A stretch of 64,000 nucleotides of DNA from Actinomycetospora succinea (lineage in GTDB: Bacteria > Actinomycetota > Actinomycetes > Mycobacteriales > Pseudonocardiaceae): positions 601,736-665,735 of the forward strand of contig NZ_SNYO01000004.1 of assembly GCF_004363095.1 (NCBI RefSeq), given 5' to 3'. Shown here one piece after another: positions 1 through 64,000 of this stretch (within the stretch, counting starts at the first letter, position 1; every line of letters begins with the position of its first letter). The translations under genes and the position numbers were made by a program. The notes beneath the pieces were generated by a model. That model was not told the origin of the DNA and ran no database searches. It saw only the letters and a list, made by a program, of their open reading frames with translations.

Positions 1-105
1 CGGCCCGGATGACGACGGCCCGGATGACGACGGCCCGGATGACGACGGCCCGGATGACGACGGCCCGGATGACGACGGCCCGGATGACGACGGCCCGGAT
101 GACGA
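1..105. repeat. 15-bp tandem repeat, seven copies, inside the HNH gene
   Basis: Seven consecutive identical 15-bp units (CGGCCCGGATGACGA) run from the left edge, so the array may continue outside the window. In the frame of the downstream HNH gene each unit encodes an Asp-Asp-Asp-Gly-Pro period. As the unit is a multiple of three, copy-number changes would preserve the reading frame. It is coding sequence, not a CRISPR, because there are no spacers. Confidence 0.9.
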
Positions 106-1234
106 CGGCCCCGACGACCCGGGCCCCGTGGACCCGGGCCCCGTGGACCCGGGCCCCGACGACGGCCCCGACGACACGAGCCCCGTGGACCCGGGCCCCG
201 TGGACCCGGGCCCCGACGACGGCTCTGGCGACGGTCCCGGCGGCGGCGAGCCGCGCGACGACGGCCCGGGCGACCCCGGACCCTCGGTGGACGAGCGGCG
301 GGCGGGGCGGCTGCGCCGGGGCACCGTGGAGGTGCGTCTGCGTCTCACCACCGCCCTGGGCCTCGACGAGCATCCTGCGACCGTGCCCGGCTTCGGCACG
401 GTCACGGCCTCCACCGCGCGGCGCCTCGTCGGCGAGCGGCAGCACGGTGAGTGGCGGGTGGTGCTCACCGACCCCGGCGGGTATCTGCAGCACGTCCTCC
501 TCGCGCGCCGCCGTCCGGCCCGCTCCCGCGGCCGACATCCGACGCGAGGGCGGACGGCACCGGGTGCTACCCGGACCAGGGCGATCGTCGAGCTCCAGGT
601 GCCGACGACGCTGCTCGCGGCCCTCGACCCCGACGACCACCCGCCCTGGGCCGGGCTGATCACCGAGCTGCAGCAGCGCCTCCACGACCTCCGGGTCGAC
701 GGGGGGCTCGGGCGTGCCCCGGACGCCGACGCCGGTCCCGAGGAGTGGCGACGACGCCGGGCGCGGGCGGAGGCCGAGCGGTGGGTGCGGGTCCGCGACC
801 GCTGTTGCGTCGTGCCGGGGTGCCGGCGACCCGCTCATCTAGCCGAGATCGACCACACCCGCGACCACATCCTGGGCGGGCCCACGGTGTCCTGGAACCT
901 CGGACCCTGGTGCACGCACCACCACCGGGCGAAACACCTGGCCCGCTGGCGGGTGCGACAGCCGTGGCCCGGTCGGTTCGTCATCCGGACCCGCGCCGGG
1001 GTCACCCACACCACCTGGCCGAAGAAGGTCCTCAAACCGCTGCCGGGGCCCTGCTACGCCGCAGCCCCGCGGGCGCTGCCCGACGACGGCTGGCCGGATC
1101 GTCCTGCGGACGAGCCCGACCGCGGTCCCGACCGGCGCGATCGCCTCGGCGCCGAGTTCGTCGGCGGCACGAAGGAGAAGCCGGCACCGACGCCCGCGGC
1201 GTCCTACGACCCGGATGACCCACCGCCGTTCTGA
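2..1234 (+). CDS. HNH endonuclease domain protein (DUF222-type), 5' end outside window
   Basis: This is the C-terminal 410 residues of a protein that begins before the window. The reading frame is open from base 2. It starts with about 95 residues of Asp/Pro/Gly repeat, followed by a folded region and an HNH nuclease module encoded at about 785-960. That module has a CVVPGC pair, an IDH motif, and a final WC-T-HHH-x2-K-H segment, as in the HNH domain attached to many actinobacterial DUF222 proteins. Such proteins are multicopy in Actinobacteria and their role is not settled; the fold predicts metal-dependent DNA nicking or cleavage. The stop is TGA at 1232-1234, and hrpB follows within 50 bp. 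The low-complexity linker is longer than I would expect for the family. The domain call is firm, the cellular role unknown. Confidence 0.8.
   Translation, partial: GPDDDGPDDDGPDDDGPDDDGPDDDGPDDDGPDDDGPDDPGPVDPGPVDPGPDDGPDDTSPVDPGPVDPGPDDGSGDGPGGGEPRDDGPGDPGPSVDERRAGRLRRGTVEVRLRLTTALGLDEHPATVPGFGTVTASTARRLVGERQHGEWRVVLTDPGGYLQHVLLARRRPARSRGRHPTRGRTAPGATRTRAIVELQVPTTLLAALDPDDHPPWAGLITELQQRLHDLRVDGGLGRAPDADAGPEEWRRRRARAEAERWVRVRDRCCVVPGCRRPAHLAEIDHTRDHILGGPTVSWNLGPWCTHHHRAKHLARWRVRQPWPGRFVIRTRAGVTHTTWPKKVLKPLPGPCYAAAPRALPDDGWPDRPADEPDRGPDRRDRLGAEFVGGTKEKPAPTPAASYDPDDPPPF
106..228. repeat. Degenerate 15-bp Pro/Asp/Gly-coding repeat
   Basis: The perfect array continues as a diverged 15-bp periodicity with units such as GGGCCCCGTGGACCC and variants ending in GACGACGG. 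In frame these encode Asp-Pro-Gly-Pro-Val and Gly-Pro-Asp-Asp periods. It forms the rest of an acidic, proline-rich, probably disordered linker before the folded part of the HNH protein. Confidence 0.8.
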
Positions 1235-1280
1235 CGCCCGGCGGGCTCGTCGCGTCGACGCGACTGGTAGACCGGCGGGC

Positions 1281-3707
1281 GTGATCGACGAGGTCGACCT
1301 CGACCTGCCGGTGCGCGCGGCGCTGCCGGAGCTCGGGGCGGCGCTGGACGAGCGCGGGGCGGCGGTCCTCGTCGCTTCGCCCGGCACCGGCAAGACGACG
1401 CTCGTGCCGCTCGCGCTCGCCGGGGCGGTCGGTGGCCAGGTCGTCGTCGCCGAACCGCGCCGTGTCGCCGTCCGTGCCGCGGCCCAGCGGATGGCGTGGC
1501 TGCTCGGCGAACCGGTGGGCGGGCGGGTCGGCTACGCGATCCGCGGCGAGCGGCGGACGGGCCCGGAGACGCGGGTCGAGGTCGTCACCACGGGCCTGCT
1601 CGTGGCAAGGCTGCAGCGCGACCCGGAGCTCGCCGGGGTCGACGCCGTCGTCCTCGACGAGTGCCACGAGCGCCACCTCGACACCGACCTCGCGCTGGCC
1701 TTCGCCGTCGACGCGCGCGGCGCCCTCCGCCCCGACCTGCGCCTGCTCGCGACGTCCGCGACGGCCGCCGCGGACGACCTCGCCGCCGCCCTCGAGGGCC
1801 CCGTCGTCACCGCGCCCGACCCGATGCACCCCGTCGACGTCGTCTGGAACCCGCCGGCGCGCCCCGTCCCGCCGCCGCGTGGGATGCGGGTCGAGCCCGC
1901 CTTCCTCGACCACGTCGCCGCGACGGTGCGGCGCGCCCTGGCCGAGGCGCCCGGCGACGTGCTCGTGTTCCTGCCCGGCCGCCGCGAGATCGACGACGTC
2001 GCGCGGCGCCTCGGCCGCGTCGATGCCGAGGTGCTCACGCTGCACGGCGGGCAGGACGCCGCGCAGCAGGACGCGGTCCTGGGCGGCACCGGGGAGGGCG
2101 GCCGGGTCGTGCTCGCGACGTCGATCGCCGAGACGAGCCTGACGGTGCCCGGGATGCGGGTCGTCGTCGACGCCGGGCTCTCCCGGCGGCCGTGGACCGA
2201 CCACGCGCGCGGCCTCGACGCCCTGGTCACCGTGCTCGCGTCGCAGGCCGCGGCGACGCAGCGCGCCGGGCGCGCGGGCCGGGAGGCGCCGGGCGCGGTG
2301 TTCCGCTGCTGGTCCGAGGCCGAGCACGCCCACCGCGACCGGCACGACGCCCCCGAGGTGGCCCAGGCCGACCTCGCCGGGTTCGCGCTGCAGCTCGCGC
2401 GGTGGGGCACCCCGGACGGTGCGGGGCTCGCGCTGCTCGACCCGCCGCCGCCCACCGCGTTCGAGGCCGCGCGCGAGGTGCTCCGGGGACTCGGCCTCAG
2501 CGGGGACGGCGGAGACATCACCGAGCGCGGCCGCGCGGTCGCGACGGCCGGCGTGCACCCCCGGCTGGGGCGCGCGCTGATCGACGGCGCGCAGGCCGTC
2601 GGGGCGGACACCGCGACCGAGGTGGTCGCGCTGCTCGCCGCCGACGTGCCGGGCGACACCGACGACCTCGACGAGCGCCTGCGCACGGCCAGGGACGACC
2701 CCCGGTGGCGGGCGGAGGTGCGCAGGCTCCGCCAGGTCGACGGTCTCCCGCGACGGGGCTCCGGGGCCCGGGGCGCCGCCGCGGTCGTCGCCCTCGCCTA
2801 CCCCGACCGGCTCGCCCGGGCCCGTGCCGACGACGCGCGCGGGTACCTGACGACCGGGGGCACCGGGGTCGAGCTCACCGCCGGGTCGCGGCTGCGCGGC
2901 TGCCCGTGGCTCGCGGTCGCCGACGCCGTGCGCGGCCCGGGGGACCGGGTGGCGCGGGTGCGGCTCGCGGTGCCGGTCGACGAGGACCTCGCCCGCGAGG
3001 CGGCCGCGGGCTGGTGGCACGACGACGCGGTGGTGGCCTGGGAGGACGGCGACGTCGTGGCCGAGCGCCGCGAGCGCCTCGGCGCGATCGTGCTGGCCCG
3101 CCGGCCCCTCACCGACCCCGACCCGGCGGCCGTGGCGGCGGCGGTCCGCGACGGCCTGGCCGCCGAGGGCCTCGACCTGCTGCGCTGGGACGACGCGGCG
3201 ACCGCGCTGCGCGCCCGGCTGGCGTTCCTCCACGCCGCGCTCGGTGAGCCCTGGCCCGCCGTCGACGACGAGTCCCTGCTGGCCCGCCTCGACGAGTGGC
3301 TCGACCTCACCCGGGTCCGTCGCCGCGCCGACCTCGCGCGGGTGAAGGTCGCGCCCGCCCTGCGCCACCTCGTGCCGTGGTCGCAGGTGGGCAGGCTCGA
3401 CGAGCTCGCGCCGGAGCGCGTCACCACCCCGTCCGGGCGCAGCGTCCGCGTCGACTACACCGACCCCGCGGCACCCGTCGTGGCCCTCACGGTCCAGCAG
3501 GCGTTCGGCTGGGAGCGGGCGCCCGTGCTGGCCGGCGTGCCCGTCGTCGTCCACCTGCTCTCGCCGGCGGGACGCCCGACGGCGGTGACCGCCGACCTGG
3601 CGTCGTTCTGGGACTCCGGCTACCCGCAGGTGCGCGCGGAACTGCGGGGCCGCTACCCCAAGCACGCGTGGCCGGAGGACCCTCGCACGCCCGGCCAGGC
3701 GCGATGA
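1281..3707 (+). CDS. hrpB: ATP-dependent helicase HrpB (DEAH-box)
   Basis: Superfamily 2 DEAH-type RNA helicase of the HrpB family, cytoplasmic, about 808 residues from the GTG at 1281. Motif I is SPGTGKTT (GKT near residues 37-39), motif II is DECH (about 126-129), motif III is SAT (about 159-161) and motif VI is QRAGRAGR. The C-terminal half has the HrpB-specific region ending YPKHAWPEDP. An in-frame ATG at 1215 would overlap the HNH gene by 20 bp and add 22 basic residues without homology to the usual HrpB start (LPVRAALPEL), so I prefer 1281. The stop overlaps the larC start (ATGA), so the helicase is likely co-transcribed and translationally coupled with the lar genes. HrpB's physiological role in actinobacteria is poorly defined. 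Confidence 0.88.
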   Translation: MIDEVDLDLPVRAALPELGAALDERGAAVLVASPGTGKTTLVPLALAGAVGGQVVVAEPRRVAVRAAAQRMAWLLGEPVGGRVGYAIRGERRTGPETRVEVVTTGLLVARLQRDPELAGVDAVVLDECHERHLDTDLALAFAVDARGALRPDLRLLATSATAAADDLAAALEGPVVTAPDPMHPVDVVWNPPARPVPPPRGMRVEPAFLDHVAATVRRALAEAPGDVLVFLPGRREIDDVARRLGRVDAEVLTLHGGQDAAQQDAVLGGTGEGGRVVLATSIAETSLTVPGMRVVVDAGLSRRPWTDHARGLDALVTVLASQAAATQRAGRAGREAPGAVFRCWSEAEHAHRDRHDAPEVAQADLAGFALQLARWGTPDGAGLALLDPPPPTAFEAAREVLRGLGLSGDGGDITERGRAVATAGVHPRLGRALIDGAQAVGADTATEVVALLAADVPGDTDDLDERLRTARDDPRWRAEVRRLRQVDGLPRRGSGARGAAAVVALAYPDRLARARADDARGYLTTGGTGVELTAGSRLRGCPWLAVADAVRGPGDRVARVRLAVPVDEDLAREAAAGWWHDDAVVAWEDGDVVAERRERLGAIVLARRPLTDPDPAAVAAAVRDGLAAEGLDLLRWDDAATALRARLAFLHAALGEPWPAVDDESLLARLDEWLDLTRVRRRADLARVKVAPALRHLVPWSQVGRLDELAPERVTTPSGRSVRVDYTDPAAPVVALTVQQAFGWERAPVLAGVPVVVHLLSPAGRPTAVTADLASFWDSGYPQVRAELRGRYPKHAWPEDPRTPGQAR

Positions 3708-4948
3708 GCACCACCACGGCGGACACTCACGGGGTGAGCCGGACGCTGTGGATCGACCCGTCGGCCGGGGTCGCCGGGGACATGCTGCTGGCGGCCCTGC
3801 TCGACCTCGGGGCCTCGCTCGAGGCCGTCCGCGCCGCGGTCGACGCCGTGATTCCCGGCGAGGTCGCGATCGCCGTCGACGAGGTCAGCCGCGCGGGGCT
3901 GCGGGCGCGTCATGTGGAGGTCACCGGCACGGCCGCGGACCCGACGCACCGCGCGTGGCCCGAGGTCCGGACGCTCCTGCGGAGCGAGCCGCCGGCGGCG
4001 CTCATGGTGTTCGAGCGGCTCGCGGTCGCCGAGGCCGCCGTGCACGGGGTCGCGGTCGAGGACGTGCACTTCCACGAGGTCGGGGCGTGGGACGCGATCG
4101 CCGACGTGGTCGGGGTCTGCGCCGCACTCGAGGACCTCGGGGTCACCGCGGTGACGTCCGGCCCGGTGGCGCTCGGGTCCGGGCACGTCGAGACCGCCCA
4201 CGGCCGCCTGCCCGTGCCGGCGCCCGCGGTGCTCGAGCTCGCCCGGGGCCGCGACGTCCTGCCCGGCGGGCCGGGGGAGCGCGCGACGCCCACCGGGATG
4301 GCCCTGCTCGCCGCGCTGGCGGACCCCGGCCCGATGCCGGCGATGCGCGTCGAGGCCACCGGCGTCGGCGCCGGCACACGCGACACCCCGGGGCAGGCCA
4401 ACGTCGTGCGCGCCGTCCTCGGGACGACCGGCTCGTCACCCACGGAGACGCTGTGGCTGCTCGAGACCAACGTCGACGACCTCGACCCGCGGGTCTGGTC
4501 CGGGGTCCTCGAGGCCCTGCTCGCCGCGGGCGCGGCCGACGCGTGGCTGACACCGATCGTCATGAAGAAGGGCCGCCCCGCCCACACGCTGTCGGTCCTG
4601 GCCCCCGAGCAGGCGCGGGACACGCTGCGCGCGGCGGTGTTCGACCTGACCCCGACCCTCGGCGTGCGCGAGTCGCCGGTCGCCCGCACGGCGCTGGAGC
4701 GCGCGTGGCGCACCGTCCCGGTCGACGGGGGGTCCGTGCGCATCAAGGTCGGGCTGCGCGGGGGCCGGGTCGTGTCCGCGACGCCGGAGTTCGACGACGC
4801 GGACGCGCTCGCGCGGGCCCGCGCCGTCCCCGTGCGCCGCGTGCTGGACGAGGCGACGGCCGCCGCCCGCGCGGCGGGCCTCTACCCGACGGCCCCCTGG
4901 ATCCCTGACGATCAGGACGTCCCGGCGCAGGGAGGACCGTCGTCATGA
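3704..4948 (+). CDS. larC: Nickel-pincer cofactor biosynthesis protein LarC
   Basis: LarC is the CTP-dependent nickel insertase (cyclometallase) that finishes the nickel-pincer nucleotide cofactor of lactate racemase and related LarA enzymes. The 414-residue protein has the conserved N-terminal DPSAGVAGDMLLAAL, the VHFHEVG motif, the ATPTG motif, and the C-terminal LETNVDDLDPRVW and VMKKGRPAH segments. In Lactobacillus plantarum the two halves are joined by programmed frameshifting; here one uninterrupted frame covers both. The start ATG overlaps the hrpB TGA and the stop overlaps the larE ATG. LarC, LarE and LarB form one coupled operon. No larA racemase gene is visible in the window. Confidence 0.93.
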   Translation: MSTTTADTHGVSRTLWIDPSAGVAGDMLLAALLDLGASLEAVRAAVDAVIPGEVAIAVDEVSRAGLRARHVEVTGTAADPTHRAWPEVRTLLRSEPPAALMVFERLAVAEAAVHGVAVEDVHFHEVGAWDAIADVVGVCAALEDLGVTAVTSGPVALGSGHVETAHGRLPVPAPAVLELARGRDVLPGGPGERATPTGMALLAALADPGPMPAMRVEATGVGAGTRDTPGQANVVRAVLGTTGSSPTETLWLLETNVDDLDPRVWSGVLEALLAAGAADAWLTPIVMKKGRPAHTLSVLAPEQARDTLRAAVFDLTPTLGVRESPVARTALERAWRTVPVDGGSVRIKVGLRGGRVVSATPEFDDADALARARAVPVRRVLDEATAAARAAGLYPTAPWIPDDQDVPAQGGPSS

Positions 4949-5736
4949 CCGAGCAGGCGCTGGCCCGTGTCCTCGCGACCTGCCGGCCCGCCGCGGTGGC
5001 GCTCTCCGGCGGGGTCGACAGCATGACGCTGGCCCACGTCGCCCACCGCGTGCTCGGCGGCGACGTCACGATGTTCCACGCGGCCTCCGCGGCGGTGCCC
5101 GCCGACGCCGGTGGACGCATCGCCGAGCACGCCGCGCGCCACGGCTGGCGGCTGCGGGTCGTCGACGCCGGGGAGCTCGCCGACGAGCGCTACCTGGCCA
5201 ACCCCGCGAACCGCTGCTTCTTCTGCAAGACGAACCTCTACGGCACGCTCGGCGGCCTCACGACCGCCCGCCTGCTCTCCGGCACCAACCTCGACGACCT
5301 CGGCGACTGGCGCCCCGGGCTGCGCGCCGCCGACGACCACGGGGTCCGGCACCCGTTCGTCGAGGCCGGGATGACCAAGGCCGACGTCCGCGCCGTGGCC
5401 CGGGACCTCGGGCTGCACGACCTCGCCGAGCTGCCCGCCGCGCCCTGCCTGGCCAGCCGCGTCGAGACCGGCATCCGCATCCTGCCCGGCTCGCTGCGCG
5501 CGATCGACGCCGTCGAGTCCCTCCTGCGCGACACCCTCCGGCCCGCGACCGTGCGCTGCCGCCAGCGGGCCGAGGGGCTCGTCGTCGAGCTCGACCCCGC
5601 GACCCTCGCGCGGCTCGACGGGCCGCGGCGCGCCGCCCTCGCGCGCACCATCGACGACGACCTCGGGCTGACCGTGGACCGGTTCACCGCCTACGAGCGC
5701 GGCAGCGCCTTCCTGCGGGAGCCCGCGGATGGCTGA
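4945..5736 (+). CDS. larE: ATP-dependent sulfur transferase LarE (three-cysteine type)
   Basis: LarE is a PP-loop ATPase that adenylates the pyridinium bis-carboxylate made by LarB and installs sulfur. The 263-residue protein has the PP-loop SGGVDSM (residues 21-27) and the family segment PCLASR (167-172). Three cysteines, C91 and C94 in CFFC and C168 in APCLAS, are arranged as in LarE proteins reported to hold a [4Fe-4S] cluster. The alternative is the single-cysteine sacrificial type. This would make the enzyme catalytic rather than suicidal, which is inference from the motif. The start overlaps larC by 4 bp and the end overlaps larB by 8 bp. Confidence 0.93.
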   Translation: MTEQALARVLATCRPAAVALSGGVDSMTLAHVAHRVLGGDVTMFHAASAAVPADAGGRIAEHAARHGWRLRVVDAGELADERYLANPANRCFFCKTNLYGTLGGLTTARLLSGTNLDDLGDWRPGLRAADDHGVRHPFVEAGMTKADVRAVARDLGLHDLAELPAAPCLASRVETGIRILPGSLRAIDAVESLLRDTLRPATVRCRQRAEGLVVELDPATLARLDGPRRAALARTIDDDLGLTVDRFTAYERGSAFLREPADG

Positions 5737-6445
5737 GCCCCCGACGACCGGACCCGAGGTGCGCCTCGATCTCGGCCGCCCCGAGCGGATCGGGGTCGAG
5801 GAGGCGATCCTGTGCGCCGGCAAGTCGGACGCCCAGCTCGTGGCGATCCTCGACGAGCTCGCCGCCCGCGCCGCGAGCGCGCTGCTGACACGGCTGGACG
5901 CCGCGGTGCTCGACCGCCTCCCGGAGCACCACCGCGCACGCATCGACCACGACGCGGTCTCCCGGACCGCGTACTTCGACCGGACCCCGCGCCCCGACGG
6001 GCTGCCGAGCGTCGCCGTGGTGGCCGCCGGCAGCTCGGACATGCCCCAGGTCGGCGAGGTCGTGCGCACCCTGACCTACGCCGACGTGGCGACCGAGACG
6101 GTCGTCGACGTCGGGGTGGCCGGCCTCTGGCGGCTGCTCGAGCACGTCGAGCGCCTGCGGGAGTTCCCCGTCGTGGTCGTCGTCGCGGGCATGGACGGGG
6201 CGCTGCCCAGCGTGCTCGGCGGGCTGGTCCCCGGCGCGATCGTCTGCCTGCCCACCTCGACCGGCTACGGCGTGGCCCGCGACGGCGAGACCGCCCTGCA
6301 CGCCGCGCTGGCCTCGTGCGCGCCGGGCCTGACGGTGGTCAACATCGACAACGGCTACGGCGCGGCGTGCGCAGCTCTCCGGATCATCCGCGCGGTGCAG
6401 CGTGCAGGGGTGCCGGGAACGCCGGATGGGCGGCCAGCTCGGTGA
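5729..6445 (+). CDS. larB: Pyridinium-3,5-biscarboxylate mononucleotide synthase LarB
   Basis: LarB carboxylates and hydrolyses nicotinic acid adenine dinucleotide to pyridinium-3,5-biscarboxylic acid mononucleotide, the first step of nickel-pincer cofactor synthesis. The 238-residue protein shows the PurE-like core with AAGSSDMPQVGE, DVGVAGLWRLL, VVAGMDGALPSVLGGL, LPTSTGYG and the C-terminal NIDNGYGAACAA. The start is inside the larE 3' end. The last 62 bp overlap the convergent gene at 6384-6689, so the two transcripts are antisense at their ends. Confidence 0.93.
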   Translation: MAEPPTTGPEVRLDLGRPERIGVEEAILCAGKSDAQLVAILDELAARAASALLTRLDAAVLDRLPEHHRARIDHDAVSRTAYFDRTPRPDGLPSVAVVAAGSSDMPQVGEVVRTLTYADVATETVVDVGVAGLWRLLEHVERLREFPVVVVVAGMDGALPSVLGGLVPGAIVCLPTSTGYGVARDGETALHAALASCAPGLTVVNIDNGYGAACAALRIIRAVQRAGVPGTPDGRPAR

Positions 6446-6689
6446 CCTCGACGTCGGTGTAGGGGAAGACCGGCAACGACTCGAGGTGCGCGGTCAGGGC
6501 CTCGGTGCTTTCGGCGTCCCAGACGGTGACGCTGGTGTCGGTGTCGGGGAGCCGCCACATCCAGACGATCACGCCCCCGGAGATGAGGGCGGTGGCGACC
6601 TCGCGCTCGCGCGCCATCAGCGCGTCGCGGTCGTCGGCGGGCAGGTCGAGCAGCCGCCCGGTGGGCGTTCCGGTCACGAGGTAGTTCAC
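6384..6689 (-). CDS. Muconolactone delta-isomerase-like (YciI-type) small protein
   Basis: This 101-residue protein belongs to the ferredoxin-like alpha/beta-barrel group of muconolactone isomerase and YciI-like proteins. It begins MNYLVTGTP, has a conserved central WMWRLPD segment, and a C-terminal LPVFPYTDVEVTELAAHP resembling the muconolactone isomerase tail. Proteins annotated this way outside catechol clusters usually have no known substrate, and no catechol branch genes lie beside it, so I do not claim the isomerase reaction. It is convergent with larB and overlaps its end. A perfect palindrome lies 19-35 bp upstream of its start. Confidence 0.75.
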   Translation of the reverse strand: MNYLVTGTPTGRLLDLPADDRDALMAREREVATALISGGVIVWMWRLPDTDTSVTVWDAESTEALTAHLESLPVFPYTDVEVTELAAHPAFPAPLHAAPRG

Positions 6690-6707
6690 GGCGTTCTCCG
6701 TCCGCTG

Positions 6708-6724
6708 ATGTCAGTCACTGACAT
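6708..6724. promoter_or_regulatory. Perfect 17-bp palindrome, candidate operator
   Basis: ATGTCAGT-C-ACTGACAT is a perfect inverted repeat with 8-bp arms around a single base, 19-35 bp upstream of the minus-strand start at 6689. Size, symmetry and place fit a dimeric TetR-, MarR- or GntR-type repressor operator. No regulator gene is adjacent, so the binding protein is unknown. Confidence 0.6.
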
Positions 6725-6758
6725 GAGCGTACGCCGGGACGCGGTGCTGCTGTGCGGA

Positions 6759-7028
6759 TCAGCGCCCGTAGCGCTCGCGGGACCGCTCCCGCGCCTTGTG
6801 CGCCTCGACCTCGCGGTCCTTCGGCGGGGCGGTGGTGACCAGCTCGTCGAGCAGCGAGCGGGTGCTCGCCGTGATCTCGGCGACGGCCCGGGCAAAGGCC
6901 TCCTCGTTGGCCTTCGAGGGCCTCGCGGCACCGCTGATCTTGCGCACGTACTGCAGGGCGGCCTCGTGCACCTCGCCGTCGGTGGCGGGGGGCTCGAAGT
7001 TGTGCAGGACCCGGATGTTGCGGCACAT
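6759..7028 (-). CDS. DUF2277 domain-containing protein
   Basis: An 89-residue cytoplasmic protein of the DUF2277 family, recognised by the signature start MCRNIRVLHNFEPPAT followed by ALQYVRKISG. The family is common in actinobacteria and has no assigned biochemical function. The C-terminal third is charged and helical (DREVEAHKARERSRERYGR), with no membrane segment or catalytic motif. It stands alone between arr and the isomerase-like gene, about 30 bp downstream of the arr stop and in the same direction. Confidence 0.85.
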   Translation of the reverse strand: MCRNIRVLHNFEPPATDGEVHEAALQYVRKISGAARPSKANEEAFARAVAEITASTRSLLDELVTTAPPKDREVEAHKARERSRERYGR

Positions 7029-7056
7029 GCTCCCGATCGTGCCTCACCGAGGTGTC

Positions 7057-7482
7057 TCAGTCGTAGATGACGGCGAGCCCGCGGCGCCGGAGGTCGGCGA
7101 GGACGTCCGCCATCTCCCGGAGCTGCTCGGGGGAGTGGCCCGTCCACCCCTCGAGCTCGCCGACGATGCGGACGGGGTCCGGGGTCCGGTAGGAGCGGGT
7201 GGGGTTGCCCGGCATCTTCTTGTCGGTGACGTTGGGGTCGTCCTCGAGGGTGCCGGTGGGCTCCACGACGTAGATGCGCCCCGGGCAGTCACCGGCGGCC
7301 AGTTCGGCGCCCCAGGTCGCGGCGTCGAGCGTCTCGGTCACGTAGACGTGGTTCATGATCCGGCCCTCCTCGAAGTTCGAGATGCGGCCGGGGACCAGGA
7401 GGTCGCCGACCGCGAGGTCCGCCTTCGTCCCGTGGAGCAGGACCCCGTCCTCGTGGACCTCGAAGGGTGTCGGCGCGGCCAT
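7057..7482 (-). CDS. arr: NAD(+)-rifampin ADP-ribosyltransferase Arr
   Basis: Arr inactivates rifamycins by transferring ADP-ribose from NAD+ to the C23 hydroxyl of the ansa chain. The 141-residue protein matches the family's usual length and motifs: HGTKADLAVGDLL near residues 17-29, MNHVYVTETLDAATWGAELA in the middle, then RIYVVEPTG, DPNVTDKKMPGNPTRSYR and a GHSPE tail. Arr is widespread in the chromosomes of environmental actinobacteria, so this is most likely an intrinsic gene. Its upstream region carries an inverted repeat closely resembling the rifamycin-associated element, which would make it inducible by rifamycins. Confidence 0.92.
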   Translation of the reverse strand: MAAPTPFEVHEDGVLLHGTKADLAVGDLLVPGRISNFEEGRIMNHVYVTETLDAATWGAELAAGDCPGRIYVVEPTGTLEDDPNVTDKKMPGNPTRSYRTPDPVRIVGELEGWTGHSPEQLREMADVLADLRRRGLAVIYD

Positions 7483-7498
7483 CGTGTCCGTCCTCTCA

Positions 7499-7524
7499 CG
7501 CAGGATGCGAGCGGTGATCCTGCG
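7499..7524. promoter_or_regulatory. Inverted repeat in arr 5' leader
   Basis: CGCAGGAT and ATCCTGCG are perfect 8-bp arms separated by 10 bases, 17-42 bp upstream of the arr start. It lies between the RAE-like site and the start codon, so it is probably in the transcribed leader. It could be an operator or an RNA hairpin. Confidence 0.5.
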
Positions 7525-7533
7525 CCCCGGGGG

Positions 7534-7552
7534 AGGTCTTGCCGCAAGCCCC
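7534..7552 (-). promoter_or_regulatory. Rifamycin-associated element (RAE)-like site upstream of arr
   Basis: On the minus strand this reads GGGGCTTGCGGCAAGACCT, with the core dyad CTTGC-G-GCAAG. I recall the published actinomycete RAE, found upstream of rifamycin-inducible inactivation genes, as GGGGCTTGCGGCAAGGCCC, which would be 17 of 19 identities. It sits about 50-70 bp upstream of arr. A TATAGC hexamer on the minus strand at 7565-7560, just upstream, could be a -10 element. Confidence 0.72.
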
Positions 7553-7583
7553 GTGGGCCGCTATACGTTGAGGACGGCGGGGA

Positions 7584-8303
7584 TCACCAGGGCGGCAGGC
7601 GCGGCAGCTCGCCCTCGTACCGCAGGCCCTCCTCGACCTGCTCGCGCGCCAGGAACGGCAGCAGCGCCTCGTACCAGCCCTCGATCCGGTGCGCGCCGTC
7701 GCCGACCGTCCACTCCTCGCCCTCGCGGGCGACGACGTGCAGGCCCGGCGCCTCGGGGTGCGCCCGCAGCCGGTGCACGCAGATCTCGATGGCGTCGACG
7801 ACCGCGTCGGGGTCGGCCTCGTGCCACTCCCACGTGGTGTCGAGGTCGTCGTGGTGGACGACCAGCTCCGTCGTGCGCCGGGCCGGGAGCGAGAACACGT
7901 CGACCTCGCCGTCGAGCAGCGTCGGCAGCGTCGGCACCTGCACCCCGTCCTTCAGCCTTGCCAGGGCGTCCTGGAGGCGGGCTTGCGCGCGCCGCAGGGT
8001 GGCGGTCAGCTCGACCGCGGACAGGCCCGCGGCGGCCTCGATCGCGGCGCCCCGCTCCTCCCGCGACGCATGGTCCGGCGTCTCCTCACCGGTGATCGCC
8101 CAGGTGGCGAGGTTCGTCATCGCGTCCGCCCCGGTGGCGAGGTGGGCGATGACGTGCGCGCGGGTCCACCCCGCGCAGCGGGTCGGCCTCGTCAGCTCGG
8201 CGTCGGTGAGGCTGGCGATGGTCGCCATCGCCATGCCCGCCTCGCGCTGCAGCACGCCGATGTCGCTGGTCAGGGTCCGGGGGTTCTTCGTCGTGCCGGT
8301 CAT
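7584..8303 (-). CDS. Maleylpyruvate isomerase-family mycothiol-dependent protein
   Basis: A 239-residue DinB-fold protein of the actinobacterial maleylpyruvate isomerase/TIGR03083 group. The N-terminal RCAGWTRAHVIAHLATGAD includes the first conserved metal-binding His (H54), and TTELVVHHDDL carries the later Glu and His, the pattern of the zinc site used with mycothiol. Characterised members isomerise maleylpyruvate in the gentisate pathway, but many paralogues have other thiol-transfer roles. Its ATG overlaps the stop of the LAL regulator (ATGA), so it is the last gene of the benzoate operon. The linkage suggests a role in aromatic metabolism or thiol protection; the exact substrate is not shown. 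Confidence 0.8.
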   Translation of the reverse strand: MTGTTKNPRTLTSDIGVLQREAGMAMATIASLTDAELTRPTRCAGWTRAHVIAHLATGADAMTNLATWAITGEETPDHASREERGAAIEAAAGLSAVELTATLRRAQARLQDALARLKDGVQVPTLPTLLDGEVDVFSLPARRTTELVVHHDDLDTTWEWHEADPDAVVDAIEICVHRLRAHPEAPGLHVVAREGEEWTVGDGAHRIEGWYEALLPFLAREQVEEGLRYEGELPRLPPW

Positions 8304-11032
8304 GGCTTCTCCCGGTGGAGCCCCGCGAGCTCGGCGCGCGAGCGCACGCCGAGCTTCGTGAAGATCCGGGTGAGGTGGTACTGGACGGTCTTGGGCGAGA
8401 CGTGCAGCTCGGCCGCGGCGTCCTTGTTGGACAGGCCGCGGGCGACGAGGTCCGCGACGGCGGCCTCCTGGGCGGTGAGGTCCTGCGCGCCGCGCTCGGG
8501 ACGGCTCTGGTGCACGCCGCCGGCGCGCAGCTCGCGGTCGCAGCGGGCGACGTAGCTGCTCGCGCCGAGGGCGAGGAAGAGCTCGCGCGCCGTGGAGAGG
8601 ACGGTGTCGGCCTCGCGGCGCTGGGACAGCCGGCGCAGCGACTGCCCGTACGCGAAGTGCGCGCGGGCCCGGTCCCAGCGCAAGGGCTGGCCGTCCAGGG
8701 ACGCGATCGCGGACTCGAACGCGTCCCGCGCCGCGTCGAGGTCGCCGCGGGCGGTGTGCAGGCGGCCCCGCGCCCAACCGAGCCGCGCGAGCTCGGCGTG
8801 GTTCTGCTGCTCCTGCGCGCGCTGCTCGTGGTCGGTGAGGAACGCGTCGGCGTCCTCGAGGTGGCCCTCGAGGACGAGCGCGTTGGCGTAGACGTCGCGC
8901 CACGGCCACCAGCCGGGCTGGGAGACGGCGGTGCGCTCCTCCGCGGCGAGGGGCGCGAGGGCCCGGACGACGGCGCCGTAGTCGGCGCGCAGCTCGGCCA
9001 TCGAGGCGCGCGCGAGGCGGCGGGGCACGGCCATGATCTCGTAGTCGTCGGCGCCGCTGTCGGCCTCGCGCAGCACCCGCTCGGCGCGCTCGTGGTCGCC
9101 GCGCAGGCCGTGGACCTGGGCCGCGGTCCAGGCGAGCAGCGGGGTGACGATGACGATGCCGGTGCGCTCGGCCCGGCGCAGCCCCTGGGCGACGGTGCGC
9201 AGCGCGAGGTCCCAGTCGCCGGCGAGGAAGTGCACGCGGGCCAGCCAGCCCGACGCCCACAGCGAGATCCGGGACGACCCGCCGAGCGTGGTGGTCGGGA
9301 TGGCGCTCTCGAGCTCGGCGCGCGCCTCGTCCAGCTCGCCGAGCACCAGGTGGAGCCAGCCGTGGCCCATCGTGACCCGCTGGAGCTGCGCGCCCCCGCC
9401 CACGCGGCCGACGGCGGCGCGGTACTCGGCGAGCGCGTCGCGGGGACGCCCGGCGGCGGCGGTGCCCAGCCCGCGCATCGCCAGGGACTCGACCGCCGCC
9501 GGGTGCCCGGAGCCGACGAGGTCGACGGCCCGGTCGGCCCAGGCGACGAGGTCCGGCCCGTCGCCGCGCAGCAGGGCGTCCAGGACGCGGCGCTGGCAGA
9601 CCCACGCCGCGGTGTCCGGGTCGGTGTCGGGGACGCAGAGCTCCCAGGCGCGGCGCAGGGCCCGGTCGGCCTGGTCGGTGCGGCCGAGCTGGACGGCGAG
9701 GTAGCCGAGCACGGAGTTGCGGATCGCGGTGTCGAGCAGGTTCTCGATCGCGGGGATCATCGCCTCGGCCTCGAACACCGCGCCGGCGCCGATCATCGCG
9801 TCGACGGCGCGGATGAGCAGCAGCTCGCGGTCGGCGTGCCGGTCGGTGAGCCGGCTCGCCTCGAGCAGCGCGTCGGCGGCGTCGGACCAGGCGCCGTCGC
9901 CGGCCCTGGTGCGGGCCAGCTCGGCGAGCTCGTCCGCGAGGGCGACGTCCGGCCCCGGCGTCGCGGCCGCGCGCAGCGCCAAGCGACGGTGCGGGTCGGC
10001 GACGACGTCGGCCGCGCGCCGGCGGATCGCCGCCGCCTCGTGCGGGCCGACCAGGTCGAGCACCGCGGCGCGCACCATCGGGTCGCTGGGTCCCACGACC
10101 GGCAGCGACCGCCCGCCGAACCGCTTCACCAGCCCCTGGCGCGCGGCCTCGCTGAGCGGGCGCAGGACGTCCTCGACGCCGGCGGTGCGGCCGACCTCGT
10201 CGAGGCTCGCCGGCTCGCCGAAGCACGCGATCGTCTCGACCAGCGCCCGAGCCTCGGGGTCGAGGGCCAGGCACGCCTCCCCGACCCGGACCGCGACGTC
10301 CTCCGGGGCGGGCAGCCGCAGGTCGGGCACGTCCCACATCTCGGCGGGGAGCTCGTCGAGCAGCGCGAGGACGTGGCGCGGGTTGCCCTGGGTGTGGCGC
10401 CGGAGCCGTTCGGTGAGCCACGGGGGCAGCGGGCGGCCGCGGTCGGCGCAGAGCTCCTCGAGGTCACGCGACGAGAGCGGCCCGAGCGTCACGGTCGTGT
10501 CGGCGGTGCGGCGCAGCAGCTCCGCGGTCGCCGACGACCCCGCGCCGGGCGTCGCGGCGAGCAGGACCACCGCGGGGACGTCGCGGTGGTGCCGACCGAG
10601 CGTCGACAGCGCCCGCAGCGACGCCTCGTCGCCCCAGTGGGCGTCGTCGACCACGAGCAGGACCGGGTCGCCGCCCGCCCGGTCGGCCAGACGGCGGGCG
10701 GCGGCGAACGGGTCGTCGTCGGCGAGGGTGCCGACGTCCTCGCCGAGCAGCTGCGCGACGACCGCGGCCGGGCAGCCGGCCTCCCAGTCGACGGCCGACG
10801 CCGTCAGCACCCGCCCCGGCGCCGCCGCGGACGCCTGCGCGAGCAGCCGTGACTTCCCGGTGCCGGTCTGCCCGGTGACCAGGACCGTCCCGTGTCCCTG
10901 CGCGACCACCTCGAGGAGGGCGCGGCGGATCTCCGCGCGCTCGTGCGGGCCGCGGGGCAGGTCGTCGAGGGCGTGCGTGCCCCCGGACGCGGGCGGGCGC
11001 TCCGCCTCGCCCGCGTCCGGTGCCGTCCCCAT
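8300..11032 (-). CDS. LAL-type LuxR regulator, BenR-like
   Basis: A 910-residue large ATP-binding regulator of the LuxR family. It has an N-terminal AAA/STAND ATPase with Walker A GQTGTGKS (residues 54-61) and Walker B-like LLVVDDAHWGDEAS, a long helical repeat region, and a C-terminal LuxR HTH (LTAQEAAVADLVARGLSNKD, then HVSPKTVQYHLTRIFTKLGV). It starts 14 bp after the stop of the ben fusion gene on the same strand. As I recall, Corynebacterium glutamicum has a LuxR-type BenR directly after benABCD, which matches this order and supports benzoate-responsive control. An alternative is a general LAL regulator. It overlaps the next gene by 4 bp. Confidence 0.82.
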   Translation of the reverse strand: MGTAPDAGEAERPPASGGTHALDDLPRGPHERAEIRRALLEVVAQGHGTVLVTGQTGTGKSRLLAQASAAAPGRVLTASAVDWEAGCPAAVVAQLLGEDVGTLADDDPFAAARRLADRAGGDPVLLVVDDAHWGDEASLRALSTLGRHHRDVPAVVLLAATPGAGSSATAELLRRTADTTVTLGPLSSRDLEELCADRGRPLPPWLTERLRRHTQGNPRHVLALLDELPAEMWDVPDLRLPAPEDVAVRVGEACLALDPEARALVETIACFGEPASLDEVGRTAGVEDVLRPLSEAARQGLVKRFGGRSLPVVGPSDPMVRAAVLDLVGPHEAAAIRRRAADVVADPHRRLALRAAATPGPDVALADELAELARTRAGDGAWSDAADALLEASRLTDRHADRELLLIRAVDAMIGAGAVFEAEAMIPAIENLLDTAIRNSVLGYLAVQLGRTDQADRALRRAWELCVPDTDPDTAAWVCQRRVLDALLRGDGPDLVAWADRAVDLVGSGHPAAVESLAMRGLGTAAAGRPRDALAEYRAAVGRVGGGAQLQRVTMGHGWLHLVLGELDEARAELESAIPTTTLGGSSRISLWASGWLARVHFLAGDWDLALRTVAQGLRRAERTGIVIVTPLLAWTAAQVHGLRGDHERAERVLREADSGADDYEIMAVPRRLARASMAELRADYGAVVRALAPLAAEERTAVSQPGWWPWRDVYANALVLEGHLEDADAFLTDHEQRAQEQQNHAELARLGWARGRLHTARGDLDAARDAFESAIASLDGQPLRWDRARAHFAYGQSLRRLSQRREADTVLSTARELFLALGASSYVARCDRELRAGGVHQSRPERGAQDLTAQEAAVADLVARGLSNKDAAAELHVSPKTVQYHLTRIFTKLGVRSRAELAGLHREKP

Positions 11033-11046
11033 GTGCCGTGCCCCGA

Positions 11047-13668
11047 TCAGCCGAGGTCCCCGCCGGCGACCGGGAGGACCGAGCCGGTGATGTACGAGGC
11101 CTCCGGTGACGCCACGAAGGCGAGCGCCGAGGCCTGCTCGTCGAGCGTGCCGTAGCGCTTCATCAGCGACGACTCCACGGTCTGGTCGACGATGCCCTGG
11201 TACCACTCCCGCTCCTGGTCGGAGGCGGATGCGGGGCCGCGAGGGGTCTTGCGCTCGGGCGCGTCGGTGCCGCCCGGGGCGGTGGCCGCGACCCGGATGC
11301 CGTGCGGGGCCAGCTCGAGCGCCAGCGCCGAGGTGATCGCGTTGACGCCGCCCTTGACCGCCGCGTACGGCACGCGGTGGATGCCGCGCGTCGCCACCGA
11401 CGAGACGTTGACGATCGTGCCCTGCCCACGGGAGACCATGTGCGGCGCGACGGCGCGGCAGCACCAGAGGGTGGGCCACAGCGAGCGCCGGATCTCCGCC
11501 TCGATCTCCTCGGGCGGGTACTCGGCGAACGGCTTCGCCCAGATCGTGCCGCCGACGGTGTGCACGGCGACGTCGATGCGCCCGAACTGCTCGATCGCGG
11601 CGTCGACCACCGCCTGCGCGCCCGCGAAGGTCTCCAGGTCGGCGAGCACCGCGACCGCGTCGCCGACCCCGGGCGAGAGGTCCTCCGCGAGCTCCGCGGC
11701 GACCTCCTTGACCGTGTCGGCGCGGTCGGCGAGCACGACGAGCCCGCCCTCGGCGTGGATGCGCCGCGCGGTGGCCTCGCCGATGCCCTGGCCCGCCCCG
11801 GTGATCACCACGACGTGGTCGGCGAACCGGCCCGGCGTGACGAACTTCGGCCGGCGGGCGGTGCGCCGCTCGTCCATCGCGCGCCGCGTGGTCGCCTTGG
11901 ACCGCTCGGCGTGCTCGGAGATGAGCCGGCGCGCCTCGTCCCGGTCGCCCGACTCGACGGCGTCGACGATGTCGAGGTGGTCCTGCGCGCAGCGCGGGTC
12001 GCACCAGGTCGCCGAGCGCAGCGACTCCTCCATGTGCCCCTTCACGCCGAGGTCCTGGTAGGCGTGCAGGAGGTGGGTGTTGCCCGTCAGGGTGAAGAGG
12101 TAGTCGTGGAAGGCGGCGTTGGACTCGGTGTAGGCGGCCGCGTCGGTGAACCGCTCGTTCTCCACGTCGACGTAGGGCACGGTCGACTCGGCGAGCACCC
12201 GGTAGCCCGCCACCTGCTGGGTGGTGATGCGGCCGATGGTGAGCTCGAGGGCGCCGAGCTCGAGGGCCCGCCGTGCGTCGAAGATCGCGTCGGACACCTG
12301 GATCGAGGGGTGCTGCTGGCCGATCTCGTAGCCGTCGGTCGTGACGGTCCCCGGGACGGAGGCGGGTTCCGGTGCCGGGCCCGTGACCAGCGGCTCGACC
12401 GTGCTCGCGGGGAACACGTCGACCCCGAGCATGCCGCGTGCCTCGTCGGCGACGAGGAGCTCGTCGTCCTCGGTGACCCGCGCGTCGCCCGCGCCGTGCT
12501 CGCCCCCCGGCAGCACGACCCGGCCCAGCATCCGCCGCGGCAGGTCCTCGACCGGCGCCCGCTGCTCGGTGCGCTCCTCGGTCCCCTCGACCGTGCCGAC
12601 GTCCGGCGTCTCCGCGTCGGCTTCGGGCTGGGCGCCCTCCTGCTCACCGTCGGGCCTGGCGGCCAGCGCGAATTTCTCGTAGTAGAAGCCCGCGGGCTCG
12701 AAGCCCTGCTCGGAGAAGTGCGAGCGCACGGCGTCGACCATCGGCGGCGGGCCGCACAGGTACACCGACGCGTCGCCGTCGTGGAGGTGCGCGGGCTCGG
12801 TGTGCGCGGTGACGTAGCCCTGGCGCTCCGCCGCGGTGTCCTCGTCGGCGACCGTGTAGGCCCAGGTGAACGTGTCCATCTCGTCGTCGAGGGCGGCGAG
12901 GGTGTCGAGCTCGACCACGTCGTCGTCGGTGGTGGCGCCGTAGATCAGGTGGACCGGCCGGGCACTGCCCGAAGCCTTGAGGCGCCGCAGGATCGACAGG
13001 ATGGGGGCGAGCCCGGTCCCGCCGGCCAGCAGCAGCAGGGGCGCCTCGGACTCCCGGAGGAAGAAGCTGCCGTGCGGGCCGGTGAACTGCACCGCGTCGC
13101 CGACCGACGCCCAGTTCTCCAGCCAGTCCGACATGACGCCGCCCGGCGAGAGCTTGATCAGGAAGGTCAGCTGCTCGCCGTCGGGGGCGCTGGAGAACGA
13201 GTACGACCGCGTCTGGTCGGTGCCGGGCACGGCGATGTTGACGTACTGGCCGGGCAGGAACACGAGCTTCTCGCGGTCGTCGCAGTCCAGCGTCAGCGAC
13301 ATCGTCGTCGACGAGAGCCGCTCCACCCCGGCGACCGTCGCCGTGAAGCTGCCCGCGCTGGTCCTCGCGACCGCCGAGGTCGTCGGGATCTGCAGCACGA
13401 GGTCCGACTTCGGCGACATGCTGCAGGTCAGCACGTACCCCGCGGACTCCTCGTCCGGCGACAGCGCGTCGGAGACGTAGTCGCTCATCGCGAACTCGCC
13501 GGACTCGCAGTACGACTTGCAGGTCCCGCAGGCCCCGTCGCTGCAATCGACCGGGATATTGATCTTCGACCGGTACGAGGCGTCCATGACGGTCTGGTCC
13601 TCGCGGCACCGGACGAAGCGGGTGACGCCGTCCTCGAAGGAGAGCGCGACGTCGAAGCTCGTCGTCAT
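11047..13668 (-). CDS. benC/benD: BenC-FCD-BenD fusion: benzoate dioxygenase reductase fused to cis-diol dehydrogenase
   Basis: One uninterrupted 873-residue frame carries three modules. Residues 1-335 are BenC: a plant-type [2Fe-2S] ferredoxin with C42, C47, C50 and C82, an FAD-binding RSYSFSS (154-160), and NADH-binding GGTGLAPILS (216-225) and YLCGPPPMVD. Residues about 460-592 are an FCD ligand-binding fold as in GntR regulators (FHDYLFTLTGN, EH/DH metal-type histidines) but with no winged helix. Residues about 612-873 are BenD, an SDR with TGAGQGIG (623-630) and catalytic S756/S757, Y768 and K772, oxidising the benzoate cis-diol to catechol. An acidic linker (340-460) joins BenC to FCD. 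The gene sits 9 bp downstream of benB. Actinobacterial BenC is, from memory, longer than the proteobacterial form; fusion on to BenD is unusual. Confidence 0.87.
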   Translation of the reverse strand: MTTSFDVALSFEDGVTRFVRCREDQTVMDASYRSKINIPVDCSDGACGTCKSYCESGEFAMSDYVSDALSPDEESAGYVLTCSMSPKSDLVLQIPTTSAVARTSAGSFTATVAGVERLSSTTMSLTLDCDDREKLVFLPGQYVNIAVPGTDQTRSYSFSSAPDGEQLTFLIKLSPGGVMSDWLENWASVGDAVQFTGPHGSFFLRESEAPLLLLAGGTGLAPILSILRRLKASGSARPVHLIYGATTDDDVVELDTLAALDDEMDTFTWAYTVADEDTAAERQGYVTAHTEPAHLHDGDASVYLCGPPPMVDAVRSHFSEQGFEPAGFYYEKFALAARPDGEQEGAQPEADAETPDVGTVEGTEERTEQRAPVEDLPRRMLGRVVLPGGEHGAGDARVTEDDELLVADEARGMLGVDVFPASTVEPLVTGPAPEPASVPGTVTTDGYEIGQQHPSIQVSDAIFDARRALELGALELTIGRITTQQVAGYRVLAESTVPYVDVENERFTDAAAYTESNAAFHDYLFTLTGNTHLLHAYQDLGVKGHMEESLRSATWCDPRCAQDHLDIVDAVESGDRDEARRLISEHAERSKATTRRAMDERRTARRPKFVTPGRFADHVVVITGAGQGIGEATARRIHAEGGLVVLADRADTVKEVAAELAEDLSPGVGDAVAVLADLETFAGAQAVVDAAIEQFGRIDVAVHTVGGTIWAKPFAEYPPEEIEAEIRRSLWPTLWCCRAVAPHMVSRGQGTIVNVSSVATRGIHRVPYAAVKGGVNAITSALALELAPHGIRVAATAPGGTDAPERKTPRGPASASDQEREWYQGIVDQTVESSLMKRYGTLDEQASALAFVASPEASYITGSVLPVAGGDLG

Positions 13669-13677
13669 GACCCCTCC

Positions 13678-14193
13678 TCAGAAGTGGTAGATGTCCACGA
13701 CGTGGTGGATGTAGTCGTTCTTGAGCACCACGGTCTTGCGGCGGATCAACGGCGACGGGCCGGAGAAGTCGATCGTGTAGAACGACGTCCCGTAGTAGGG
13801 GTCGACCGTCTTGTACCGGAAGTACATGGTGTGCCAGTTGAAGCGCACGTCCACCAGGTCGCCACGGCGCTCGATGACCTCGACGTTGCTGATGTTGTGG
13901 CTGGTGCGCGGCTCGGGGATCGAGGTCGCGCTCGAGCGCTCGGTGCGGATGCGGAACACCCGGTCCTCGAGGCCGCCCTTGGTCGGGTAGTAGATCAGCG
14001 AGATCTCGCGCTGGGGGTCCTGGGTGAGCGTGTCGTGGTCGTCCCAGCACGGCATCCAGTAGACGACGTCGTCGGCGTAGCACTCGAGCCAGCGCTCGAA
14101 CTCGCGGTCGTCGAGGTAGCGCGCCTCGCGGTAGAGGAACTGCTCGATCATGTTCTGGGTGATGAGGGTGCTGGTGCGCTCGGTGGTGGTCAT
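13678..14193 (-). CDS. benB: Benzoate 1,2-dioxygenase small (beta) subunit
   Basis: A 171-residue ring-hydroxylating dioxygenase beta subunit (SnoaL/NTF2-like cone fold), a structural partner of BenA in the alpha3beta3 enzyme. It has the family features IEQFLYREARYLDDREFERWL near the N terminus, YADDVVYWMP, and the C-terminal RRKTVVLKNDYIHHVVDIYHF-type ending. The ATG is 2 bp after the benA stop, and benC/D follows after 9 bp, so all three are co-translated. Confidence 0.93.
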   Translation of the reverse strand: MTTTERTSTLITQNMIEQFLYREARYLDDREFERWLECYADDVVYWMPCWDDHDTLTQDPQREISLIYYPTKGGLEDRVFRIRTERSSATSIPEPRTSHNISNVEVIERRGDLVDVRFNWHTMYFRYKTVDPYYGTSFYTIDFSGPSPLIRRKTVVLKNDYIHHVVDIYHF

Positions 14194-14195
14194 GA

Positions 14196-15572
14196 TCAGG
14201 CCTCCTTCGCGGGCTTCTCGGCCTCGAGCGCCGCCCGCATGGTCTCCAGCCAGTAGCCGTGCTGGACGGGGTAGAGGCCCTCGTCCTCGTTCTTCGCGCC
14301 CGAGGAGATGACGCCGTCCATACCGAGCGACCGCGCGACCTCGTCCGGGCCGTCGATCCAGTGCTGGACACCGCGGCTCATGTCGTTCCACGGCGCGGTG
14401 GTGGCCTGGAACGTCAGCTGGCAGGCACGGAACTCCTCGAGGTCGTCGGGCGTGGCCATGCCGGAGGCGTTGAAGAAGTCCTCGTACTGGCGGATGCGGT
14501 TCGCGCGGGCCTCGTCGCTCTCGCCCTTGGGGGCGATGCAGTAGATGGTGACCTCGGTCCGGTTCGGCGCGATCGGGCGGAAGTGCCGGATCTGCGTCGA
14601 GAACTGGTCCATCAGGTAGACGTTCGGGTAGAGGCACAGATTGCGGGAGCCGCGGACCATGAAGTCGCCGGTGGCCTCGCCGAACTGCTCCTTGAGCGTG
14701 TCGATCTCGCTGTAGAGCGGCTGGTCCTGCGGGTTGGCCTTCCAGGTCCACAGGCACAGGTGGCCGTGCGGGAACGACCAGTAGCCGCCGCCGGACTTGC
14801 CCCAGCCGCCGGCGTCGAGGGCCTTGGTCTCGTTCTTCGACTCGCCGCTCTCACGGCGCGAGGTGGTCGCGGCGTAGTTCCAGTGCAGCGCGGTGACGTG
14901 GTAGCCGTCGGCGCCGTTCTCGGCCTGCACCTTCCAGTTGCCGTCGAAGGTGTAGGTCGAGGACCCGCGCAGCACCTCGAGGCCCTCGGGGGACTGGTCG
15001 ACGAGCATGTCGATGATCTCGGTGGTGTCGCCGAGGTGCTCCTCCAGCGACACGACGTCGGGGTTGAGGCTGCCGAACAGGAAGCCCCGGTAGCTCTCGA
15101 ACACCGGCACCTTGACCAGGTCGTGCGACCCGTCGGTGTCGAAGTTCTCGGGGTAGCCCGCGCCCTCCGGGTCCTTGACCTTGAGCAGCGTGCCGTCGTT
15201 GCGGTAGGTCCAGCCGTGGAACGGGCAGGTCAGCGTCTTGCGGTTGTCCCGCTTCTTGCGGCAGAGCATCGCCCCGCGGTGCGCGCAGGCGTTGATCAGG
15301 CAGTGCAGCCCGCCGTCCTTGTCGCGCGTGATCATGATCGGCTGGCGGCCGATGGAGGTCGTGACGTAGTCGCCCGGCTCCGCCACCTGGCTCTCGTGCG
15401 CGAGGTAGACCCAGTTGCCCTCGAAGATGTGCTTCATCTCGAGCTCGAAGATCTCTTCGTCGGTGAAGATCCGGCGGTTCGCCTTCACCACGCCCGACTC
15501 GCGGTCGTCGACGACGGCGTCGGACAGCACCTTCTCCACGCTGTCGCCGACTCGGTCGAGGCTCTGCGTCAT
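14196..15572 (-). CDS. benA: Benzoate 1,2-dioxygenase large (alpha) subunit
   Basis: A 458-residue Rieske non-heme iron oxygenase alpha subunit that converts benzoate, O2 and NADH-derived electrons to the 1,2-cis-diol. The Rieske cluster motif is CAHRGAMLC followed by CPFHGW. The catalytic iron motif is [11 protein letters not shown], supplying the two histidines, with the bridging Asp in the same segment. The length fits the benzoate/toluate subgroup (BenA/XylX). It is the first gene of the ben operon. Its Shine-Dalgarno GGGAGG, about 8 bp before the ATG, lies in the arm of a hairpin. BenA versus toluate-type substrate preference cannot be told by eye. Confidence 0.92.
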
Positions 15573-15745
15573 CGCACCCTCCCAGGTGGTGGGAGTCCGG
15601 AGGCGCCGGACCCGGGGAAGCTCGTGCCACGACGGTCCCGGGCGGTGGGCACCGGCACACCAGGCATGTGCCTAGTCCTGACCTGGGCACCACCCCGGCC
15701 CGCGACGTCGACCCCGACGTTCCGCCGGTCCCGACCTCGGGTGTG
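15573..15745 (-). promoter_or_regulatory. benA promoter/leader with tandem hairpins
   Basis: The 173-bp region upstream of benA has two adjoining perfect inverted repeats: CTCCCA-N5-TGGGAG at 15579-15595 and GTCCGG-N5-CCGGAC at 15595-15611. The benA Shine-Dalgarno is in the arm of the first hairpin. Further upstream, at 15662-15673, is AGGCA-TG-TGCCT, a short dyad that could be an activator site. No convincing -10/-35 pair was identified by eye. Confidence 0.55.
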
Positions 15746-16279
15746 CTACAGCAGCTCCTCCAGGTCGTCGGCGATCTGCTCGGGCAGCACCGGCGGCTCG
15801 TAGCGCCGCACGACGCGGCCGTCGCGGTCGACGAGGAACTTGGTGAAGTTCCACTTGACCTCGTCGGCGCCGGCGTCGGGCCGGATGCGGGTGATCGCGT
15901 CGTAGAACCCGCCGTAGGCGGGGCCGAAGTCGCCGGGGGCCTCGGTGCGCAGGTGACCGAACAGCGGCGCGGCGTCGGGGCCGTTGACGTCGACCTTGGC
16001 CAGCACCGGGAACGTGACGTCGTACGCGGTGCGGCAGAACTCCTGGATCTCCGCGTCGGTGCCCGGCTCCTGCTCCATGAACTGGTTGCTCGGGAAGCCC
16101 AGGATCGTCAGGCCGCGCTCGTGGAACCGGCGGTGCAGGGCCTCGAGGCCCTCGTACTGCGGGGTGAGCCCGCACTTGCTCGCCACGTTCACGATGAGCA
16201 GGACCCGGCCGGCGTACTGTCCGAGCGGGGTCGCGCCGCCGTCGGCGTCGGACACGGTGAAGTCGTGGACGGTGGTCAT
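15746..16279 (-). CDS. Glutathione peroxidase family protein
   Basis: A 177-residue thioredoxin-fold peroxidase of the BsaA/BtuE group. In bacteria these are usually thioredoxin- or mycothiol-linked hydroperoxide reductases rather than glutathione enzymes. The peroxidatic Cys is C36 in NVASKCGLT. The other members of the catalytic tetrad are in GFPSNQF (Q66) and the C-terminal KWNFTKFLVDRDG. It is transcribed toward ben and separated from benA by a 173-bp gap. A strong hairpin lies upstream, between it and the DUF4386 gene. Confidence 0.92.
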   Translation of the reverse strand: MTTVHDFTVSDADGGATPLGQYAGRVLLIVNVASKCGLTPQYEGLEALHRRFHERGLTILGFPSNQFMEQEPGTDAEIQEFCRTAYDVTFPVLAKVDVNGPDAAPLFGHLRTEAPGDFGPAYGGFYDAITRIRPDAGADEVKWNFTKFLVDRDGRVVRRYEPPVLPEQIADDLEELL

Positions 16280-16313
16280 GGTCCCGTTCTACGCCTCGGC
16301 CCCTCCGACATGC

Positions 16314-16341
16314 CGGAGCCGGCCCCGAGGGGCCGGCTCCG
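16314..16341 (-). terminator. Strong hairpin, probable terminator of the DUF4386 transcript
   Basis: GGAGCCGGCCCC (16315-16326) and GGGGCCGGCTCC (16329-16340) are perfect 12-bp arms with a 2-base spacer, extended by one more pair outside. It starts 16 bp after the DUF4386 stop on the minus strand. There is no T tract, as is common for high-GC actinobacterial terminators. Confidence 0.65.
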
Positions 16342-16356
16342 CGGGAGTGGTGGTGG

Positions 16357-17094
16357 TCAGGCGATCGTCAGGGTCGTCGGGCGGAAGCCCTTGACGGTCA
16401 GCCACACGCCCAGCGACAGCTCCCACAGGGCGGTCGGCAGCGCGCACAGGCTGCCGGCGACCGACACCTGGTCCCAGCCGCCGAGCATCGTCACGGTCGC
16501 CGACATGATGATCAGCGGGGCACCGGCCAGGCCGACGATCGGGATGACGCGGGGGACCAGCCGCGACCGGTACATCACGTAGCCGAGGAACAGGGCGTTG
16601 ACGCCGGGGATCAGGCCGGGACCCACGAGGAACGACCACTGCCGGACCTCGACGAGCGCCTGGCCGACGACACCGAGGGCGTCCGCCTGGGCGCCGACGA
16701 CCCCGGCGAGGTCGGCGCGCAGGGCGACGACGCTGAGCACGCACAGGACGCCGACGAGGATCATCGCCGCCTCGACGACGCGCGAGGTGACGAAGCCGAG
16801 CGCGGCGATGCGGCTGACGCGCCGGGTCACCGGATACAGCGCGAGGGCCGTGCCGATGCCCGAGAGCGCTGTGATCACCTCGAGCCACGAGCCCCACAGC
16901 ACGGCGGTGTCGCTGCCGGGGGTCAGGACGAAGCCCGCGGGGTCGGCGACGAGGTCGGCGAACAGCGCCAGCTGGGGGATCGAGGCGGCGAACGTGACGA
17001 GGTAGAGCAGGCCGCCGGCGAGGGCGATCCTGCGCAGGGGGTCCGGCCGGCCGGCCGTCGGGGTGGCCGGGGCGGTGTGGACGTCGGTGGTCAT
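16357..17094 (-). CDS. DUF4386 family membrane protein
   Basis: A 245-residue integral membrane protein with about six hydrophobic segments, resembling DUF4386: the N-terminal PLRRIALAGGLLYLVTFAASIP, then a central SRVVEAAMILVGVLCVLSVV and a C-terminal LWELSLGVWLTVKGF. Function is unknown. In many actinobacteria DUF4386 genes stand next to a MalT-like LuxR regulator, as here. It follows the small gene at 17106 by 11 bp and ends at a strong hairpin. Confidence 0.85.
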   Translation of the reverse strand: MTTDVHTAPATPTAGRPDPLRRIALAGGLLYLVTFAASIPQLALFADLVADPAGFVLTPGSDTAVLWGSWLEVITALSGIGTALALYPVTRRVSRIAALGFVTSRVVEAAMILVGVLCVLSVVALRADLAGVVGAQADALGVVGQALVEVRQWSFLVGPGLIPGVNALFLGYVMYRSRLVPRVIPIVGLAGAPLIIMSATVTMLGGWDQVSVAGSLCALPTALWELSLGVWLTVKGFRPTTLTIA

Positions 17095-17105
17095 GGCGGT
17101 CTCCT

Positions 17106-17336
17106 TCAGGAGGGTGTGGGCTCGTCGGTCGCGGCGACCGAGACGAGGGGCAGGCCGAGGTCGCTGATCGTGCGGAGCAGGCCGTGGAGCGCGGACTGGT
17201 CGGCGACGGGACCGTCGATGACCGTGGTGCCGTCGTCCTGCGGGACGAGGGCCATGCCGTCGAACCACGGGGCCCACCGCGGCGCGAGACGTCCTCGCAC
17301 CCGGATCACGTAGTGCTGGGGCCCGCTGCTGCTCAT
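17106..17336 (-). CDS. Small conserved hypothetical protein
   Basis: A 76-residue soluble protein starting MSSSGPQHYVIRVRGRLAPRW, with a DGTTVIDGPVADQSALHGLL core. The pattern of a short beta segment followed by a helix recurs in actinobacterial small proteins next to LuxR regulators, but I know no function. The start could be 12 bp upstream (17348). It sits between the MalT-like regulator (59 bp gap) and the DUF4386 gene (11 bp gap), and is probably in the same transcript. Confidence 0.7.
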   Translation of the reverse strand: MSSSGPQHYVIRVRGRLAPRWAPWFDGMALVPQDDGTTVIDGPVADQSALHGLLRTISDLGLPLVSVAATDEPTPS

Positions 17337-17395
17337 GGCGGGAACCATCGGCGCGGACGTGGTGAGCGGTCCTCACCACGTGTGGTGAGTGACGG

Positions 17396-20074
17396 TCAGC
17401 GACGGCGCGGGAACACGCCGAGCTCGTGGGCCCGGCGTACGGCGGCCCGGCGGCTGGTGACGCCGAGCTTCGCGTAGATGGCCTTGGTGTGGGTCCGCAT
17501 GGTGTTCAGCGAGACCGACAGCTCGCGGGCGATGTCGGGCCCGTCGAGCTCCGAGCCGAGCAGGCGCAGGACGTCGAGCTCGCGGTCGCTCAGCGGGTCG
17601 ACCAGCGCCCCTGCCGGCGAGGAGGGCCCGGCAGCGAGGAGCCGGCGTGCGTAGGCGTGCGCCGGGTCGTGCTTCGGCAGGGCCCGCAGCAGCCCCGCGA
17701 TCGGCGGCCCCTCGTCGACGATCACGCGGACGGCGCCCGTGGCCTCGGCGAGCGCGACGGCGCGGCGCAGGGCGTCGAGCGCGGCCGGGACGTCGCCGCG
17801 GGCCTGGGCGGCAAGTGCGGTCAGCACGAGGATCTCGAGGGCGCTGCCGTCGCGCCCGCCCTCCTCGGCGGCCGCGCGCAGACGTTCGAGGAGCCTGGTG
17901 GCCGCGTCGTCCCGCCGGGCGAGGAGGAGCCGGGCGAGCGTGACGTGCTCGTACTCGCGCAGGTAGGTCGGCTCGTCGTCGGGGGACAGGTGCCGTGCTC
18001 GGGCCCAGCTCTCGGCCTCGTGGAGCTCGCCGCGCTTGATGCGCAGCCGCGCGCGCACCGCGGGGACGGGCGCCACCTCGGGAGAGTAGTCGCCGTCGTG
18101 GACACGCTCGGCCTCGTCGAGCAGGGCGAGCGCGGCGTCGAGGTCGCCCCGCGCCTCGAGGAGCCGCGCCTGCGCCACCCGCGAGCGGTACGGGTTCTGG
18201 GGCAGGCCGCGGTGCTCGCCGAGTCCTCGCGCCGTGTCGAGGTGCTCGGCGGCGGCGGCGAGGTCGTCGCGCTCGAGCAGGGCCCCGGCCAGCGCGACGT
18301 GCATGTCCGCGGTGCCCCGCAGCGGCGCCGCGGGGTCGGACAGCTCGAGGGCCCACCGGTACAGGCGCTCCGCGTCGCCCGGGCGCCCGAGCGTGCGGCG
18401 GATGTCGCCGAGGGCGATGCAGCAGCCCAGGACGTCGGCGACGAAGCCCGCCCGGTGCAGCCCGGCGACCGCCTCGACGTACGCGGCCTCGGCGCCGACG
18501 AGGTCGCCGCGCGCCCACGAGGCGAGCCCGCCGAGGGCGCCGGCGGCCGCCCGGGTGAGGTCGTCGCCGTCCGGGGTCAGCGCGAGCCCCTCGCGCGCGT
18601 GCCCGGCGGCGCCGTCGAGGTCGCCCCGGCGGAGGGCGAGCGCCGCCCGGTACACCGCGACGCCGGCGGGCACCGAGCGGTAGCCCTCGTCGTCGACGAC
18701 CACCAGACCCTCCGGGACCTCGGTCGGCCACGCGCCGCCGTCCGGGCGCAGCGAGCGTTCGACGTCGGCCAGGCGCTGCGCGACCGTGTCGAACTGCGAG
18801 ACCTGGGTGAGCGCGCCGACGAAGGCCAGGGCGAGCACCGGGCGCACGGCCACGACCCCGTCCGGCACCGCGCGCACCCACCGCATCAGCTCGGCCTCCC
18901 GCCGCTCCCGGCGCATGGTCGGCATCGCCCGTTCCATGAGGTCGGCGGCGCGCTCGACGTGGCCGCCGGCGAGGGCGTGGTCGACGGCGGCGGGGATGTC
19001 GCCACGCTCGGCGAACCAGTCGCTCGCCCGGCGGTGCAGCTCGGGGACGTCGTCGGCGCGCTCGTCGGCGAGGTGCGCGCGCAGGACGTCGGCGAACAGG
19101 TGGTGGTAGCGGTACCACTGCCGCCGGTCGTCGAGCGGCACCAGGAACAGGTTGGCGCGCTCGAGGGCCACGAGCGTCGCGCGGCCCCCGTCGCGGCCGG
19201 TCACGGCGTCGCACAGCGGGCCGGTGAGCCGCTCCAGGACCGACGTCGCGAGAAGGAAGTCCCGCACGTCGTCCGGCTGGCGGGCCAGGACCTCGTCGGC
19301 CAGGTAGTCCACGACGTGGCGGTCGTCGCCGGCGAACCCCGCGATGAACGCGCCGACGTCGTCGCGACCGCGCATCGACAGCGCCGCGAGCTGCAGCGCG
19401 GCGATCCAGCCCTCCGCGCGCCCGTCGAGCGCCGCGACGTCGTGGGCGGACAGCGCCAGGCCCATCGGGCCGTTGAGGTAGGCCGCGGCCTCCTGTTCGG
19501 TGAAGCGCAGGTCGGCGGCCCGGACCTCGAGCAGCTCGCCCCGCGCCCGCCTCCGCGACAGGGGCAGCGGCGGGTCGACCCGGGTGGCGAGCACCAGGTG
19601 GAGCTGCGGCGGCCGGTGCTCGAGCAGGAACGCGATCCCGTCGTGGACCCCGGGCGCGGTCACGAGGTGCAGGTCGTCGAGGACGAGCACCAGGTCGCGC
19701 GGCATCCCGCCGACGTCGTTGAGCAGCGCCACGAGCGCGGACTCGACCGACGACGGCGCCGCGTCCAGCAGCTCCAGCGCGCCGGCGCCGACGTCCGCGG
19801 CGGCGTGCACGGCGGTGAGGGCGTAGGTCCAGAAGCGCGCGGGGTCGTCGTCGCCCTCGTCCAGCGAGACGAAGGCGACCGCGGCCGTGCGGGCGGGCAC
19901 CGCGGCGAGCCACTCGGCGAGCAGCGTCGACTTCCCGAACCCCGCGGGTGCCGACACCACCGTCAGCGCCGTGCGGAGCGTGCCCCCGAGCGTCTCGAGC
20001 AGGCGCGGCCGGGTGACCGTGCCGGGGCGGCGAGCCGGGGCGCGGTACTTGCCCTCGAGCAGCGGCCCCACCAC
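17396..20074 (-). CDS. MalT-like LuxR family transcriptional regulator
   Basis: An 892-residue STAND regulator with an N-terminal NTPase (Walker A SAPAGFGKST, residues 41-50; Walker B-like LVLVLDDLHLV) and a long tetratricopeptide-like helical array rich in A/R/D/E. It ends in a LuxR HTH (LSDRELDVLRLLGSELDGPD, then ELSVSLNTMRTHTKAIYAKLG). Such proteins activate transcription when ATP and an inducer trigger oligomerisation. The inducer is unknown. The start is GTG (GTGGTG at the 5' end). It heads the unit with the small protein and DUF4386 genes and is divergent from the reductase at 20197. Confidence 0.88.
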   Translation of the reverse strand: MVGPLLEGKYRAPARRPGTVTRPRLLETLGGTLRTALTVVSAPAGFGKSTLLAEWLAAVPARTAAVAFVSLDEGDDDPARFWTYALTAVHAAADVGAGALELLDAAPSSVESALVALLNDVGGMPRDLVLVLDDLHLVTAPGVHDGIAFLLEHRPPQLHLVLATRVDPPLPLSRRRARGELLEVRAADLRFTEQEAAAYLNGPMGLALSAHDVAALDGRAEGWIAALQLAALSMRGRDDVGAFIAGFAGDDRHVVDYLADEVLARQPDDVRDFLLATSVLERLTGPLCDAVTGRDGGRATLVALERANLFLVPLDDRRQWYRYHHLFADVLRAHLADERADDVPELHRRASDWFAERGDIPAAVDHALAGGHVERAADLMERAMPTMRRERREAELMRWVRAVPDGVVAVRPVLALAFVGALTQVSQFDTVAQRLADVERSLRPDGGAWPTEVPEGLVVVDDEGYRSVPAGVAVYRAALALRRGDLDGAAGHAREGLALTPDGDDLTRAAAGALGGLASWARGDLVGAEAAYVEAVAGLHRAGFVADVLGCCIALGDIRRTLGRPGDAERLYRWALELSDPAAPLRGTADMHVALAGALLERDDLAAAAEHLDTARGLGEHRGLPQNPYRSRVAQARLLEARGDLDAALALLDEAERVHDGDYSPEVAPVPAVRARLRIKRGELHEAESWARARHLSPDDEPTYLREYEHVTLARLLLARRDDAATRLLERLRAAAEEGGRDGSALEILVLTALAAQARGDVPAALDALRRAVALAEATGAVRVIVDEGPPIAGLLRALPKHDPAHAYARRLLAAGPSSPAGALVDPLSDRELDVLRLLGSELDGPDIARELSVSLNTMRTHTKAIYAKLGVTSRRAAVRRAHELGVFPRRR

Positions 20075-20196
20075 CTCGCCGGGTCTACACCAGGCATACC
20101 CCGCCCGTCACCGAGTTCCGGCGGATGTCGAAATCGCGTCGGGTCCGTTCGTCGCCTGGGTGAGAGCACGGAACCGATCACCCGACGGAGGACACC

Positions 20197-20793
20197 ATGA
20201 CCGCCACCTACACCTTCGACGTCTTCTCCAGCCTCGACGGCTACGGCTCCTACGGGGGCGACGGCGACTGGGGCGGCTACTGGGGCAAGCAGGGCCCCGA
20301 GCTGCTCGACCACCGCCTCGCCTCGTTCGACACGCCGCACCGGATGGTCTTCGGGGCCACCACGTTCCGGCAGTTCGTGGAGATGCTGGCCGCGAGCGAC
20401 GAGGGCGACGACGTGCGCGACCCGTGGGTGAGCCGGATGCGGAGCATGCCGATGACCGTGGTGTCGTCCACGCTGACCGGGCCGCTCGACTGGCCGGACG
20501 CCACCGTCGTGGGCGGCGACGCCGTGGACATCGTCACCCGGCTCAAGGAGGAGTCGGACGTGCCGCTGCGCTCGCACGGCAGCCTGTCGCTGAACTGGGC
20601 GCTGATGGCGGCGGGCCTCGTCGACCGTCTCCAGGTGACCGTGTTCCCCGTGGTCACCGGCCGGACCGGCGAGGGCGCGATCTTCGGGGGAGCGGGCGAC
20701 TTCGACCTCGAGCTCCTCGAGCACCGGACCCTGGACCGCGACATCCAGGAGCTCGTCTACCGGCCGACGGTGCACCCTCGCCCCTCGTCCTGA
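20197..20793 (+). CDS. Dihydrofolate reductase/RibD C-terminal domain protein
   Basis: A 198-residue NADPH-binding reductase-fold protein of the RibD_C/DHFR-like family, beginning TYTFDVFSSLDGYGS and containing MVFGATTFRQF, VVSSTLTGPLDWPD and a C-terminal GLVDRLQVTVFPVVTGRTGEG. These stand-alone proteins are rarely true dihydrofolate or deaminouracil reductases and their substrates are mostly unknown. It is divergent from the MalT-like regulator over a 122-bp gap, which makes it a candidate target of that regulator. Confidence 0.87.
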   Translation: MTATYTFDVFSSLDGYGSYGGDGDWGGYWGKQGPELLDHRLASFDTPHRMVFGATTFRQFVEMLAASDEGDDVRDPWVSRMRSMPMTVVSSTLTGPLDWPDATVVGGDAVDIVTRLKEESDVPLRSHGSLSLNWALMAAGLVDRLQVTVFPVVTGRTGEGAIFGGAGDFDLELLEHRTLDRDIQELVYRPTVHPRPSS

Positions 20794-20857
20794 CCACCGG
20801 GCGCGCTCGTCCCGGACCTCCTGTTCCCCGGGTCACGGGGCAGGGCAGGATGGCCGC

Positions 20858-21235
20858 ATGACCGAGCCCGAGCGGCCGGGCCAGGGCCCGCTCGACGACG
20901 AGCCCGAGGGCTCGGTGTCCGTGGACCAGGTGCCCGAGGGCGTCGTGCTCGCCGTGGCCGGCCCGCTGGACCTCGCGCTCGCGGCGTCGCTGCGCCGGTC
21001 GGTCGAGCGAGCCACGCGCCTGCGGCCGGGGCTGCTCGTCATCGACCTGTCCGGGGTGACGTTCCTGGCCTCGGTGGGCATGGCGGAGCTCGTCCGCGCC
21101 AACCGGCAGGCGGGCGAGACCACGGTCCGGGTCGTCGCGTCGGGGCGCATCGTCCTGCGCCCGCTCGAGCTGACCCGGCTCACCGACGAGCTCGCGATCC
21201 ACGCCACCCTCGCCGACGCCCTCGCGGCCCGCTGA
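20858..21235 (+). CDS. STAS-domain anti-sigma factor antagonist
   Basis: A 125-residue single STAS domain protein of the SpoIIAA/RsbV type after a disordered acidic N terminus of about 20 residues. The phospho-acceptor motif is [13 protein letters not shown], with S72 the likely target. Unphosphorylated STAS proteins bind an HATPase anti-sigma kinase and free a sigma factor. The downstream SpoIIE phosphatase (7 bp away) would dephosphorylate it, and the HATPase at 22834 would phosphorylate it. No sigma factor gene is nearby, so the output may lie elsewhere. Confidence 0.9.
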
Positions 21236-21242
21236 GCCCGCG

Positions 21243-22837
21243 ATGACCCTGACGGCGCGGAACCCCGGGGACCAGGACCCGGAGACCGACGCCGTGCTGG
21301 ACGCGCTGGCGTCGGCCTTCACGGGGCCGGACGGGCGGCCGGTGCCGGTGGAGCGCCGGCTGCTCTCCGCGGACCGGATCGCCGGCCTGCGCGGCGACGG
21401 CGACGGGGTCCTGGTCGTCGACGACGCGGCGCTGGCGGCGCAGTTCCCGGGGGCGACGGCGGCCCTCGTCGTGCTCGACCGGGAGCACCAGCGCGGCACC
21501 GCCCTGATCACGCACGACCCGGTGGGCCGGACCCACGTCGTCGCCGCGGAGGCGGTCGGTGCCGCGACCGGGGGCCTGCGCCGCGCCGTCGCCGCGCTCA
21601 CCGCCGAGGCCGCCGTCATCGACGCCCTGCAGTCGGTGGGACGGCAGCTGACCGCGCAGCTCGACATCGACACCCTGGTGCAGGACGCCACCGACGCGGC
21701 GACGACGGCCGTGGGCGCGGCGTTCGGCGCGTTCTTCTACAACCTGATCAACCAGTTCGGCGAGTCGTACACCCTCTACACCCTGTCCGGCGTGCCGCGG
21801 GAGGCGTTCTCCCGCTTCCCGATGCCCCGCAACACGGAGGTCTTCGCGCCCACCTTCGACGGCACCGGCACCCTGCGCAGCGACGACATCACCGCCGACC
21901 GGCGCTTCGGCCACAACGCGCCGTACCACGGCATGCCCGAGGGGCACCTGCCCGTCCGCAGCTACCTCGCGGTGTCGGTGATCAGCCCGAGCAACGGCGA
22001 GGTGCTCGGCGGCTTCTTCTTCGGCCACCCCGAGCGCAGCCGGTTCACCGCCCGGCACGAGGGCCTGGCCGAGGGCATCGCCGGCTACTCCGCCATCGCC
22101 CTGGACAACGCGCGGCTCTACGAGCGCGAGCGCAACTTCACCCGCGAGCTGTCCCGCAACATGCTGCCCGAGGCGCCGCCGGTGCCCGGCCTGGACCTGG
22201 TGACCCGCTACCTGCCCGCCGCCCGCGGGCCGAACATCGGCGGCGACTGGTTCGACGTCATCCGCCTCGACGGCGGCGCGACCGCCTTCGTCATCGGCGA
22301 CGTGGTGGGCCACGGCGTGCCCGCCGCCACGATCATGGGCCAGGTCCGCACCGCGGTCCGCTCCTACGCCCTGCTCGGCCTCGCGCCGTCCGAGGTGCTG
22401 CGCCGCGTCGCGGCACTGCTCGACGGCTTCATCGACTCGACCTTCGTCACCTGCTTCTACGCCGTGCACGCCCCGGGCGACGAGCTGGTCTTCGCCAACG
22501 CCGGCCACCTCCCCGCGCTGCTCCGGCACGCCGACGGGACCACCGAGCAGCTCGGCGACGCGATCGCCCAGCCGCTCGGCGTCGGCACCGAGTTCCCCGA
22601 GCGCACGGCCGCGTTCCCCCCGGGCACCGACCTCCTGCTCTACACCGACGGGCTGGTCGAGAGCCGCAGCCGCGACGTCACCCAGGGCATGGAATGGCTA
22701 CGGACCGCGTTCGCCGACCTGCCGCGCCCGCTGACCTCCGACGCCTGCGACGGCCTCGTCGCGGCCCTCACCGGGGCGTCCACGACGACGATGTCGCGCT
22801 CGTCTACGTGCACCGCGCGGGCGGGGGGACGACGTGA
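21243..22837 (+). CDS. GAF-SpoIIE (PP2C) phosphatase, frame shifted near its C terminus
   Basis: A sensor phosphatase with an N-terminal region, a GAF domain (about residues 125-295) and a PP2C/SpoIIE domain (from [15 protein letters not shown]; metal Asp in [23 protein letters not shown]). It should dephosphorylate the STAS protein encoded 7 bp upstream. The frame from 21243 reads to VAALTGA and then becomes nonsense. In the -1 frame from about 22775 the expected end appears: [20 protein letters not shown] and a TGA at 22835-22837 that overlaps the next gene's GTG. So the intact gene ends at 22837. In the sequence as given, the original frame instead runs on to 23249. The catalytic core is complete apart from the last Asp-Asp metal site. 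Confidence 0.75.
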
Positions 22838-23238
22838 GACCCGCGCCGAGGGGGACCGACTTCCACGCCGAGATGTGGGCGACGGCGGAGCGGCTGATCG
22901 GCCTGCGCCAGGCCCTGGTGCAGTGGGTCGGCGGCACCCCGCTCTCGCAGGATCGGCAGGAGGACGCCGTGCTCGCGGCCTACGAGGCCATGGCCAACGC
23001 CGTCGAGCACGCCTACCCCGGTGGGGGCGGAGGACCGCTGGAGGTCACCGTGCTCTGCGAGGACGACGAGCTGACGGTGATCGTCGCGGACCAGGGCCGG
23101 TGGAAGACGCCGGACCCGACCGAGACGATGCGCGGGCGCGGCCGGACGATGATCGACGTCCTGTCCGACGACAGCGCGACCCTGCACCGCGAGGACGGCA
23201 CGACGGTCACGATGCGTTTCGGGCTCGGGTCGTCGTGA
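22834..23238 (+). CDS. Anti-sigma regulatory HATPase (RsbW/SpoIIAB-like serine kinase)
   Basis: A 134-residue GHKL ATP-binding protein. The N box is in [17 protein letters not shown], the G1-type motif in VIVADQGRW, and the G2-type motif in [12 protein letters not shown]. It is likely to phosphorylate the STAS protein encoded at 20858 and/or bind a sigma factor. It starts with GTG at 22834, overlapping the TGA of the phosphatase in its restored frame (GTGA), which is strong evidence for translational coupling of the two genes. Confidence 0.88.
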
Positions 23239-23270
23239 CTGGACGGTGACCTGCGCGGGTACGGGAGCGT

Positions 23271-23573
23271 ATGGACCTCGCGAACGGCAGCGGGTCACGA
23301 GCCCGGTCGTCCTACCGCGTGCGTGCTCCCGCTGACCGGCACGACACGGTCGGCGTGACCCCGCCCGGGGTGCGCCTCGCCGGCGCCCGCCGGGGTCACG
23401 CGCGGCCGCGCAGCCGGGTGCTGGCGGTCGCCCGGGGCACCGCCGCCGCCCTGCTCGTGTTCCTGCTGGCGCTGCTGATGGTCACGGGGATCGAGGTCGT
23501 CGCCGGGCAGCCGCTCTCGGGCGGGCACGCCGGGCAGACCAGCCTCGGGCAGGTGCTCCACCCGACGCGCTGA
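23271..23573 (+). CDS. Small single-pass membrane protein, hypothetical
   Basis: Up to 100 residues, with one strong membrane segment (AAALLVFLLALLMVTGIEVV, residues about 59-78) preceded by an Arg-rich stretch, which predicts a cytoplasmic N terminus. The outside tail is a short VAGQPLSGGHAGQTSLGQVLHP. The true start could be internal, since the first 40 residues are low-complexity. It ends 7 bp from the convergent phosphatase gene. Position after the partner-switching genes suggests co-transcription; function unknown. Confidence 0.55.
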   Translation: MDLANGSGSRARSSYRVRAPADRHDTVGVTPPGVRLAGARRGHARPRSRVLAVARGTAAALLVFLLALLMVTGIEVVAGQPLSGGHAGQTSLGQVLHPTR

Positions 23574-23579
23574 CCGTCC

Positions 23580-24884
23580 TCAGGGTGAGGGCGTCCGGAA
23601 GCCCTCGGCGGCTGCGCCCGTCACGTGCTCGGGGAGCCGTCCGGGTGCGCCGGTGATGGTGTCGCGGGCGACCGAGGGCAGCAGCCGCTCGTGGCCGGTG
23701 GTCGACCAGTCGAGCATGAGCAGGGTGGCGTCGTCCTGGAGCACGCCGCCCTGGTGCTCGAGCACCGTGGCGGCCAGGCGCCGGAGGGTCTCGGGCGCGG
23801 AGACCTCGTCGAGCTCGGCGCGCTCGCTGAGGTCGACCAGGCGGCGCTCACCGAAGAAGTGCCCGTCGGCGTCACGCGCCTCGGTGATCCCGTCGGAGTA
23901 GAACACCACCCGGTCGTCGGGCTCGAGCCACTCGACCGCCACCGGGGTGTCCCTGGGGTGCTCGGACGTGACGCCGAGCGGGAAGCGCGGCGCCGCCCCG
24001 AACGCCTCGACGAGGTGCCCGTGCCGCAGCAGCAGCGGGGGCGGGTGGCCGGCGACGAGATAGCGCAGCTCGCCGGTGCCGAGGTCCAGCCGGGCCAGGA
24101 CGGCGGTGACGAAGCGCGGCCAGGTGCCGGCCGCCTGCATCTGCACGTCGGCCTCGGCGGCGAGCTCGGCGAGGTCCTCCACGCCCCGGCGGCGGGCGTT
24201 GCGGATGGCGCTGACGGCCAGGGAGGTGGCGCTCCCGGCGGCGAGGTCGTGCCCGACGCCGTCGAAGACCGCGACGTAGGCGGTCCCCGCGTCGACGACG
24301 TAGTCGTAGGCGTCGCCCGCGACCTGGTCGTAGGGCTCGAGCAGGGCCGTGACCACCACGTTCTCGGTGGCGAAGGTCCGGGGCGGCACCAGCTGCCAGA
24401 GCAGTTCGGCGGCCACCGAGAGCGGGCGGGGCGCGCGGATGCGGCGGATGCGGTCGCTGTAGGGCAGCTTGCCGATCGCGATGTGCCCCATCACCCCGGA
24501 CAGCGTCCAGCAGCGGCGGCGCAGCTCCAGGTCGTCGACGACGTCGTCGTCGAGGTCGAGGCGCACCACCCCGGCCCGCTCGGTGCCGTCGAGCATCGGC
24601 ACCCACAGGACCCGCTGCCCCTGGTCGGAGAAGCCGGCGACGAACTCGCCGTGCTGGAACGCCCGCCCGGCGAGCGTGCCCTCCACCGCCACCGGTGGCG
24701 GGGGATCGGCGCGCACCGAGGTCAGCACCTCCTGGCCCAGGTCCACGAGCATCACGTCGGCGCGCAGGCCGCGCGGCGAGACGACCTCGTCGACCATCGC
24801 CGACAGGTCCTCGCCGACGACCAGGTGCGACCGGTCGGTCAGCGCGGTGAGGACGTCGCCCCACGCCTGCTCGTCGGTCGCCAC
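23580..24884 (-). CDS. SpoIIE-type PP2C phosphatase
   Basis: A 434-residue protein with an N-terminal GAF-like sensor half and a C-terminal PP2C/SpoIIE domain. Metal-binding aspartates are visible in QVAGDAYDYV, AVFDGVGHDLAAG, VFYSDGITEARD and LQDDATLLMLDW, so this copy has all the core motifs. Such enzymes dephosphorylate STAS antagonists. It faces the partner-switching set at 20858-23573 and may feed the same switch with a different signal. The start is GTG at 24884. The last 30 residues after the PP2C fold look disordered. Confidence 0.88.
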   Translation of the reverse strand: MATDEQAWGDVLTALTDRSHLVVGEDLSAMVDEVVSPRGLRADVMLVDLGQEVLTSVRADPPPPVAVEGTLAGRAFQHGEFVAGFSDQGQRVLWVPMLDGTERAGVVRLDLDDDVVDDLELRRRCWTLSGVMGHIAIGKLPYSDRIRRIRAPRPLSVAAELLWQLVPPRTFATENVVVTALLEPYDQVAGDAYDYVVDAGTAYVAVFDGVGHDLAAGSATSLAVSAIRNARRRGVEDLAELAAEADVQMQAAGTWPRFVTAVLARLDLGTGELRYLVAGHPPPLLLRHGHLVEAFGAAPRFPLGVTSEHPRDTPVAVEWLEPDDRVVFYSDGITEARDADGHFFGERRLVDLSERAELDEVSAPETLRRLAATVLEHQGGVLQDDATLLMLDWSTTGHERLLPSVARDTITGAPGRLPEHVTGAAAEGFRTPSP

Positions 24885-25013
24885 GTCCCGACCCTACGAC
24901 CGCTCCGGTCTCCCGCTCCCGACCCCTGGCGCCGCGTGGCCGCAGCGATCGGCCCCTGTGGGATCGGCGATCCGGTGCCACGATGACGTGCCGGTCCCGG
25001 ACGCCGTTCCTCC

Positions 25014-25033
25014 CCCCGGGACGAAGTCCGGGG
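25014..25033 (-). terminator. GC hairpin after the beta-lactamase-like gene
   Basis: CCCCGGGAC and GTCCGGGG pair around a GAA loop with one bulged G, beginning about 30 bp after the minus-strand stop at 25064. There is no T run. It fits a terminator between the hydrolase gene and the downstream phosphatase gene. The rest of the 179-bp gap shows nothing I can name. Confidence 0.4.
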
Positions 25034-25063
25034 CCGGCCCTGTGCCCCGTCACCGGTCGGGCG

Positions 25064-26107
25064 TCAGCCGGACGTGGCCCGCGCCGGTGGTCGCGCCACG
25101 GCCCGCGCGGCGGCCTGCGACAGCGCCTCGACGAGCTGGATGCCGGTGGTCTTGTCGGGCTGGTGCTCGGTCAGGGCCGCGAGCAGCACCGTGTCGCCGC
25201 CGACGGTGACCGACCCGACGGACCCGACGACCCAGCGGCCGTCGGCGGCGGCGTCGGGCGTCCACCCGTTCTTCAGCGCGGTGCTCGTGCCGGGGTCGGC
25301 GGCGGCGCTCACGCCCCATCGCTGGTCGTCGGCGACGCGGGTCATGAGGTCGCGGGCGTAGGCGCGGGAGGCCGGGTCGAGCGGTGAGGGGCCGGCCAGG
25401 GCCGTGAGCAGGGCGAGCTGGTCGGACGCCGGGGTCGTGGTGCTGCCCCAGTGGTCGTCGAGGTGGGTGTCGCGGGGACCGAGGCGGTCGTTGGCGGCGT
25501 CGATCGCCGGGATGCCGCCGACGTCCTCCCACAGGCTGGAGGCGGCGTCGTTGTCGCTCTGGGTGATCATCAGCTCGGCCAGCTCCCGCGCGCCGGTCGA
25601 GGGCTGCCGACCGGCGTCCTGGCTCTGCAGGAGGAGGGTCTGCAGGATGTTCAGCTTGACGACGCTCGCGGTCGCGATCGGGGTGTCGGGCGCGTAGCCG
25701 AAGCTCTGCCCGGTGGTGAGGTTGCGCGCGGCCACCGAGACGTGGCCGACCGAGTCACCGGTGACGAGGCGGTCGATCGCGGCGGTCGCCTCGCGGGCGG
25801 CGGCGGCCGGGTCGACCTCGCGGACCGCCGGCGACGGCGCGGGCGCGGCGATCGGCGGGGGAGCGGGTGTCGCCGGGCGACCGAGGTCGCCGGACGCGGC
25901 GACGGCGATCAGGCCGAGGAGCAGCACGAGGACCCCGGCGTGTCGTGCGGGGCGGCGTCGCGGCCGTGGCGGCTCGTCGACGCCCGGGGGACGGAGGCCG
26001 ACCAGGGGCACGGTCGGCGGGTCGTCGTCGATCCGGCGTCGGCCGGGCACGGTTCGGCGGGGCACGACGGTCACCCCGCCCGGACCGCACCAGTCGTCGC
26101 CGTCCAC
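25064..26107 (-). CDS. Class A beta-lactamase-related serine hydrolase, membrane-anchored
   Basis: A 347-residue protein with a charged, proline-rich cytoplasmic N terminus of about 55 residues, one membrane segment (about 58-72, GVLVLLLGLIAVAASG), a Pro/Ala linker and an extracytoplasmic beta-lactamase-like domain. The active-site motifs are S148-V-V-K151, S184-D-N186 and a KNG box replacing KTG. Many such actinobacterial proteins are cell-wall-related D,D-peptidase-like or inactive relatives, and resistance cannot be inferred. The GTG start at 26107 gives the longest form; downstream starts before the membrane segment are possible. Confidence 0.82.
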   Translation of the reverse strand: MDGDDWCGPGGVTVVPRRTVPGRRRIDDDPPTVPLVGLRPPGVDEPPRPRRRPARHAGVLVLLLGLIAVAASGDLGRPATPAPPPIAAPAPSPAVREVDPAAAAREATAAIDRLVTGDSVGHVSVAARNLTTGQSFGYAPDTPIATASVVKLNILQTLLLQSQDAGRQPSTGARELAELMITQSDNDAASSLWEDVGGIPAIDAANDRLGPRDTHLDDHWGSTTTPASDQLALLTALAGPSPLDPASRAYARDLMTRVADDQRWGVSAAADPGTSTALKNGWTPDAAADGRWVVGSVGSVTVGGDTVLLAALTEHQPDKTTGIQLVEALSQAAARAVARPPARATSG

Positions 26108-26262
26108 GCCGCCCCCTCCGCCGCTCTGCGCAACGTAGTGACTGGTGAGGTGGGTGGGTCAAGAGAGGCGCGTGTGACTGATGGGGCGACCGGCAGAACG
26201 GGTGAACGGGTTCACCCCGTGGTGGCGTGGTCGCTCGTCCGGGTCGAGGGCCCGGCGTGGAT

Positions 26263-28869
26263 CTAGGTGATCCCGAGGGAGGCGGCGGCCGCGGCGGCTT
26301 CGCGGCGGCCGGTGACGCCGAGCTTCTGCAGGACCGCGGAGACGTGGTGGTCGACGGTCCGGACCGAGACGACGAGCTCCCGGGCGATCTCGGCGTTGGT
26401 GTGCCCCAGGGCGAGGCGGCGCAGGATCGTCATCTGGCGATCGGTGAGCCCGTGCGGGTTCGCCCGGGTGGCGGGTGCGGGTCCGCGGGGGATGGTGCCG
26501 GCGCCCAGCGACCGCAGCCGGTGTCGCGCGCGGTCGGTCGCGGGCCTGGCGCCGAGGCCGTCGAGGAGCGCGAAGGCGTCGCGGACCGTCTCCTCGTCGG
26601 GGGCGTCGAGAAGGTCGAGGGCCTGTTCGTAGGGAGCGCCGAGCGCGGCCCAGCCCTGGGCGGCGGCGCGCCACTCGCCCCGGACGCCGGACGCGAACGG
26701 CTCGGGGCACCCGGCCGGGGGCTGTGTGGCCTCGCCGAACCGGCGTCGCCAGCGCACGACCTCGGCGCGCTGGCGTGCGGGTCCCGGGCCGGCGGTGCGT
26801 TCCGTGAGCTCGACGAGCACGGCGGCGGCCCGGTCGGGGCGGTCGTGCACCCAGCAGTGTTCGACGAGGGCGAGCAGGGCGGGGACCAGCTCGTAGCGGC
26901 TGTCGGTGCGGCGGGCGTAGTCGACGGCCCACGCGAGCACGTCCTCGGCGTCGTCGGCGCCCCGCCGGACCAGGAGCCGGGCCAGCCCCGGCAGGCTGAC
27001 GCGGGTCACCGCGGACTCCTCGCCGGGCCGTCCGACCAGGGCGCGCAGGCCCTCCTCCGCCGCCTCCCAGGCGCCGTGCACGCCCTCGACGAGGTGACGG
27101 TGCACCCGGAGGTGGTCGGCGTAGAGGTCGACCTCCCGGCCGTGCGCCCGGTCGAGGCCCTCCGCGGCGAGCCGGTCCGCCTCCTCGTACCGACCGAGCT
27201 CGAAGAGCTCCTGCACCTCGAGGACGTAGGTGTGGACGACGAGCACGTGGTGGTGCGCAGCGGCCGCCCGGCGGCGGGCGTCCGCCATCTCCTCGCGACC
27301 CCCGGCGTCGCCCAGGAGCATCCGGCACCGGGCCCGCAGCATCCGGCCGAGCGCGTCCAGTCCGGGCGTGCCGAGACGCTCCGCCACGTCCACCTGCTCG
27401 TCGGCCACGGCGATGGCCTCCTCGAACCGGTCGGCGGCCGAGAGGAGCAGGCCCCGGTACCCCAGCGCGACCGCCAGCGACGGCCCCTCGTGGTCGCGGA
27501 GCAGGCGGACGGCCCGCTCGGCGGTGGCGTCGGCCTCGTCGCCGCGGGCCAGCGCCCAGTAGACGGGACCGAGCGGCGTGAGCGCCTCGCCCAGGCGCTG
27601 CGGGTCGCCCAGCTCCTCGCGCACCGCGACCGCGGCCTCGCCGGTCTCGAGGGCCTCCTCCGGCCGGTCGAGGGTGAACAGCGCGGCGGTGCAGGCCTGC
27701 AGCGCCGCGGCCCGGTCGGCCGCGTCCAGCAGGTCGCCGCGGGCGAGGACGTGGCGGTAGAGCGCGACCTCCTGGGCGAACGCGCCGCCCCGCGCGGCCT
27801 GGGCGGCCGCGTCCGGCCCGAGCTCCACGACGGCGAGGTCGTCGCCGGCCCCGAGGGCGTGGTGGACCAGGCGGGCCCGGTCGGGGTCCGGCCGGCCCCG
27901 CAGTGCCTCGAGCACGCGGGCGTTGAGCCCGAGCCGCCGGCTGGTCGGCACCGCGTCCTCCACCGCGCGGCGCGTGAGCTCGTGTCGGAACGCCACCGCC
28001 TGCGGGCCGACCTCGAGGAGGCCCCGTTCCTCGGCGGGCGCGAGCACGGCGAGGTCGCCGACCAGCTGCCGCGCGAGGTCGATCTCGACCGGCGAGGGCA
28101 CGACCGCGAGCTGCTCGAGCGCGACCCGGACCGCGGCGTCGAGGCCGTGCACCCGCGCCAGGACCGCGTCCGCCACCGTCGCCGGGACGCCGGCGAGGTC
28201 CTGTGCGACGGGGGCGCCGCGTGTCGCCGCCAGGATCTCCGAGACGAAGAAGGGGTTGCCGCCGGTGAGGGCGTAGAGCGGGGCGGAGGTCGCGTTGGTG
28301 GCCTCGGCCCACCGGGCGACCGCGGCACGCGAGAGCCGGCGGAGCGCCAGACGGTGGACGGCCGGACCGCCGACGGCGCCGAGCACGCGGCGCAGGCCGT
28401 CGCCGACCTCCTCCTCGCGGAAGGTCATCACCAGGACGGCCGGCAGGTCCTCGGTCCGCCGGGCCAGGAAGCGCAGCACGTCGAGCGTCGCGTCGTCCGC
28501 CCAGTGCACGTCCTCGACCACCAGCACCGTCGGCTCCGCCGCCAGCTCGTCCAGGACCGCGGGCAGCACCGCGGCCCGGTCGCCGTCGAGCAGGGCGCGG
28601 CCGAGGTCGCTCTGCGGGTCGCGGACGACGTCGCGGAACGGCCCGAACGTCCGCGGCGTCACCAGGTCGTCGCACGCGCCGGCCAGCACCCGCGTCCCGC
28701 GGTCCGCACGCGCGACGGCGTGGACGAGGCTGGTCTTGCCCACTCCCGCCTCGCCGGAGACCAGGACCACCGACCCGCTGCCGTGACGGGCCCGGTCCAG
28801 CGCGGCGGCCAGCACCTCGAGCTCGCTGTCCCGCTCCAGGAGCTCGACCACCCCGGCCACCCCCGCCAT
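26263..28869 (-). CDS. LAL-type LuxR regulator with AAA domain
   Basis: An 868-residue large ATP-binding LuxR protein. Walker A is GEAGVGKT (residues 39-46), Walker B is VLVVEDVHWADD, and a C-terminal HTH is encoded close to the stop (LTDRQMTILRRLALGHTNAE, ELVVSVRTVDHHVSAVLQKLG). The middle is a TPR-like helical array. It is the third LAL/MalT-class regulator within 20 kb. No divergent partner gene is obvious; the nearest gene upstream is the TetR at 28953 on the same strand. Inducer and targets are unknown. Confidence 0.88.
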   Translation of the reverse strand: MAGVAGVVELLERDSELEVLAAALDRARHGSGSVVLVSGEAGVGKTSLVHAVARADRGTRVLAGACDDLVTPRTFGPFRDVVRDPQSDLGRALLDGDRAAVLPAVLDELAAEPTVLVVEDVHWADDATLDVLRFLARRTEDLPAVLVMTFREEEVGDGLRRVLGAVGGPAVHRLALRRLSRAAVARWAEATNATSAPLYALTGGNPFFVSEILAATRGAPVAQDLAGVPATVADAVLARVHGLDAAVRVALEQLAVVPSPVEIDLARQLVGDLAVLAPAEERGLLEVGPQAVAFRHELTRRAVEDAVPTSRRLGLNARVLEALRGRPDPDRARLVHHALGAGDDLAVVELGPDAAAQAARGGAFAQEVALYRHVLARGDLLDAADRAAALQACTAALFTLDRPEEALETGEAAVAVREELGDPQRLGEALTPLGPVYWALARGDEADATAERAVRLLRDHEGPSLAVALGYRGLLLSAADRFEEAIAVADEQVDVAERLGTPGLDALGRMLRARCRMLLGDAGGREEMADARRRAAAAHHHVLVVHTYVLEVQELFELGRYEEADRLAAEGLDRAHGREVDLYADHLRVHRHLVEGVHGAWEAAEEGLRALVGRPGEESAVTRVSLPGLARLLVRRGADDAEDVLAWAVDYARRTDSRYELVPALLALVEHCWVHDRPDRAAAVLVELTERTAGPGPARQRAEVVRWRRRFGEATQPPAGCPEPFASGVRGEWRAAAQGWAALGAPYEQALDLLDAPDEETVRDAFALLDGLGARPATDRARHRLRSLGAGTIPRGPAPATRANPHGLTDRQMTILRRLALGHTNAEIARELVVSVRTVDHHVSAVLQKLGVTGRREAAAAAASLGIT

Positions 28870-28952
28870 CTCGGCCCGCCTCCCGGACAGTAGGGAGGAA
28901 CGGACCGGCGGTCCATCACGGCCGCGGACGGCGACGGGCCGGTGACGGGCGG

Positions 28953-29525
28953 TCAGTGCAGGAGCGTGAGCAGGCCCTCCAGGCCGCGCCGGAACGCCGC
29001 GCCGACGGCCTCGGCGCCGTCGAGGCCCGCGCCGGTCATGGCGCCGTCGCGCATCATGACGAAGTGCGCCGCGGCGTCCTCCGGCCGGCCGCGCCGGGGT
29101 GAGTCGCCGAAGACCTCACCGAACAGCTCGGTCAGGGTGCCCACGTACCAGGCCCGGTGCTCGAGGATCAGCCGGCGGACCGGGTCGGCGGGGTCGGGGT
29201 ACTCGGCGGCGGCGTTGAGGAAGGCGCAGCCGCGGAACGCCGGGTCGGCCAGGTCGTCGGTGACGGCGGCGCCGATGGCCCGCAGCGCGTCGTCCGGCGA
29301 CGGGGAGGTCTCGACGGCGGCCTGCACGACGGCGCGGGTGCGGTCGTCGACCCCGTGCAGGTAGGCGAGGACGAGGTCCTCCTTCGACGGGAAGTGCCGG
29401 TAGAACGTCGCCCGCGTCGACGGTGCCTCACCGAGGATGCGCTCGACCCCGACCGCGCGGATCCCCTCGCGGTAGAACAGCGCGCTCGCCGTGGTCAGCA
29501 GGCGTTCCCGGGCGGTCGTCGTCAC
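28953..29525 (-). CDS. TetR family transcriptional repressor
   Basis: A 190-residue TetR protein. The N-terminal HTH runs over residues 6-50 (RERLLTTASALFYREGIRAV, then STRATFYRHFPSKEDLVLAYL), and the C-terminal ligand domain includes RGCAFLNAAAEYPDPADP, typical of the subgroup near small-molecule stress genes. It starts with GTG at 29525 and is divergent from the membrane protein gene at 29636. Two similar operator-like boxes lie in the 110-bp intergenic region, so it probably represses both its own and the neighbour's transcription. Confidence 0.9.
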   Translation of the reverse strand: MTTTARERLLTTASALFYREGIRAVGVERILGEAPSTRATFYRHFPSKEDLVLAYLHGVDDRTRAVVQAAVETSPSPDDALRAIGAAVTDDLADPAFRGCAFLNAAAEYPDPADPVRRLILEHRAWYVGTLTELFGEVFGDSPRRGRPEDAAAHFVMMRDGAMTGAGLDGAEAVGAAFRRGLEGLLTLLH

Positions 29526-29539
29526 GCGTCGACGCTAGC

Positions 29540-29558
29540 AGAAAGAACGGTCGGTCTT
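29540..29558. promoter_or_regulatory. TetR operator box 1
   Basis: AGAAAGAACGGTCGGTCTT, 15-33 bp upstream of the tetR start, shares the core AGAACGGTC with a second box 58 bp away. The partial dyad symmetry fits a TetR dimer site. Confidence 0.6.
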
Positions 29559-29597
29559 GCGGCGGCGGTGCGCCTGTGCCAACCTCGACGACAGCCA

Positions 29598-29615
29598 AGA
29601 GAGAACGGTCTTTCT
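29598..29615. promoter_or_regulatory. TetR operator box 2
   Basis: AGAGAGAACGGTCTTTCT has near-perfect symmetry: arms AGAGAGA and TCTTTCT match at 6 of 7 positions around ACGG. It lies 21-38 bp upstream of the membrane protein start. It shares AGAACGGTC with box 1 and is the better palindrome. Confidence 0.65.
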
Positions 29616-29635
29616 ACCTCCCGAGAGGGCTACTC

Positions 29636-30175
29636 ATGACCACCGCTACCGCCCCGGCCCCTGCCGCCCCGACGCTCCGGCCGCTCTATCTCGCGCGGTT
29701 CGTCTTCGCCCTCGTCTGGGCGGTCCTGCTCTTCCTCGGCGCGTCGAGCGTCGGTGTCCTGACCGCGGCGCTGCTCGTGCTCTACCCCGTGGTCGACGCG
29801 GCGGCGGCGGTGGTCGACGCCCGCACCTCCCGCGCGGACGCGGCCCCGCTCGCCGTCAACGTCGCCATCAGCGCCCTCGCCGCCGTCGGGCTCGCGCTCG
29901 CCGTCGGCTCCGGCGTCCCGGCCGTCCTGCGGGTGTGGGGCGCGTGGGCCGTCGTGGCCGGCGTCGTGCAGCTCGTCGTGGCCGTCCGCCGGCGCCGCGT
30001 CGGGGGCCAGGGGGCGATGGTCCTCAGCGGCGGGCTCTCCGTGCTGGCCGGTGCGGCGTTCGTCGCCATGGCGTCCGGCCCCGGGCCGTCCCTGGCCGCC
30101 GTGGCGGGCTACGCCCTGCTCGGCGGCGTGTTCTTCCTGGTCTTGGCGCTGCGCCTGGGCCGGGGGAGGAGCTGA
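29636..30175 (+). CDS. DUF308-like membrane protein
   Basis: A 179-residue integral membrane protein with about six short hydrophobic segments, in the style of DUF308/HdeD-like proteins (ALVWAVLLFLGASSVGVLTA; LRVWGAWAVVAGVVQLVVAV; a final YALLGGVFFLVLALRLGRG). Function unknown. An ATG at 29636 with GAGAGGG 9 bp before it sets the start. It is divergent from the TetR gene and shares its operator region, which suggests it is the repressor's target. Confidence 0.82.
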   Translation: MTTATAPAPAAPTLRPLYLARFVFALVWAVLLFLGASSVGVLTAALLVLYPVVDAAAAVVDARTSRADAAPLAVNVAISALAAVGLALAVGSGVPAVLRVWGAWAVVAGVVQLVVAVRRRRVGGQGAMVLSGGLSVLAGAAFVAMASGPGPSLAAVAGYALLGGVFFLVLALRLGRGRS

Positions 30176-30195
30176 GGCGGGCGACCAGCTCCCCG

Positions 30196-30504
30196 TCACT
30201 CCTCGCCGGCCTCCCCGAGCACGTCCTCGAGGCGGCTCAGGGCCGTGACCGCCGTGGGCCAGCCGGCGTAGAACGCGAGGTGGGTGATGGCCTCGACGAG
30301 CTCCTCGCGGGTCAGCCCGTTCTCCATGGCCCGGCCGAGGTGGAACGGCAGCTGCTCGACGCGGTAGAGCGAGACCAGGGAGGCGACGGTGACGAGGCTG
30401 CGGTCGCGCTGCGAGAGTCCGGGGCGCTCCCACACGTCGCCGAAGAGGACCTCGCTGGTGAGCTCGGCGAGCTTCGGGGACAGGGCGATCGGGTTCTTGG
30501 CCAT
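30196..30504 (-). CDS. Carboxymuconolactone decarboxylase family protein
   Basis: A 102-residue CMD-domain protein (all-helical, AhpD-like superfamily). It contains LSQRDRSLVTVASLVSLYRVEQLPFHLGRAMENGLT with the conserved Glu and His but no CxxC pair, so it is not an AhpD-type disulfide reductase. CMD proteins next to dehydrogenases and efflux pumps are usually of unknown reaction. It is the last gene of the minus-strand unit with the MFS (12 bp gap) and the alcohol dehydrogenase. Confidence 0.87.
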   Translation of the reverse strand: MAKNPIALSPKLAELTSEVLFGDVWERPGLSQRDRSLVTVASLVSLYRVEQLPFHLGRAMENGLTREELVEAITHLAFYAGWPTAVTALSRLEDVLGEAGEE

Positions 30505-30516
30505 GATCGATTCCTC

Positions 30517-31875
30517 TCAGGATGTCGGGGCGCGGCCGCGGACGGCCAGCGCGAGCAGAGCACACGCGAGCGACACGACGGTGGTGACGACGACGGCGGA
30601 GTCCCAGCCGGCGAGGGTCGCGGCCGGTCCGCTGCCGGCGCCGGCGACGACGACCGCGCAGACGGTGATGCCGAGCGCGGAGCCGACGTAGCGGGCGGTG
30701 TTGTTCGCCCCGGAGCCCATCGCGGTGCGCTCGGGCGGGACGCTGGCCACGGCCTGGCGGCCGAGCGCGGCGTTGAGCACGCCGTTGGCGGCCCCGGCGA
30801 CCAGCAGTCCGGGCACGAGCCGCCACGGGGAGCTGTCGACGGCGAGGCCGAGCAGGGCGACCTGGCCGGCCGCGACGCCGACGAGACCGCCGACCAGCAG
30901 CGCCCGCGGGGTGAGCGCCTCGGGGAGCCAGCGGGCGGCGTAGGCCGTGACCGCGCTCGTGGCCGACCAGGCGAGCAGCACCACCGTCGCGAGGACGGCG
31001 CTCGTGCCGAGTCCGCGTTCCAGCACGGTCGGCACGAAGTTCGACAGCGAGAGCACGCCCGCCCCGGCGCCGACCGCGGCGATCGTCGCGGCGGTGAAGT
31101 CGGGGCACCGGAACAGGGTGAGGTCCAGCATCGGCGCGCGGCTGCGACGCTCGACGGCGACGAAGCCGGCCAGCAGGAGCACCGCGGCGACGAGCAGCAC
31201 GACGGTGGCGGGCACGCCCCCGTCGCTGCGGCCCTGCACGAGCCCGGCCAGCAGCGCCGCGATCCCGGCCGGCAGGAGCAGCGTGCCGGGCACGTCGAGC
31301 GGGCGGGGGTGCGCGGCGCGGGACTCGACCAGCAGCGCGCGTCCCGCGACCGCCAGGGCGAGCGCGGCGGCCGCGATCACCAGGTAGGGCAGGCGCCAGC
31401 CGCCGAGGGCGGCCAGCCCGGCAGCGGTCACCGGGCCGACGGCGACCCCGGCGCCCAGCGCCGCGCCCCATGCTCCGGTCGCCCGCGCGCGGGGACGGCC
31501 GGTGGGGAACGCCTGCCCGATCAGGCCCAGTCCGCAGGCCATCACCCCCGCGCCGCCGAGGCCCTGCCCGATCCGCAGGACGACGAGCCAGACCGGGCCC
31601 GGCGCGAGCCCGGCCAGCAGCGAGGTCAGCGCCAGCACGGCGCCGCCGGCGACGAACACCCGGCGGCGACCGCGTTCGTCGCCGATCGCCCCCGCGGCCA
31701 TGAGCCCGGCCGCGCAGCCCAGGCTCATCGCCGCGAGGATCCAGGCCTGCGCACCGGTCCCCGCGCCGAGCCCGGCCGCGGTGCCGGCCAGCGTCGCCAG
31801 TGGCGTGGTGAACGCGACCAGGGTCAGCAGCACCCCGGCCGACGCCACCACGACCGTCGCACGCCCCGCGGTCAC
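30517..31875 (-). CDS. MFS transporter (drug-efflux type)
   Basis: A 452-residue polytopic major facilitator with 12-14 hydrophobic segments. Motif A-like [14 protein letters not shown] follows the second helix and a [15 protein letters not shown] motif C-like segment follows, which are marks of DHA-type drug/proton antiporters. Substrate unknown. It starts with GTG, overlapping the stop of the alcohol dehydrogenase (GTGA), and is followed by the CMD gene. The three genes form a unit divergent from the XRE regulator. Confidence 0.87.
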
Positions 31876-32903
31876 GGGCGGACGAGGACCTTGAGCGCCT
31901 CGCGATCGGCCATCGCGCGGTAGCCGTCGGGGACGCCGTCGAGCCCCACGGTGCGGTCGAAGACCTTGCCGGGCTCGATCGAGCCGTCGAGCACCTTCGG
32001 CAGCAGGGTGTCGATGTAGGCGCGGGTCGGGGCGGGCCCGCCGGTGAGGGTGACGTTGCCGCCGAACAGGCTGGCGAACCCGACCGGGGCCTCCTCGTAC
32101 TGCGGGACGCCGACGCGGCTGATCGTGCCGCCGGGGCGCACGACGCCGTAGGACTGGTCGTAGGCCGGGCGGGCGCCGACGGCCTCGAGCACGACGTGGG
32201 CGCCCTCGCCGCGGGTGAGCTCGCGGACCTTCGCCACACCCTCCTCGCCGCGCTCGGCGACGACGTCGGTGGCGCCGAACTCGCGGCCCAGGTCGGTGCG
32301 GTCCTTGTGCCGGCCCATGAGGATGATCTGCTCGGCGCCCAGCAGCGTGGCCGACAGCACGGCGAGCAGGCCGACGGCGCCGTCACCGACGACCGCGACG
32401 GTCCTGCCCGGAGCGACGCCACCGCGCACGGCGGCGTGGTAGCCGGTGCCGAACACGTCCGACAGCGTCAGCAGCGACGGCGCGAGCGCGGCGTCGGTCT
32501 CGGGGAGCTTGGCGAGCGTGCCGTCGGCGAGCGGGACGCGGATGGCCTCGGCCTGCCCGCCCTGCTGGCCGGGCTCGTCCCAGAACCCGCCGTGGACGCA
32601 CGAGGTGTGGAGGCCCTCACGGCAGAACGCGCAGGTGCCGTCGGAGTAGGCGAACGGGGCGACGACGTGGTCGCCGGCCTGCAGCCCCGACACGTCGGAG
32701 CCGACGTCGGTGACCACCCCGAGGAACTCGTGACCCATCCGCGCCGGGTTCCCGGCGGGCATGGAGCCGTAGGGCCACAGGTCGCTGCCGCAGATGCAGG
32801 AGGTGGTGATGCGCACGAGCGCGTCGGTGGGCTGCTGGATCACGGGGTCGGGGACGTCCTCGACGCGGACGTCGCCGGCGGAGTACATGACGGTGGCCTT
32901 CAT
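31872..32903 (-). CDS. Zinc-dependent alcohol dehydrogenase family protein
   Basis: A 343-residue MDR-superfamily dehydrogenase. Catalytic zinc ligands are in CICGSDLW (Cys) and GHEFLG (His and Glu). The structural-zinc region is reduced, with cysteines in [15 protein letters not shown]. The nucleotide-binding fold carries [12 protein letters not shown]. The substrate is unknown; the family oxidises alcohols or reduces aldehydes with NAD(P). It is the first gene of the minus-strand unit and is divergent from the XRE regulator over 130 bp of dyad-rich sequence. Confidence 0.9.
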
Positions 32904-32952
32904 GACGTCGAGGGAACGCGCCGTCCGGCCGTCCTGACAGGCGGAGCCCGGA

Positions 32953-33000
32953 GGGGTGCCACGAGGGGGGTGCCGGCAGCACCCCCGTGCGCAGCACCCC
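32953..33000. promoter_or_regulatory. Concentric inverted repeats between adh and the XRE gene
   Basis: Four half-sites are symmetrical about one centre near 32976: GGGGTGC at 32953-32959 and within 32966-32973, and GCACCCC within 32979-32986 and at 32994-33000. The inner pair is a perfect 8-bp dyad, GGGGGTGC and GCACCCCC, with a 5-base spacer. It lies 34-81 bp upstream of the XRE start and 50-97 bp upstream of the dehydrogenase start, so one complex could control both. Confidence 0.65.
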
Positions 33001-33033
33001 GCGGAGCGCGCCCGCCGGTCCTACCGTGGAGGC

Positions 33034-33963
33034 ATGACCGGAGGCAACGACCGTGCCGAGCTCGGGGAGTTCCTGGCCTCCCGACGGGCCCGGATCACCC
33101 CCGACCAGGTCGGCCTGCCGGTCTACGACGCCGGCAAGCGCCGCGTGCCCGGCCTGCGCCGCGGCGAGGTCGCGACCCTGGCCGGGCTGTCGGTGGACTA
33201 CTACACCCAGCTCGAGCGCGGGAAGGCCGCCGGCGTGTCCGAGTCGGTGCTCGACGCGATCGCGCGGGCCCTGCAGCTCGACGAGGCCGAGCGCTCCCAC
33301 CTCGCCGACCTGCACCGCAGCGTCACCACCAGCCCGCAACGGCGTGCCCGCCCGAAGCGGGCCACCGCGGTCCGCCCGATGCTGCGGCGGCTGCTCGACG
33401 GCCTGACGCTGCCGGCGATGATCGGCAACGCGCGTCAGGACCTCGTCGCCGCCAATCCCCTGGGCTACGCCTTCTACGCGCCGCTCTACCCCGACCCGCA
33501 GCACCCCGACCCGGCCGTGCCGGTGAACTTCGCGCGGTTCTGCTTCCTCGACACGGCCGCGTCCGAGTTCTATCCCGACTGGGACTTCATGGCCGACGTC
33601 GCCGTCAACAACCTGCGCACCGAGGCCGGCCGCGACCCCTACGACCGCGACCTCTCCGACCTCGTCGGCGAGCTCTCCACCCGCAGCGAGGAGTTCCGCG
33701 TCCGCTGGGCCAAGCACAACGTGCGCCTGCACCGCACGGGCACCAAGCGCTTCCACCACCCCGTCGTCGGCGAGATGGAGGTCGGCTACGAGACGATCCC
33801 GCTGCCCGCCGACCCCGGCCTGCGGCTGACCGTCTACAGCCCCGAACCCGCCTCGCCGTCGGCCGATGCCCTGACCCTGCTCGCCACCTGGGCCGCCACG
33901 ACCGCGCAGAGCACGTCCACCGTCTCCCCGACACCACCCACGAACACGAGGACCACACCGTGA
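33034..33963 (+). CDS. XRE-family regulator with MmyB-like sensor domain
   Basis: A 309-residue regulator. The N-terminal HTH (about residues 8-75) has the typical [28 protein letters not shown]. The MmyB-like PAS-type C-terminal domain (about 100-285) has [13 protein letters not shown] and a [21 protein letters not shown]-like ending, which binds a small ligand, often a fatty acid. The ATG at 33034 follows GTGGAGG very closely. Its TGA overlaps the GTG of the aldo/keto reductase. It is divergent from the dehydrogenase-MFS-CMD unit and probably controls both directions. The last 25 residues are Thr/Pro-rich and disordered. Confidence 0.9.
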
Positions 33964-34928
33964 AGACCGCGACGCTGAACGATCTCCAGGTCGGACGCCT
34001 GGGCCTGGGCGCCATGGGCATGTCCCACGGCTACACCGGCGCCGGCAGCGACGACGACGAGTCGATCCGCACCATCCACCGCGCCCTCGACCTCGGCGTC
34101 ACGCTCGTCGACACCGCCGAGGTCTACGGGCCCTACGTCAACGAGGAGCTCGTCGGCCGGGCGATCAAGGGCCGCCGCGACGAGGTCGTGCTCGCCACCA
34201 AGTTCGGGCTGATCTCCCACACGGGCCGCGAGGGCGCCGACTCCAGCCCGGAGAACGTCCGGGCGGCCGTCGACGGGTCGCTGCGCCGCCTCGGCGTCGA
34301 CCACATCGACCTCTACTACCAGCACCGGGTCGACCCGAGCACGCCGATCGAGGAGACCGTCGGGGCGATGGCCGAGCTGGTGGCGGCCGGCAAGGTCCGC
34401 CACCTCGGGCTCTCGGAGGCGTGGACCGACACGATCCGCCGGGCCCACGCGACCCACCCGATCACGGCGCTGCAGTCGGAGTACTCGCTGTTCACCCGCG
34501 ACCAGGAGGAGATCCTGCCGCTGCTGCGCGAGCTCGGGATCGGGCTGGTGCCCTACTCCCCGCTGGGCCGCGGCTTCCTCACCGGGCAGATCCGGACGGT
34601 CGAGGACTTCGCCGACGACGACTTCCGCAAGGACAACCCGCGGTTCGTGGGGGAGGCGTTCCGGCGCAACCTGGCCCTCGCCGACGAGGTCGGGGCCGTG
34701 GCGGGCGAGGTCGGCGCCACCCCGGCGCAGGTCGCGCTGGCCTGGCTGCTGTCCAAGGGCGGCGACATCGCCCCGATCCCGGGCACCAAGCGCGTGTCCC
34801 GGCTCGAGGAGAACGTCGCGGCCGACGGCGTCGAGCTCAGCGCCGAGCAGCTGCGCCGCCTCGACGAGCTGCCCCCGGCCGAGGGCGGGCACCACAGCGA
34901 GTCGCAGATGGCGCTCATCGAGCGCTGA
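33960..34928 (+). CDS. Aldo/keto reductase
   Basis: A 322-residue NADPH-dependent TIM-barrel oxidoreductase of the AKR13-like bacterial group. The tetrad residues are in DTAEVYG (Asp and Tyr), LATKFG (Lys) and YYQHRVDP (His). The C terminus has the cofactor segment [14 protein letters not shown]. It reduces aldehydes or ketones; the substrate is unknown. The GTG start at 33960 is set by the overlap with the regulator's TGA (GTGA), giving MKTATLND. Pairing with an MmyB-type regulator is a common arrangement. Confidence 0.92.
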
Positions 34929-34967
34929 GCGCGCTCACCGGGTCCTGATCGCCGCCGGGCCGGTGAC

Positions 34968-36125
34968 TCAGAGGGTGTCGTGGATCCAGTCGGCGATGAA
35001 GCCGGTGGCGGCGGGCATGTTGTCGGCGCTGACGTGCTCGACACCGCCCTCCCGCGCGGTGAACCACTTGAGCTCGCGCCTGGGGCTGTTGACCGCCGTC
35101 TCGTACTGGGCGATCGCGTACTCGCGGGGGATCTGCCGGTCGTTCGCGCCGTGGGTGACGAGGAACGGCACGGTGATCCTCTCGGTGACGCCGACCAGGC
35201 TCATGGACGGCGCGAACGCCATGAACTCGTCGAGGGTGTCCTTCCCGAACACCCACTGGACGTGGTCCCAGTAGTGCGGCACCGGGCGGTCGCCCTCGCG
35301 GGCCAGGCGACGCTTCTGCAGCTCGCCCCAGTCGTAGTTGGCGCCCCAGGCCACGCAGATCCGGAAGCGCTCCTCGAACGCGGCGGCGCGCGGGGCGTAG
35401 TAGCCCCCGAGGGACCAGCCGATGACGCCGACGCGCTCGCCGTCGACGTCGTCGCGGGTCTCGAGCCAGTCCACGCACGGACCCGCCCAGTGCTCGCTGT
35501 CGTGCCGCCCGGTCAGTCCCCGCAGCCGGAGCGCCTCCCCGCTGCCGGGGTGGTCCACGATCAGCGACGACACGCCCCGCCGCGCGAGCTCCTGGGCGAT
35601 CCCCGAGCCGTGGACCATCTCCTTCGTGCTGTCCAGCCCGTTGGTGAACACCATGCAGGGCGCCGGCCCGTCGACGCCCCGGGCGGCGACGAACAGCGCG
35701 GGCAGGCTCGTGTCGCCGTAGGGGATCTCCACGCGGGTGGTGTCGTGCCGGTCGAGCGCGAGGGCCTTCCCGAAGGCGTCGAGCATCGCCCGGTAGGCGT
35801 CCTGCCGCGGCGCGTAGTGCCTGCTCTGCAGGCGCTCCGCGGTGAGGTAGTGCACCGCCGCGCGGTAGTAGCGGGCGCCGGCCGAGAGGGGATGGCCCGC
35901 GGCCTCGTCCTCCCGCGCGAGCTCCGCGAGCCGGTCGGCCACCGCCGTCCAGGAGCGGAAGAACAGCTCGGTGCCCGCGTCCTCGCCGTCACGGGCGGCG
36001 TCGAGGACGGGCGCGCACGCCTCGTCGACCTCGCTGATGTGGGCGCCGGTGTTCAGCGCGATGTTGACCGACAGGTTCCACACGTAGTTGCCCGGGAACA
36101 CCTCGAACACGGCGGGTCCTCTCAC
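34968..36125 (-). CDS. Alpha/beta hydrolase (DHPON hydrolase/FrsA-like)
   Basis: A 385-residue hydrolase with a helical N-terminal cap (FEVFPGNYVWNLSVNIALNTGA, residues 8-29) and a C-terminal alpha/beta domain. Nucleophile S239 is in GWSLGG, acid D330 in HGANDR and base H365 in GGVEHVSAD. The architecture matches 2,6-dihydroxypseudooxynicotine hydrolase, a C-C bond hydrolase, and related esterases. The GTG start at 36125 overlaps the TGA of the SMP-30 gene. It is the third gene of the FAD hydroxylase-SMP-30-hydrolase operon, so it may cleave a ring-fission product or an acylated aromatic. Substrate is inference. Confidence 0.82.
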   Translation of the reverse strand: MRGPAVFEVFPGNYVWNLSVNIALNTGAHISEVDEACAPVLDAARDGEDAGTELFFRSWTAVADRLAELAREDEAAGHPLSAGARYYRAAVHYLTAERLQSRHYAPRQDAYRAMLDAFGKALALDRHDTTRVEIPYGDTSLPALFVAARGVDGPAPCMVFTNGLDSTKEMVHGSGIAQELARRGVSSLIVDHPGSGEALRLRGLTGRHDSEHWAGPCVDWLETRDDVDGERVGVIGWSLGGYYAPRAAAFEERFRICVAWGANYDWGELQKRRLAREGDRPVPHYWDHVQWVFGKDTLDEFMAFAPSMSLVGVTERITVPFLVTHGANDRQIPREYAIAQYETAVNSPRRELKWFTAREGGVEHVSADNMPAATGFIADWIHDTL

Positions 36126-37135
36126 CAGTGGGTCGGTGGCAGCCCGGGGACGGGCGCGGGGAAGCTGGGCAGCGTGGTCCCGCGCAGGCTGCCGAGGTAG
36201 ACGTGGTCGAGGTGCGGGCCGCCGAAGGTGACGCTGGCGAGCCAGGGCGCGAGGGTGCCGCCGGTCGCCGACAGGGTCTCGAAGCCGACGGCCTGCCCGG
36301 CGGCGAACTCCGCCTCGAAGCGCGCGGTGGCCTCGGGGTCGCCGTCGCAGAACAGCTCGAGGAGCTCGCCCTCGGGCGTCAGGGCGACCAGGCGGTCGGC
36401 GAAGATCATCGTCGCCCAGAGGTTGCCGTGGCTGTCGAAGGTGATGCCGTCGACGAGGCCGTCGCCCATCGAGCTCGGCCCGAAGACCTCGCGCTCGAGC
36501 ACGGAGGCGTCGTCGGCGATGCGCAGGCGCGTGACGCGCTTGCCGGTCGTCTCGGCGACGTAGAGCCACTGCTCGTCGGCGTCGAACCGGATCTCGTTGG
36601 TGAAGGCGAAGCCGTCCGCGACGACGCGCAGGCCGCGGTCGTCGAGGACGGCGACGTACCCGTCGGCCACGTGCCGGCCGATCGCGTCGCTCCACGGGTT
36701 GACCATGGTCGACACCGTGATCCAGGTCCGGCCGCGCCGGTCCCGGAGGACGAAGTTGACCTTGCCCAGCGGCTGCCCGTCGATCGTGTCGTACAGGGTG
36801 CGGACGGTGCCGCCCCGGTCCATGACCTCGAGGGCGTCGGTGCCGAAGTTGGCGATCAGGAAGTCGCCGCCCTCGGTGAAGGCGAGGCCGTTGGGCAGCG
36901 TGCCGGTGAGCAGGCTCCCCGCCATGTCCCGCTCGGTGTCGAAGTGCCCCGACGGGCGCGCCGCGACGAGGTCCTGCGTGCCGTCCGGGCCGATCCGGAC
37001 GACGCCGCCCCGCGCGTCCGCGGTCCAGAGCGTGCCGTCGCGCTCGGCGAGGATGCACTCGGGCCGCTGGAGGTCCCGCCCGACCGTGCGGACGGCGGCC
37101 GGGTCGAACTCCCAGGTCAGGAGAGGGTTCGGCAT
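36122..37135 (-). CDS. SMP-30/gluconolactonase family protein
   Basis: A 337-residue six-bladed beta-propeller of the SMP-30/LRE family. Segments such as RPECILAERDGTLWTAD, LPNGLAFTEGGDFLIANFG, FTNEIRFDADEQWLYVAET and DGLVDGITFDSHGNLWATM carry the conserved metal-binding Glu, Asn and Asp of calcium-dependent lactonases. In an aromatic operon it could open a lactone formed after ring cleavage or hydroxylation. It overlaps the hydroxylase stop by one base (TGATG) and the hydrolase start by four. Confidence 0.85.
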   Translation of the reverse strand: MPNPLLTWEFDPAAVRTVGRDLQRPECILAERDGTLWTADARGGVVRIGPDGTQDLVAARPSGHFDTERDMAGSLLTGTLPNGLAFTEGGDFLIANFGTDALEVMDRGGTVRTLYDTIDGQPLGKVNFVLRDRRGRTWITVSTMVNPWSDAIGRHVADGYVAVLDDRGLRVVADGFAFTNEIRFDADEQWLYVAETTGKRVTRLRIADDASVLEREVFGPSSMGDGLVDGITFDSHGNLWATMIFADRLVALTPEGELLELFCDGDPEATARFEAEFAAGQAVGFETLSATGGTLAPWLASVTFGGPHLDHVYLGSLRGTTLPSFPAPVPGLPPTHW

Positions 37136-38250
37136 CAGAACGGCTGGGCGATCTGGGCGAAGGCCTGGCCCATCAACCCGGCGTGGTCCGCGCCGGGCGT
37201 GCCCGGGTGCGTCTCCCAGAAGCTGATCTGCGCCGAGGTCTCCACGACGTACCGGCACCGGTCGAACCGGCGCTTGCCGAACGTGCGCAGGCCGTCGTCG
37301 ACGCCCGCGCCGGCCCCGAGCTCCTCGCCGAGGGCGACCGCGTCCTCCAGGCACATCGCGGCGCCCGCGGCGAGGTGCGGGGTCGTGGCGTGCGCGGCGT
37401 CGCCCAGCACGAGGACGCGGTCGCGGTGCCACGGCTCGCCGACGAGGAGGTTCTCGAAGCTCGTGTAGTTGATCGGCGTCGTGGCCCTGACCTCCGCGCG
37501 CGCCGTCGCGGCGAACCCGCCGAACGGCGCGAGGCGCTCGCGCACCGCCGCCGGCGCGTCCGGGCCCGGGCGGAAGCTCGTGTCGATCGGGAAGAGCACG
37601 TACATGTACATGCTGTCCGGCCCGGTGGGCGTGAAGCCGATCGTGGTGTCCTCGCCGCCGACGATCTGGCACTCGGTGGTCAGCTCGGCGGGCCGCGACA
37701 GCACGACCCGGTAGATGCCCTGCCCCAGGAACCGGATCTCGACGTCGCCGTGGACGAGCCGGCGCACGGTGGAGCGCAGGCCGTCCGCGCCGACGACCAG
37801 GTCGTAGCGCGAGCGCTCACCGCCCGCGAGCGTCACGGTCGCCGATCCGCCGTGGTGCTCGATGCCGGTGACCTCGGCGCCGGTGCGCACCGTGACCCCG
37901 GCCCGCTGCGCGCGGGCGAGCAGGATGCGGTGCAGCTCGGGGCGCATCATCCCGACCATGCCGGGGTGGTCCGTCCCGACCGCCTTCGGCAGCGGGAAGC
38001 GCGTGATCTGGTGGCCCGCCGGGTCGAACAGCTCGAAGTCGTCCATGGCGTAGCCGTGGGCGAGGCAGTCCTCGTAGACCCCGAGCCGGTCCAGCGCCCG
38101 GAGGGCGGCCCCGACGAGGGTGATGCCGCTGCCGAGCGCGTGGATCTCCGACTCGCGCTCGACGAGCTCGACGTCGATGTCCCGGGAGGCGAGGGCGGTG
38201 GCGGCGGCGAGCCCACCGATCCCGCCCCCGACGACCAGTGCCCGTGTCAT
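37135..38250 (-). CDS. FAD-dependent aromatic monooxygenase (paralogue 1)
   Basis: A 371-residue class A flavoprotein monooxygenase of the UbiH/PHBH superfamily. It has the ADP-binding VVGGGIGGLAAATAL, the DG motif VVGADGLRSTVR and the FAD/ribityl motif VLVLGDAAHATTPHLAAG. It should hydroxylate an aromatic or N-heteroaromatic ring with NAD(P)H. It leads the operon with the SMP-30 and hydrolase genes. It is closely related along its whole length to the monooxygenase at 51011, with shared stretches such as FTPTG-DSMYMYVLFPI and TPGADHAGLM. An operator-like LysR box lies 81-97 bp upstream. Confidence 0.9.
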   Translation of the reverse strand: MTRALVVGGGIGGLAAATALASRDIDVELVERESEIHALGSGITLVGAALRALDRLGVYEDCLAHGYAMDDFELFDPAGHQITRFPLPKAVGTDHPGMVGMMRPELHRILLARAQRAGVTVRTGAEVTGIEHHGGSATVTLAGGERSRYDLVVGADGLRSTVRRLVHGDVEIRFLGQGIYRVVLSRPAELTTECQIVGGEDTTIGFTPTGPDSMYMYVLFPIDTSFRPGPDAPAAVRERLAPFGGFAATARAEVRATTPINYTSFENLLVGEPWHRDRVLVLGDAAHATTPHLAAGAAMCLEDAVALGEELGAGAGVDDGLRTFGKRRFDRCRYVVETSAQISFWETHPGTPGADHAGLMGQAFAQIAQPF

Positions 38251-38330
38251 GGCGCTCCTCCCTCGGGGCTGTGCCGACGACGCTAGGGGCGTTTCGTCGG
38301 GGGGAGATAGCGACGCGTGTCGATGCGAGC

Positions 38331-38347
38331 CATCGGCCCCATCGATG
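38331..38347. promoter_or_regulatory. LysR box 1 (CATCG-N7-CGATG) upstream of hydroxylase operon
   Basis: CATCGGCCCCATCGATG is a dyad with a T-N11-A core, 81-97 bp upstream of the FAD monooxygenase start. It shares all ten arm bases plus the AT before the second arm with the boxes at 39331 and 41600. Confidence 0.72.
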
Positions 38348-38355
38348 ACCGGCGT

Positions 38356-39279
38356 CTAGGGATCCATGGCCGCCGCGGCGCGCCGGACGCGGTCGCGCAG
38401 CCAGCGGTGCGCCGGGTCCGCGTCGGTGCGGGGGGACCAGAACATCGCCTCGGTCATCGGCGGGACGTCGAACGGCGGCTCGAGCAGCCGGATCGGCAGG
38501 TGGGACGCGAAGGCGACGGCGAGACGCTCGTGCAGCAACGCCATGAGGCGCGTGCCCGGCAGCATCAACGGCTGGATGACGAAACTCTGGGTGTGCACGT
38601 CGACGTGCCGGTCGATGCCGAGGCGACGGAGCCGGAGCTCGCTGATCGTCATCCCCGGGGCGCCGTCGTAGGCGAGGTAGGGGAGCGTGCGGAACTGGTC
38701 GGCGGTGATCTGCTCCCCGACGTCGGGGTGGTCGCGGTCGACGGCGACCACGAACCGCTCGGAGAACAGCGGCGCGGAGCGCACCTCGGCGCCCCGGGCC
38801 GCGAGCTCCGTCGGGAGGATGAGCAGGTCCAGCTCGGAGCGGACGAGACGCTCGACCGCGTCGGAGGTGGCCGGCCGGACGTTGAGGCGCAGCTTCGGCG
38901 CCTCCGCCTCGAGCGCGGCCAGGAGCGGGCGCAGCAGCACCAGGAGCACGTAGTCGCTGGCCATCAGCGCGAAGGTCCGCTGGTCGGTCCGCGGGTCGAA
39001 CTCGCGGGTCGCGCGCACCGTCGACTCGATTGTGTCGAGCGCGTCGCGGATGGGCCCGACGAGCTCGAGCGCCGTCGGGGTCGGGGTCAGCGACCGCCCC
39101 TCGCGCACCAGGAGCGGGTCGCCGAAGAACTTCCGCAGCCGCGCCAGCGACGCGCTCATCGCCGGCTGCCCCACCGACAGCCGCTCCGCCGCCCGCGTCA
39201 CGTTGCACTCGGTGATCAGGACGTCGAACGCGACGAGCAGGTTCAGGTCCAGCTGCGGCAGCAGCGAGTCGCGGTCCAT
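38356..39279 (-). CDS. LysR-type transcriptional regulator (NodD/aromatic type)
   Basis: A 307-residue LysR protein with an N-terminal winged HTH (LDLNLLVAFDVLITECNVTR, then SVGQPAMSASLARLRKFFGDPLLV) and a periplasmic-binding-type effector domain. The NodD/PcpR-like look of the HTH and its setting suggest an aromatic inducer. It lies between the hydroxylase operon and the dioxygenase-P450 operon. The same 17-bp dyad is found upstream of its own start, upstream of the hydroxylase operon and upstream of the dioxygenase operon, so it is the likely regulator of the island. Confidence 0.9.
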   Translation of the reverse strand: MDRDSLLPQLDLNLLVAFDVLITECNVTRAAERLSVGQPAMSASLARLRKFFGDPLLVREGRSLTPTPTALELVGPIRDALDTIESTVRATREFDPRTDQRTFALMASDYVLLVLLRPLLAALEAEAPKLRLNVRPATSDAVERLVRSELDLLILPTELAARGAEVRSAPLFSERFVVAVDRDHPDVGEQITADQFRTLPYLAYDGAPGMTISELRLRRLGIDRHVDVHTQSFVIQPLMLPGTRLMALLHERLAVAFASHLPIRLLEPPFDVPPMTEAMFWSPRTDADPAHRWLRDRVRRAAAAMDP

Positions 39280-39329
39280 CGTCGGCGCCCTCCTCCGAGG
39301 GACGTCACGCTACCGCGATCACGGCCCGG

Positions 39330-40535
39330 TCATCGACGTGATCGATGTCGGACAGTCAGCGGCAGGCTGTCGAACCCGCGGAGCATGCGGTTCGGCTTGC
39401 GGACGAACGGTCCGGCGAGGTGGACCCCCGCGGCGTTCGCGACGAGCTCCTCGAGCACGACCCTCCCGATCATCCGGGCCACCGGCGCGCCCAGGCAGAA
39501 GTGGACACCGCGCCCGAAGGCGAGGTGGTCGTTGGGGCTCCGATCGACGAGGAACCGGTCCGGGTCCGCGAACCGGCGCGGGTCCCGGTTGGCGCTGCCG
39601 AAGGCCGCCATCACCCGCGAGCCCGCGGGCAGGGTGACCCCGGCGACCGTGGTCTCGGCCGTGGTGACGCGGAAGAACCCCGGCTGGACCGGCGACTCGT
39701 ACCGGAGGGCCTCCTCGATCGCCGCCGGCACGAGGTCGGGGCGTTCGACCAGCAGGGCCCACTGGTCGGGGTGCGTCGCGAGGGCGTGCGCGAGGTTGCC
39801 CAGCATGTTCACCGTCGTGTCCATGGCCGCGACCAGGATCCCGCCGAGCAGGGAGACGACCTCGCCCTGACCGAGCTCGCCCCGCCCGCCGGCCTGCACG
39901 ATGCGGTCGGCCCACCCGTCGGCGACGTACTCGCCGTCCGCGGCGATCTGGGCGACGAAGCCGAACAGCCCGCCGGTGGCCTCCGCGAGGGCGGGCGTCT
40001 CGCCGCCGGCCGGGCAGCCCATCGAGTCGAAGATCGTCGACGCTCACCGGCAGTACTCCTGGCGGTGGCGGTCGGGGTAGCCCATCAGCTCGGCCATCAC
40101 CGTCGTCGGCACGGGCTGCGCGACCTGGTCGATCCAGTCGACCTGCCCCTCGGCCAGGGCGACCTCGAGCGCCCGGCCCACGAGCTCCCGCACGCGGGGC
40201 TCCAGCGCGCCGATGGCCTTCGGGGTGAAGTCCCGGGCGACGGCGCGGCGGACACGGGTGTGGTCGGGCGGGTCGGTGGAGAGGATGACGCCGCCCTCCT
40301 CCGGTGTGGCGACGGGTTCGAGACCCGCCCCCGTCGCGGACGAGAACGTCTCCCAGTCGCGCAGCACCGCCGCGACGTCGTCGTACCGCGAGATCAGCCA
40401 GACGCCGTAGCGGTCGAGGTGGGCGCACGGCGCCTCGTCGCGCAGGACGGCGTAGGCGGGGTAGGGGTCGTCGCGGTGCTCGGCGCCGAACGGGTCGAAC
40501 GCACTCGCCGCCGCGGGTCCCGAGATCGCGGTCAT
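39330..40535 (-). pseudogene. Cytochrome P450 interrupted by an in-frame TGA
   Basis: A full-length bacterial class I P450 (401 codons) except that codon 164 (40044-40046) is TGA, in the sequence YCR-stop-ASTIFDSMG. Trp (TGG) at this place fits the family, so this looks like a single-base nonsense change. The I-helix is AAMDTT (about 236-241), ExxR is EALR (275-278), and the heme ligand is C347 in FGRGVHFCLG. The frame is the same on both sides. The ATG at 40535 overlaps the dioxygenase stop (ATGA), so it is the second gene of that operon. A restart at the ATG at 40022 could give only the C-terminal 230 residues. It may be a sequence error rather than a real pseudogene. Confidence 0.8.
39331..39347. 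promoter_or_regulatory. LysR box 2 (CATCG-N7-CGATG) upstream of lysR
   Basis: CATCGACGTGATCGATG is a dyad with arms CATCGA and TCGATG and a T-N11-A core, 52-68 bp upstream of the lysR start. It overlaps the last codons of the P450 gene. Position and symmetry fit autoregulation. Confidence 0.75.
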
Positions 40536-41542
40536 CGCACGGCCCACGGGTTGGTGAGGTCCTCGTGCAGCTGCGGCGACACCCCGTCCTCGGTGCCCGC
40601 CATCCCGGCCGCCGTCGGGAAGGCGTCCATCATCGAGTCGGGCATGTGCCAGTTGCGGAAGAAGTCGTTCGACCCCTGCGAGGGCCGCCACGTCCGGGCG
40701 CGCCAATCGGGCACGTAATTGCGGTAACCGCCCGAGTTGAGCTCGACCCGCAGGCTACTCGGTTCCCGGAAGTAGAGGAAGTTCTGTTCCCCGATGCCGT
40801 GGACCGACGGCCCGTACTCGATGGGCGTCCCGTTCTCGATGAGGATGTCGGCCGCGCGGTTCAGGTCCTCGGGGTGGTCCGCCCAGAAGGCGATGTGGTG
40901 GACGCGCCCGGCCGTCGCGGACGTGTCGATGACGATCCCGAGATCGTGCGACTTCTCGTTGGTGGTCAGGACCGAGAAGACGGTGACGGGCGCGTCCTCG
41001 AGGTCGGTGAAGGCCATGACGCGGAACCCGAGGACGTCGGAGTACCACTGCGCGAAGCCGCGCACGTCCGAGGCCGCGATGGTCACGTGGTCGAGGAAGC
41101 GCGGCGCCGCGCCGTGGCTGCTGCGCCGCTCCGGGCGGTCCGGGTACGTGGACTCGTAGCCCGCCTCGGCGACGAACGGCGGGACGTCCCAGACCAGGCT
41201 CATCCGGTGCCCGAACGGGCCGACGAAGGTGAAGGTGCGGCCCTGGGCGGGCAGGTCGTCGCGCCACACGCCCTGGATGCCCGCGGCCTCCACGCGCCCG
41301 ACGAGCTCGTCGAGCGCGGCCTCGCTGTCCGCCCGCCACGTCATGTCCGCGAGCCCGGCGTCCGGGCCAGGGGCGACGACGACGCTGTGGCGGTAGTGGT
41401 CGCCCCAGCAGCGCAGGTACACCTTCCCGTCGGCGCGGTCGACGACCCGCAGGCCGAAGCGCTCCACGTAGAACGCGACCGACGACTCGACGTCCGGGGT
41501 CGTGATCTCGAGGGAGATCAGGTGGCTCAGCAGCCTCGTCAT
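40532..41542 (-). CDS. Two-domain extradiol dioxygenase (VOC family)
   Basis: A 336-residue type I extradiol dioxygenase of the catechol 2,3-dioxygenase/BphC group, with two vicinal-oxygen-chelate modules. The C-terminal module carries the iron ligands: H152 in FLDHVTI, H215 or H216 in RVHHIAFW, and E267 in LRVELNSG, with a conserved Tyr in NFLYFREP. It should cleave a catechol-like ring meta to the hydroxyls. The start MTRLLSHLISLEITTPD at 41542 is preferred over an upstream ATG at 41602, which lies in the dyad-rich promoter region. Its stop overlaps the P450 start. Substrate is not determined. Confidence 0.87.
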   Translation of the reverse strand: MTRLLSHLISLEITTPDVESSVAFYVERFGLRVVDRADGKVYLRCWGDHYRHSVVVAPGPDAGLADMTWRADSEAALDELVGRVEAAGIQGVWRDDLPAQGRTFTFVGPFGHRMSLVWDVPPFVAEAGYESTYPDRPERRSSHGAAPRFLDHVTIAASDVRGFAQWYSDVLGFRVMAFTDLEDAPVTVFSVLTTNEKSHDLGIVIDTSATAGRVHHIAFWADHPEDLNRAADILIENGTPIEYGPSVHGIGEQNFLYFREPSSLRVELNSGGYRNYVPDWRARTWRPSQGSNDFFRNWHMPDSMMDAFPTAAGMAGTEDGVSPQLHEDLTNPWAVR

Positions 41543-41587
41543 GCCGGAAACGCTATTTCGGCGCTCAGATCGCCGGAAACAATTGTT
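41543..41587. promoter_or_regulatory. Direct repeats and palindrome upstream of the dioxygenase
   Basis: GCCGGAAAC occurs at 41543-41551 and 41572-41580, 29 bp apart. The second copy runs into AACAATTGTT, a perfect 10-bp palindrome at 41578-41587. In this GC-rich region the AT-rich palindrome stands out and may belong to the promoter of the dioxygenase-P450 operon. Confidence 0.5.
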
Positions 41588-41599
41588 GTCGATTCCTGT

Positions 41600-41616
41600 C
41601 ATCGCGCGGATCGATG
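41600..41616. promoter_or_regulatory. LysR box 3 (CATCG-N7-CGATG) upstream of the dioxygenase
   Basis: CATCGCGCGGATCGATG, with the same arms and T-N11-A core as boxes 1 and 2, lies 58-74 bp upstream of the extradiol dioxygenase start. It is also 154-170 bp upstream of the divergent LigB-type gene, so it could serve both. Confidence 0.75.
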
Positions 41617-41769
41617 TGTTCGCGACGAGCGGGACCGCCGGGCGCGGTTTCGCGTCGTGAACAGGCCTCCGGCCGAGGGGTCGACGGCGAGAGAGGGCAG
41701 CGTCGATCGGAGTGCCGGTCGGCCCGGGTCGTAGGCTCGACGGCCCGCGTCACCGACGGAGGAGCAACG

Positions 41770-42639
41770 ATGGCGGCGCCCGACGACACGCTCATGCCGG
41801 CCGCGTTCCTCGGCCACGGCAACCCGATGAACGCGCTGGCGGACAACCGCTACACCGCCGCGTGGCACTCGCTCGGGACGTCGGTCCCGCGCCCCCGCGC
41901 GATCCTCGTGATCAGCGCGCACTGGTACATCAACGCGACGGCCGTCACCGTGATGCCGCGGCCGCGCACCATCCACGACTTCTACGGCTTCCCCCGCGAG
42001 CTGTTCGCCGTCGACTACCCGGCGCCGGGGCTGCCCGAGCTCGCCGACGAGGTCAGCGAGGTCGTGCACCCGACCTGGGTGGGGGCGGACGTCGACAGCT
42101 GGGGGATCGACCACGGGACCTGGTCGGTCCTGCTGCACGCGTTCCCGGACGCGTCGATCCCGGTGGTCCAGCTGTCGATCAACGCCGAGAAGCCCCTCGA
42201 CTACCACCTCGAGCTCGGCGCGCGGCTCGCTCCGCTGCGCCGGCGGGGCGTCCTGATCATCGGCAGCGGCAACGTCGTGCACAACCTCGGGGCGATGAGC
42301 TGGGAGCTCGCCGACGACGGCTACGACTGGGCCCGGCGCTTCAGCGACGTCTCGCGCGAGCGGATGCTCACCGCGCCCACGGAGTTCGCCGCGCTGGACG
42401 CCCACGCCGACTTCCGCACGGCCGTGCCGACCCCGGACCACTTCATCCCGGCCCTCTACTTCGCCGGGCTGGCCGGTGCGGAGGCGACCTCCGGGGTCGA
42501 CGTCCTCGTGGACGGCTACGCCTACGGGTCCCTGTCCATGACCGCCTACACGCTCGACGCGTCGTGCCCGGCGGCCCCGGACGGAGCCGGGGCCCCGCGG
42601 CCGCCCGCCGACCTGCCGCCCGACGCGTCGAACATCTGA
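41770..42639 (+). CDS. LigB/DODA-type class III extradiol dioxygenase
   Basis: A 289-residue protein of the 4,5-DOPA-extradiol-dioxygenase/YgiD family. The metal site residues are H15 in FLGHGNPMN, H50 in VISAHWY, and later His residues in GNVVHNLG and in TPDHFIPALYFAG. Plant and bacterial members open catechol rings, but many bacterial ones have unknown substrates. The ATG at 41770 follows GGAGCAAC. It is divergent from the other dioxygenase and shares its regulatory region, so it may act on the same or a related substrate. The C-terminal 25 residues are Pro/Ala-rich. Confidence 0.88.
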   Translation: MAAPDDTLMPAAFLGHGNPMNALADNRYTAAWHSLGTSVPRPRAILVISAHWYINATAVTVMPRPRTIHDFYGFPRELFAVDYPAPGLPELADEVSEVVHPTWVGADVDSWGIDHGTWSVLLHAFPDASIPVVQLSINAEKPLDYHLELGARLAPLRRRGVLIIGSGNVVHNLGAMSWELADDGYDWARRFSDVSRERMLTAPTEFAALDAHADFRTAVPTPDHFIPALYFAGLAGAEATSGVDVLVDGYAYGSLSMTAYTLDASCPAAPDGAGAPRPPADLPPDASNI

Positions 42640-42754
42640 CGCCCACACCTGCTCACGGCGTCACTTTCGGGTCAACTCCACACCACCCGCGATCACTCTC
42701 GTGAAGAGTCCGGGCCACCAGCGATCACCGGCTCGACACCACGAGGCGCCCACC

Positions 42755-43507
42755 ATGACCGCCACCAGCACCCGACCGACGTCGTCACCCCCGTGGACCG
42801 TCACGGCCTCGCGGCTCTGGCACCTGCTGATCGCCGCCGTCGTCGGCGCCGCCCTGGTCATCCAGGTGGGGCTCATCGTTACCGGCGGCCCCGACCCCAA
42901 CAGCGGCGAGGCCGTCGGCTCGCTCGGGATCGGCACCCGGGTGATCCAGACGCTGAGCTACTTCACCATCCAGAGCAACATCCTCGTGCTGATCGTCGCG
43001 GTCTCCCTGGTGATCGATCCCGTGCGGGACGGACGGGTCTGGCGCGTCCTGCGGCTCGACGCCCTGCTGGGCATCACCATCACCGGCCTGGTCTACGACC
43101 TGGTCCTCGTCGACTACGTCCACCCCAGCGGATGGCAGCTCGTCGCCACCATCGGCTTCCACTACATCTCGCCCTGGGCGACCCTGCTCGGCTGGCTGCT
43201 CTTCGGGCCCCGCCCTCGCATCGACCGCAGCACCGTGGCCTGGGCGTTCGTGTGGCCGCTCGCCTGGATCGCCTACACGTTCGTCCGCGGCGCGCTGGTC
43301 GGCTGGTATCCCTACCCGTTCCTGGACGTCGACCGGATCGGGTACGCGAGGTCGATCGTCAGCACGGCGGTCGTCTTCGCGGTGGCCCTCGTCCTGGTGG
43401 CGATCTTCGCGGGGATCGACCGGTTCCGCACCGTCGGCGCGACACCCGCTCCGAGCCCGCGGAGTGTGCGCGCCGTCGACGATCGGGAGGAAGCGCCCCA
43501 GGCCTGA
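42755..43507 (+). CDS. Pr6Pr family membrane protein
   Basis: A 250-residue polytopic membrane protein with about six segments. It resembles the Pr6Pr/FAR-17a-like family: a long loop GPDPNSGEAVGSLGIGTRVIQTLSYFT, then TIQSNILVLIVAVSLV and a conserved SPWATLLGWLLFGPRP. Function unknown. I chose the ATG at 42755 (MTATSTRP); the longer form from 42701 adds unlikely sequence. The gene's last 14 codons and stop lie in a 51-bp segment found again, at about 90% identity, at 44581. Confidence 0.83.
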   Translation: MTATSTRPTSSPPWTVTASRLWHLLIAAVVGAALVIQVGLIVTGGPDPNSGEAVGSLGIGTRVIQTLSYFTIQSNILVLIVAVSLVIDPVRDGRVWRVLRLDALLGITITGLVYDLVLVDYVHPSGWQLVATIGFHYISPWATLLGWLLFGPRPRIDRSTVAWAFVWPLAWIAYTFVRGALVGWYPYPFLDVDRIGYARSIVSTAVVFAVALVLVAIFAGIDRFRTVGATPAPSPRSVRAVDDREEAPQA

Positions 43508-43514
43508 CCCCGGC
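43464..43514 (+). repeat. 51-bp direct repeat, copy 1
   Basis: This segment covers the last codons and stop of the Pr6Pr gene and recurs at 44581-44631 with five mismatches, in the same orientation. The two copies flank the methyltransferase gene. Confidence 0.8.
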
Positions 43515-43554
43515 GGTGGACGGGTGCTCCCGGGCGCGCGCGGTCGGGGTGCCG

Positions 43555-44361
43555 CTACTGGGGTCGGCGTGCGGACACCTGGTGCATGCGGGCCTGGAAG
43601 AACACGGTGTCGGGACGCTGCGCGCCGGCGGCGACCGCGGCCCGGATGGTGTCCAGTCGGTCGGGTGTCGCCGTGCCGGCCGAGGCGACGGCGTCCCGCA
43701 TGTTGTCGAGCAGCTCGGCCAGGAACATCTTCTGCGTCGCGGTGGTCATCGGGTTCTCGACGGTCTCCTCGTGGACGTCGACCAGCCCGGCGGCGGTGAG
43801 GTGGGCGGCGAGACGGGGGCCGATGGTCGGATCGCCGCCGTGGAAGCGGACCGTTGCGGCGTAGACGTCGGCGAGATCGTCCAGCGCCGGCACGGGCGGC
43901 TCGGAGCGCAGGGTCGGGGTGAAGATGTCCTCGACCGCGACGACCCCGCCCGGGCGCACCGCCGAGGCCATCGCCCGGACCACGGCCATCGGGTCGACCA
44001 GGTGACTCAGCACCAGCCGGGCGAACGCGAGGTCGGCACCGGTGTCGGGGAGGCCGTCGCGTCCGGCGTCGGCGTGGAGGAAGGACGCCGGGACGCCGGC
44101 GTCGTCCGCCGCTCGACGGGCGATCTCCAGGGCGCCGTCGTCGAGGTCGACACCGGTCACCCGTCCCGTCGTCCCGACGGCGCGGGCCATCGCGATCGTG
44201 GTCTGGCCGTCACCGCAGCCGACGTCGAGGCAGGAGTCGCCCCCGCGCAGTCCCGCTCGCTCGAGGAAGCGGAGGGTCGAGGACGCCATGACCGTCGCCT
44301 GACGGGCGAGCCGGTCGGCGTCGGTCGCTCCGCCGGCGATGGTGTACGTCGCTCGCTCCAC
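43555..44361 (-). CDS. SAM-dependent methyltransferase, class I
   Basis: A 268-residue methyltransferase with the SAM-binding motif LDVGCGDGQTT, an acidic TGVDLDDGALE and ARLVLSHLVDP. It resembles the UbiE/Coq5-like methyltransferases acting on small molecules; the substrate is unknown. The start is fixed by a perfect Shine-Dalgarno, AGGAGG, 5 bp before the GTG at 44361, so the upstream ATG at 44415 is not used. It runs against its neighbours and lies between the two 51-bp direct repeats, which suggests a later insertion between the Pr6Pr and peptidase genes. Confidence 0.87.
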   Translation of the reverse strand: MERATYTIAGGATDADRLARQATVMASSTLRFLERAGLRGGDSCLDVGCGDGQTTIAMARAVGTTGRVTGVDLDDGALEIARRAADDAGVPASFLHADAGRDGLPDTGADLAFARLVLSHLVDPMAVVRAMASAVRPGGVVAVEDIFTPTLRSEPPVPALDDLADVYAATVRFHGGDPTIGPRLAAHLTAAGLVDVHEETVENPMTTATQKMFLAELLDNMRDAVASAGTATPDRLDTIRAAVAAGAQRPDTVFFQARMHQVSARRPQ

Positions 44362-44471
44362 CCGATCCTCCTGATCAGCGCGGGTACCACGGTGCCGTTC
44401 GATCGGCGCGGTCACCTCGAGGTGCGGTCGGGCACGCGGCCGCGGGTCGGCACCACGCCGACGACGACCAC

Positions 44472-44490
44472 CACGACAGCCTCTGTCGTG
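44472..44490. promoter_or_regulatory. Inverted repeat in the methyltransferase/peptidase gap
   Basis: CACGACAG and CTGTCGTG are perfect 8-bp arms around CCT. It lies 111 bp upstream of the minus-strand methyltransferase and 164 bp upstream of the peptidase gene. It may be an operator or a hairpin. Apart from this and the repeat at 44581, the 292-bp gap holds nothing I can name. Confidence 0.5.
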
Positions 44491-44580
44491 TCCGACGGGG
44501 AGTCGGGCGGACCGGTGCCGATCGTGCCGACCCCGACGTCGCGAGAGAAGCGTCAGGCGGCACCGCCCTCACACGACGGG

Positions 44581-44631
44581 GTGTGCGCGCCGTAGACGAT
44601 CGGGAGGAAGCACACCAGGCTCGACCCCGGC
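44581..44631 (+). repeat. 51-bp direct repeat, copy 2 (remnant of a Pr6Pr gene tail)
   Basis: It matches 43464-43514 at 46 of 51 positions. Read in the frame of copy 1 it encodes VRAVDDREEAHQA, almost the Pr6Pr C terminus (VRAVDDREEAPQA), so it looks like a leftover gene end. It is now in the leader of the M28 peptidase gene. Confidence 0.8.
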
Positions 44632-44653
44632 AACGGTTGACCCGGGAGGCGCG

Positions 44654-45745
44654 ATGGGGTGGGCGCGAGCGGTGGTCGCCGTGGTGCTGATCGCGCCGTT
44701 GACGCTCAGCGCCTGCACGACGGGGCGCGCGCCGACGCCGCCGCGCGAGGAGTCCGCGCCCGTGGGGGACCGGACGCTGGCCGAGAACCTCGCCGCGACG
44801 GCGACCGGGTCCGCGGCCTTCGTCCACCTGCAGGCCCTCCAGGACATCGCCGCCCGCAACGGCGGCACGCGGGCTACGGGGACGCCCGGCTACGACCAGA
44901 GCGTCGACTACGTCGCCGACACCCTGCGCCGCGCGGGCTTCGACGTGCAGACGCCGACGGTCGCGCTCGGGGGCGACGGCGACGACGAAGACCAGGGCGG
45001 GGACGCGGCGACGTCGGGCACCACGCGGAACGTCGTCGCGCAGACCCGGAGCGGTCGGACCGACGAGGTGGTGCTCAGCGGCGTGCACCTCGACAGCGTC
45101 CCCGAGGGGCCGGGCATCGACGACGACGGCAGCGGTGTGGCCGCGCAGCTCGAGATCGCGGCGCGGCTCGGCGCCGACGCCCCGGTGACGAACGCGGTGC
45201 GCTTCGTCTTCTTCGGCGCGGAGGAGGAGGGCCTGGTGGGCTCGCAGGCCTACGTCCGCGGGCTCTCGGAGGACGCGCAGCGGGACATCGCCCTCATGCT
45301 CAACTCCGACGTGATTGCCGCGCCGAACGGCGGCTACTTCGTCTACGACGGCGACGGCTCCGACGGCGCGAACACCGACGCCGCGGCACCCGGCTCGACG
45401 GCGATCGAGCGAGTGCTCACCGATCGGCTCGTGTCCCGGGGCGTCCCGGCGCGCGGGACCCCGTTCGTCGACGACTCCGACTACGGCCCCTTCGTCGCGG
45501 CCCGCATCGCCACCGGGGGCGTCTTCTCCGGGGACGCGGGCACGAAGACCGACGAGCAGGCCCGCCTGTGGGGCGGCCGGGCCGGCGCCCCGTTCGACCC
45601 CTGCTACCACCGGGCGTGCGACGACATCGGCAACATCGACCGCCCTCTGTTCGATCGCATGGTCGACACCGTGGCGTACGGGATCGGGGCGTTCGCGGTG
45701 GACCTCAACGGCGTCCCGCCCCGGAGCGAACGCGCGGCGCAGTGA
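44654..45745 (+). CDS. M28 family zinc metallopeptidase, lipoprotein
   Basis: A 363-residue aminopeptidase-like protein with a lipoprotein signal: hydrophobic 6-18, then the lipobox LSAC with C21 as lipidation site, so it acts outside the membrane. Zinc ligands of the M28 fold are visible: H145 in GVHLDSV, D157 in IDDDGSG, E190/E191 in GAEEEGLVGS, an Asp in LNSDVI and a His in CYHRACDD, whose two Cys may form a disulfide. An acidic insert (107-122, GDGDDEDQGGD) may bind calcium. It follows GGGAGGCGCG just before the ATG. It probably trims peptides for nutrition. Confidence 0.9.
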   Translation: MGWARAVVAVVLIAPLTLSACTTGRAPTPPREESAPVGDRTLAENLAATATGSAAFVHLQALQDIAARNGGTRATGTPGYDQSVDYVADTLRRAGFDVQTPTVALGGDGDDEDQGGDAATSGTTRNVVAQTRSGRTDEVVLSGVHLDSVPEGPGIDDDGSGVAAQLEIAARLGADAPVTNAVRFVFFGAEEEGLVGSQAYVRGLSEDAQRDIALMLNSDVIAAPNGGYFVYDGDGSDGANTDAAAPGSTAIERVLTDRLVSRGVPARGTPFVDDSDYGPFVAARIATGGVFSGDAGTKTDEQARLWGGRAGAPFDPCYHRACDDIGNIDRPLFDRMVDTVAYGIGAFAVDLNGVPPRSERAAQ

Positions 45746-45752
45746 CGGGGAC

Positions 45753-47270
45753 TCAGGTGGCCGTCGGGACCAGGTAGGAGCCGAGGAAGGCGTCGAGGGC
45801 GGCGAGCCCGGCCGCGTCGGCGGGGGTGGCGCGGTAGCCGACGTGGCCGTCCGGCCGCACCAGCAGCGCGCTCGACGAGGTCGGGGAGTCGCCCGGACGG
45901 CGGACGACCTCGACGAGCCCGTGCCAGCGGCTGCCCAGGCGCTCGACGCCGGCGGCGTCCGCGGAGTCGTCGACGAGGAGGTGGTGCGCCGTGCCGGTCA
46001 GGCTCGTGCGGCCGGGGAAGCGCTCGCCGGGGGCGGGCGGAGCGGGCGGCGCCGCGCCGACGCCGAGGTGCTCGCCGACGACGGGGCTGCCGGCGTAGGT
46101 GACGTCGAGCAGGCACCGCGCCCGGATCATCGCCCCCCGTTGGGCGGGGGTCGCCGGGCTCGGCCGGACGCCCGTGCGTGCGGCCTCCACCGCCGCCCGG
46201 GCCGTCGCGTCGATGCGGCGGGAGACGTCGAGCACCTGGTGGTCGGCGGCGAGGCGCTCGACCTCGAAGCTCTCCAGCAGGGCGGGCCGCGCGTGCCCGC
46301 GTGCCGTGAGCGCCAGCTTCCACGCGAGTCCCTGGGCGTCGTGGAGACCGGCGTTCAGACCCTCGCCGCCGAACGGGCTCGACAGGTGCCCGGCGTCGCC
46401 GAGCAGGAACCGACGGCCCTCGGCCAGCCGGGGCACCACGCGCTGGTGCATTTGGAACGACGTCGCCCAGCCGACGTCCTGCACCGTGACGGCGGCGGGG
46501 ATGCGCCGACCGATCCCGGCCGCGACGACCTCGGCCGGGTCCGCGTCGGCCAGCCGTGCCGTCTCGTCGTCGTCGAGGTCGCCGACGAAGGTGAGCCAGC
46601 GCTCGTGCGGCAGCGGCACGAGCAGGACGAAGCCCCCGGGAGTGGCGACCAGGTTCGAGGCGTCGCGCGGCAGGTCGCACCGGACGCCGACGTCGGCCGC
46701 CAGGACCGTTCCCGGGTAGGTGTAGCCCTCCAGGGTCTCCGCCATCGACTTCCGCATCACGCTGTGGGCACCGCCGGCGCCGACGACCCAGCCCGCCTCG
46801 ACCGTCGTCGCGCTCCCGTCGGCCTGCTCCAGCCGGATCCGCACACCGTCGTCGCGCTCCTCCACCGACGAGACGGCGACGCCGCGCTCGACCGCACCGC
46901 CGAGCTGCGCGAGCCGCTCGGTGAGGATCTGCTCCGTGCGCCACTGGGGCAGGCTGCACTGGAACGTCCAGGGGCAGTCGATGTCGGCGTACGACATCTC
47001 GCCGACCGGCTTCAGGTCGGCGTCGACCACCCGGGCGGACGTGACGTGGACCGACGACGCCAGGACCTCGTCGACCATCCCGGCGCCGGCGAGGAGCTCG
47101 AGCGTCCCCGGCTGGACCGCGGTGGCGCGGGTCTGGTGATGGGGTTCGGGCAGGCGGTCCAGGAGCCGCACTGCCACACCGCGGCGCGCCAGCTCGACCG
47201 CGGCGAACAGGCCCGACGGGCCGGCGCCGATGATCACCACCTCGGCGTCGGAAGTGCGCGACGTCTGCAT
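45753..47270 (-). CDS. FAD-dependent aromatic hydroxylase (PheA/TfdB/Rox-like)
   Basis: A class A flavin monooxygenase of about 505 residues: ADP-binding VVIIGAGPSGLFAAVELARR, VVGAGGAHSVMRK, LLGDAGHLSSPFGGEGLNAG, and a C-terminal thioredoxin-like domain. That architecture is shared by phenol hydroxylases, polyketide hydroxylases and rifampicin monooxygenases. I start at 47270 (MQTSRTSDAEVVIIGAGP); an ATG at 47306 would add 12 residues. The presence of arr in the same window makes a rifamycin hydroxylase worth testing, but no RAE-like site was seen here. It is more simply a phenol-type or polyketide-type hydroxylase. Confidence 0.85.
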   Translation of the reverse strand: MQTSRTSDAEVVIIGAGPSGLFAAVELARRGVAVRLLDRLPEPHHQTRATAVQPGTLELLAGAGMVDEVLASSVHVTSARVVDADLKPVGEMSYADIDCPWTFQCSLPQWRTEQILTERLAQLGGAVERGVAVSSVEERDDGVRIRLEQADGSATTVEAGWVVGAGGAHSVMRKSMAETLEGYTYPGTVLAADVGVRCDLPRDASNLVATPGGFVLLVPLPHERWLTFVGDLDDDETARLADADPAEVVAAGIGRRIPAAVTVQDVGWATSFQMHQRVVPRLAEGRRFLLGDAGHLSSPFGGEGLNAGLHDAQGLAWKLALTARGHARPALLESFEVERLAADHQVLDVSRRIDATARAAVEAARTGVRPSPATPAQRGAMIRARCLLDVTYAGSPVVGEHLGVGAAPPAPPAPGERFPGRTSLTGTAHHLLVDDSADAAGVERLGSRWHGLVEVVRRPGDSPTSSSALLVRPDGHVGYRATPADAAGLAALDAFLGSYLVPTAT

Positions 47271-47537
47271 GTGTCGACCCCCGATTCGTCCCAGGTGGGT
47301 CGTCATTGTCGCCCGAGAATGCGCTGATCGGGTACGCCACAGTTCATCGACACCTTGTGCATGGTCATCGTCACCGTGTGCAGCAGCCGAAATCGCGGAT
47401 CGTCCAGTTCGAGCGAATCGACGGATGCGCGTGCGCGGACTCCTACCGATTTTTGACTACGTCTCTCCCGTGCGTTCTCCGGAGGTGCCACCTTCGGATT
47501 CCCATTCCGGCGCCGGCCTGATCCGCGCGGCGGATTC

Positions 47538-47936
47538 CTACCGGTGCTTCGGCGTCTCCACCGCGACCATCGTCGACTTGACGACCGCGACGGCGAGGTC
47601 GCCGGGTTTGAGGTCCAGGTCCTCGACGGCCTCGGTGCTCATCAGGGACACGATGCGCGCCGACCCGCACTGCAGTTCCACCTGGGACATCACCTTGTCG
47701 GACTCGATCGACGTCACCAGCCCGACGAACCGGTTCCGGGCGGAGCGCCCCACGTCCGACGGGTCGTTGACGGGGTTGGCGCGCTGCTTCGCGAGCTTCG
47801 CCAGGTCCGCGCCGTCGATGACCCGTCGCCCGGAACCGTCCTGGGCGACGATGCCCTCGGCGTCGACGAGGCGGCGCATGGTGTCGTCGCTGACCCCGAG
47901 CAGGTTCGCGGCCTCGGCCATCCGGTACGTCGGCAC
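47538..47936 (-). CDS. HTH-TOBE domain protein (molybdate-binding type)
   Basis: A 132-residue protein with a short N-terminal excisionase/MerR-like HTH (YRMAEAANLLGVSDDTMRRL, residues 4-23) and a single C-terminal TOBE/Mop domain (about 66-128, RNRFVGLVTSIESDKVMSQVEL and SLMSTEAVEDLDLKPGDLAVAVVKSTMVAVE). Such small proteins bind molybdate or tungstate and may regulate or store it. No modABC genes are in the window. The 267-bp gap downstream contains only a small ATCCGC-GCG-GCGGAT dyad at 47521-47535, a possible terminator. Confidence 0.88.
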   Translation of the reverse strand: MPTYRMAEAANLLGVSDDTMRRLVDAEGIVAQDGSGRRVIDGADLAKLAKQRANPVNDPSDVGRSARNRFVGLVTSIESDKVMSQVELQCGSARIVSLMSTEAVEDLDLKPGDLAVAVVKSTMVAVETPKHR

Positions 47937-48012
47937 GCGTGGAGGCTAGCGCCGGCTGCGGCATCATCGGACACCTCCGTACCGTCCGCCGCCCGAGCGC
48001 CAGGAGATCCGC

Positions 48013-48642
48013 ATGGCCGACATCGACACCGGCTCCAACCCTTTCCTGCGACGCTCGTACGAGCTCGCCGGCGCCGAGGACGCGGCGGTGCTGTACGACG
48101 AGTGGGCGGAGACCTACGACGCCGACATCGTCGAGTCGATGGGCTACGTGGGTCCCGCGGTGGCCGCGGCACGGCTCGCCGAGCTGGCCCCGTCCGGGGT
48201 CGTGCTCGACGCGGGCGCCGGCACCGGGCTGGTCGGCGTCGAACTGGCCGCGCGCGGCAGCTACACCGTGGACGGGGTCGACGCCTCCCCGGTGATGCTC
48301 GAGAAGGCGATGGCCACCGGGTGCTACCGCCGGGTCGAGGTCGCCGACCTGACGGTCCGCCTGCCGATCGACGACGCCGCGTACGACGCGGTCACCTGCG
48401 TGGGCACGCTCACCGAGGGGCACGTCGGCCCGGAGGCGCTCGCGGAGTTCGTGCGGGTGACGCGCTCCGGTGGGCACGTGGTCGCGACCATCCTCGACCC
48501 GATCTGGGAGCCGAAGGGCTACCAGGCCGCCGTCGACGCCCTCGTCGAGGACGGGCAGGTCGCCCTCCGCGAGGCCGACGAGCACCCGTACCGGACCCTG
48601 CAGGACGTCACCTGCCGGCTGGTCGTGCTCGACGTCCGCTGA
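48013..48642 (+). CDS. SAM-dependent methyltransferase, class I
   Basis: A 209-residue methyltransferase of the small WBSCR27/TPMT-like type. It starts MADIDTGSNPFLRRSYELAG, has LYDEWAETYDADI, the SAM motif LDAGAGTGLVG and the acidic VDGVDASPVML. The ATG at 48013 is preceded by AGGAGAT. The substrate is unknown. It is divergent from the TOBE protein and convergent with the LysR gene, from which it is separated by 5 bp. Confidence 0.87.
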   Translation: MADIDTGSNPFLRRSYELAGAEDAAVLYDEWAETYDADIVESMGYVGPAVAAARLAELAPSGVVLDAGAGTGLVGVELAARGSYTVDGVDASPVMLEKAMATGCYRRVEVADLTVRLPIDDAAYDAVTCVGTLTEGHVGPEALAEFVRVTRSGGHVVATILDPIWEPKGYQAAVDALVEDGQVALREADEHPYRTLQDVTCRLVVLDVR

Positions 48643-48647
48643 CGCCG

Positions 48648-49562
48648 CTACCCGGTGCCCGCGGCGATCGACGCGGCGACGTCCGTGATCGACGTCAGCG
48701 CGTGCCCGATGACGGGCTGCGCGGCGGCGCCCGCCCGGGTCACGGCCACGATGCGACGCACGGGGGCCGCTGGTCCACCCAGGCGCAGGCGCACCACGTC
48801 GGTGCCGGGGTGCACCGGGGCCAGCCGGGGGAGCATGAAGATCCCGAAGCCGTGGGCGACGAGCGCCGTGCCGGTCTCCCACTCGTCGGCGTAGTGGGCG
48901 ACGGTCGGGGTGAAGCCGGCCGCCTGGCACGCGGCGAGGGTGAGGCGGTGGTAGGCGCTCTCGGGGCGGCAGGTGATCCACAGCTCGGACGCGGCGTCGC
49001 GCAGCGTCACCTCGGACCGGGCGGTGAGGGGGTGCCCGACCGGGACGGCGAGGTCGATCGGGTCGTCGAGCACGGCGTGCTGCTCGAAGCGCTTGTCGGT
49101 CTCGGGCGGGACGCGGTCGTCGACCACGAGCAGCGCGAGGTCGCAGTCACCGGCCAGCAACAGGTCGATGCCGCGTGCCGGTTCGGCGTCCATCACCTGG
49201 ATCGCCAGGTCGGGGAACCGTTCGCGCAACGCGGCGGCCGTCGGGACGAGGAGCCGCGACGCCGCGGTGGAGAACCCGCACAGGCCGATCCGGCCCGGTG
49301 AGTCCTCCGCGCCGGCGAGCTCCGCGCGGGCGACCTCGGCGCGGGCGTGCAGCGCCTCGGCGTGGCGCAGCAGGACGTGCCCGGCCGCCGTGGGCTCCAT
49401 GCGACGCCCGACCTGGCGCATCAGCGCCACCCCGAGATCGTCGGAGAGCCCGCGCAGCTGCTGGGACACCGCGGACGAGGTGAAGTGCAACGCCTTGGCC
49501 GCCGCCGTCACCGACCCGTGGTGGGCCACGAGCTGGAGCGTCCGCAGCCGCGGGTCGATCAT
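48648..49562 (-). CDS. LysR-type transcriptional regulator
   Basis: A 304-residue LysR protein: N-terminal HTH (LRTLQLVAHHGSVTAAAKAL, HFTSSAVSQQLRGLSDDLGV) and a C-terminal effector domain. This subfamily, with TSSAVSQQL, often regulates a divergent MFS transporter, which is what lies across the gap here. A dyad GTAGC-GAT-GCTAC overlaps its start codon region. It is not the same subgroup as the regulator at 38356. Confidence 0.9.
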   Translation of the reverse strand: MIDPRLRTLQLVAHHGSVTAAAKALHFTSSAVSQQLRGLSDDLGVALMRQVGRRMEPTAAGHVLLRHAEALHARAEVARAELAGAEDSPGRIGLCGFSTAASRLLVPTAAALRERFPDLAIQVMDAEPARGIDLLLAGDCDLALLVVDDRVPPETDKRFEQHAVLDDPIDLAVPVGHPLTARSEVTLRDAASELWITCRPESAYHRLTLAACQAAGFTPTVAHYADEWETGTALVAHGFGIFMLPRLAPVHPGTDVVRLRLGGPAAPVRRIVAVTRAGAAAQPVIGHALTSITDVAASIAAGTG

Positions 49563-49577
49563 GTAGCGATGCTACGT
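49561..49577. promoter_or_regulatory. Dyad at the lysR/MFS intergenic region
   Basis: GTAGC (49563-49567), GAT, GCTAC (49571-49575) form a perfect inverted repeat directly next to the lysR start codon, 60 bp from the divergent transporter. It is a candidate LysR binding site. Confidence 0.5.
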
Positions 49578-49634
49578 GCTCGATGAAGAAGCGTGCGCTG
49601 GTGCTGAATGGTCCCTCCGCGCATGGTCCACTCC

Positions 49635-50869
49635 ATGAGCGTTTCCGCGTCCTCGTCGGTGACGGCACGAGCGCCGGTCGGTCCGTCGCGGACCGCGCGG
49701 GGGTGGGCGCTCGCGCTGCTCGCCCTGGCGGCCGCCGGCGCCGGGATCCCGAGCCCCCTCTACCCCGCCTACCAGGCGCAGCTCGGCTTCAGCGACCTGA
49801 CGCTGACCGCCGTCTACGCGATCTACCCCCTGATCAGCGTGCCCGCGGTCTTCCTGCTGGGCCCTCTCGGGGACCGGTTCTCCCCGCGCCGGGTCATGCG
49901 TTGCGGGGTGGTCATCGCCGCCGCGGGCTCCCTCGCGCTCGCCCTCGCGACGAGCACCGGCTGGCTGGTCCTCGGCCGTGTCGCCTACGGCATCGCGCTC
50001 GCCGTGATCACCGGCGCCGGCGTCGCGGTGGCGACCAGCGGCGCGGAGAAGGTTCGTGCGGGCCGGGTGTCGGCCGTGGTGTTCATCCTCGGCACGGGTG
50101 CGGGGCCCGTCCTCGGGGGCGCGCTCACCCGGTACGGGCCGACTCCCGGACTCCTGCCGTTCGGCGTGGACCTGGTGCTGCTCGGGGTCGTGTTCGTCGG
50201 GCTCGGCAGCGTGCGGGACCCCGAGTCAGGGCCGTCGACGGAGGCCGGGGCCGACCCCGGTGGCGCGCCGGCCCCCACCGCACGGCGGGCCCTCGTCGTC
50301 GCCGCCGTGAACGGTCTCCTCGGCTGGGCGGTGGTCGGTCTCTTCCTCGGGCTGATCTCCTCGGTCGCCGAGCGTTTTCCTCGGCATCGGCGACCCGCTC
50401 GTGGCCGGAGGCCTCGCCGGCGCACTCCTGGTGTGGTCGACGCTGACGGTGCCGGCGGTCGGTCGGCTGGGAGCCCGTCGTGCGCAGCTCGTGGGCCTGG
50501 TCGCCCTGGCGGTGTCGCTCGTGGTCCTCGCGCTCGGCGTGGGCTCGCTCGTCGCGATCGTGACGGCCTGCGTCGTCGCGGGCCTCGCCAACGGCCTGCT
50601 CTACGGCGGGGCGACCACCATCGTCAGCACGACGACCCCACCGCACCGGGCCAGCCGCACCGCCGCTGCCGTCTACTCCGCCTTCTACCTCGGCGCCGGA
50701 CTCCCGGCCCTGCTCGTCGGCCTGCTCACGGCCGCGCTTCCCCTTGACGCGGCGCTGTCGACCATCGCCGTCGCGACGCTCGCCCTCACCGTGCTCATGA
50801 CGGTTGTCTCGGCCCTCGGCCCTCGGTCCATCGACCACGGCGATGGTTCGCATCGATTCGGTTCGCTAA
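49635..50869 (+). pseudogene. MFS transporter (DHA1-like), frameshifted
   Basis: The first 248 or so codons from the ATG at 49635 encode membrane helices and the motif GPLGDRFSPRRVM. The frame breaks at a run of four T (50375-50378). With one T less, the protein continues ERFLGIGDPLVAGGLAGALL and through five more helices to about 50820 in the +1 frame. In that frame there is no stop near the expected end (it stays open to 52320), so a second lesion or stop loss is likely. The first TAA in another frame, at 50867, is used here as a nominal end. Unbroken, it would be a drug-type 12-helix transporter controlled by the divergent LysR. Sequence error is possible. Confidence 0.62.
50829..50845. 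promoter_or_regulatory. LysR box 4 (CATCG-N7-CGATG) upstream of the second FAD hydroxylase
   Basis: CATCGACCACGGCGATG has the same ten arm bases and T-N11-A core as the three boxes of the 38-42 kb island. It lies 166-182 bp upstream of the paralogous monooxygenase at 51011, at the end of the broken transporter gene. Confidence 0.62.
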
Positions 50870-50892
50870 CCGGCTGCGGGCAGCTGCGGTTA
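50867..50892. promoter_or_regulatory. Nested inverted repeat upstream of the second FAD hydroxylase
   Basis: TAACCG (50867-50872) and CGGTTA (50887-50892) enclose GCTGC-GG-GCAGC. It is 119-144 bp upstream of the ATG at 51011. It could be an operator or a terminator for the broken transporter gene. Confidence 0.45.
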
Positions 50893-51010
50893 ACGTCGCG
50901 GCCACAGCGAAGCGCACCATCGGCGGACCGTTCTCCGTGTCGGCCGGAGCACTTCCGTCCTCGAATCCGCGCGCCGTCCGCTGTCCACGACTCCCCGAAG
51001 GAGCACCGGC

Positions 51011-52132
51011 ATGACCAGGGCGCTGATCGTCGGCGGTGGGATCAGCGGACTCGCGACCGCGATCGCCCTGGCCGGACGCGGTGTCGAGGTCGAGCTGGTG
51101 GATCGGGACTCGCGCATCCACGCGCTCGGCAGTGGCATCGGCCTGATCAGTCCGGCCTTGCGGGCGCTGGACCGGCTCGGCCTGTACGAGCTCTGTGCCG
51201 GGAGCGGCTACGTCATGGACGACTTCGAGCTGTACGACCCCGAAGGCCGACAGCTCACCCGGTTCCCGCTGCCCCGCGCGGTCGGCGCCGATCTCCCGGG
51301 GATGATGGGCATGATGCGCCCCGAGCTGCACCGCATCCTCCTCGACCGCGCCACAGCGCTCGGCGTCGACGTCCGCACCGGGACCTCGATCGCGTCGATC
51401 GAGCACGCCACGAGTTCCGCGACGGTCACCTTCGACGGTGCCCGCGAGCCCGCGACGTTCGATCTGGTGGTGGGCGCCGACGGTCTCCGGTCGACGGTGC
51501 GAGGACTCGTCGTCGGCGACGTCGAGATGCGCTTCCTGGGACAGGGCATCTTCCGCGTCGTCCTACCCCGGCCCGCCGAGCTCACCACGAAATGCCAGAT
51601 CGTCGGTGGCGAGGAGATCACCATCGGTTTCACCCCGACCGGGGCCGACTCGATGTACATGTACGTCCTGTTCCCGATCGAGGCGTCGTTCCGGCCGGCG
51701 GCCGCGGACATGCCCGAGCTGGTCCGGAAGCGGATCGAGCCCTTCGGGGGCTTCGCGGCCCAGGTCCGGGACCGGATCGGCGACACGACGCCCATCAACT
51801 ACACGCGCTTCGAGAACCTGGTCGTGCCCCGCCCGTGGTACCGCGGCCGGGTCGTGGTGCTCGGGGACGCAGCCCACGCGACGACGCCGCACCTCGCCGC
51901 CGGCGCCGCGATGTGCCTCGAGGACGTCGTCGCGCTGGGCGAGGAACTGGACGCCGCCGGGGACCTCGACGCCGGCCTGGACCAGTTCACCGAGCGGAGG
52001 TTCGACCGCGCCCGGTACGTCGTCGAGACCTCGGCGCAGATCAGCCACTGGGAGACGCACCCGGACACGCCCGGCGCCGACCACGCCGGGCTGATGAGCG
52101 AGGCCTTCGCGCGGCTCGCCCAGCCCTTCTGA
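51011..52132 (+). CDS. FAD-dependent aromatic monooxygenase (paralogue 2)
   Basis: A 373-residue class A flavin monooxygenase, clearly a paralogue of the one at 37135: same start pattern MTRALIVGGGISGLATA, VVGADGLRSTVR, SMYMYVLFPIE, VVLGDAAHATTPHLAAGAAM and the tail HPDTPGADHAGLM-x-EAF. By eye about 70% of residues match. It should hydroxylate the same kind of aromatic or heteroaromatic ring. It stands alone here, without the lactonase and hydrolase genes, but has a LysR-type box like those of the island. The ATG follows GAAGGAGCACC. Confidence 0.9.
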   Translation: MTRALIVGGGISGLATAIALAGRGVEVELVDRDSRIHALGSGIGLISPALRALDRLGLYELCAGSGYVMDDFELYDPEGRQLTRFPLPRAVGADLPGMMGMMRPELHRILLDRATALGVDVRTGTSIASIEHATSSATVTFDGAREPATFDLVVGADGLRSTVRGLVVGDVEMRFLGQGIFRVVLPRPAELTTKCQIVGGEEITIGFTPTGADSMYMYVLFPIEASFRPAAADMPELVRKRIEPFGGFAAQVRDRIGDTTPINYTRFENLVVPRPWYRGRVVVLGDAAHATTPHLAAGAAMCLEDVVALGEELDAAGDLDAGLDQFTERRFDRARYVVETSAQISHWETHPDTPGADHAGLMSEAFARLAQPF

Positions 52133-52199
52133 TCGGCGGGCGAGGACCGTTCTCCACGCCGGCGTCGTCCCCGTGGTGCCCGCCTGATGACGCCGGTCC

Positions 52200-52640
52200 T
52201 CACGGGCGTTCTCCGTCGGGCGGCGCGAGGCGGGTCCAGAGGTCGGTGAACTCGAGGGTGTCGAAGAAGGCGACGGCCTCGACGATCTCCCCGGCGACCA
52301 GCCGCAGGTACCAGGTGTAGGTGTTGCGGTACGGCCGCCCGTCGCGGGCGATGGCCGACGCGTCGAACAGGGCGATCACCCAGTCGCCGTCGGCGTAGAG
52401 CCCCCGGACCGCGGGCACGAGCGGCGTGGACATCCGCGCGTTGAACGGGTCGATGACGACGTCGAGGAACTCCTGGCGGCTCTCGTAGGTCCTCGACACC
52501 GGGCTGTTCCCGGTGATCGTCCACCGGGCGTCGTCGGCGAGCAGGGCGAACGGGCCGCCGCGACCGTCCGCCCAGTCGGCGAAGGCCGTGGCGACGTTCT
52601 GCTTGCGGGCGTCCTCGGCGGCGAGGTCCCTGGCGGTCAC
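52200..52640 (-). CDS. NTF2-like (SnoaL-type) protein
   Basis: A 146-residue cone-fold protein of the nuclear transport factor 2/SnoaL superfamily: ADWADGRGGPFALLADDARWTITG, an EFLDVVIDPFNARM middle and TYTWYLRLVAGEIVEAVAFFDT near the C terminus. These often are small isomerases, cyclases or dehydratases, or ligand-binding proteins; no function can be assigned. It lies 1 bp from the VOC gene upstream on the same strand, so they are co-transcribed. Confidence 0.85.
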   Translation of the reverse strand: MTARDLAAEDARKQNVATAFADWADGRGGPFALLADDARWTITGNSPVSRTYESRQEFLDVVIDPFNARMSTPLVPAVRGLYADGDWVIALFDASAIARDGRPYRNTYTWYLRLVAGEIVEAVAFFDTLEFTDLWTRLAPPDGERP

Positions 52641-52641
52641 G

Positions 52642-53094
52642 TCAGATCCGCTGGGAGAGCTCGAACATGTTGCCCCAGGGGTCGCGGAAGAACGCGAGCC
52701 GGGCGCTGATCTCGTCGAGCTCGAAGGGCTCGTTGACGACGTCGACGCCGCGCGCGCGGAGCTCGGCGAGCGTGTCGTCGACGCTGTCGACCTCGATGCA
52801 GACGTGGTTGAGCCCTGTGACCCCGAGGCTCTCGTCGACGTCGGCGAATTCGGGCTGGGGGGTGGCGCCGGGGCCGGCGAGGATCTCGAGGTGGAAGTCG
52901 TCCTGGTCGGGTGGCATGACGTAGGCCAGCGTCAGGTCGCCGTAGGGCCAGGTCTGCAGCACCCGCCAGTCCATCTTGTCGACCCAGAAGGAGCGGGCGT
53001 CCTCGAAGTCGGGGTAGCGGATGCCGGTGTGGTGGGCGCGCATCGAGGCGAAGGGCGAGTCGGGGTTGCGGGCGGGGTTCGCGGGTAGCGGCAT
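52642..53094 (-). CDS. VOC family protein (glyoxalase/dioxygenase-like)
   Basis: A 150-residue single-module VOC protein: MRAHHTGIRYPDFEDARSFW (His ligand), FHLEILAGPG (Glu), GLNHVCIEVDSVDDTL (His) and a terminal DPWGNMFELSQ (Glu), so all four metal ligands of the glyoxalase fold seem present. The substrate is unknown. I use the ATG at 53094 (MPLPANPARN); an ATG at 53145 would add a basic stretch. It is in a two-gene unit with the NTF2-like gene. Confidence 0.82.
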   Translation of the reverse strand: MPLPANPARNPDSPFASMRAHHTGIRYPDFEDARSFWVDKMDWRVLQTWPYGDLTLAYVMPPDQDDFHLEILAGPGATPQPEFADVDESLGVTGLNHVCIEVDSVDDTLAELRARGVDVVNEPFELDEISARLAFFRDPWGNMFELSQRI

Positions 53095-53180
53095 GTCCTC
53101 GACGCTAGGAAGCGGGACGCGACGGGTCTTCGTTCCCGGCCACATGTCTCGGCCCCCTCGTTCGTCCCCGCCGACGACTC

Positions 53181-54320
53181 CTACACGGTGCGCGCGCTGA
53201 TGCCGAGGGCGAAGCTGACCTCGACGATGGTCTCGGTCGAGTCCAGCGAGCAGCCGGTCAGTTCCTCGAAGCGCCGCAGCCGGTACCGCAGCGTGTTGGG
53301 GTGTACGGGGAGGGCGCGGGCGGCGCGGGGCACGCTGCGGTCCTCGGCGAGGTAGACCGCGACGGCCTCGCGTACCAGCGCCCCGAACTCACCCTGATCG
53401 TCCAGCGGTGCCAGGTACCGCTCGCGCAGCAGGCCGTTGAGCTCACCGGCGTGGGCCGCGGCCATCCGCCAGCTCAGGTCCTCCAGCGCGAGGACACCGT
53501 CCAGCCCGAGGGTGGTGGACGCGGTCAGGACGGCCTGCGCCGTGCGGAACGAGCGGTCGAGCCGGTCGAGGCGGACGGCTGGTCCGAGAGCGATCAGGGA
53601 CTGGTCGGCCACCGCCTCCGGACGGAAAGGGACGACGCCGACGACGTGGGCGCCGATCGCCGCCACCACGGCCACGCCCGGGTGCCGTGCGACCTGGCGC
53701 TGCAGCTCCTGCAGCATCGGGCCGGGGTCCGCGCTCGCCGGCTGCGCGCGCAGAGCCCGGTACGGCGTGTCCGGGTCGAGCAACAGGGCCGTGCCGGCGA
53801 GCGTGAGGGCGGCGCCCTCGAGCGTGCCGTCGAGGAGCCCGAGCAGGAACTGCTGCGACCGGCGCGCCTGGTCCAGCGCGTTCTCGATGTCCGACTGCCG
53901 GTAGACCGCCACGACGTTGGCCGTGTAGGCGTCGCTGTAGGACCACAGGAGGGTCAGCAGGTCGACGGTGTCCGCCGCGTCGAGACCGACCTCCTCCGCG
54001 AGGGCCGCGACCGCGTCCCGCACGGCTCCCATCGAGAACCGGAACGCGTGCATGATGTCGTGGATCGGGACGCCCTGTTTGGCCCGCGCCCGCGACGACT
54101 CCTCCGCCTGCACGATCAGCGGCGGAGCGGGCACCGCGCCGGCGCGGATCACGCCACCCACATCGTGCACGATCTGCACCACGGAGGCCTGGACCTCCGC
54201 GCGGGGAACGCGGTCGTAGGTGGGGATGTCCGCCGCGATCCCGGCGTGGACACGGCGCGCGATCTCGTCGGCGCGGGTCGCGAGCGCCTCGGCGAGCAGC
54301 TCGGCAGGACCCGTGGTCAC
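53181..54320 (-). CDS. PucR/CdaR family helix-turn-helix regulator
   Basis: A 379-residue regulator. The N-terminal helical sensor region resembles RsbR/PucR-type domains, the middle is GGDEF-like (CdaR), and the C-terminal PucR HTH is LPVHPNTLRYRLRRFEELTG. The family activates catabolic genes (purines, proline, carbohydrates, aromatics) in response to substrates. Its target may be the minus-strand VOC/NTF2 unit just downstream or genes elsewhere. The stop is TAG at 53181. Confidence 0.88.
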   Translation of the reverse strand: MTTGPAELLAEALATRADEIARRVHAGIAADIPTYDRVPRAEVQASVVQIVHDVGGVIRAGAVPAPPLIVQAEESSRARAKQGVPIHDIMHAFRFSMGAVRDAVAALAEEVGLDAADTVDLLTLLWSYSDAYTANVVAVYRQSDIENALDQARRSQQFLLGLLDGTLEGAALTLAGTALLLDPDTPYRALRAQPASADPGPMLQELQRQVARHPGVAVVAAIGAHVVGVVPFRPEAVADQSLIALGPAVRLDRLDRSFRTAQAVLTASTTLGLDGVLALEDLSWRMAAAHAGELNGLLRERYLAPLDDQGEFGALVREAVAVYLAEDRSVPRAARALPVHPNTLRYRLRRFEELTGCSLDSTETIVEVSFALGISARTV

Positions 54321-54426
54321 CCTCGCGATGCTAGTCCGGTCGGCCGGTGCAGCGCGGGCGCCGGCGGGCTCCGTCGTGCGGGCGCGCGAGGGACCACAGC
54401 GGCGCCTCCCGTGCCACAGTGGGTCC

Positions 54427-54837
54427 GTGCTCGACGCAGAGCAGGTCGCGCAGGCCTACGCCGGATGGATCGCGCACGGTCGGCGCGAGTTCCAGGCGAT
54501 GATGCGGCCCGACCTGCACGACCACGTCAGCGAGCGACGTGGACCGGAGACCTGGGACATGGTCTGGGGCTGGATCGAGTCGAGCTTCGCGGAGCGGCGG
54601 GCGGAGCTGCACGGCTGGGGCACGCTCGACGACGGACGGATCACCGTGTGGGTGACGCTGCACGGACGGCACGTCGGCTGCGGGATCCCGTGGCTGGGGG
54701 ACCGCCCGCCCAGCGGCGCGCAGATCGCCTGGCAGCAGCTCCACGTCTTCGCCGCCGACGGCGAGCACCTCACCGACCACTGGGCGGTCCGCGACGACCT
54801 CCGCGTGATCGAGGCCGTGGACGCCGCGAACGGCTGA
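54427..54837 (+). CDS. SnoaL-like/NTF2-fold hypothetical protein
   Basis: A 136-residue protein from the GTG at 54427: LDAEQVAQAYAGWIAHGRRE, then FQAMMRPDLHDHVSERRGPE, a central DMVWGWIESSFAERRAELHG and VFAADGEHLTDHWAVRDDLR. The helix-then-sheet layout and final HWAVRDDL pattern suggest a SnoaL-like polyketide-cyclase fold, but the match is loose. Function unknown. No clear Shine-Dalgarno was seen. It is divergent from the PucR gene over 106 bp. Confidence 0.68.
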   Translation: MLDAEQVAQAYAGWIAHGRREFQAMMRPDLHDHVSERRGPETWDMVWGWIESSFAERRAELHGWGTLDDGRITVWVTLHGRHVGCGIPWLGDRPPSGAQIAWQQLHVFAADGEHLTDHWAVRDDLRVIEAVDAANG

Positions 54838-54903
54838 CCGACCGTGGGCTGTTCACCGTTTCGGCGGTCAGGAGGCGGCCCGTCTGCTACCTAGAGTCAC
54901 GTC

Positions 54904-55452
54904 ATGGTCGTGACCTTGGTCGTGGTGGCGCTGTGCGCCTGCGTCGTCGCGCTCGTCGTCTTCGGAGTGCGACAGGGGAGGGTGCACCGCCGGGCCGAGG
55001 AGACCGCGTGGCTGCAGGGGTCGCCGCACGACAAGGCCGGAGGGGAGCCGGTGACGGTCGAGGTCTGGTGGGCGGCGAAGGACGCCGGCGTCGTGTGGGA
55101 CGGCCAGGACGTCGGCGTCTGGACCCCGAGCGTCGAGCGCCCGAGCAACTCGCCGCGCCTGCGCCCCGTGCGCGGTGGGCTCGCCACGTCCCCGGAGCCC
55201 ATGTCGATCGAGCGTGGCGCCCTGCTGGCGACGCGCGACCGGGTCACGGTCGGCGGGCGGCGCTACCTGCTGCTCGAGAGCGAGCTCGTCGACGCTCGCG
55301 GCCGGCACTGGGCGGTCCCGACCACCGTCTACGGCCACGCCGGCGACGTCCGGCGGTTCTCGGTGCCCCGCGACCTCGGGCCGGTCGGCGCCCTGCTCGT
55401 GCTCGACCGGCTCGCCCTGCGCGCCGTCGTCGCCGCCTCGTCCGGGGGCTGA
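54904..55452 (+). CDS. Membrane-anchored hypothetical protein
   Basis: A 182-residue protein with an N-terminal membrane helix (VVTLVVVALCACVVALVVFG, residues 2-21) and a soluble domain of about 150 residues with beta-rich segments (VEVWWAAKDAGVVWDGQDVG; RYLLLESELVDARGRHWAVP). I do not recognise a family. There is no signal-peptidase site, so it is probably a type I or II single-pass protein. It lies between the SnoaL-like gene and the convergent TIGR02611-like gene. Confidence 0.72.
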   Translation: MVVTLVVVALCACVVALVVFGVRQGRVHRRAEETAWLQGSPHDKAGGEPVTVEVWWAAKDAGVVWDGQDVGVWTPSVERPSNSPRLRPVRGGLATSPEPMSIERGALLATRDRVTVGGRRYLLLESELVDARGRHWAVPTTVYGHAGDVRRFSVPRDLGPVGALLVLDRLALRAVVAASSGG

Positions 55453-55476
55453 TCTCCACCCGCGGTGGTCGTCGGA

Positions 55477-55938
55477 TCAGAGGCCGACGGCCCCGCGCAC
55501 GACGGCGACGAGCTGGAAGTGCTGGATCGCCCAGATCCCGACGACGACCGCGACGATGCCGCCGACCGTGATGGCGGTGGAACTGATCGGATGGCGCTTG
55601 GCGTGGTCCCAGGCCTGCCGACCCTTGACCTTGAAGCGTTCGAAGAGCCGCTGGGCCCACCCGAACTCGGTCGACCACACCCACAGCCCGAGCAGGACCG
55701 GCGGGATGGTCAGCGGGCCGGGCAGCACCGAGAGCGCGAAGCCGGCGGCGATGCAGAGCAGGCCCACCGTGAAGACGACCACGCGGTAGACCTGACGCGT
55801 GCTGGGGTTGGTGCGCAGCCGATGGCGCAGACCCCCGCGCGGGACGGCGGCGGGCTCGCCCAGCGCGTCGTCGTCGATGTCGGCGGCCGTCGTCTCCGGG
55901 TCTGTCACATCGTCGTCGTCGGTGTCCACGCGCACCAT
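55477..55938 (-). CDS. TIGR02611/PGPGW-type membrane protein
   Basis: A 153-residue protein with an acidic disordered N terminus (about 1-45), two membrane segments (about 51-70 and 75-90) joined around SVLPGPLTIPPVLLGLWVWS, then FGWAQRLFERFKVKGRQAWD and a third hydrophobic segment (about 125-140). The PGP-containing motif followed by WAxRxF is the mark of the TIGR02611/PGPGW family. Function unknown; common in actinobacteria. Confidence 0.85.
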   Translation of the reverse strand: MVRVDTDDDDVTDPETTAADIDDDALGEPAAVPRGGLRHRLRTNPSTRQVYRVVVFTVGLLCIAAGFALSVLPGPLTIPPVLLGLWVWSTEFGWAQRLFERFKVKGRQAWDHAKRHPISSTAITVGGIVAVVVGIWAIQHFQLVAVVRGAVGL

Positions 55939-56032
55939 GTCGTCCTCTCCCAGGTCAGAGACAGAGCGTCTGCCCGGTGGGAGGACCGCTCGATGTCGCT
56001 CGGGGATGCACCACTCGGCCGTCGGCTACACG

Positions 56033-56725
56033 TCAGCGACGGCGCGCCGCGCGGCGCTTCGTCCGTCCCCTCGACGCGGGGGAGGGGGCGCTCGGCGGCG
56101 GGCCGCCCGGACGGGGGGTGCGGGAGCTGTTGGCCGTGCGTCCGCGGACGACGCCGATGAACTCCTCCATCAGCTCGGTGTTCTCCGCGTCCGGCCAGGT
56201 GAGGACGACGCCGGACTGCGGCGCGTCGGTCACCGGTCGGTGGGCGAGGTCCCGGCGGTGGTGCAGGCGCGCCAACGACAGGGGGAGCACCAGCACGCCG
56301 ACGCCCGCGGCGACGAGCTCGATCGCCTCGGCCGTCGTCGGGGAGTCGAACGCCGGCGACCGGCCCGGAAGCGCGCCGGGCCAGGGCAGGGTGTCGTCGT
56401 GCGGACGGAGGACGATCTCGTCGGACAGGTCCTCGAGCCCCGCCTCGTCGACCGCCGTGAGCACGTGGTCCTTCGGTACGACGGCCACGGTGACCTCGGT
56501 GTAGAGGGGGATCGCGTGCAGCCCCGCCCGGTCGATCGGCAGCCGGACCACACCCGCGTCCAGCGCGCCGGCCCGGACCTGGTCCACCACCTCGTCCGTG
56601 GTCGCGCCGACGAGCTCGAAGGGGACGTCGGGACGACGCTCGGCCCATATCCGTGCCCACTTGCCCGGTGTGGCACCCGGGACGTAGCCGAGCCGGAAGG
56701 ACGCGGTCTCGTCGGGCTCGGTCAC
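56033..56725 (-). CDS. LysR substrate-binding domain protein lacking an HTH
   Basis: A 230-residue protein consisting only of a LysR-type effector domain: FRLGYVPGATPGKWARIWAE at residues 10-29, VRAGALDAGVVRLPID, TEVTVAVVPKDH and EAIELVAAGVGVLVLPLS. There is no N-terminal winged helix. The C-terminal 35 residues are Arg/Pro-rich and basic. It is divergent from the DUF5997 gene over 42 bp with a shared dyad. I recall such HTH-less proteins paired with DUF5997 in actinobacteria. It may be an effector-binding partner of a separate DNA-binding protein. Confidence 0.85.
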   Translation of the reverse strand: MTEPDETASFRLGYVPGATPGKWARIWAERRPDVPFELVGATTDEVVDQVRAGALDAGVVRLPIDRAGLHAIPLYTEVTVAVVPKDHVLTAVDEAGLEDLSDEIVLRPHDDTLPWPGALPGRSPAFDSPTTAEAIELVAAGVGVLVLPLSLARLHHRRDLAHRPVTDAPQSGVVLTWPDAENTELMEEFIGVVRGRTANSSRTPRPGGPPPSAPSPASRGRTKRRAARRR

Positions 56726-56735
56726 GGGCTCAGGC

Positions 56736-56757
56736 TATCGGCCGGTCGGGCCCGATA
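56736..56757. promoter_or_regulatory. Dyad in the 42-bp divergent gap
   Basis: TATCGG (56736-56741) and CCGATA (56752-56757) form an inverted repeat in the tiny gap between the LysR-domain gene and the DUF5997 gene. One protein bound here would block or drive both promoters. Confidence 0.55.
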
Positions 56758-56767
56758 ACCTGGGCCG

Positions 56768-57157
56768 ATGGCACGGCAGAGGGCGACGCAGACGATGAAG
56801 CCCGCGACGGCGGCGAAGAAGCTGGGCGTGCACCTCGACGCCACGCCCGCCGAGTTCCGCGAGGGCGTGGTGTCCCGCGAGGAGCTGGACGCCCTGCAGG
56901 CCGACCCGCCCGCCTGGCTGCGCGAGCTGCGGCGCGACGGCCCGCACCCGCGCCCCGTCGTCGCGGACCGGCTCGGGGTGTCGATCTCCGGTCTGGCCCG
57001 TGCCGAGATCACCGAGCCGCTGACCACCGCCCAGATCACGGCGTTGAAGGAGGAACAGCCGGAGTGGCTGCGCCGCGAGCGCAACCTCCGCGCCGAGGTG
57101 CAGCGCGAGGAGGCCCGACTGCGGGCCGAGCGCTCGGGCGGCGGGGGCACCCGGTAG
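56768..57157 (+). CDS. DUF5997 family protein
   Basis: A 129-residue basic protein: MKPATAAKKLGVHLDATPAE near the start, REELDALQADPPAWLRELR, then RPVVADRLGVSISGLARAEI, which reads like a helix-turn-helix, and a charged C-terminal coiled helix (EQPEWLRRERNLRAEVQREE). DUF5997 has no published function that I know. Its divergent neighbour is an HTH-less LysR ligand domain, so a split two-piece regulator is possible. That idea is inference only. Confidence 0.85.
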   Translation: MARQRATQTMKPATAAKKLGVHLDATPAEFREGVVSREELDALQADPPAWLRELRRDGPHPRPVVADRLGVSISGLARAEITEPLTTAQITALKEEQPEWLRRERNLRAEVQREEARLRAERSGGGGTR

Positions 57158-57256
57158 TCGACCGTTCGCGGGCCTCGCTCTCCGCGACGACGTCGTCCGG
57201 TGGACCGCCTCGTCCCCGGGGTGTCGATTCGTCCCGATCGGCGCCACGATGGGCGG

Positions 57257-57853
57257 GTGCCCGAACCGGACCGAACGGCGACCGGCGATGCCGACCGAGG
57301 GACAGGTGCGGACGAGTGCCCGGCCCGGTCGGTGTGGGAGGACGTGGCGCTGTCCGACGGGACCACGGTGCTGGTCCGCAGCGTCGAGCCCGGCGACGCG
57401 GAGGAGCTGGCGGCCGGCTACGAGCTGTTGAGCGAGACCAGCGCCTACCAGCGGTTCTTCACCATCCTGCCGCACCTGTCGCCCCAGCAGGTGCGCTTCT
57501 TCACCCAGGTCGACCACCGCGACCACGAGGCCCTCGGTGCCGTCGTGCCCGACACCGGTCACGGGGTGGGCATCGCCCGCTTCATCCGCAGCGACACCGA
57601 CCCGGCGAGCGCCGAGCTCGCCATCGTCGTCGCCGACGACTGGCAGAGGCGCGGCGTCGGGTTCCAGCTCCTCCGTCGGCTCCTGTCCCGGGCCCGCGAG
57701 GAGAACGTCACGACGATCAGCGCCGAGGTCCTCAGCGACAACTCCGCGCAGCTCGGGCTCCTGCGCCACTTCGGGACGGTGGACACCGAGGTGTCCGGGA
57801 CCACCACCACCGCCACGCTGCGGCTGCCCTCGAACCCCGACGACGAGCGCTGA
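57257..57853 (+). CDS. GNAT family N-acetyltransferase
   Basis: An approximately 198-residue GNAT protein: DGTTVLVRSVEPGDAEELAA at the N-terminal fold, AYQRFFTILPHLSPQQVRFF (a segment also found in Pat-type protein acetyltransferases), then AELAIVVADDWQRRGVGFQL with the Q/RxxGxG acetyl-CoA motif. The substrate may be a protein lysine, judging by similarity to Pat-type GNAT domains, but no cNMP or CoA-ligase domain is fused. The GTG at 57257 is a guess; 57200 ATG is an alternative. It is convergent with the carnitine operon, 19 bp away. Confidence 0.82.
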   Translation: MPEPDRTATGDADRGTGADECPARSVWEDVALSDGTTVLVRSVEPGDAEELAAGYELLSETSAYQRFFTILPHLSPQQVRFFTQVDHRDHEALGAVVPDTGHGVGIARFIRSDTDPASAELAIVVADDWQRRGVGFQLLRRLLSRAREENVTTISAEVLSDNSAQLGLLRHFGTVDTEVSGTTTTATLRLPSNPDDER

Positions 57854-57872
57854 ACCCGCCGGGCCTCCCCGG

Positions 57873-58805
57873 TCATCCCGTCCGCGGGGCCCGCGCGTTC
57901 TCGACGGCCCGGCGGGTGGCGATGACCGCGCGGTCGCGTTCGGCGACGAGGTCGGCGAACGACCGCGTCCCCGCCTCCTCGCCGGTGCCCTTCACCATCG
58001 CGTCCCGCAGCTCGTCGGTGAGCTCGGGGGCGTCGAGCCGGGTCCACGGCGCGAGCAGCGAGGGGCCGAAGTGGTCGAGCATGTGCGCCATGCCGCCCTC
58101 CCCGCCGGCGAGGTGGAACGTCAGGCACGGTCCGTGCACCGGCCACCGCAGCCCGGGGCCCTCGGTGATCGACGCGTCGATCTGCTCCACGGTCGCGTCG
58201 CCGTTCGCGACCATGTGCAGCGCCTCGCGCCACAGCGCCTCCTGCAGCCGGTTGGCGACGAAGCCGGGGACCTCGCGGTCCATCTCGATCACCGACTTAC
58301 CGATCGACCGGTAGAAGTCGGCCGCGTGGGCCACGACATCGGGGTCGGTCGCCGTGCCGCCGACCACCTCGACGAGCGGGATCAGGTAGGGCGGGTTGAA
58401 GGGGTGCCCGACGACCAGCCGGCTCGGGTCCAGCGCCTCGGTGGCCATGTCCGACATCGGGAACCCCGAGGTGGAGGACGCGATCACCACGTCGTCCGCG
58501 GTCGCGTCGACGAGTTCGGCGAGCAGGCGGCGCTTGAGCTCGAGATCCTCGGGTGCGCTCTCCTGGACGAACGCGGCGTCCGCGCAGGCCTCCGCGAGCG
58601 AGCCCGCGACGCTCAGCCGGGACCGGTCGGCCCCCTCGTCGAGCCCCAGCTCGGTCAGCGCCGGCCAGGCGGCGTCGACGACCCGACGCAGGCGGGCCTC
58701 GGCGTCGGGCGCCGGGTCCCAGGCGACCACGTCGAAGCCGCGCGCGAGGAAGTACGCGGCCCACCCGCCGCCGATGACGCCGGCCCCGACGCAGGCGACC
58801 CTCAC
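57873..58805 (-). CDS. 3-hydroxyacyl-CoA dehydrogenase family, L-carnitine dehydrogenase-like
   Basis: A 310-residue NAD-dependent dehydrogenase with a Rossmann motif at the N terminus (VGAGVIGGGWAAYFLARGFD), ASSTSGFP, GHPFNPPYLIPLVEVVGG and a C-terminal helical domain. The pairing with a BKACE gene, which it overlaps by 4 bp, is the standard neighbourhood of L-carnitine dehydrogenase (carnitine to 3-dehydrocarnitine). Some bacterial carnitine dehydrogenases carry a fused betainyl-CoA thioesterase domain; this protein is too short for that and no thioesterase gene is nearby. Other beta-hydroxy acids are possible substrates. Confidence 0.85.
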   Translation of the reverse strand: MRVACVGAGVIGGGWAAYFLARGFDVVAWDPAPDAEARLRRVVDAAWPALTELGLDEGADRSRLSVAGSLAEACADAAFVQESAPEDLELKRRLLAELVDATADDVVIASSTSGFPMSDMATEALDPSRLVVGHPFNPPYLIPLVEVVGGTATDPDVVAHAADFYRSIGKSVIEMDREVPGFVANRLQEALWREALHMVANGDATVEQIDASITEGPGLRWPVHGPCLTFHLAGGEGGMAHMLDHFGPSLLAPWTRLDAPELTDELRDAMVKGTGEEAGTRSFADLVAERDRAVIATRRAVENARAPRTG

Positions 58806-59686
58806 CGGGCGCCCAGTCCGAAGATCTCACGGGCCTGGTCGGGGGTCGCGACCTCGGCGCCGAGGGACTCGACGATCGTCACGGCGCGCTCGACGAGCTG
58901 GGCGTTGGTGGCCTTGACCCCGCGGGAGAGGTAGAGGTTGTCCTCGAGCCCGACGCGGGCGTGCCCGCCGAGCAGCACCGACTGCGCCACCCACGGCAGC
59001 TGGTCCCGCCCCAGCGCGAACGAGGTGAACTGCGCGTCGGCGGGCAGCAGGTTGACCATCGCCTGCAGGACCCCCACGTCGGCCGGCGCACCGTAGGGCA
59101 CCCCCATGCACAACTGCACCAGCGCGGGGTCGTCGACGAGGCCCTCGTCGTGCAGCACCTTGGCGAACCACAGCTGGCCGGTGTCGAACACCTCCAGCTC
59201 GGGCTTCACGCCCAGCTCCTGGAACCGCTTCGCGCCCTCGCGCAGCATCGCGGTGGTGGAGACGTAGAGGGCCTGGCCGTCACCGAAGTTGTAGGACCCG
59301 CAGTCCAGCGTGGCGATGTCGGGCCGGAGCTCCTCGACGTGCGGCATCCGGTCGTGCTGGCTGACCAGGTCGGTGCCGTCGACGGGCTTGAGGGGGTCCT
59401 CGTCGTCGACGACGAGGTCGCCGCCCATCCCGGCGGTGAGGTTGAGGACCACGTCGACGTCGCTGGCCCGGATCAGGCCCGCGGCCTCGCGGTAGAGGGC
59501 GACGTCGCGGGACCGGATGCCGGTCTCCGGGTGGCGGACGTGGACGTGCACGACCGCCGCTCCGGCCCGTGCGGCCGCGATCGCGTCGTCGGCGATCTGC
59601 TGCGGGGTCACGGGCACGTGGGGGCTCTTGGCGGGGCTGTCGGCGGCGCCGGTCAGGGCCGCGGTGATCACGACGCGGCGGTTCAT
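58802..59686 (-). CDS. Beta-keto acid cleavage enzyme (BKACE, DUF849)
   Basis: A 294-residue TIM-barrel enzyme: VVITAALTGAADSPAKSPH, then VVHVHVRHPETGIRSRD with the zinc-binding His pair, LNLTAGMGG and EVFDTGQLWFA, and a C-terminal GGHARVGLEDNLYLSRG. BKACE proteins react a beta-keto acid with acetyl-CoA to give acetoacetate and a new CoA ester. With the adjacent carnitine dehydrogenase, the substrate would be 3-dehydrocarnitine, giving betainyl-CoA. Both ends overlap their neighbours by ATGA, giving a three-gene coupled operon. Confidence 0.88.
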   Translation of the reverse strand: MNRRVVITAALTGAADSPAKSPHVPVTPQQIADDAIAAARAGAAVVHVHVRHPETGIRSRDVALYREAAGLIRASDVDVVLNLTAGMGGDLVVDDEDPLKPVDGTDLVSQHDRMPHVEELRPDIATLDCGSYNFGDGQALYVSTTAMLREGAKRFQELGVKPELEVFDTGQLWFAKVLHDEGLVDDPALVQLCMGVPYGAPADVGVLQAMVNLLPADAQFTSFALGRDQLPWVAQSVLLGGHARVGLEDNLYLSRGVKATNAQLVERAVTIVESLGAEVATPDQAREIFGLGAR

Positions 59687-60543
59687 GGGTCGCACGGGAG
59701 GTCCTTCCGCAGGCTGTGGTCGACGAGGTTGTGGTCGATGAAGTCGTGGAGGGCGGCGCGCATGTCCGCCGGGGTCGAGGCGCCGGTCATCACGCCGACC
59801 CCGAGGCCGTCGACGAGCGCGGTGAGCTGGCGGGCCCGCAGGGTCTGGTCGCCGGACCGGAACACCCCGGTCTCGGCGCCGGCCTCCAGGGTCATGAGCA
59901 CGGTGCGGAACCAGCGGTCCTGGCCGCGGGCGTAGAGGTCGCGACGGCCCGGGTCGACGACGGCCTCGCTCCACACCTGCATCCAGATCGACCACTCGGG
60001 CTCGAGCACCGGGCCTTCGGGCATCTGCAGCTCGAGCAGGCGCAGGAGCCGTTCGCGAGGGTCGCTGATGGCCGCCAGCGTCGTCGCCTGGCGGTCGTGG
60101 GCCAGCTCGACGTTGTGACGCAGGGCCTGGTCGAGCAGGGCGTCCCTGTCGTCGAAGTGGTAGTGCACGGCGGCGCTGCTCGTCCCGGCGGCCTCCGCCA
60201 CATCGGCGATCCGCACGCGGTGGTACCCGCGGGTCGCGATCAACGTCCAGGCGGCGTCGAGGATGCGCTTGCGGGCGTCGTCGGGCTCGGGGCGCGGGTC
60301 CTCGATGAGGTCGGTCGCCGCGGTGACCGGGGCGTCCCCCTCGCCACGCAGCAGCCACGTCAGCTCGACGTCCGCGAGCTCGGCGACCGCGGCGAGCTCC
60401 TCGGCGGTGAAGCGCCGGCGCCCGGCGAGCGACTTCGACAGCTTGGTCTCGTCGATCCCGATCGCGGCCGCGACCTCGCGACGGGTCCGGCCCGCCGCGT
60501 CGACCGCGCGGCGCACCCGCTCACGCACCTCGTGCTCGGCCAC
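59683..60543 (-). CDS. XRE-TetR double-HTH regulator
   Basis: A 286-residue protein with two DNA-binding domains. Residues about 18-66 are an XRE/cro-type HTH (RTRREVAAAIGIDETKLSKS, then GRRRFTAEELAAVAELADV). Residues about 90-136 are a TetR HTH (RKRILDAAWTLIATRGYHRV, then GTSSAAVHYHFDDRDALL). A TetR C-terminal ligand domain follows, with EPEWSIWMQVWSEA as in the BetI-type subgroup. It starts the carnitine operon and overlaps the BKACE gene by ATGA. A 20-bp dyad lies 40-59 bp upstream of its start. Likely autorepressor, induced by carnitine or a breakdown product. Confidence 0.87.
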   Translation of the reverse strand: MAEHEVRERVRRAVDAAGRTRREVAAAIGIDETKLSKSLAGRRRFTAEELAAVAELADVELTWLLRGEGDAPVTAATDLIEDPRPEPDDARKRILDAAWTLIATRGYHRVRIADVAEAAGTSSAAVHYHFDDRDALLDQALRHNVELAHDRQATTLAAISDPRERLLRLLELQMPEGPVLEPEWSIWMQVWSEAVVDPGRRDLYARGQDRWFRTVLMTLEAGAETGVFRSGDQTLRARQLTALVDGLGVGVMTGASTPADMRAALHDFIDHNLVDHSLRKDLPCDP

Positions 60544-60582
60544 GGCGACGACCGTAGACGCGGTCCTGCCCGAATCGCAAGG

Positions 60583-60602
60583 CTGACTGTCGTGACAGTC
60601 AG
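60583..60602. promoter_or_regulatory. 20-bp dyad, candidate operator of the XRE-TetR regulator
   Basis: CTGACTGT (60583-60590) and ACAGTCAG (60595-60602) are perfect 8-bp arms around CGTG, 40-59 bp upstream of the regulator start and 26 bp from the end of the next gene upstream. Size and symmetry fit a TetR dimer. Confidence 0.7.
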
Positions 60603-60627
60603 GAAGCGGCCGATCTTGCGATGAGGG

Positions 60628-61128
60628 TCAGGCTGTCGCCATGGCGCCGGCCCAGCACAGCCGCACGGCCGTTCCCGTCTCGGAGCTCTCGATGCTGCTG
60701 CGGTGCGCGAGCTCGCGCATCAGCTGGACGCCCCGGCCCCGGTAACCGGGTTCGGTGGGCTCGACCCACACCCCGTTGTCGGTGACGAGCACGGCGAAAC
60801 CGTCCCCGCAGGCCCGGGGTCCCGCCACGAGTTCGACGTGGCAGTCCCAGTCGGGGCACGCGTGCTCGACGGCGTTGGTGACGGCCTCGTCGACGATGAG
60901 GACGACCGACTCCGCCAGCTCCTCGTCCAGTCCGGACGCCTCGACCCAGGTCCGCATCCGCCCGCGCAGCCGTCGCACCGCCAGGGGGCCCGCCGGCAGG
61001 CGCTCGTGGAGCCACCCGGGGTCGCCCGGCTCGCCCGCCGGCCAGCAGACACAGGCCAGGCGCTCGGCCTGGTCGGCGGCGCGGCGGTCGACGCGGTCGT
61101 CGCCGTGCGGGCAGCTGGACGGGGTCAT
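60628..61128 (-). CDS. Anti-sigma-type HATPase (RsbW-like)
   Basis: A 166-residue GHKL ATP-binding protein. After about 45 variable residues with several Cys and His (CPHGDD, CVCWPAGE), the fold has VLIVDEAVTNAVEHACPDW (N box), VLVTDNGVWVEP (G1) and GRGVQLMRELAHRS (G2). It is the kind of serine kinase that phosphorylates STAS proteins. It stands alone, with no adjacent STAS or sigma factor gene, unlike the set at 20858. Its output is unknown. Confidence 0.85.
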   Translation of the reverse strand: MTPSSCPHGDDRVDRRAADQAERLACVCWPAGEPGDPGWLHERLPAGPLAVRRLRGRMRTWVEASGLDEELAESVVLIVDEAVTNAVEHACPDWDCHVELVAGPRACGDGFAVLVTDNGVWVEPTEPGYRGRGVQLMRELAHRSSIESSETGTAVRLCWAGAMATA

Positions 61129-61176
61129 GGTGTCGGCTACCCGAATCGTGCCCGGTTGATCGACGCCGCGGAGGTC

Positions 61177-61653
61177 TCAGGCCTCCGCGCGGCGGGCCAT
61201 CGCCCGGGTGAGGCGGTCCAGCAGATCCCGGGCGACGTCCCGCTCCGAGGCCGAGAGCGACCGGCTGACCTCGTCGATCTCCTCGATCGCGGGCAGCCAG
61301 GCCGCCAGTGTCGCCGCGCGTCCGGCCGGGGTGTCCGTGATCCGGACGCGGCGGCGGTCGAGGGTGTCGCGGACCCGCGCGACGTGTCCGGCCTTCTCCA
61401 GCCGGTCGACCAGCACGGACGTCGCGGGTGACGACACCCCCAGCCGCCGGGCGAGCTCCGCGACGCCCATCGGTCCGTGCTCGCTGAGCTGCATGATCGC
61501 GGTCATGTCGCTGACGTTCATCGCCAGGCGACGGGCCGTGCGGACCGTCAGGTCCTGCGAGGCGCTGATGAGGCGACGGACCGCCAGCGTCGTGTCGTCC
61601 AGCGCCGCCAGGGCCGGCTCCTCGCGGATCGCGTCGTCGCTCACGCCGTGCAT
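61177..61653 (-). CDS. MarR family transcriptional regulator
   Basis: A 158-residue MarR protein with the winged HTH in its centre: MTAIMQLSEHGPMGVAELAR, then RLGVSSPATSVLVDRLEKAG and the wing RVRDTLDRRRVRITDT. It is divergent from a flavin monooxygenase gene over 51 bp that contains a dyad, so it most likely represses that gene and itself. Phenolic ligands are usual for this family. Confidence 0.9.
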   Translation of the reverse strand: MHGVSDDAIREEPALAALDDTTLAVRRLISASQDLTVRTARRLAMNVSDMTAIMQLSEHGPMGVAELARRLGVSSPATSVLVDRLEKAGHVARVRDTLDRRRVRITDTPAGRAATLAAWLPAIEEIDEVSRSLSASERDVARDLLDRLTRAMARRAEA

Positions 61654-61670
61654 CCCATCATCCCGAAGTC

Positions 61671-61684
61671 GTTAACTTGTTTAC
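61671..61684. promoter_or_regulatory. MarR operator candidate
   Basis: GTTAAC-TT-GTTTAC has arms matching at 5 of 6 positions and is the only AT-rich patch in the 51-bp gap between marR and the monooxygenase. It is 18-31 bp upstream of marR. Confidence 0.6.
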
Positions 61685-61704
61685 CGACCGGGGTAGCCGC
61701 CCGT

Positions 61705-62910
61705 GTGGGCACACCGAGCATCCTGGTCTCCGGCGCGAGCATCGCCGGCCCCGCCGCGGCGTGGTGGCTGGCCGCCGCCGGCTGGGACGTCACCGTCGTC
61801 GAACGCTTCGCCGGCCTGCGCGACGAGGGGCAGAACGTCGACGTTCGCGGCACCGGCCGCGAGGTGCTGCGCCGGGCGGGACTCGAGGACGCCGCCCGCG
61901 CCCACCACACCAGCGAGACCGGGCTCGCCTTCGTCGACGCCGACGGCCGCGCCTTCGCGTCGTTCCCCGCGGGCGCTGACGACGCCGACAGCAGCCCGAC
62001 CGCCGAGCTGGAGATCCTGCGCGGTCAGCTCGCCCGCCTGCTGTACGACCGGTCCGCCGGCGCGGCCGGGTACGTCTTCGGCGACGAGATCACCGCGCTG
62101 CACGACGACGGTCGTGGCGTCGAGGTCGAGTTCGCGCGCGGTCCCGCCCGCCGGTTCGACGCCGTGGTGATCGCCGAGGGCTCCCGGTCACGCACCCGCG
62201 ACCTCGTCTTCCCCGACGCGCGCGTCGACGAGCTCGGGCTCCTCGCGGCCTACCTGACGATCCCGCGCACCGCGGACGACGACCGGCAGTGGCGCATCTT
62301 CTTCGGTGGCCGTGGACGCCTGGTCCACCTGCGTCCCGACAACGTCGGCACCACCCGCGCCATGCTGAGCCTCTCCAGCGACGTGCGCGGGCTCGACCGC
62401 CTCGACCGTGAGGGCGTCGTGGCCGTGCTGCGCGCGACCTACGGCGACCTCGGGTGGGAGACGCCGCGCGTGCTGGCCGGGCTCGACGACGACTCGCTGC
62501 ACGTCGACCAGATCGCCCAGGTCCGCCTCCCCACCTGGCACCGCGGCCGGGTCGCGCTGCTCGGCGACGCCGCCTGGTGCGCCGGCCCGTTCGGCACCGG
62601 CACCACCAGCGCGCTCGCCGGGGCGTACGTGCTGGCCGGCGAGCTGGGTGCGACCCCGGACGACGTGCCCGCGGCGTTCGCCCGCTACGAGGGCATCCTG
62701 CGACCCCAGGTGGACCGTGCGCAGGACTTCGTCCCGCGCCACGGGCACCCGCGCGTCGAGTGGCGTCGCCGGCTCCTGCGCGCCGGGCTCCGCGTCGCCG
62801 GGGGTCCGCTCGGGAGCGCCCTCGCCCGGGTCGGCCTGTTCGACCCGTCGCTGCCCGTCGACGTCGTCACGCTGCCCGACTATCCGGTGCGGGCCTCCTC
62901 GGCCGTCTGA
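61705..62910 (+). CDS. FAD-dependent monooxygenase (TetX/PHBH-like)
   Basis: A 401-residue flavin monooxygenase. The N-terminal ADP-binding motif is VSGASIAGPAAAWWLAAAGW, with an Ala-Ser replacing the usual second Gly. Other motifs are GQNVDVRGTGREVLRRAGL, VIAEGSRSRTRD (DG-like) and LLGDAAWCAGPFGTGTTSAL. The QNVDVRG pattern is shared with TetX-type and related antibiotic or aromatic hydroxylases; resistance cannot be inferred. The GTG at 61705 is the best start. It is divergent from, and probably repressed by, the MarR protein. Confidence 0.87.
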   Translation: MGTPSILVSGASIAGPAAAWWLAAAGWDVTVVERFAGLRDEGQNVDVRGTGREVLRRAGLEDAARAHHTSETGLAFVDADGRAFASFPAGADDADSSPTAELEILRGQLARLLYDRSAGAAGYVFGDEITALHDDGRGVEVEFARGPARRFDAVVIAEGSRSRTRDLVFPDARVDELGLLAAYLTIPRTADDDRQWRIFFGGRGRLVHLRPDNVGTTRAMLSLSSDVRGLDRLDREGVVAVLRATYGDLGWETPRVLAGLDDDSLHVDQIAQVRLPTWHRGRVALLGDAAWCAGPFGTGTTSALAGAYVLAGELGATPDDVPAAFARYEGILRPQVDRAQDFVPRHGHPRVEWRRRLLRAGLRVAGGPLGSALARVGLFDPSLPVDVVTLPDYPVRASSAV

Positions 62911-62932
62911 CCCGGTGATCCGAGGCCCGGGG

Positions 62933-64000
62933 TCACCCCGGAGAGCGGTCGCGGGTCCGGCGGGCGAGCACGACACCGACGATCACGACGGCGACCGCGA
63001 TGATCGCGGTCATGGCCAGGTCGAACCGCGACCCCTCCCGGGTGCCCATGTAGACCAGCACCGCGGGGATCGCGACGATCACCGCCCAGGTCAGTACCGG
63101 GTAGGCCCACATCCGGACCGGCATCTCGGAGCCCTCGCGCTCGAGTATCCGGCGCATCCGCAGCTGGGACACCGCGATCACGAGGTAGACCAGCAGCGCG
63201 ACGGCGCCGGACGTCGCGAGGAGGGTGGAGAACACCTGCTCGGGGAAGGCGTAGTTCGCGATCACCGCGAGGAAGCCGATGAGCGTCGAGCCGAGCACCG
63301 CGAACCGCGGCACACCCTGCCCGGTCGTGCGGTTGACCACGGCGGGCGCCTGCCCGCGCCGGCCGAGCGAGTACAGCATCCGCGAGGCCGTGTAGAGCGC
63401 CGAGTTCAGGCAGCTCGCCACGGCGACGAGCACGACGACGTCGACGATCGCCTTCGCCCCCGGGACGCCGAGGACCTCGAGCGCGGCCTGGTACGACCCG
63501 GACTCGGGCAGGCGAGGGTCCTGCCAGGGCACGATCGCCACGACCAGCAGGATCGACGCCAGGTAGAACACCGCGATCCGCCAGATCACCGACCGGGTGG
63601 CCCGTCCGATGCCGCGGGCCGGGTCGCTGGACTCGGCGGCGGCGATCGTGACGATCTCCGTGCCCATGAAGCTGAACATCGTGATCAGGACCGCCGCGAC
63701 GACGGCGCCGAACCCGTTCGGCACGAAACCGCCGTTCGACACCAGGCGTGACAGGCCGCTGACGTCGCCCGCGGCCCCGGGCAGCAGCCCGAGCACGGCC
63801 AGCGCGCCGAACACGATGAACGCGATGATCGCGATCACCTTGAGGAGCGCGAACCAGAACTCGAACTCGCCGTAGTTCGACACCGCGAACAGGTTGGTCA
63901 CGGTGAGGACGACGGTGACGGCGAGGGCCCAGCCCCACTGCGGGACGCCGGGCAGCCACGAGTTGAGGATGACGGCGGCGGCCGTGGCCTCGACGGGGAT
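62933..64000 (-). CDS. Amino acid permease (APC family), 5' end outside window
   Basis: The visible 355 codons are the C-terminal part of an APC-type amino-acid/proton symporter. It has a run of about nine hydrophobic helices and the family segments FSFMGTEIVTIAAAESSDPAR and LNSALYTASRMLYSLGRRGQ, as in the GABA/aromatic/D-serine permease group. Upstream of 63901 the frame continues to the window edge with WLPGVPQWGWALAVTVVLTV, so the GTG at 63901 is not the true start. The stop is 23 bp from the convergent monooxygenase end. Substrate not determinable. Confidence 0.88.
   Translation of the reverse strand: MPVEATAAAVILNSWLPGVPQWGWALAVTVVLTVTNLFAVSNYGEFEFWFALLKVIAIIAFIVFGALAVLGLLPGAAGDVSGLSRLVSNGGFVPNGFGAVVAAVLITMFSFMGTEIVTIAAAESSDPARGIGRATRSVIWRIAVFYLASILLVVAIVPWQDPRLPESGSYQAALEVLGVPGAKAIVDVVVLVAVASCLNSALYTASRMLYSLGRRGQAPAVVNRTTGQGVPRFAVLGSTLIGFLAVIANYAFPEQVFSTLLATSGAVALLVYLVIAVSQLRMRRILEREGSEMPVRMWAYPVLTWAVIVAIPAVLVYMGTREGSRFDLAMTAIIAVAVVIVGVVLARRTRDRSPG

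Follow-up and report, generated by a model that had tools for sequence, protein, structure and literature searches.

A predicted LysR-type regulon with nod-box-like operator spacing at two loci of Actinomycetospora succinea

An earlier note on a 64,000-nucleotide stretch of the genome of the soil actinomycete Actinomycetospora succinea (here referred to as the window) recorded four copies of a dyad, CATCG-N7-CGATG, in front of four transcription units, and assigned all of them to the LysR-type regulator encoded at 38356. This raised the question of whether one regulator joins two loci lying 12 kb apart.

Exact dyads in the window and in the genome

All four copies were found to be exact and correctly placed. 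They contain a T-N11-A core, and the first three carry AT ahead of the second arm, as described. The dyads and the genes concerned are the following:

37135..38250, minus strand: FADa, an FAD hydroxylase of the NCBIfam PRK06847 type
38331..38347, minus strand: FADa primary dyad, 81 bp upstream of the FADa start
38356..39279, minus strand: LysR-type regulator of 307 aa (Pfam HTH_1 and LysR_substrate), candidate binder of all four sites
39331..39347, minus strand: predicted autoregulatory lysR dyad, 52 bp upstream of lysR
39330..40535, minus strand: cytochrome P450 frame, containing one in-frame stop, in the dioxygenase unit
40532..41542, minus strand: extradiol dioxygenase, catechol 2,3-dioxygenase-like and below the cut-off of that family
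41600..41616, minus strand: dioxygenase primary dyad, 58 bp upstream of the start at 41542
50829..50845, plus strand: FADb primary dyad, 166 bp upstream of FADb
51011..52132, plus strand: FADb, an FAD hydroxylase paralogue 73% identical to FADa

Since both Pfam domains of the 38356 protein score above their cut-offs (HTH_1, 56.6 bits; LysR_substrate, 69.3 bits), it is a LysR-type protein. Its best solved relatives, 1uth, 2uyf and 5ae5, represent a LysR-type regulator that we take to be DntR. FADa heads its unit and is followed by SMP-30-like and alpha/beta hydrolase genes, and the extradiol dioxygenase gene overlaps the start of the P450 gene. Every dyad lies upstream of a unit, as claimed, but two of them overlap reading frames: the lysR dyad overlaps the final codons of the P450 gene together with its stop codon (the gene ends at 39330), and the FADb dyad falls inside what looks like an MFS frame, itself broken.

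The exact dyad was expected to be rare, and a scan of the whole window revealed no copy besides these four, whereas 100 dinucleotide shuffles of the window yielded a mean of 0.09 and a maximum of 1. Dyads with one mismatch were not enriched (9 versus 4.2 expected, with 7 of 100 shuffles reaching 9) and were uninformative as a search pattern in the window. The 6.47-Mb genome contains nine exact dyads, five of them besides the four of the window, against roughly nine predicted by the shuffle rate. The copies outside the window are thus at chance level rather than spread in numbers through unrelated coding regions. Three of these five fall within coding frames, those of GMP synthase, a LuxR-type regulator and a MOSC protein, and two are intergenic, near glycosyltransferase/Tle1-like and acetyltransferase/TetR genes. 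The near-chance genomic total and the lack of one-mismatch enrichment would suit a reading in which copies of a CATCG/CGATG-rich oligomer merely happen to cluster in a genome of high G+C content. Because the whole genome holds only nine copies, however, four within 12.5 kb, each upstream of a unit, are not background. Moreover, three of them are followed at fixed spacing by an extra half-site and a −10-like hexamer, and other genomes have the element at the equivalent places next to the regulator, so that we regard a chance origin as scarcely credible.

The extended element at the enzyme promoters

Read toward the gene, the FADa, dioxygenase and FADb sites all extend into a larger element, ATC-N9-GAT-N7-ATC, with the third half-site at identical spacing in all three enzyme promoters and a TAnnnT hexamer, resembling a −10 box, beginning at element base 62 or 63. 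Both the third half-site and the hexamer at fixed distance are additions to what the earlier note described. Their positions are as follows:

38320..38324, minus strand: FADa third half-site ATCGA, 6 nt past the dyad
38280..38285, minus strand: FADa −10-like TAGCGT, element base 63
41589..41593, minus strand: dioxygenase third half-site ATCGA, at the fixed spacing
41550..41555, minus strand: dioxygenase −10-like TAGCGT, element base 62
50852..50856, plus strand: FADb third half-site ATCGA, at the fixed spacing
50891..50896, plus strand: FADb −10-like TAACGT, element base 63
39307..39312, minus strand: lysR −10-like TAGCGT, base 36 from the lysR dyad

TAnnnT at base 62–63 was present in all 8 enzyme-type elements, which come from five genomes, while its frequency in the window is 0.0002 per position. 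At the lysR dyad, the third half-site is absent at the fixed spacing. The window sites would therefore seem to be of two kinds, a refinement of the original description: three activation-type elements and one short, presumably autoregulatory dyad. None of the five dyads outside the window combines a third half-site with a −10-like hexamer at 62–64, and they were rejected as regulon members. The GMP synthase dyad (contig C12) has ATCG at the place of the third half-site and lacks the hexamer; the dyad at C11:86508, which faces the acetyltransferase-domain gene, has TAGCCT at 64 and lacks the third half-site. A looser three-part ATCG pattern with two mismatches was set aside after returning at least 540 forward and at least 483 reverse matches in the same genome; the same pattern read backwards, used as a control, gave 25 and 19.

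We then scored the window with a matrix of element bases 1–42 built from five elements, none of them from the window. The three enzyme elements took ranks 1 to 3, at 43.0, 35.6 and 34.7 bits; the next-best score was 9.4 bits, leaving a gap of about 25 bits. These scores bear on the FADb copy, which might serve another regulator, for example the second LysR encoded at 48648–49562, leaving a regulon of three units. That gene lies nearer the FADb site (1.3 kb) and runs divergently from the MFS gene that precedes FADb, and the other three dyads resemble one another more than the FADb dyad, which lacks the AT before the arm. Nevertheless, the FADb site has the full element with third half-site and the hexamer at base 63, and its 35.6 bits come from a matrix made of sites beside copies of the first LysR elsewhere, which renders a separate regulator quite unlikely. 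The 73% identity of FADa and FADb would likewise make a common inducer and regulator natural.

Alternatively, the FADb element could be a passive, unused leftover of the FADa/FADb gene duplication. The two promoters have the element in common while much of the sequence between element and gene differs, and the broken MFS frame upstream means that the FADb locus may be decaying. Yet dyad, third half-site and −10 spacing have been retained although the letters of the spacers have diverged, a pattern that selection would be expected to leave, and we consider a mere relic unlikely. Control of FADb by the LysR at 38356 is thus the reading followed below.

Occurrence beside relatives of the regulator

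The dyad arms recur in related genomes. Of the 14 family genomes whose LysR relative reaches E ≤ 1e-72, 11 carry the dyad (at most one mismatch) directly upstream of that relative, compared with 2 of 22 loci examined for more distant relatives; G086 and G034 have no dyad at their lysR relative. The base-36 hexamer was seen in 4 of 11 lysR-site readings from 10 genomes, all four in the 65–100% group; in G357 the hexamer stands at 38, and the remaining six readings have none there. The larger element was found beside the LysR relative in all four other family genomes with a 64–82% match and in several with 45–51%.

A 28-base pattern matched in 16 of 390 family genomes, at 20 places in all: three in A. 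succinea, all inside the window, four at the lysR locus in G118, G198 or G162, and 13 away from any close lysR relative, one of these in G305, where the element before an FAD gene is degenerate, with three mismatches. In G067, the 28-mer is followed by TAACCT at 63 between genes for a solute-binding protein and an HpaB-type hydroxylase, and no close relative of the 38356 LysR lies within the 15 kb examined.

In the element-model search, only the best 150 of 2,409–5,148 candidates per genome were scored, and weak sites may therefore be missed. Among these candidates, in 4 of 10 non-training genomes the top genome match coincided with the lysR relative or lay no more than 2.6 kb from it, and a further two had a lysR-adjacent element among the top three. 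In G284, G357, G189 and G067, no element at the lysR relative was among the matches listed.

A related-locus search with the LysR protein found no locus, and one with the FAD hydroxylase alignment found two, in G118 and G162. The tree in this analysis was of a quick kind. In G118, the lysR-FADa block is inverted relative to dioxygenase-P450, and each unit has retained its own element. No FADb orthologue was detected in the 18 genomes of the genus at E ≤ 1e-90, where the matches were FADb, FADa and one G118 gene occupying FADa's place. As the FADb site has no orthologue for comparison, its case depends on the match to the full element.

Proposed regulon and known LysR operators

Element match, co-occurrence and matrix scores support a single controller for all four units, namely the LysR at 38356, and we think it highly probable that this protein binds the four dyads, activates the three enzyme units and represses itself. 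One LysR across all four sites would thus tie the two loci, three enzyme units and lysR, into one small regulon. Binding, start sites, activation, repression and inducer are here our reading of sequences, spacings, chance levels and co-occurrence. The dyads would be the primary binding sites of the protein encoded at 38356–39279. At the enzyme promoters, one dimer would occupy the ATC-N9-GAT dyad, whose centre would be near −66, and a second would cover the half-site or half-sites that follow, around −51 to −37; with an inducer, probably aromatic, the tetramer may interact with RNA polymerase at the TAnCGT −10. The lysR site, a lone dyad centred near −39, would overlap the −35 region and cause repression. 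The regulated pathway looks like aromatic degradation. Inverted repeats of this size serve many regulator families, and a different factor, such as a TetR- or GntR-type repressor, might use the dyad at these promoters; against this stand the T-N11-A core, the third half-site, the −66/−39 geometry and the co-occurrence with LysR relatives, which leave it very improbable. If the LysR reading holds, sequence alone has been enough to predict which genes an unstudied regulator controls, where their promoters lie and how it acts.

The arrangement would agree with LysR operators as set out in the available part of PMC4834489: a T-N11-A primary site near −65, a secondary or activation site, and autorepression. 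Here, too, a T-N11-A dyad lies upstream of targets and regulator, primary and secondary sites precede the putative −10, and the regulator gene carries its own site over its predicted promoter; the primary site would be centred near −65 if the TAnnnT hexamer is the −10. Targets and lysR do not form one divergent pair; the present system has four separate sites at two loci and a separate short site for lysR. The best NCBIfam match, the BsrA equivalog, was rejected (186 bits against a cut-off of 480). BsrA of Pseudomonas aeruginosa has, in the accessible text of PMC8407307, a T-N11-A box, a diffuse motif and 765 bound regions; the T-N11-A is common to both systems.

Among plasmid-borne relatives (nine loci inspected out of 180 matching plasmid records; about 1.4 three-part elements with at most one mismatch expected by chance over all nine), a parallel was seen in Rhodococcus opacus 1CP. 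On pR1CP1, a LysR 38% identical to ours lies beside npcA (4-nitrophenol monooxygenase), and the operator model finds two perfect copies of ATC-N9-GAT-N7-ATC, followed by TAnnnT at 62/63; one faces the flavin reductase/npcA side and the other a ferredoxin gene. The npc enzymes differ from those of the window. Titles and abstract openings in the literature yielded no description of an operator for this LysR. Rhodococcus sp. USK13 (LysR 43%) has one one-mismatch element without the hexamer. On a Streptomyces plasmid (S. chartreusis, LysR 73% identical), the element beside the LysR relative is only degenerate and no dyad precedes lysR. Of five proteobacterial relatives (38–40% identity), those of Acidovorax, Novosphingobium, Polymorphobacter and Roseomonas lack the three-part element at up to one mismatch, and Rhizobium sp. 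11515TR has three one-mismatch elements, one with a hexamer at base 61. The proteobacterial loci speak against a universal operator grammar.

The nod box is a conserved 47-bp sequence before nod genes, bound by NodD, with an ATC-N9-GAT core according to the portion of PMC5596368 available. The nodA box of Sinorhizobium meliloti RCAM1750 reads CATC-N9-GATG, six bases, ATC, the same spacing as here, with bases 1–4, 14–17 and 24–26 identical. It differs in inner arm bases 5 and 13 and in the second half, and has no TAnnnT at 62–63, TATTAG starting at base 60. Given that second half, the 33% identity of our LysR to S. meliloti NodD1 across the protein length and targets that are not nodulation genes, the window element is not a nod box, only built similarly. 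We would raise, tentatively and with the balance somewhat against it, the idea that the nod box is a local version of an older grammar spread across a LysR branch, ATC-N9-GAT-N7-ATC with the −10 about 60–63 bases from the start. That branch would take in rhizobial NodD as well as catabolic regulators of actinobacteria, from Actinomycetospora, Amycolatopsis, the Rhodococcus npc locus and, in part, Streptomyces. If true, flavonoid-sensing nodulation control would be a re-used aromatic-catabolism switch, operator included, and the strict spacing makes an operator grammar common to NodD and actinobacterial catabolic LysR proteins directly testable. The system is otherwise of a known kind, and its point of interest is nod-box-like spacing in actinobacteria.

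Dyads and putative promoter elements in the window

The earlier note had proposed that one LysR-type regulator acts at four copies of the dyad CATCG-N7-CGATG, upstream of four transcription units at two loci. All four exact copies were recovered, compared with 0.09 expected from 100 dinucleotide shuffles of the window. They are listed with the TAnnnT hexamer that follows each, counted from the first dyad base and read toward the gene.

38331-38347, upstream of the FAD hydroxylase gene FADa (37135..38250, minus strand): TAGCGT starting at base 63
39331-39347, upstream of lysR (38356..39279, minus strand): TAGCGT starting at base 36
41600-41616, upstream of the dioxygenase gene (40532..41542, minus strand), which forms one unit with a P450 gene: TAGCGT starting at base 62
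50829-50845, upstream of the FADa paralogue FADb (51011..52132, plus strand): TAACGT starting at base 63

The exact dyad occurs at nine places in the whole 6.47-Mb genome, four of them inside the window. The five remaining copies are about the chance number; three of them lie inside coding frames (GMP synthase, a LuxR-type regulator and a MOSC protein) and two are intergenic. Because these outside copies are near chance and copies with one mismatch are at background level in the window (9 seen versus 4.2 expected), the dyad taken alone is a weak motif. Four exact dyads inside 12.5 kb are nevertheless more than chance.

The three enzyme promoters share a further feature. Exactly six bases after the dyad, FADa, the dioxygenase gene and FADb carry ATCGA, a third half-site in the same orientation as the first, which is missing from the corresponding place at lysR. 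The hexamer TAnnnT is rare in this G+C-rich window (27 on both strands, 0.0002 per position). If it is the −10 sequence, the dyad center of the three enzyme promoters would fall near −66, which is the primary-site place of LysR activators, and that of lysR near −39, where the dyad would cover the −35 region; an excerpt of PMC4834489 describes such an arrangement for LysR operators. The predicted dioxygenase transcript start (window 41540-41555) falls on or beside the ATG, and the message may therefore be leaderless. No element was seen facing a LigB/DODA-type extradiol dioxygenase gene (41770-42639, plus strand) that is divergent from the dioxygenase unit.

Conservation among LysR relatives

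Among 390 family genomes, 14 (our own included) encode a LysR relative at E ≤ 1e-72, the closest being that of Actinomycetospora termitidis (G118, 82% identity), followed by G198 (65%), Amycolatopsis tucumanensis (G162, 65%) and G305 (64%). When the arms were compared at these loci, the element, defined as ATC-N9-GAT-N7-ATC plus TAnnnT, recurred in G118, once each at the FAD hydroxylase and dioxygenase genes, and directly after lysR, ahead of the next operon, in G198, G162 and G305, the last being degenerate (three mismatches among 15 fixed bases). TAnnnT starts at base 63 in all five. In A. termitidis, the lysR-FADa block is inverted relative to dioxygenase-P450, each unit still having its own element. 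A matrix built from bases 1-42 of these five non-window elements only and run on both window strands placed the three window elements on top (43.0, 35.6 and 34.7 bits; next place, 9.4).

The 28-base pattern CATCG-N7-YGATG-N6-ATCGA was found at 20 places in 16 of the 390 genomes: three in our own genome (all in the window), two in G118 and a single one in both G198 and G162, these four all at lysR, and 13 elsewhere, including one in G305 distant from lysR. Only one of these 13, in G067, has TAnnnT at base 63. This lone match (locus L126, 7165, minus strand; TAACCT) is flanked by a solute-binding-protein gene and an HpaB-type hydroxylase gene, with no close relative of the window LysR nearby.

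A sequence-only model of eight elements (70 columns) was run on 15 genomes, and its training places scored E ≤ 6e-9. The next match in our own genome was partial (E 0.005), and no fourth enzyme-type element was found among the best 150 of 3,391 candidates scored. Across ten non-training genomes, the best match coincided with the lysR relative or lay no more than 2.6 kb from it in G200, G327, G046 and G079, as did the second in G075 and one of the top three in G060, while G284, G357, G189 and G067 had none there among the matches listed. All seven held-out elements (two in G327) carry TAnnnT at base 62-63, an agreement that is only partly independent since the model includes those columns; the second G327 element was matched only to column 48. 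The GAT half-site is altered in the near-identical G046 and G079 copies, as is the third ATC in the second G327 element. In G327 (locus L113; 49% LysR relative), the elements, at 5101 and 7627 (both minus strand), stand ahead of a P450 gene and a molybdopterin-dehydrogenase FAD-domain gene. That of G075 directly follows lysR, upstream of a zinc-dehydrogenase-like gene.

Upstream of lysR itself, the dyad is present with at most one mismatch in 11 of the 14 relatives (two mismatches in G284, three in G086 and G034) and in 2 of the 22 more distant relatives whose loci were examined, out of a much larger number that matched. Of random 245-bp pieces of the fetched loci, 6.8% come as close as one mismatch, a rate inflated by the motif loci themselves. 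Across 11 readings from 10 genomes, the hexamer starts at base 36 in our genome, G118, G198 and G162 and at base 38 in G357, whereas the six remaining readings have none there. A quick tree was built from 39 rows (36 relatives, Streptomyces chartreusis, Rhodococcus USK13 and NodD1); on it, the dyad label required 8 changes for 13 rows versus 11.2 in shuffles, and 6 of 500 shuffles needed no more. Of the six rows in the window clade (SH-aLRT 100), five have the dyad and the sixth is the Streptomyces row; with dyad rows also outside this clade, the dyad is clustered on the tree, yet in more than one clade.

Proposed regulation and pathway

These data support the proposed control of four units at two loci by one LysR and refine it, with a third half-site at the three enzyme promoters and a lone dyad at lysR. 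Most likely, one LysR dimer would occupy the dyad and another the half-sites that follow. An inducer would shift the tetramer so as to bring polymerase to FADa, dioxygenase-P450 and FADb, and at lysR the lone dyad would keep the regulator level low. The kinds of enzymes encoded (flavin hydroxylases, P450, extradiol dioxygenase, SMP-30-like and alpha/beta hydrolase) point to a hydroxylated aromatic that is broken down via ring cleavage. The P450 frame contains one in-frame stop (40044-40046, minus strand), absent from the A. termitidis orthologue, which may be a genuine nonsense mutation or an error in the sequence; in the first case, the P450 step may be lost. Upstream of FADb, the frame of an MFS transporter (49608-50850, plus strand) is interrupted near 50.39 kb, and the continuing frame has no stop of its own ahead of FADb.

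Relatives outside the family and the nod box

Among the listed literature matches on nod-box-like operators, T-N11-A in actinobacteria, npcA with LysR, and Actinomycetospora with LysR (12 of 944 papers listed), none describes this operator in its title or the opening of its abstract; a search on A. tucumanensis with LysR returned none. Of 180 plasmid records with a match, nine were examined. In the closest, from S. chartreusis (73% over 274 residues), the top-scoring place in 24.8 kb immediately follows lysR, upstream of a VOC gene, and has ATC-N9-GAT and TAGCAT at base 62, with altered arms and no third half-site. Rhodococcus opacus 1CP, whose LysR (38%) lies beside npcA, and Rhodococcus sp. 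JS3073 each carry two perfect ATC-N9-GAT-N7-ATC elements with TAnnnT at 62 and 63. These two perfect copies flank the npc (4-nitrophenol) LysR gene at 1453 (minus strand) and 2503 (plus strand) of locus L161 and at the same places in L166. Four of five proteobacterial relatives lack the element, and the fifth has weak matches.

Excerpts of the literature identify ATC-N9-GAT as the nod-box palindrome (PMC5596368) and trace T-N11-A to NodD work by Goethals and others (PMC5002191). The Sinorhizobium meliloti plasmid box before nodA reads CATC-N9-GATG, six bases, ATC, identical to the element at bases 1-4, 14-17 and 24-26. It differs beyond those bases: TATTAG stands at base 60, and a TAnnnT is absent from 62-63. 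Over its length, NodD1 shares 33% identity with the window LysR. The element is nod-box-like in build but is itself no nod box. As judged from sequence, with predicted binding, this is a well-behaved LysR regulon of a known type; what stands out is the operator spacing common to the element and the nod box, which is worth a direct test.
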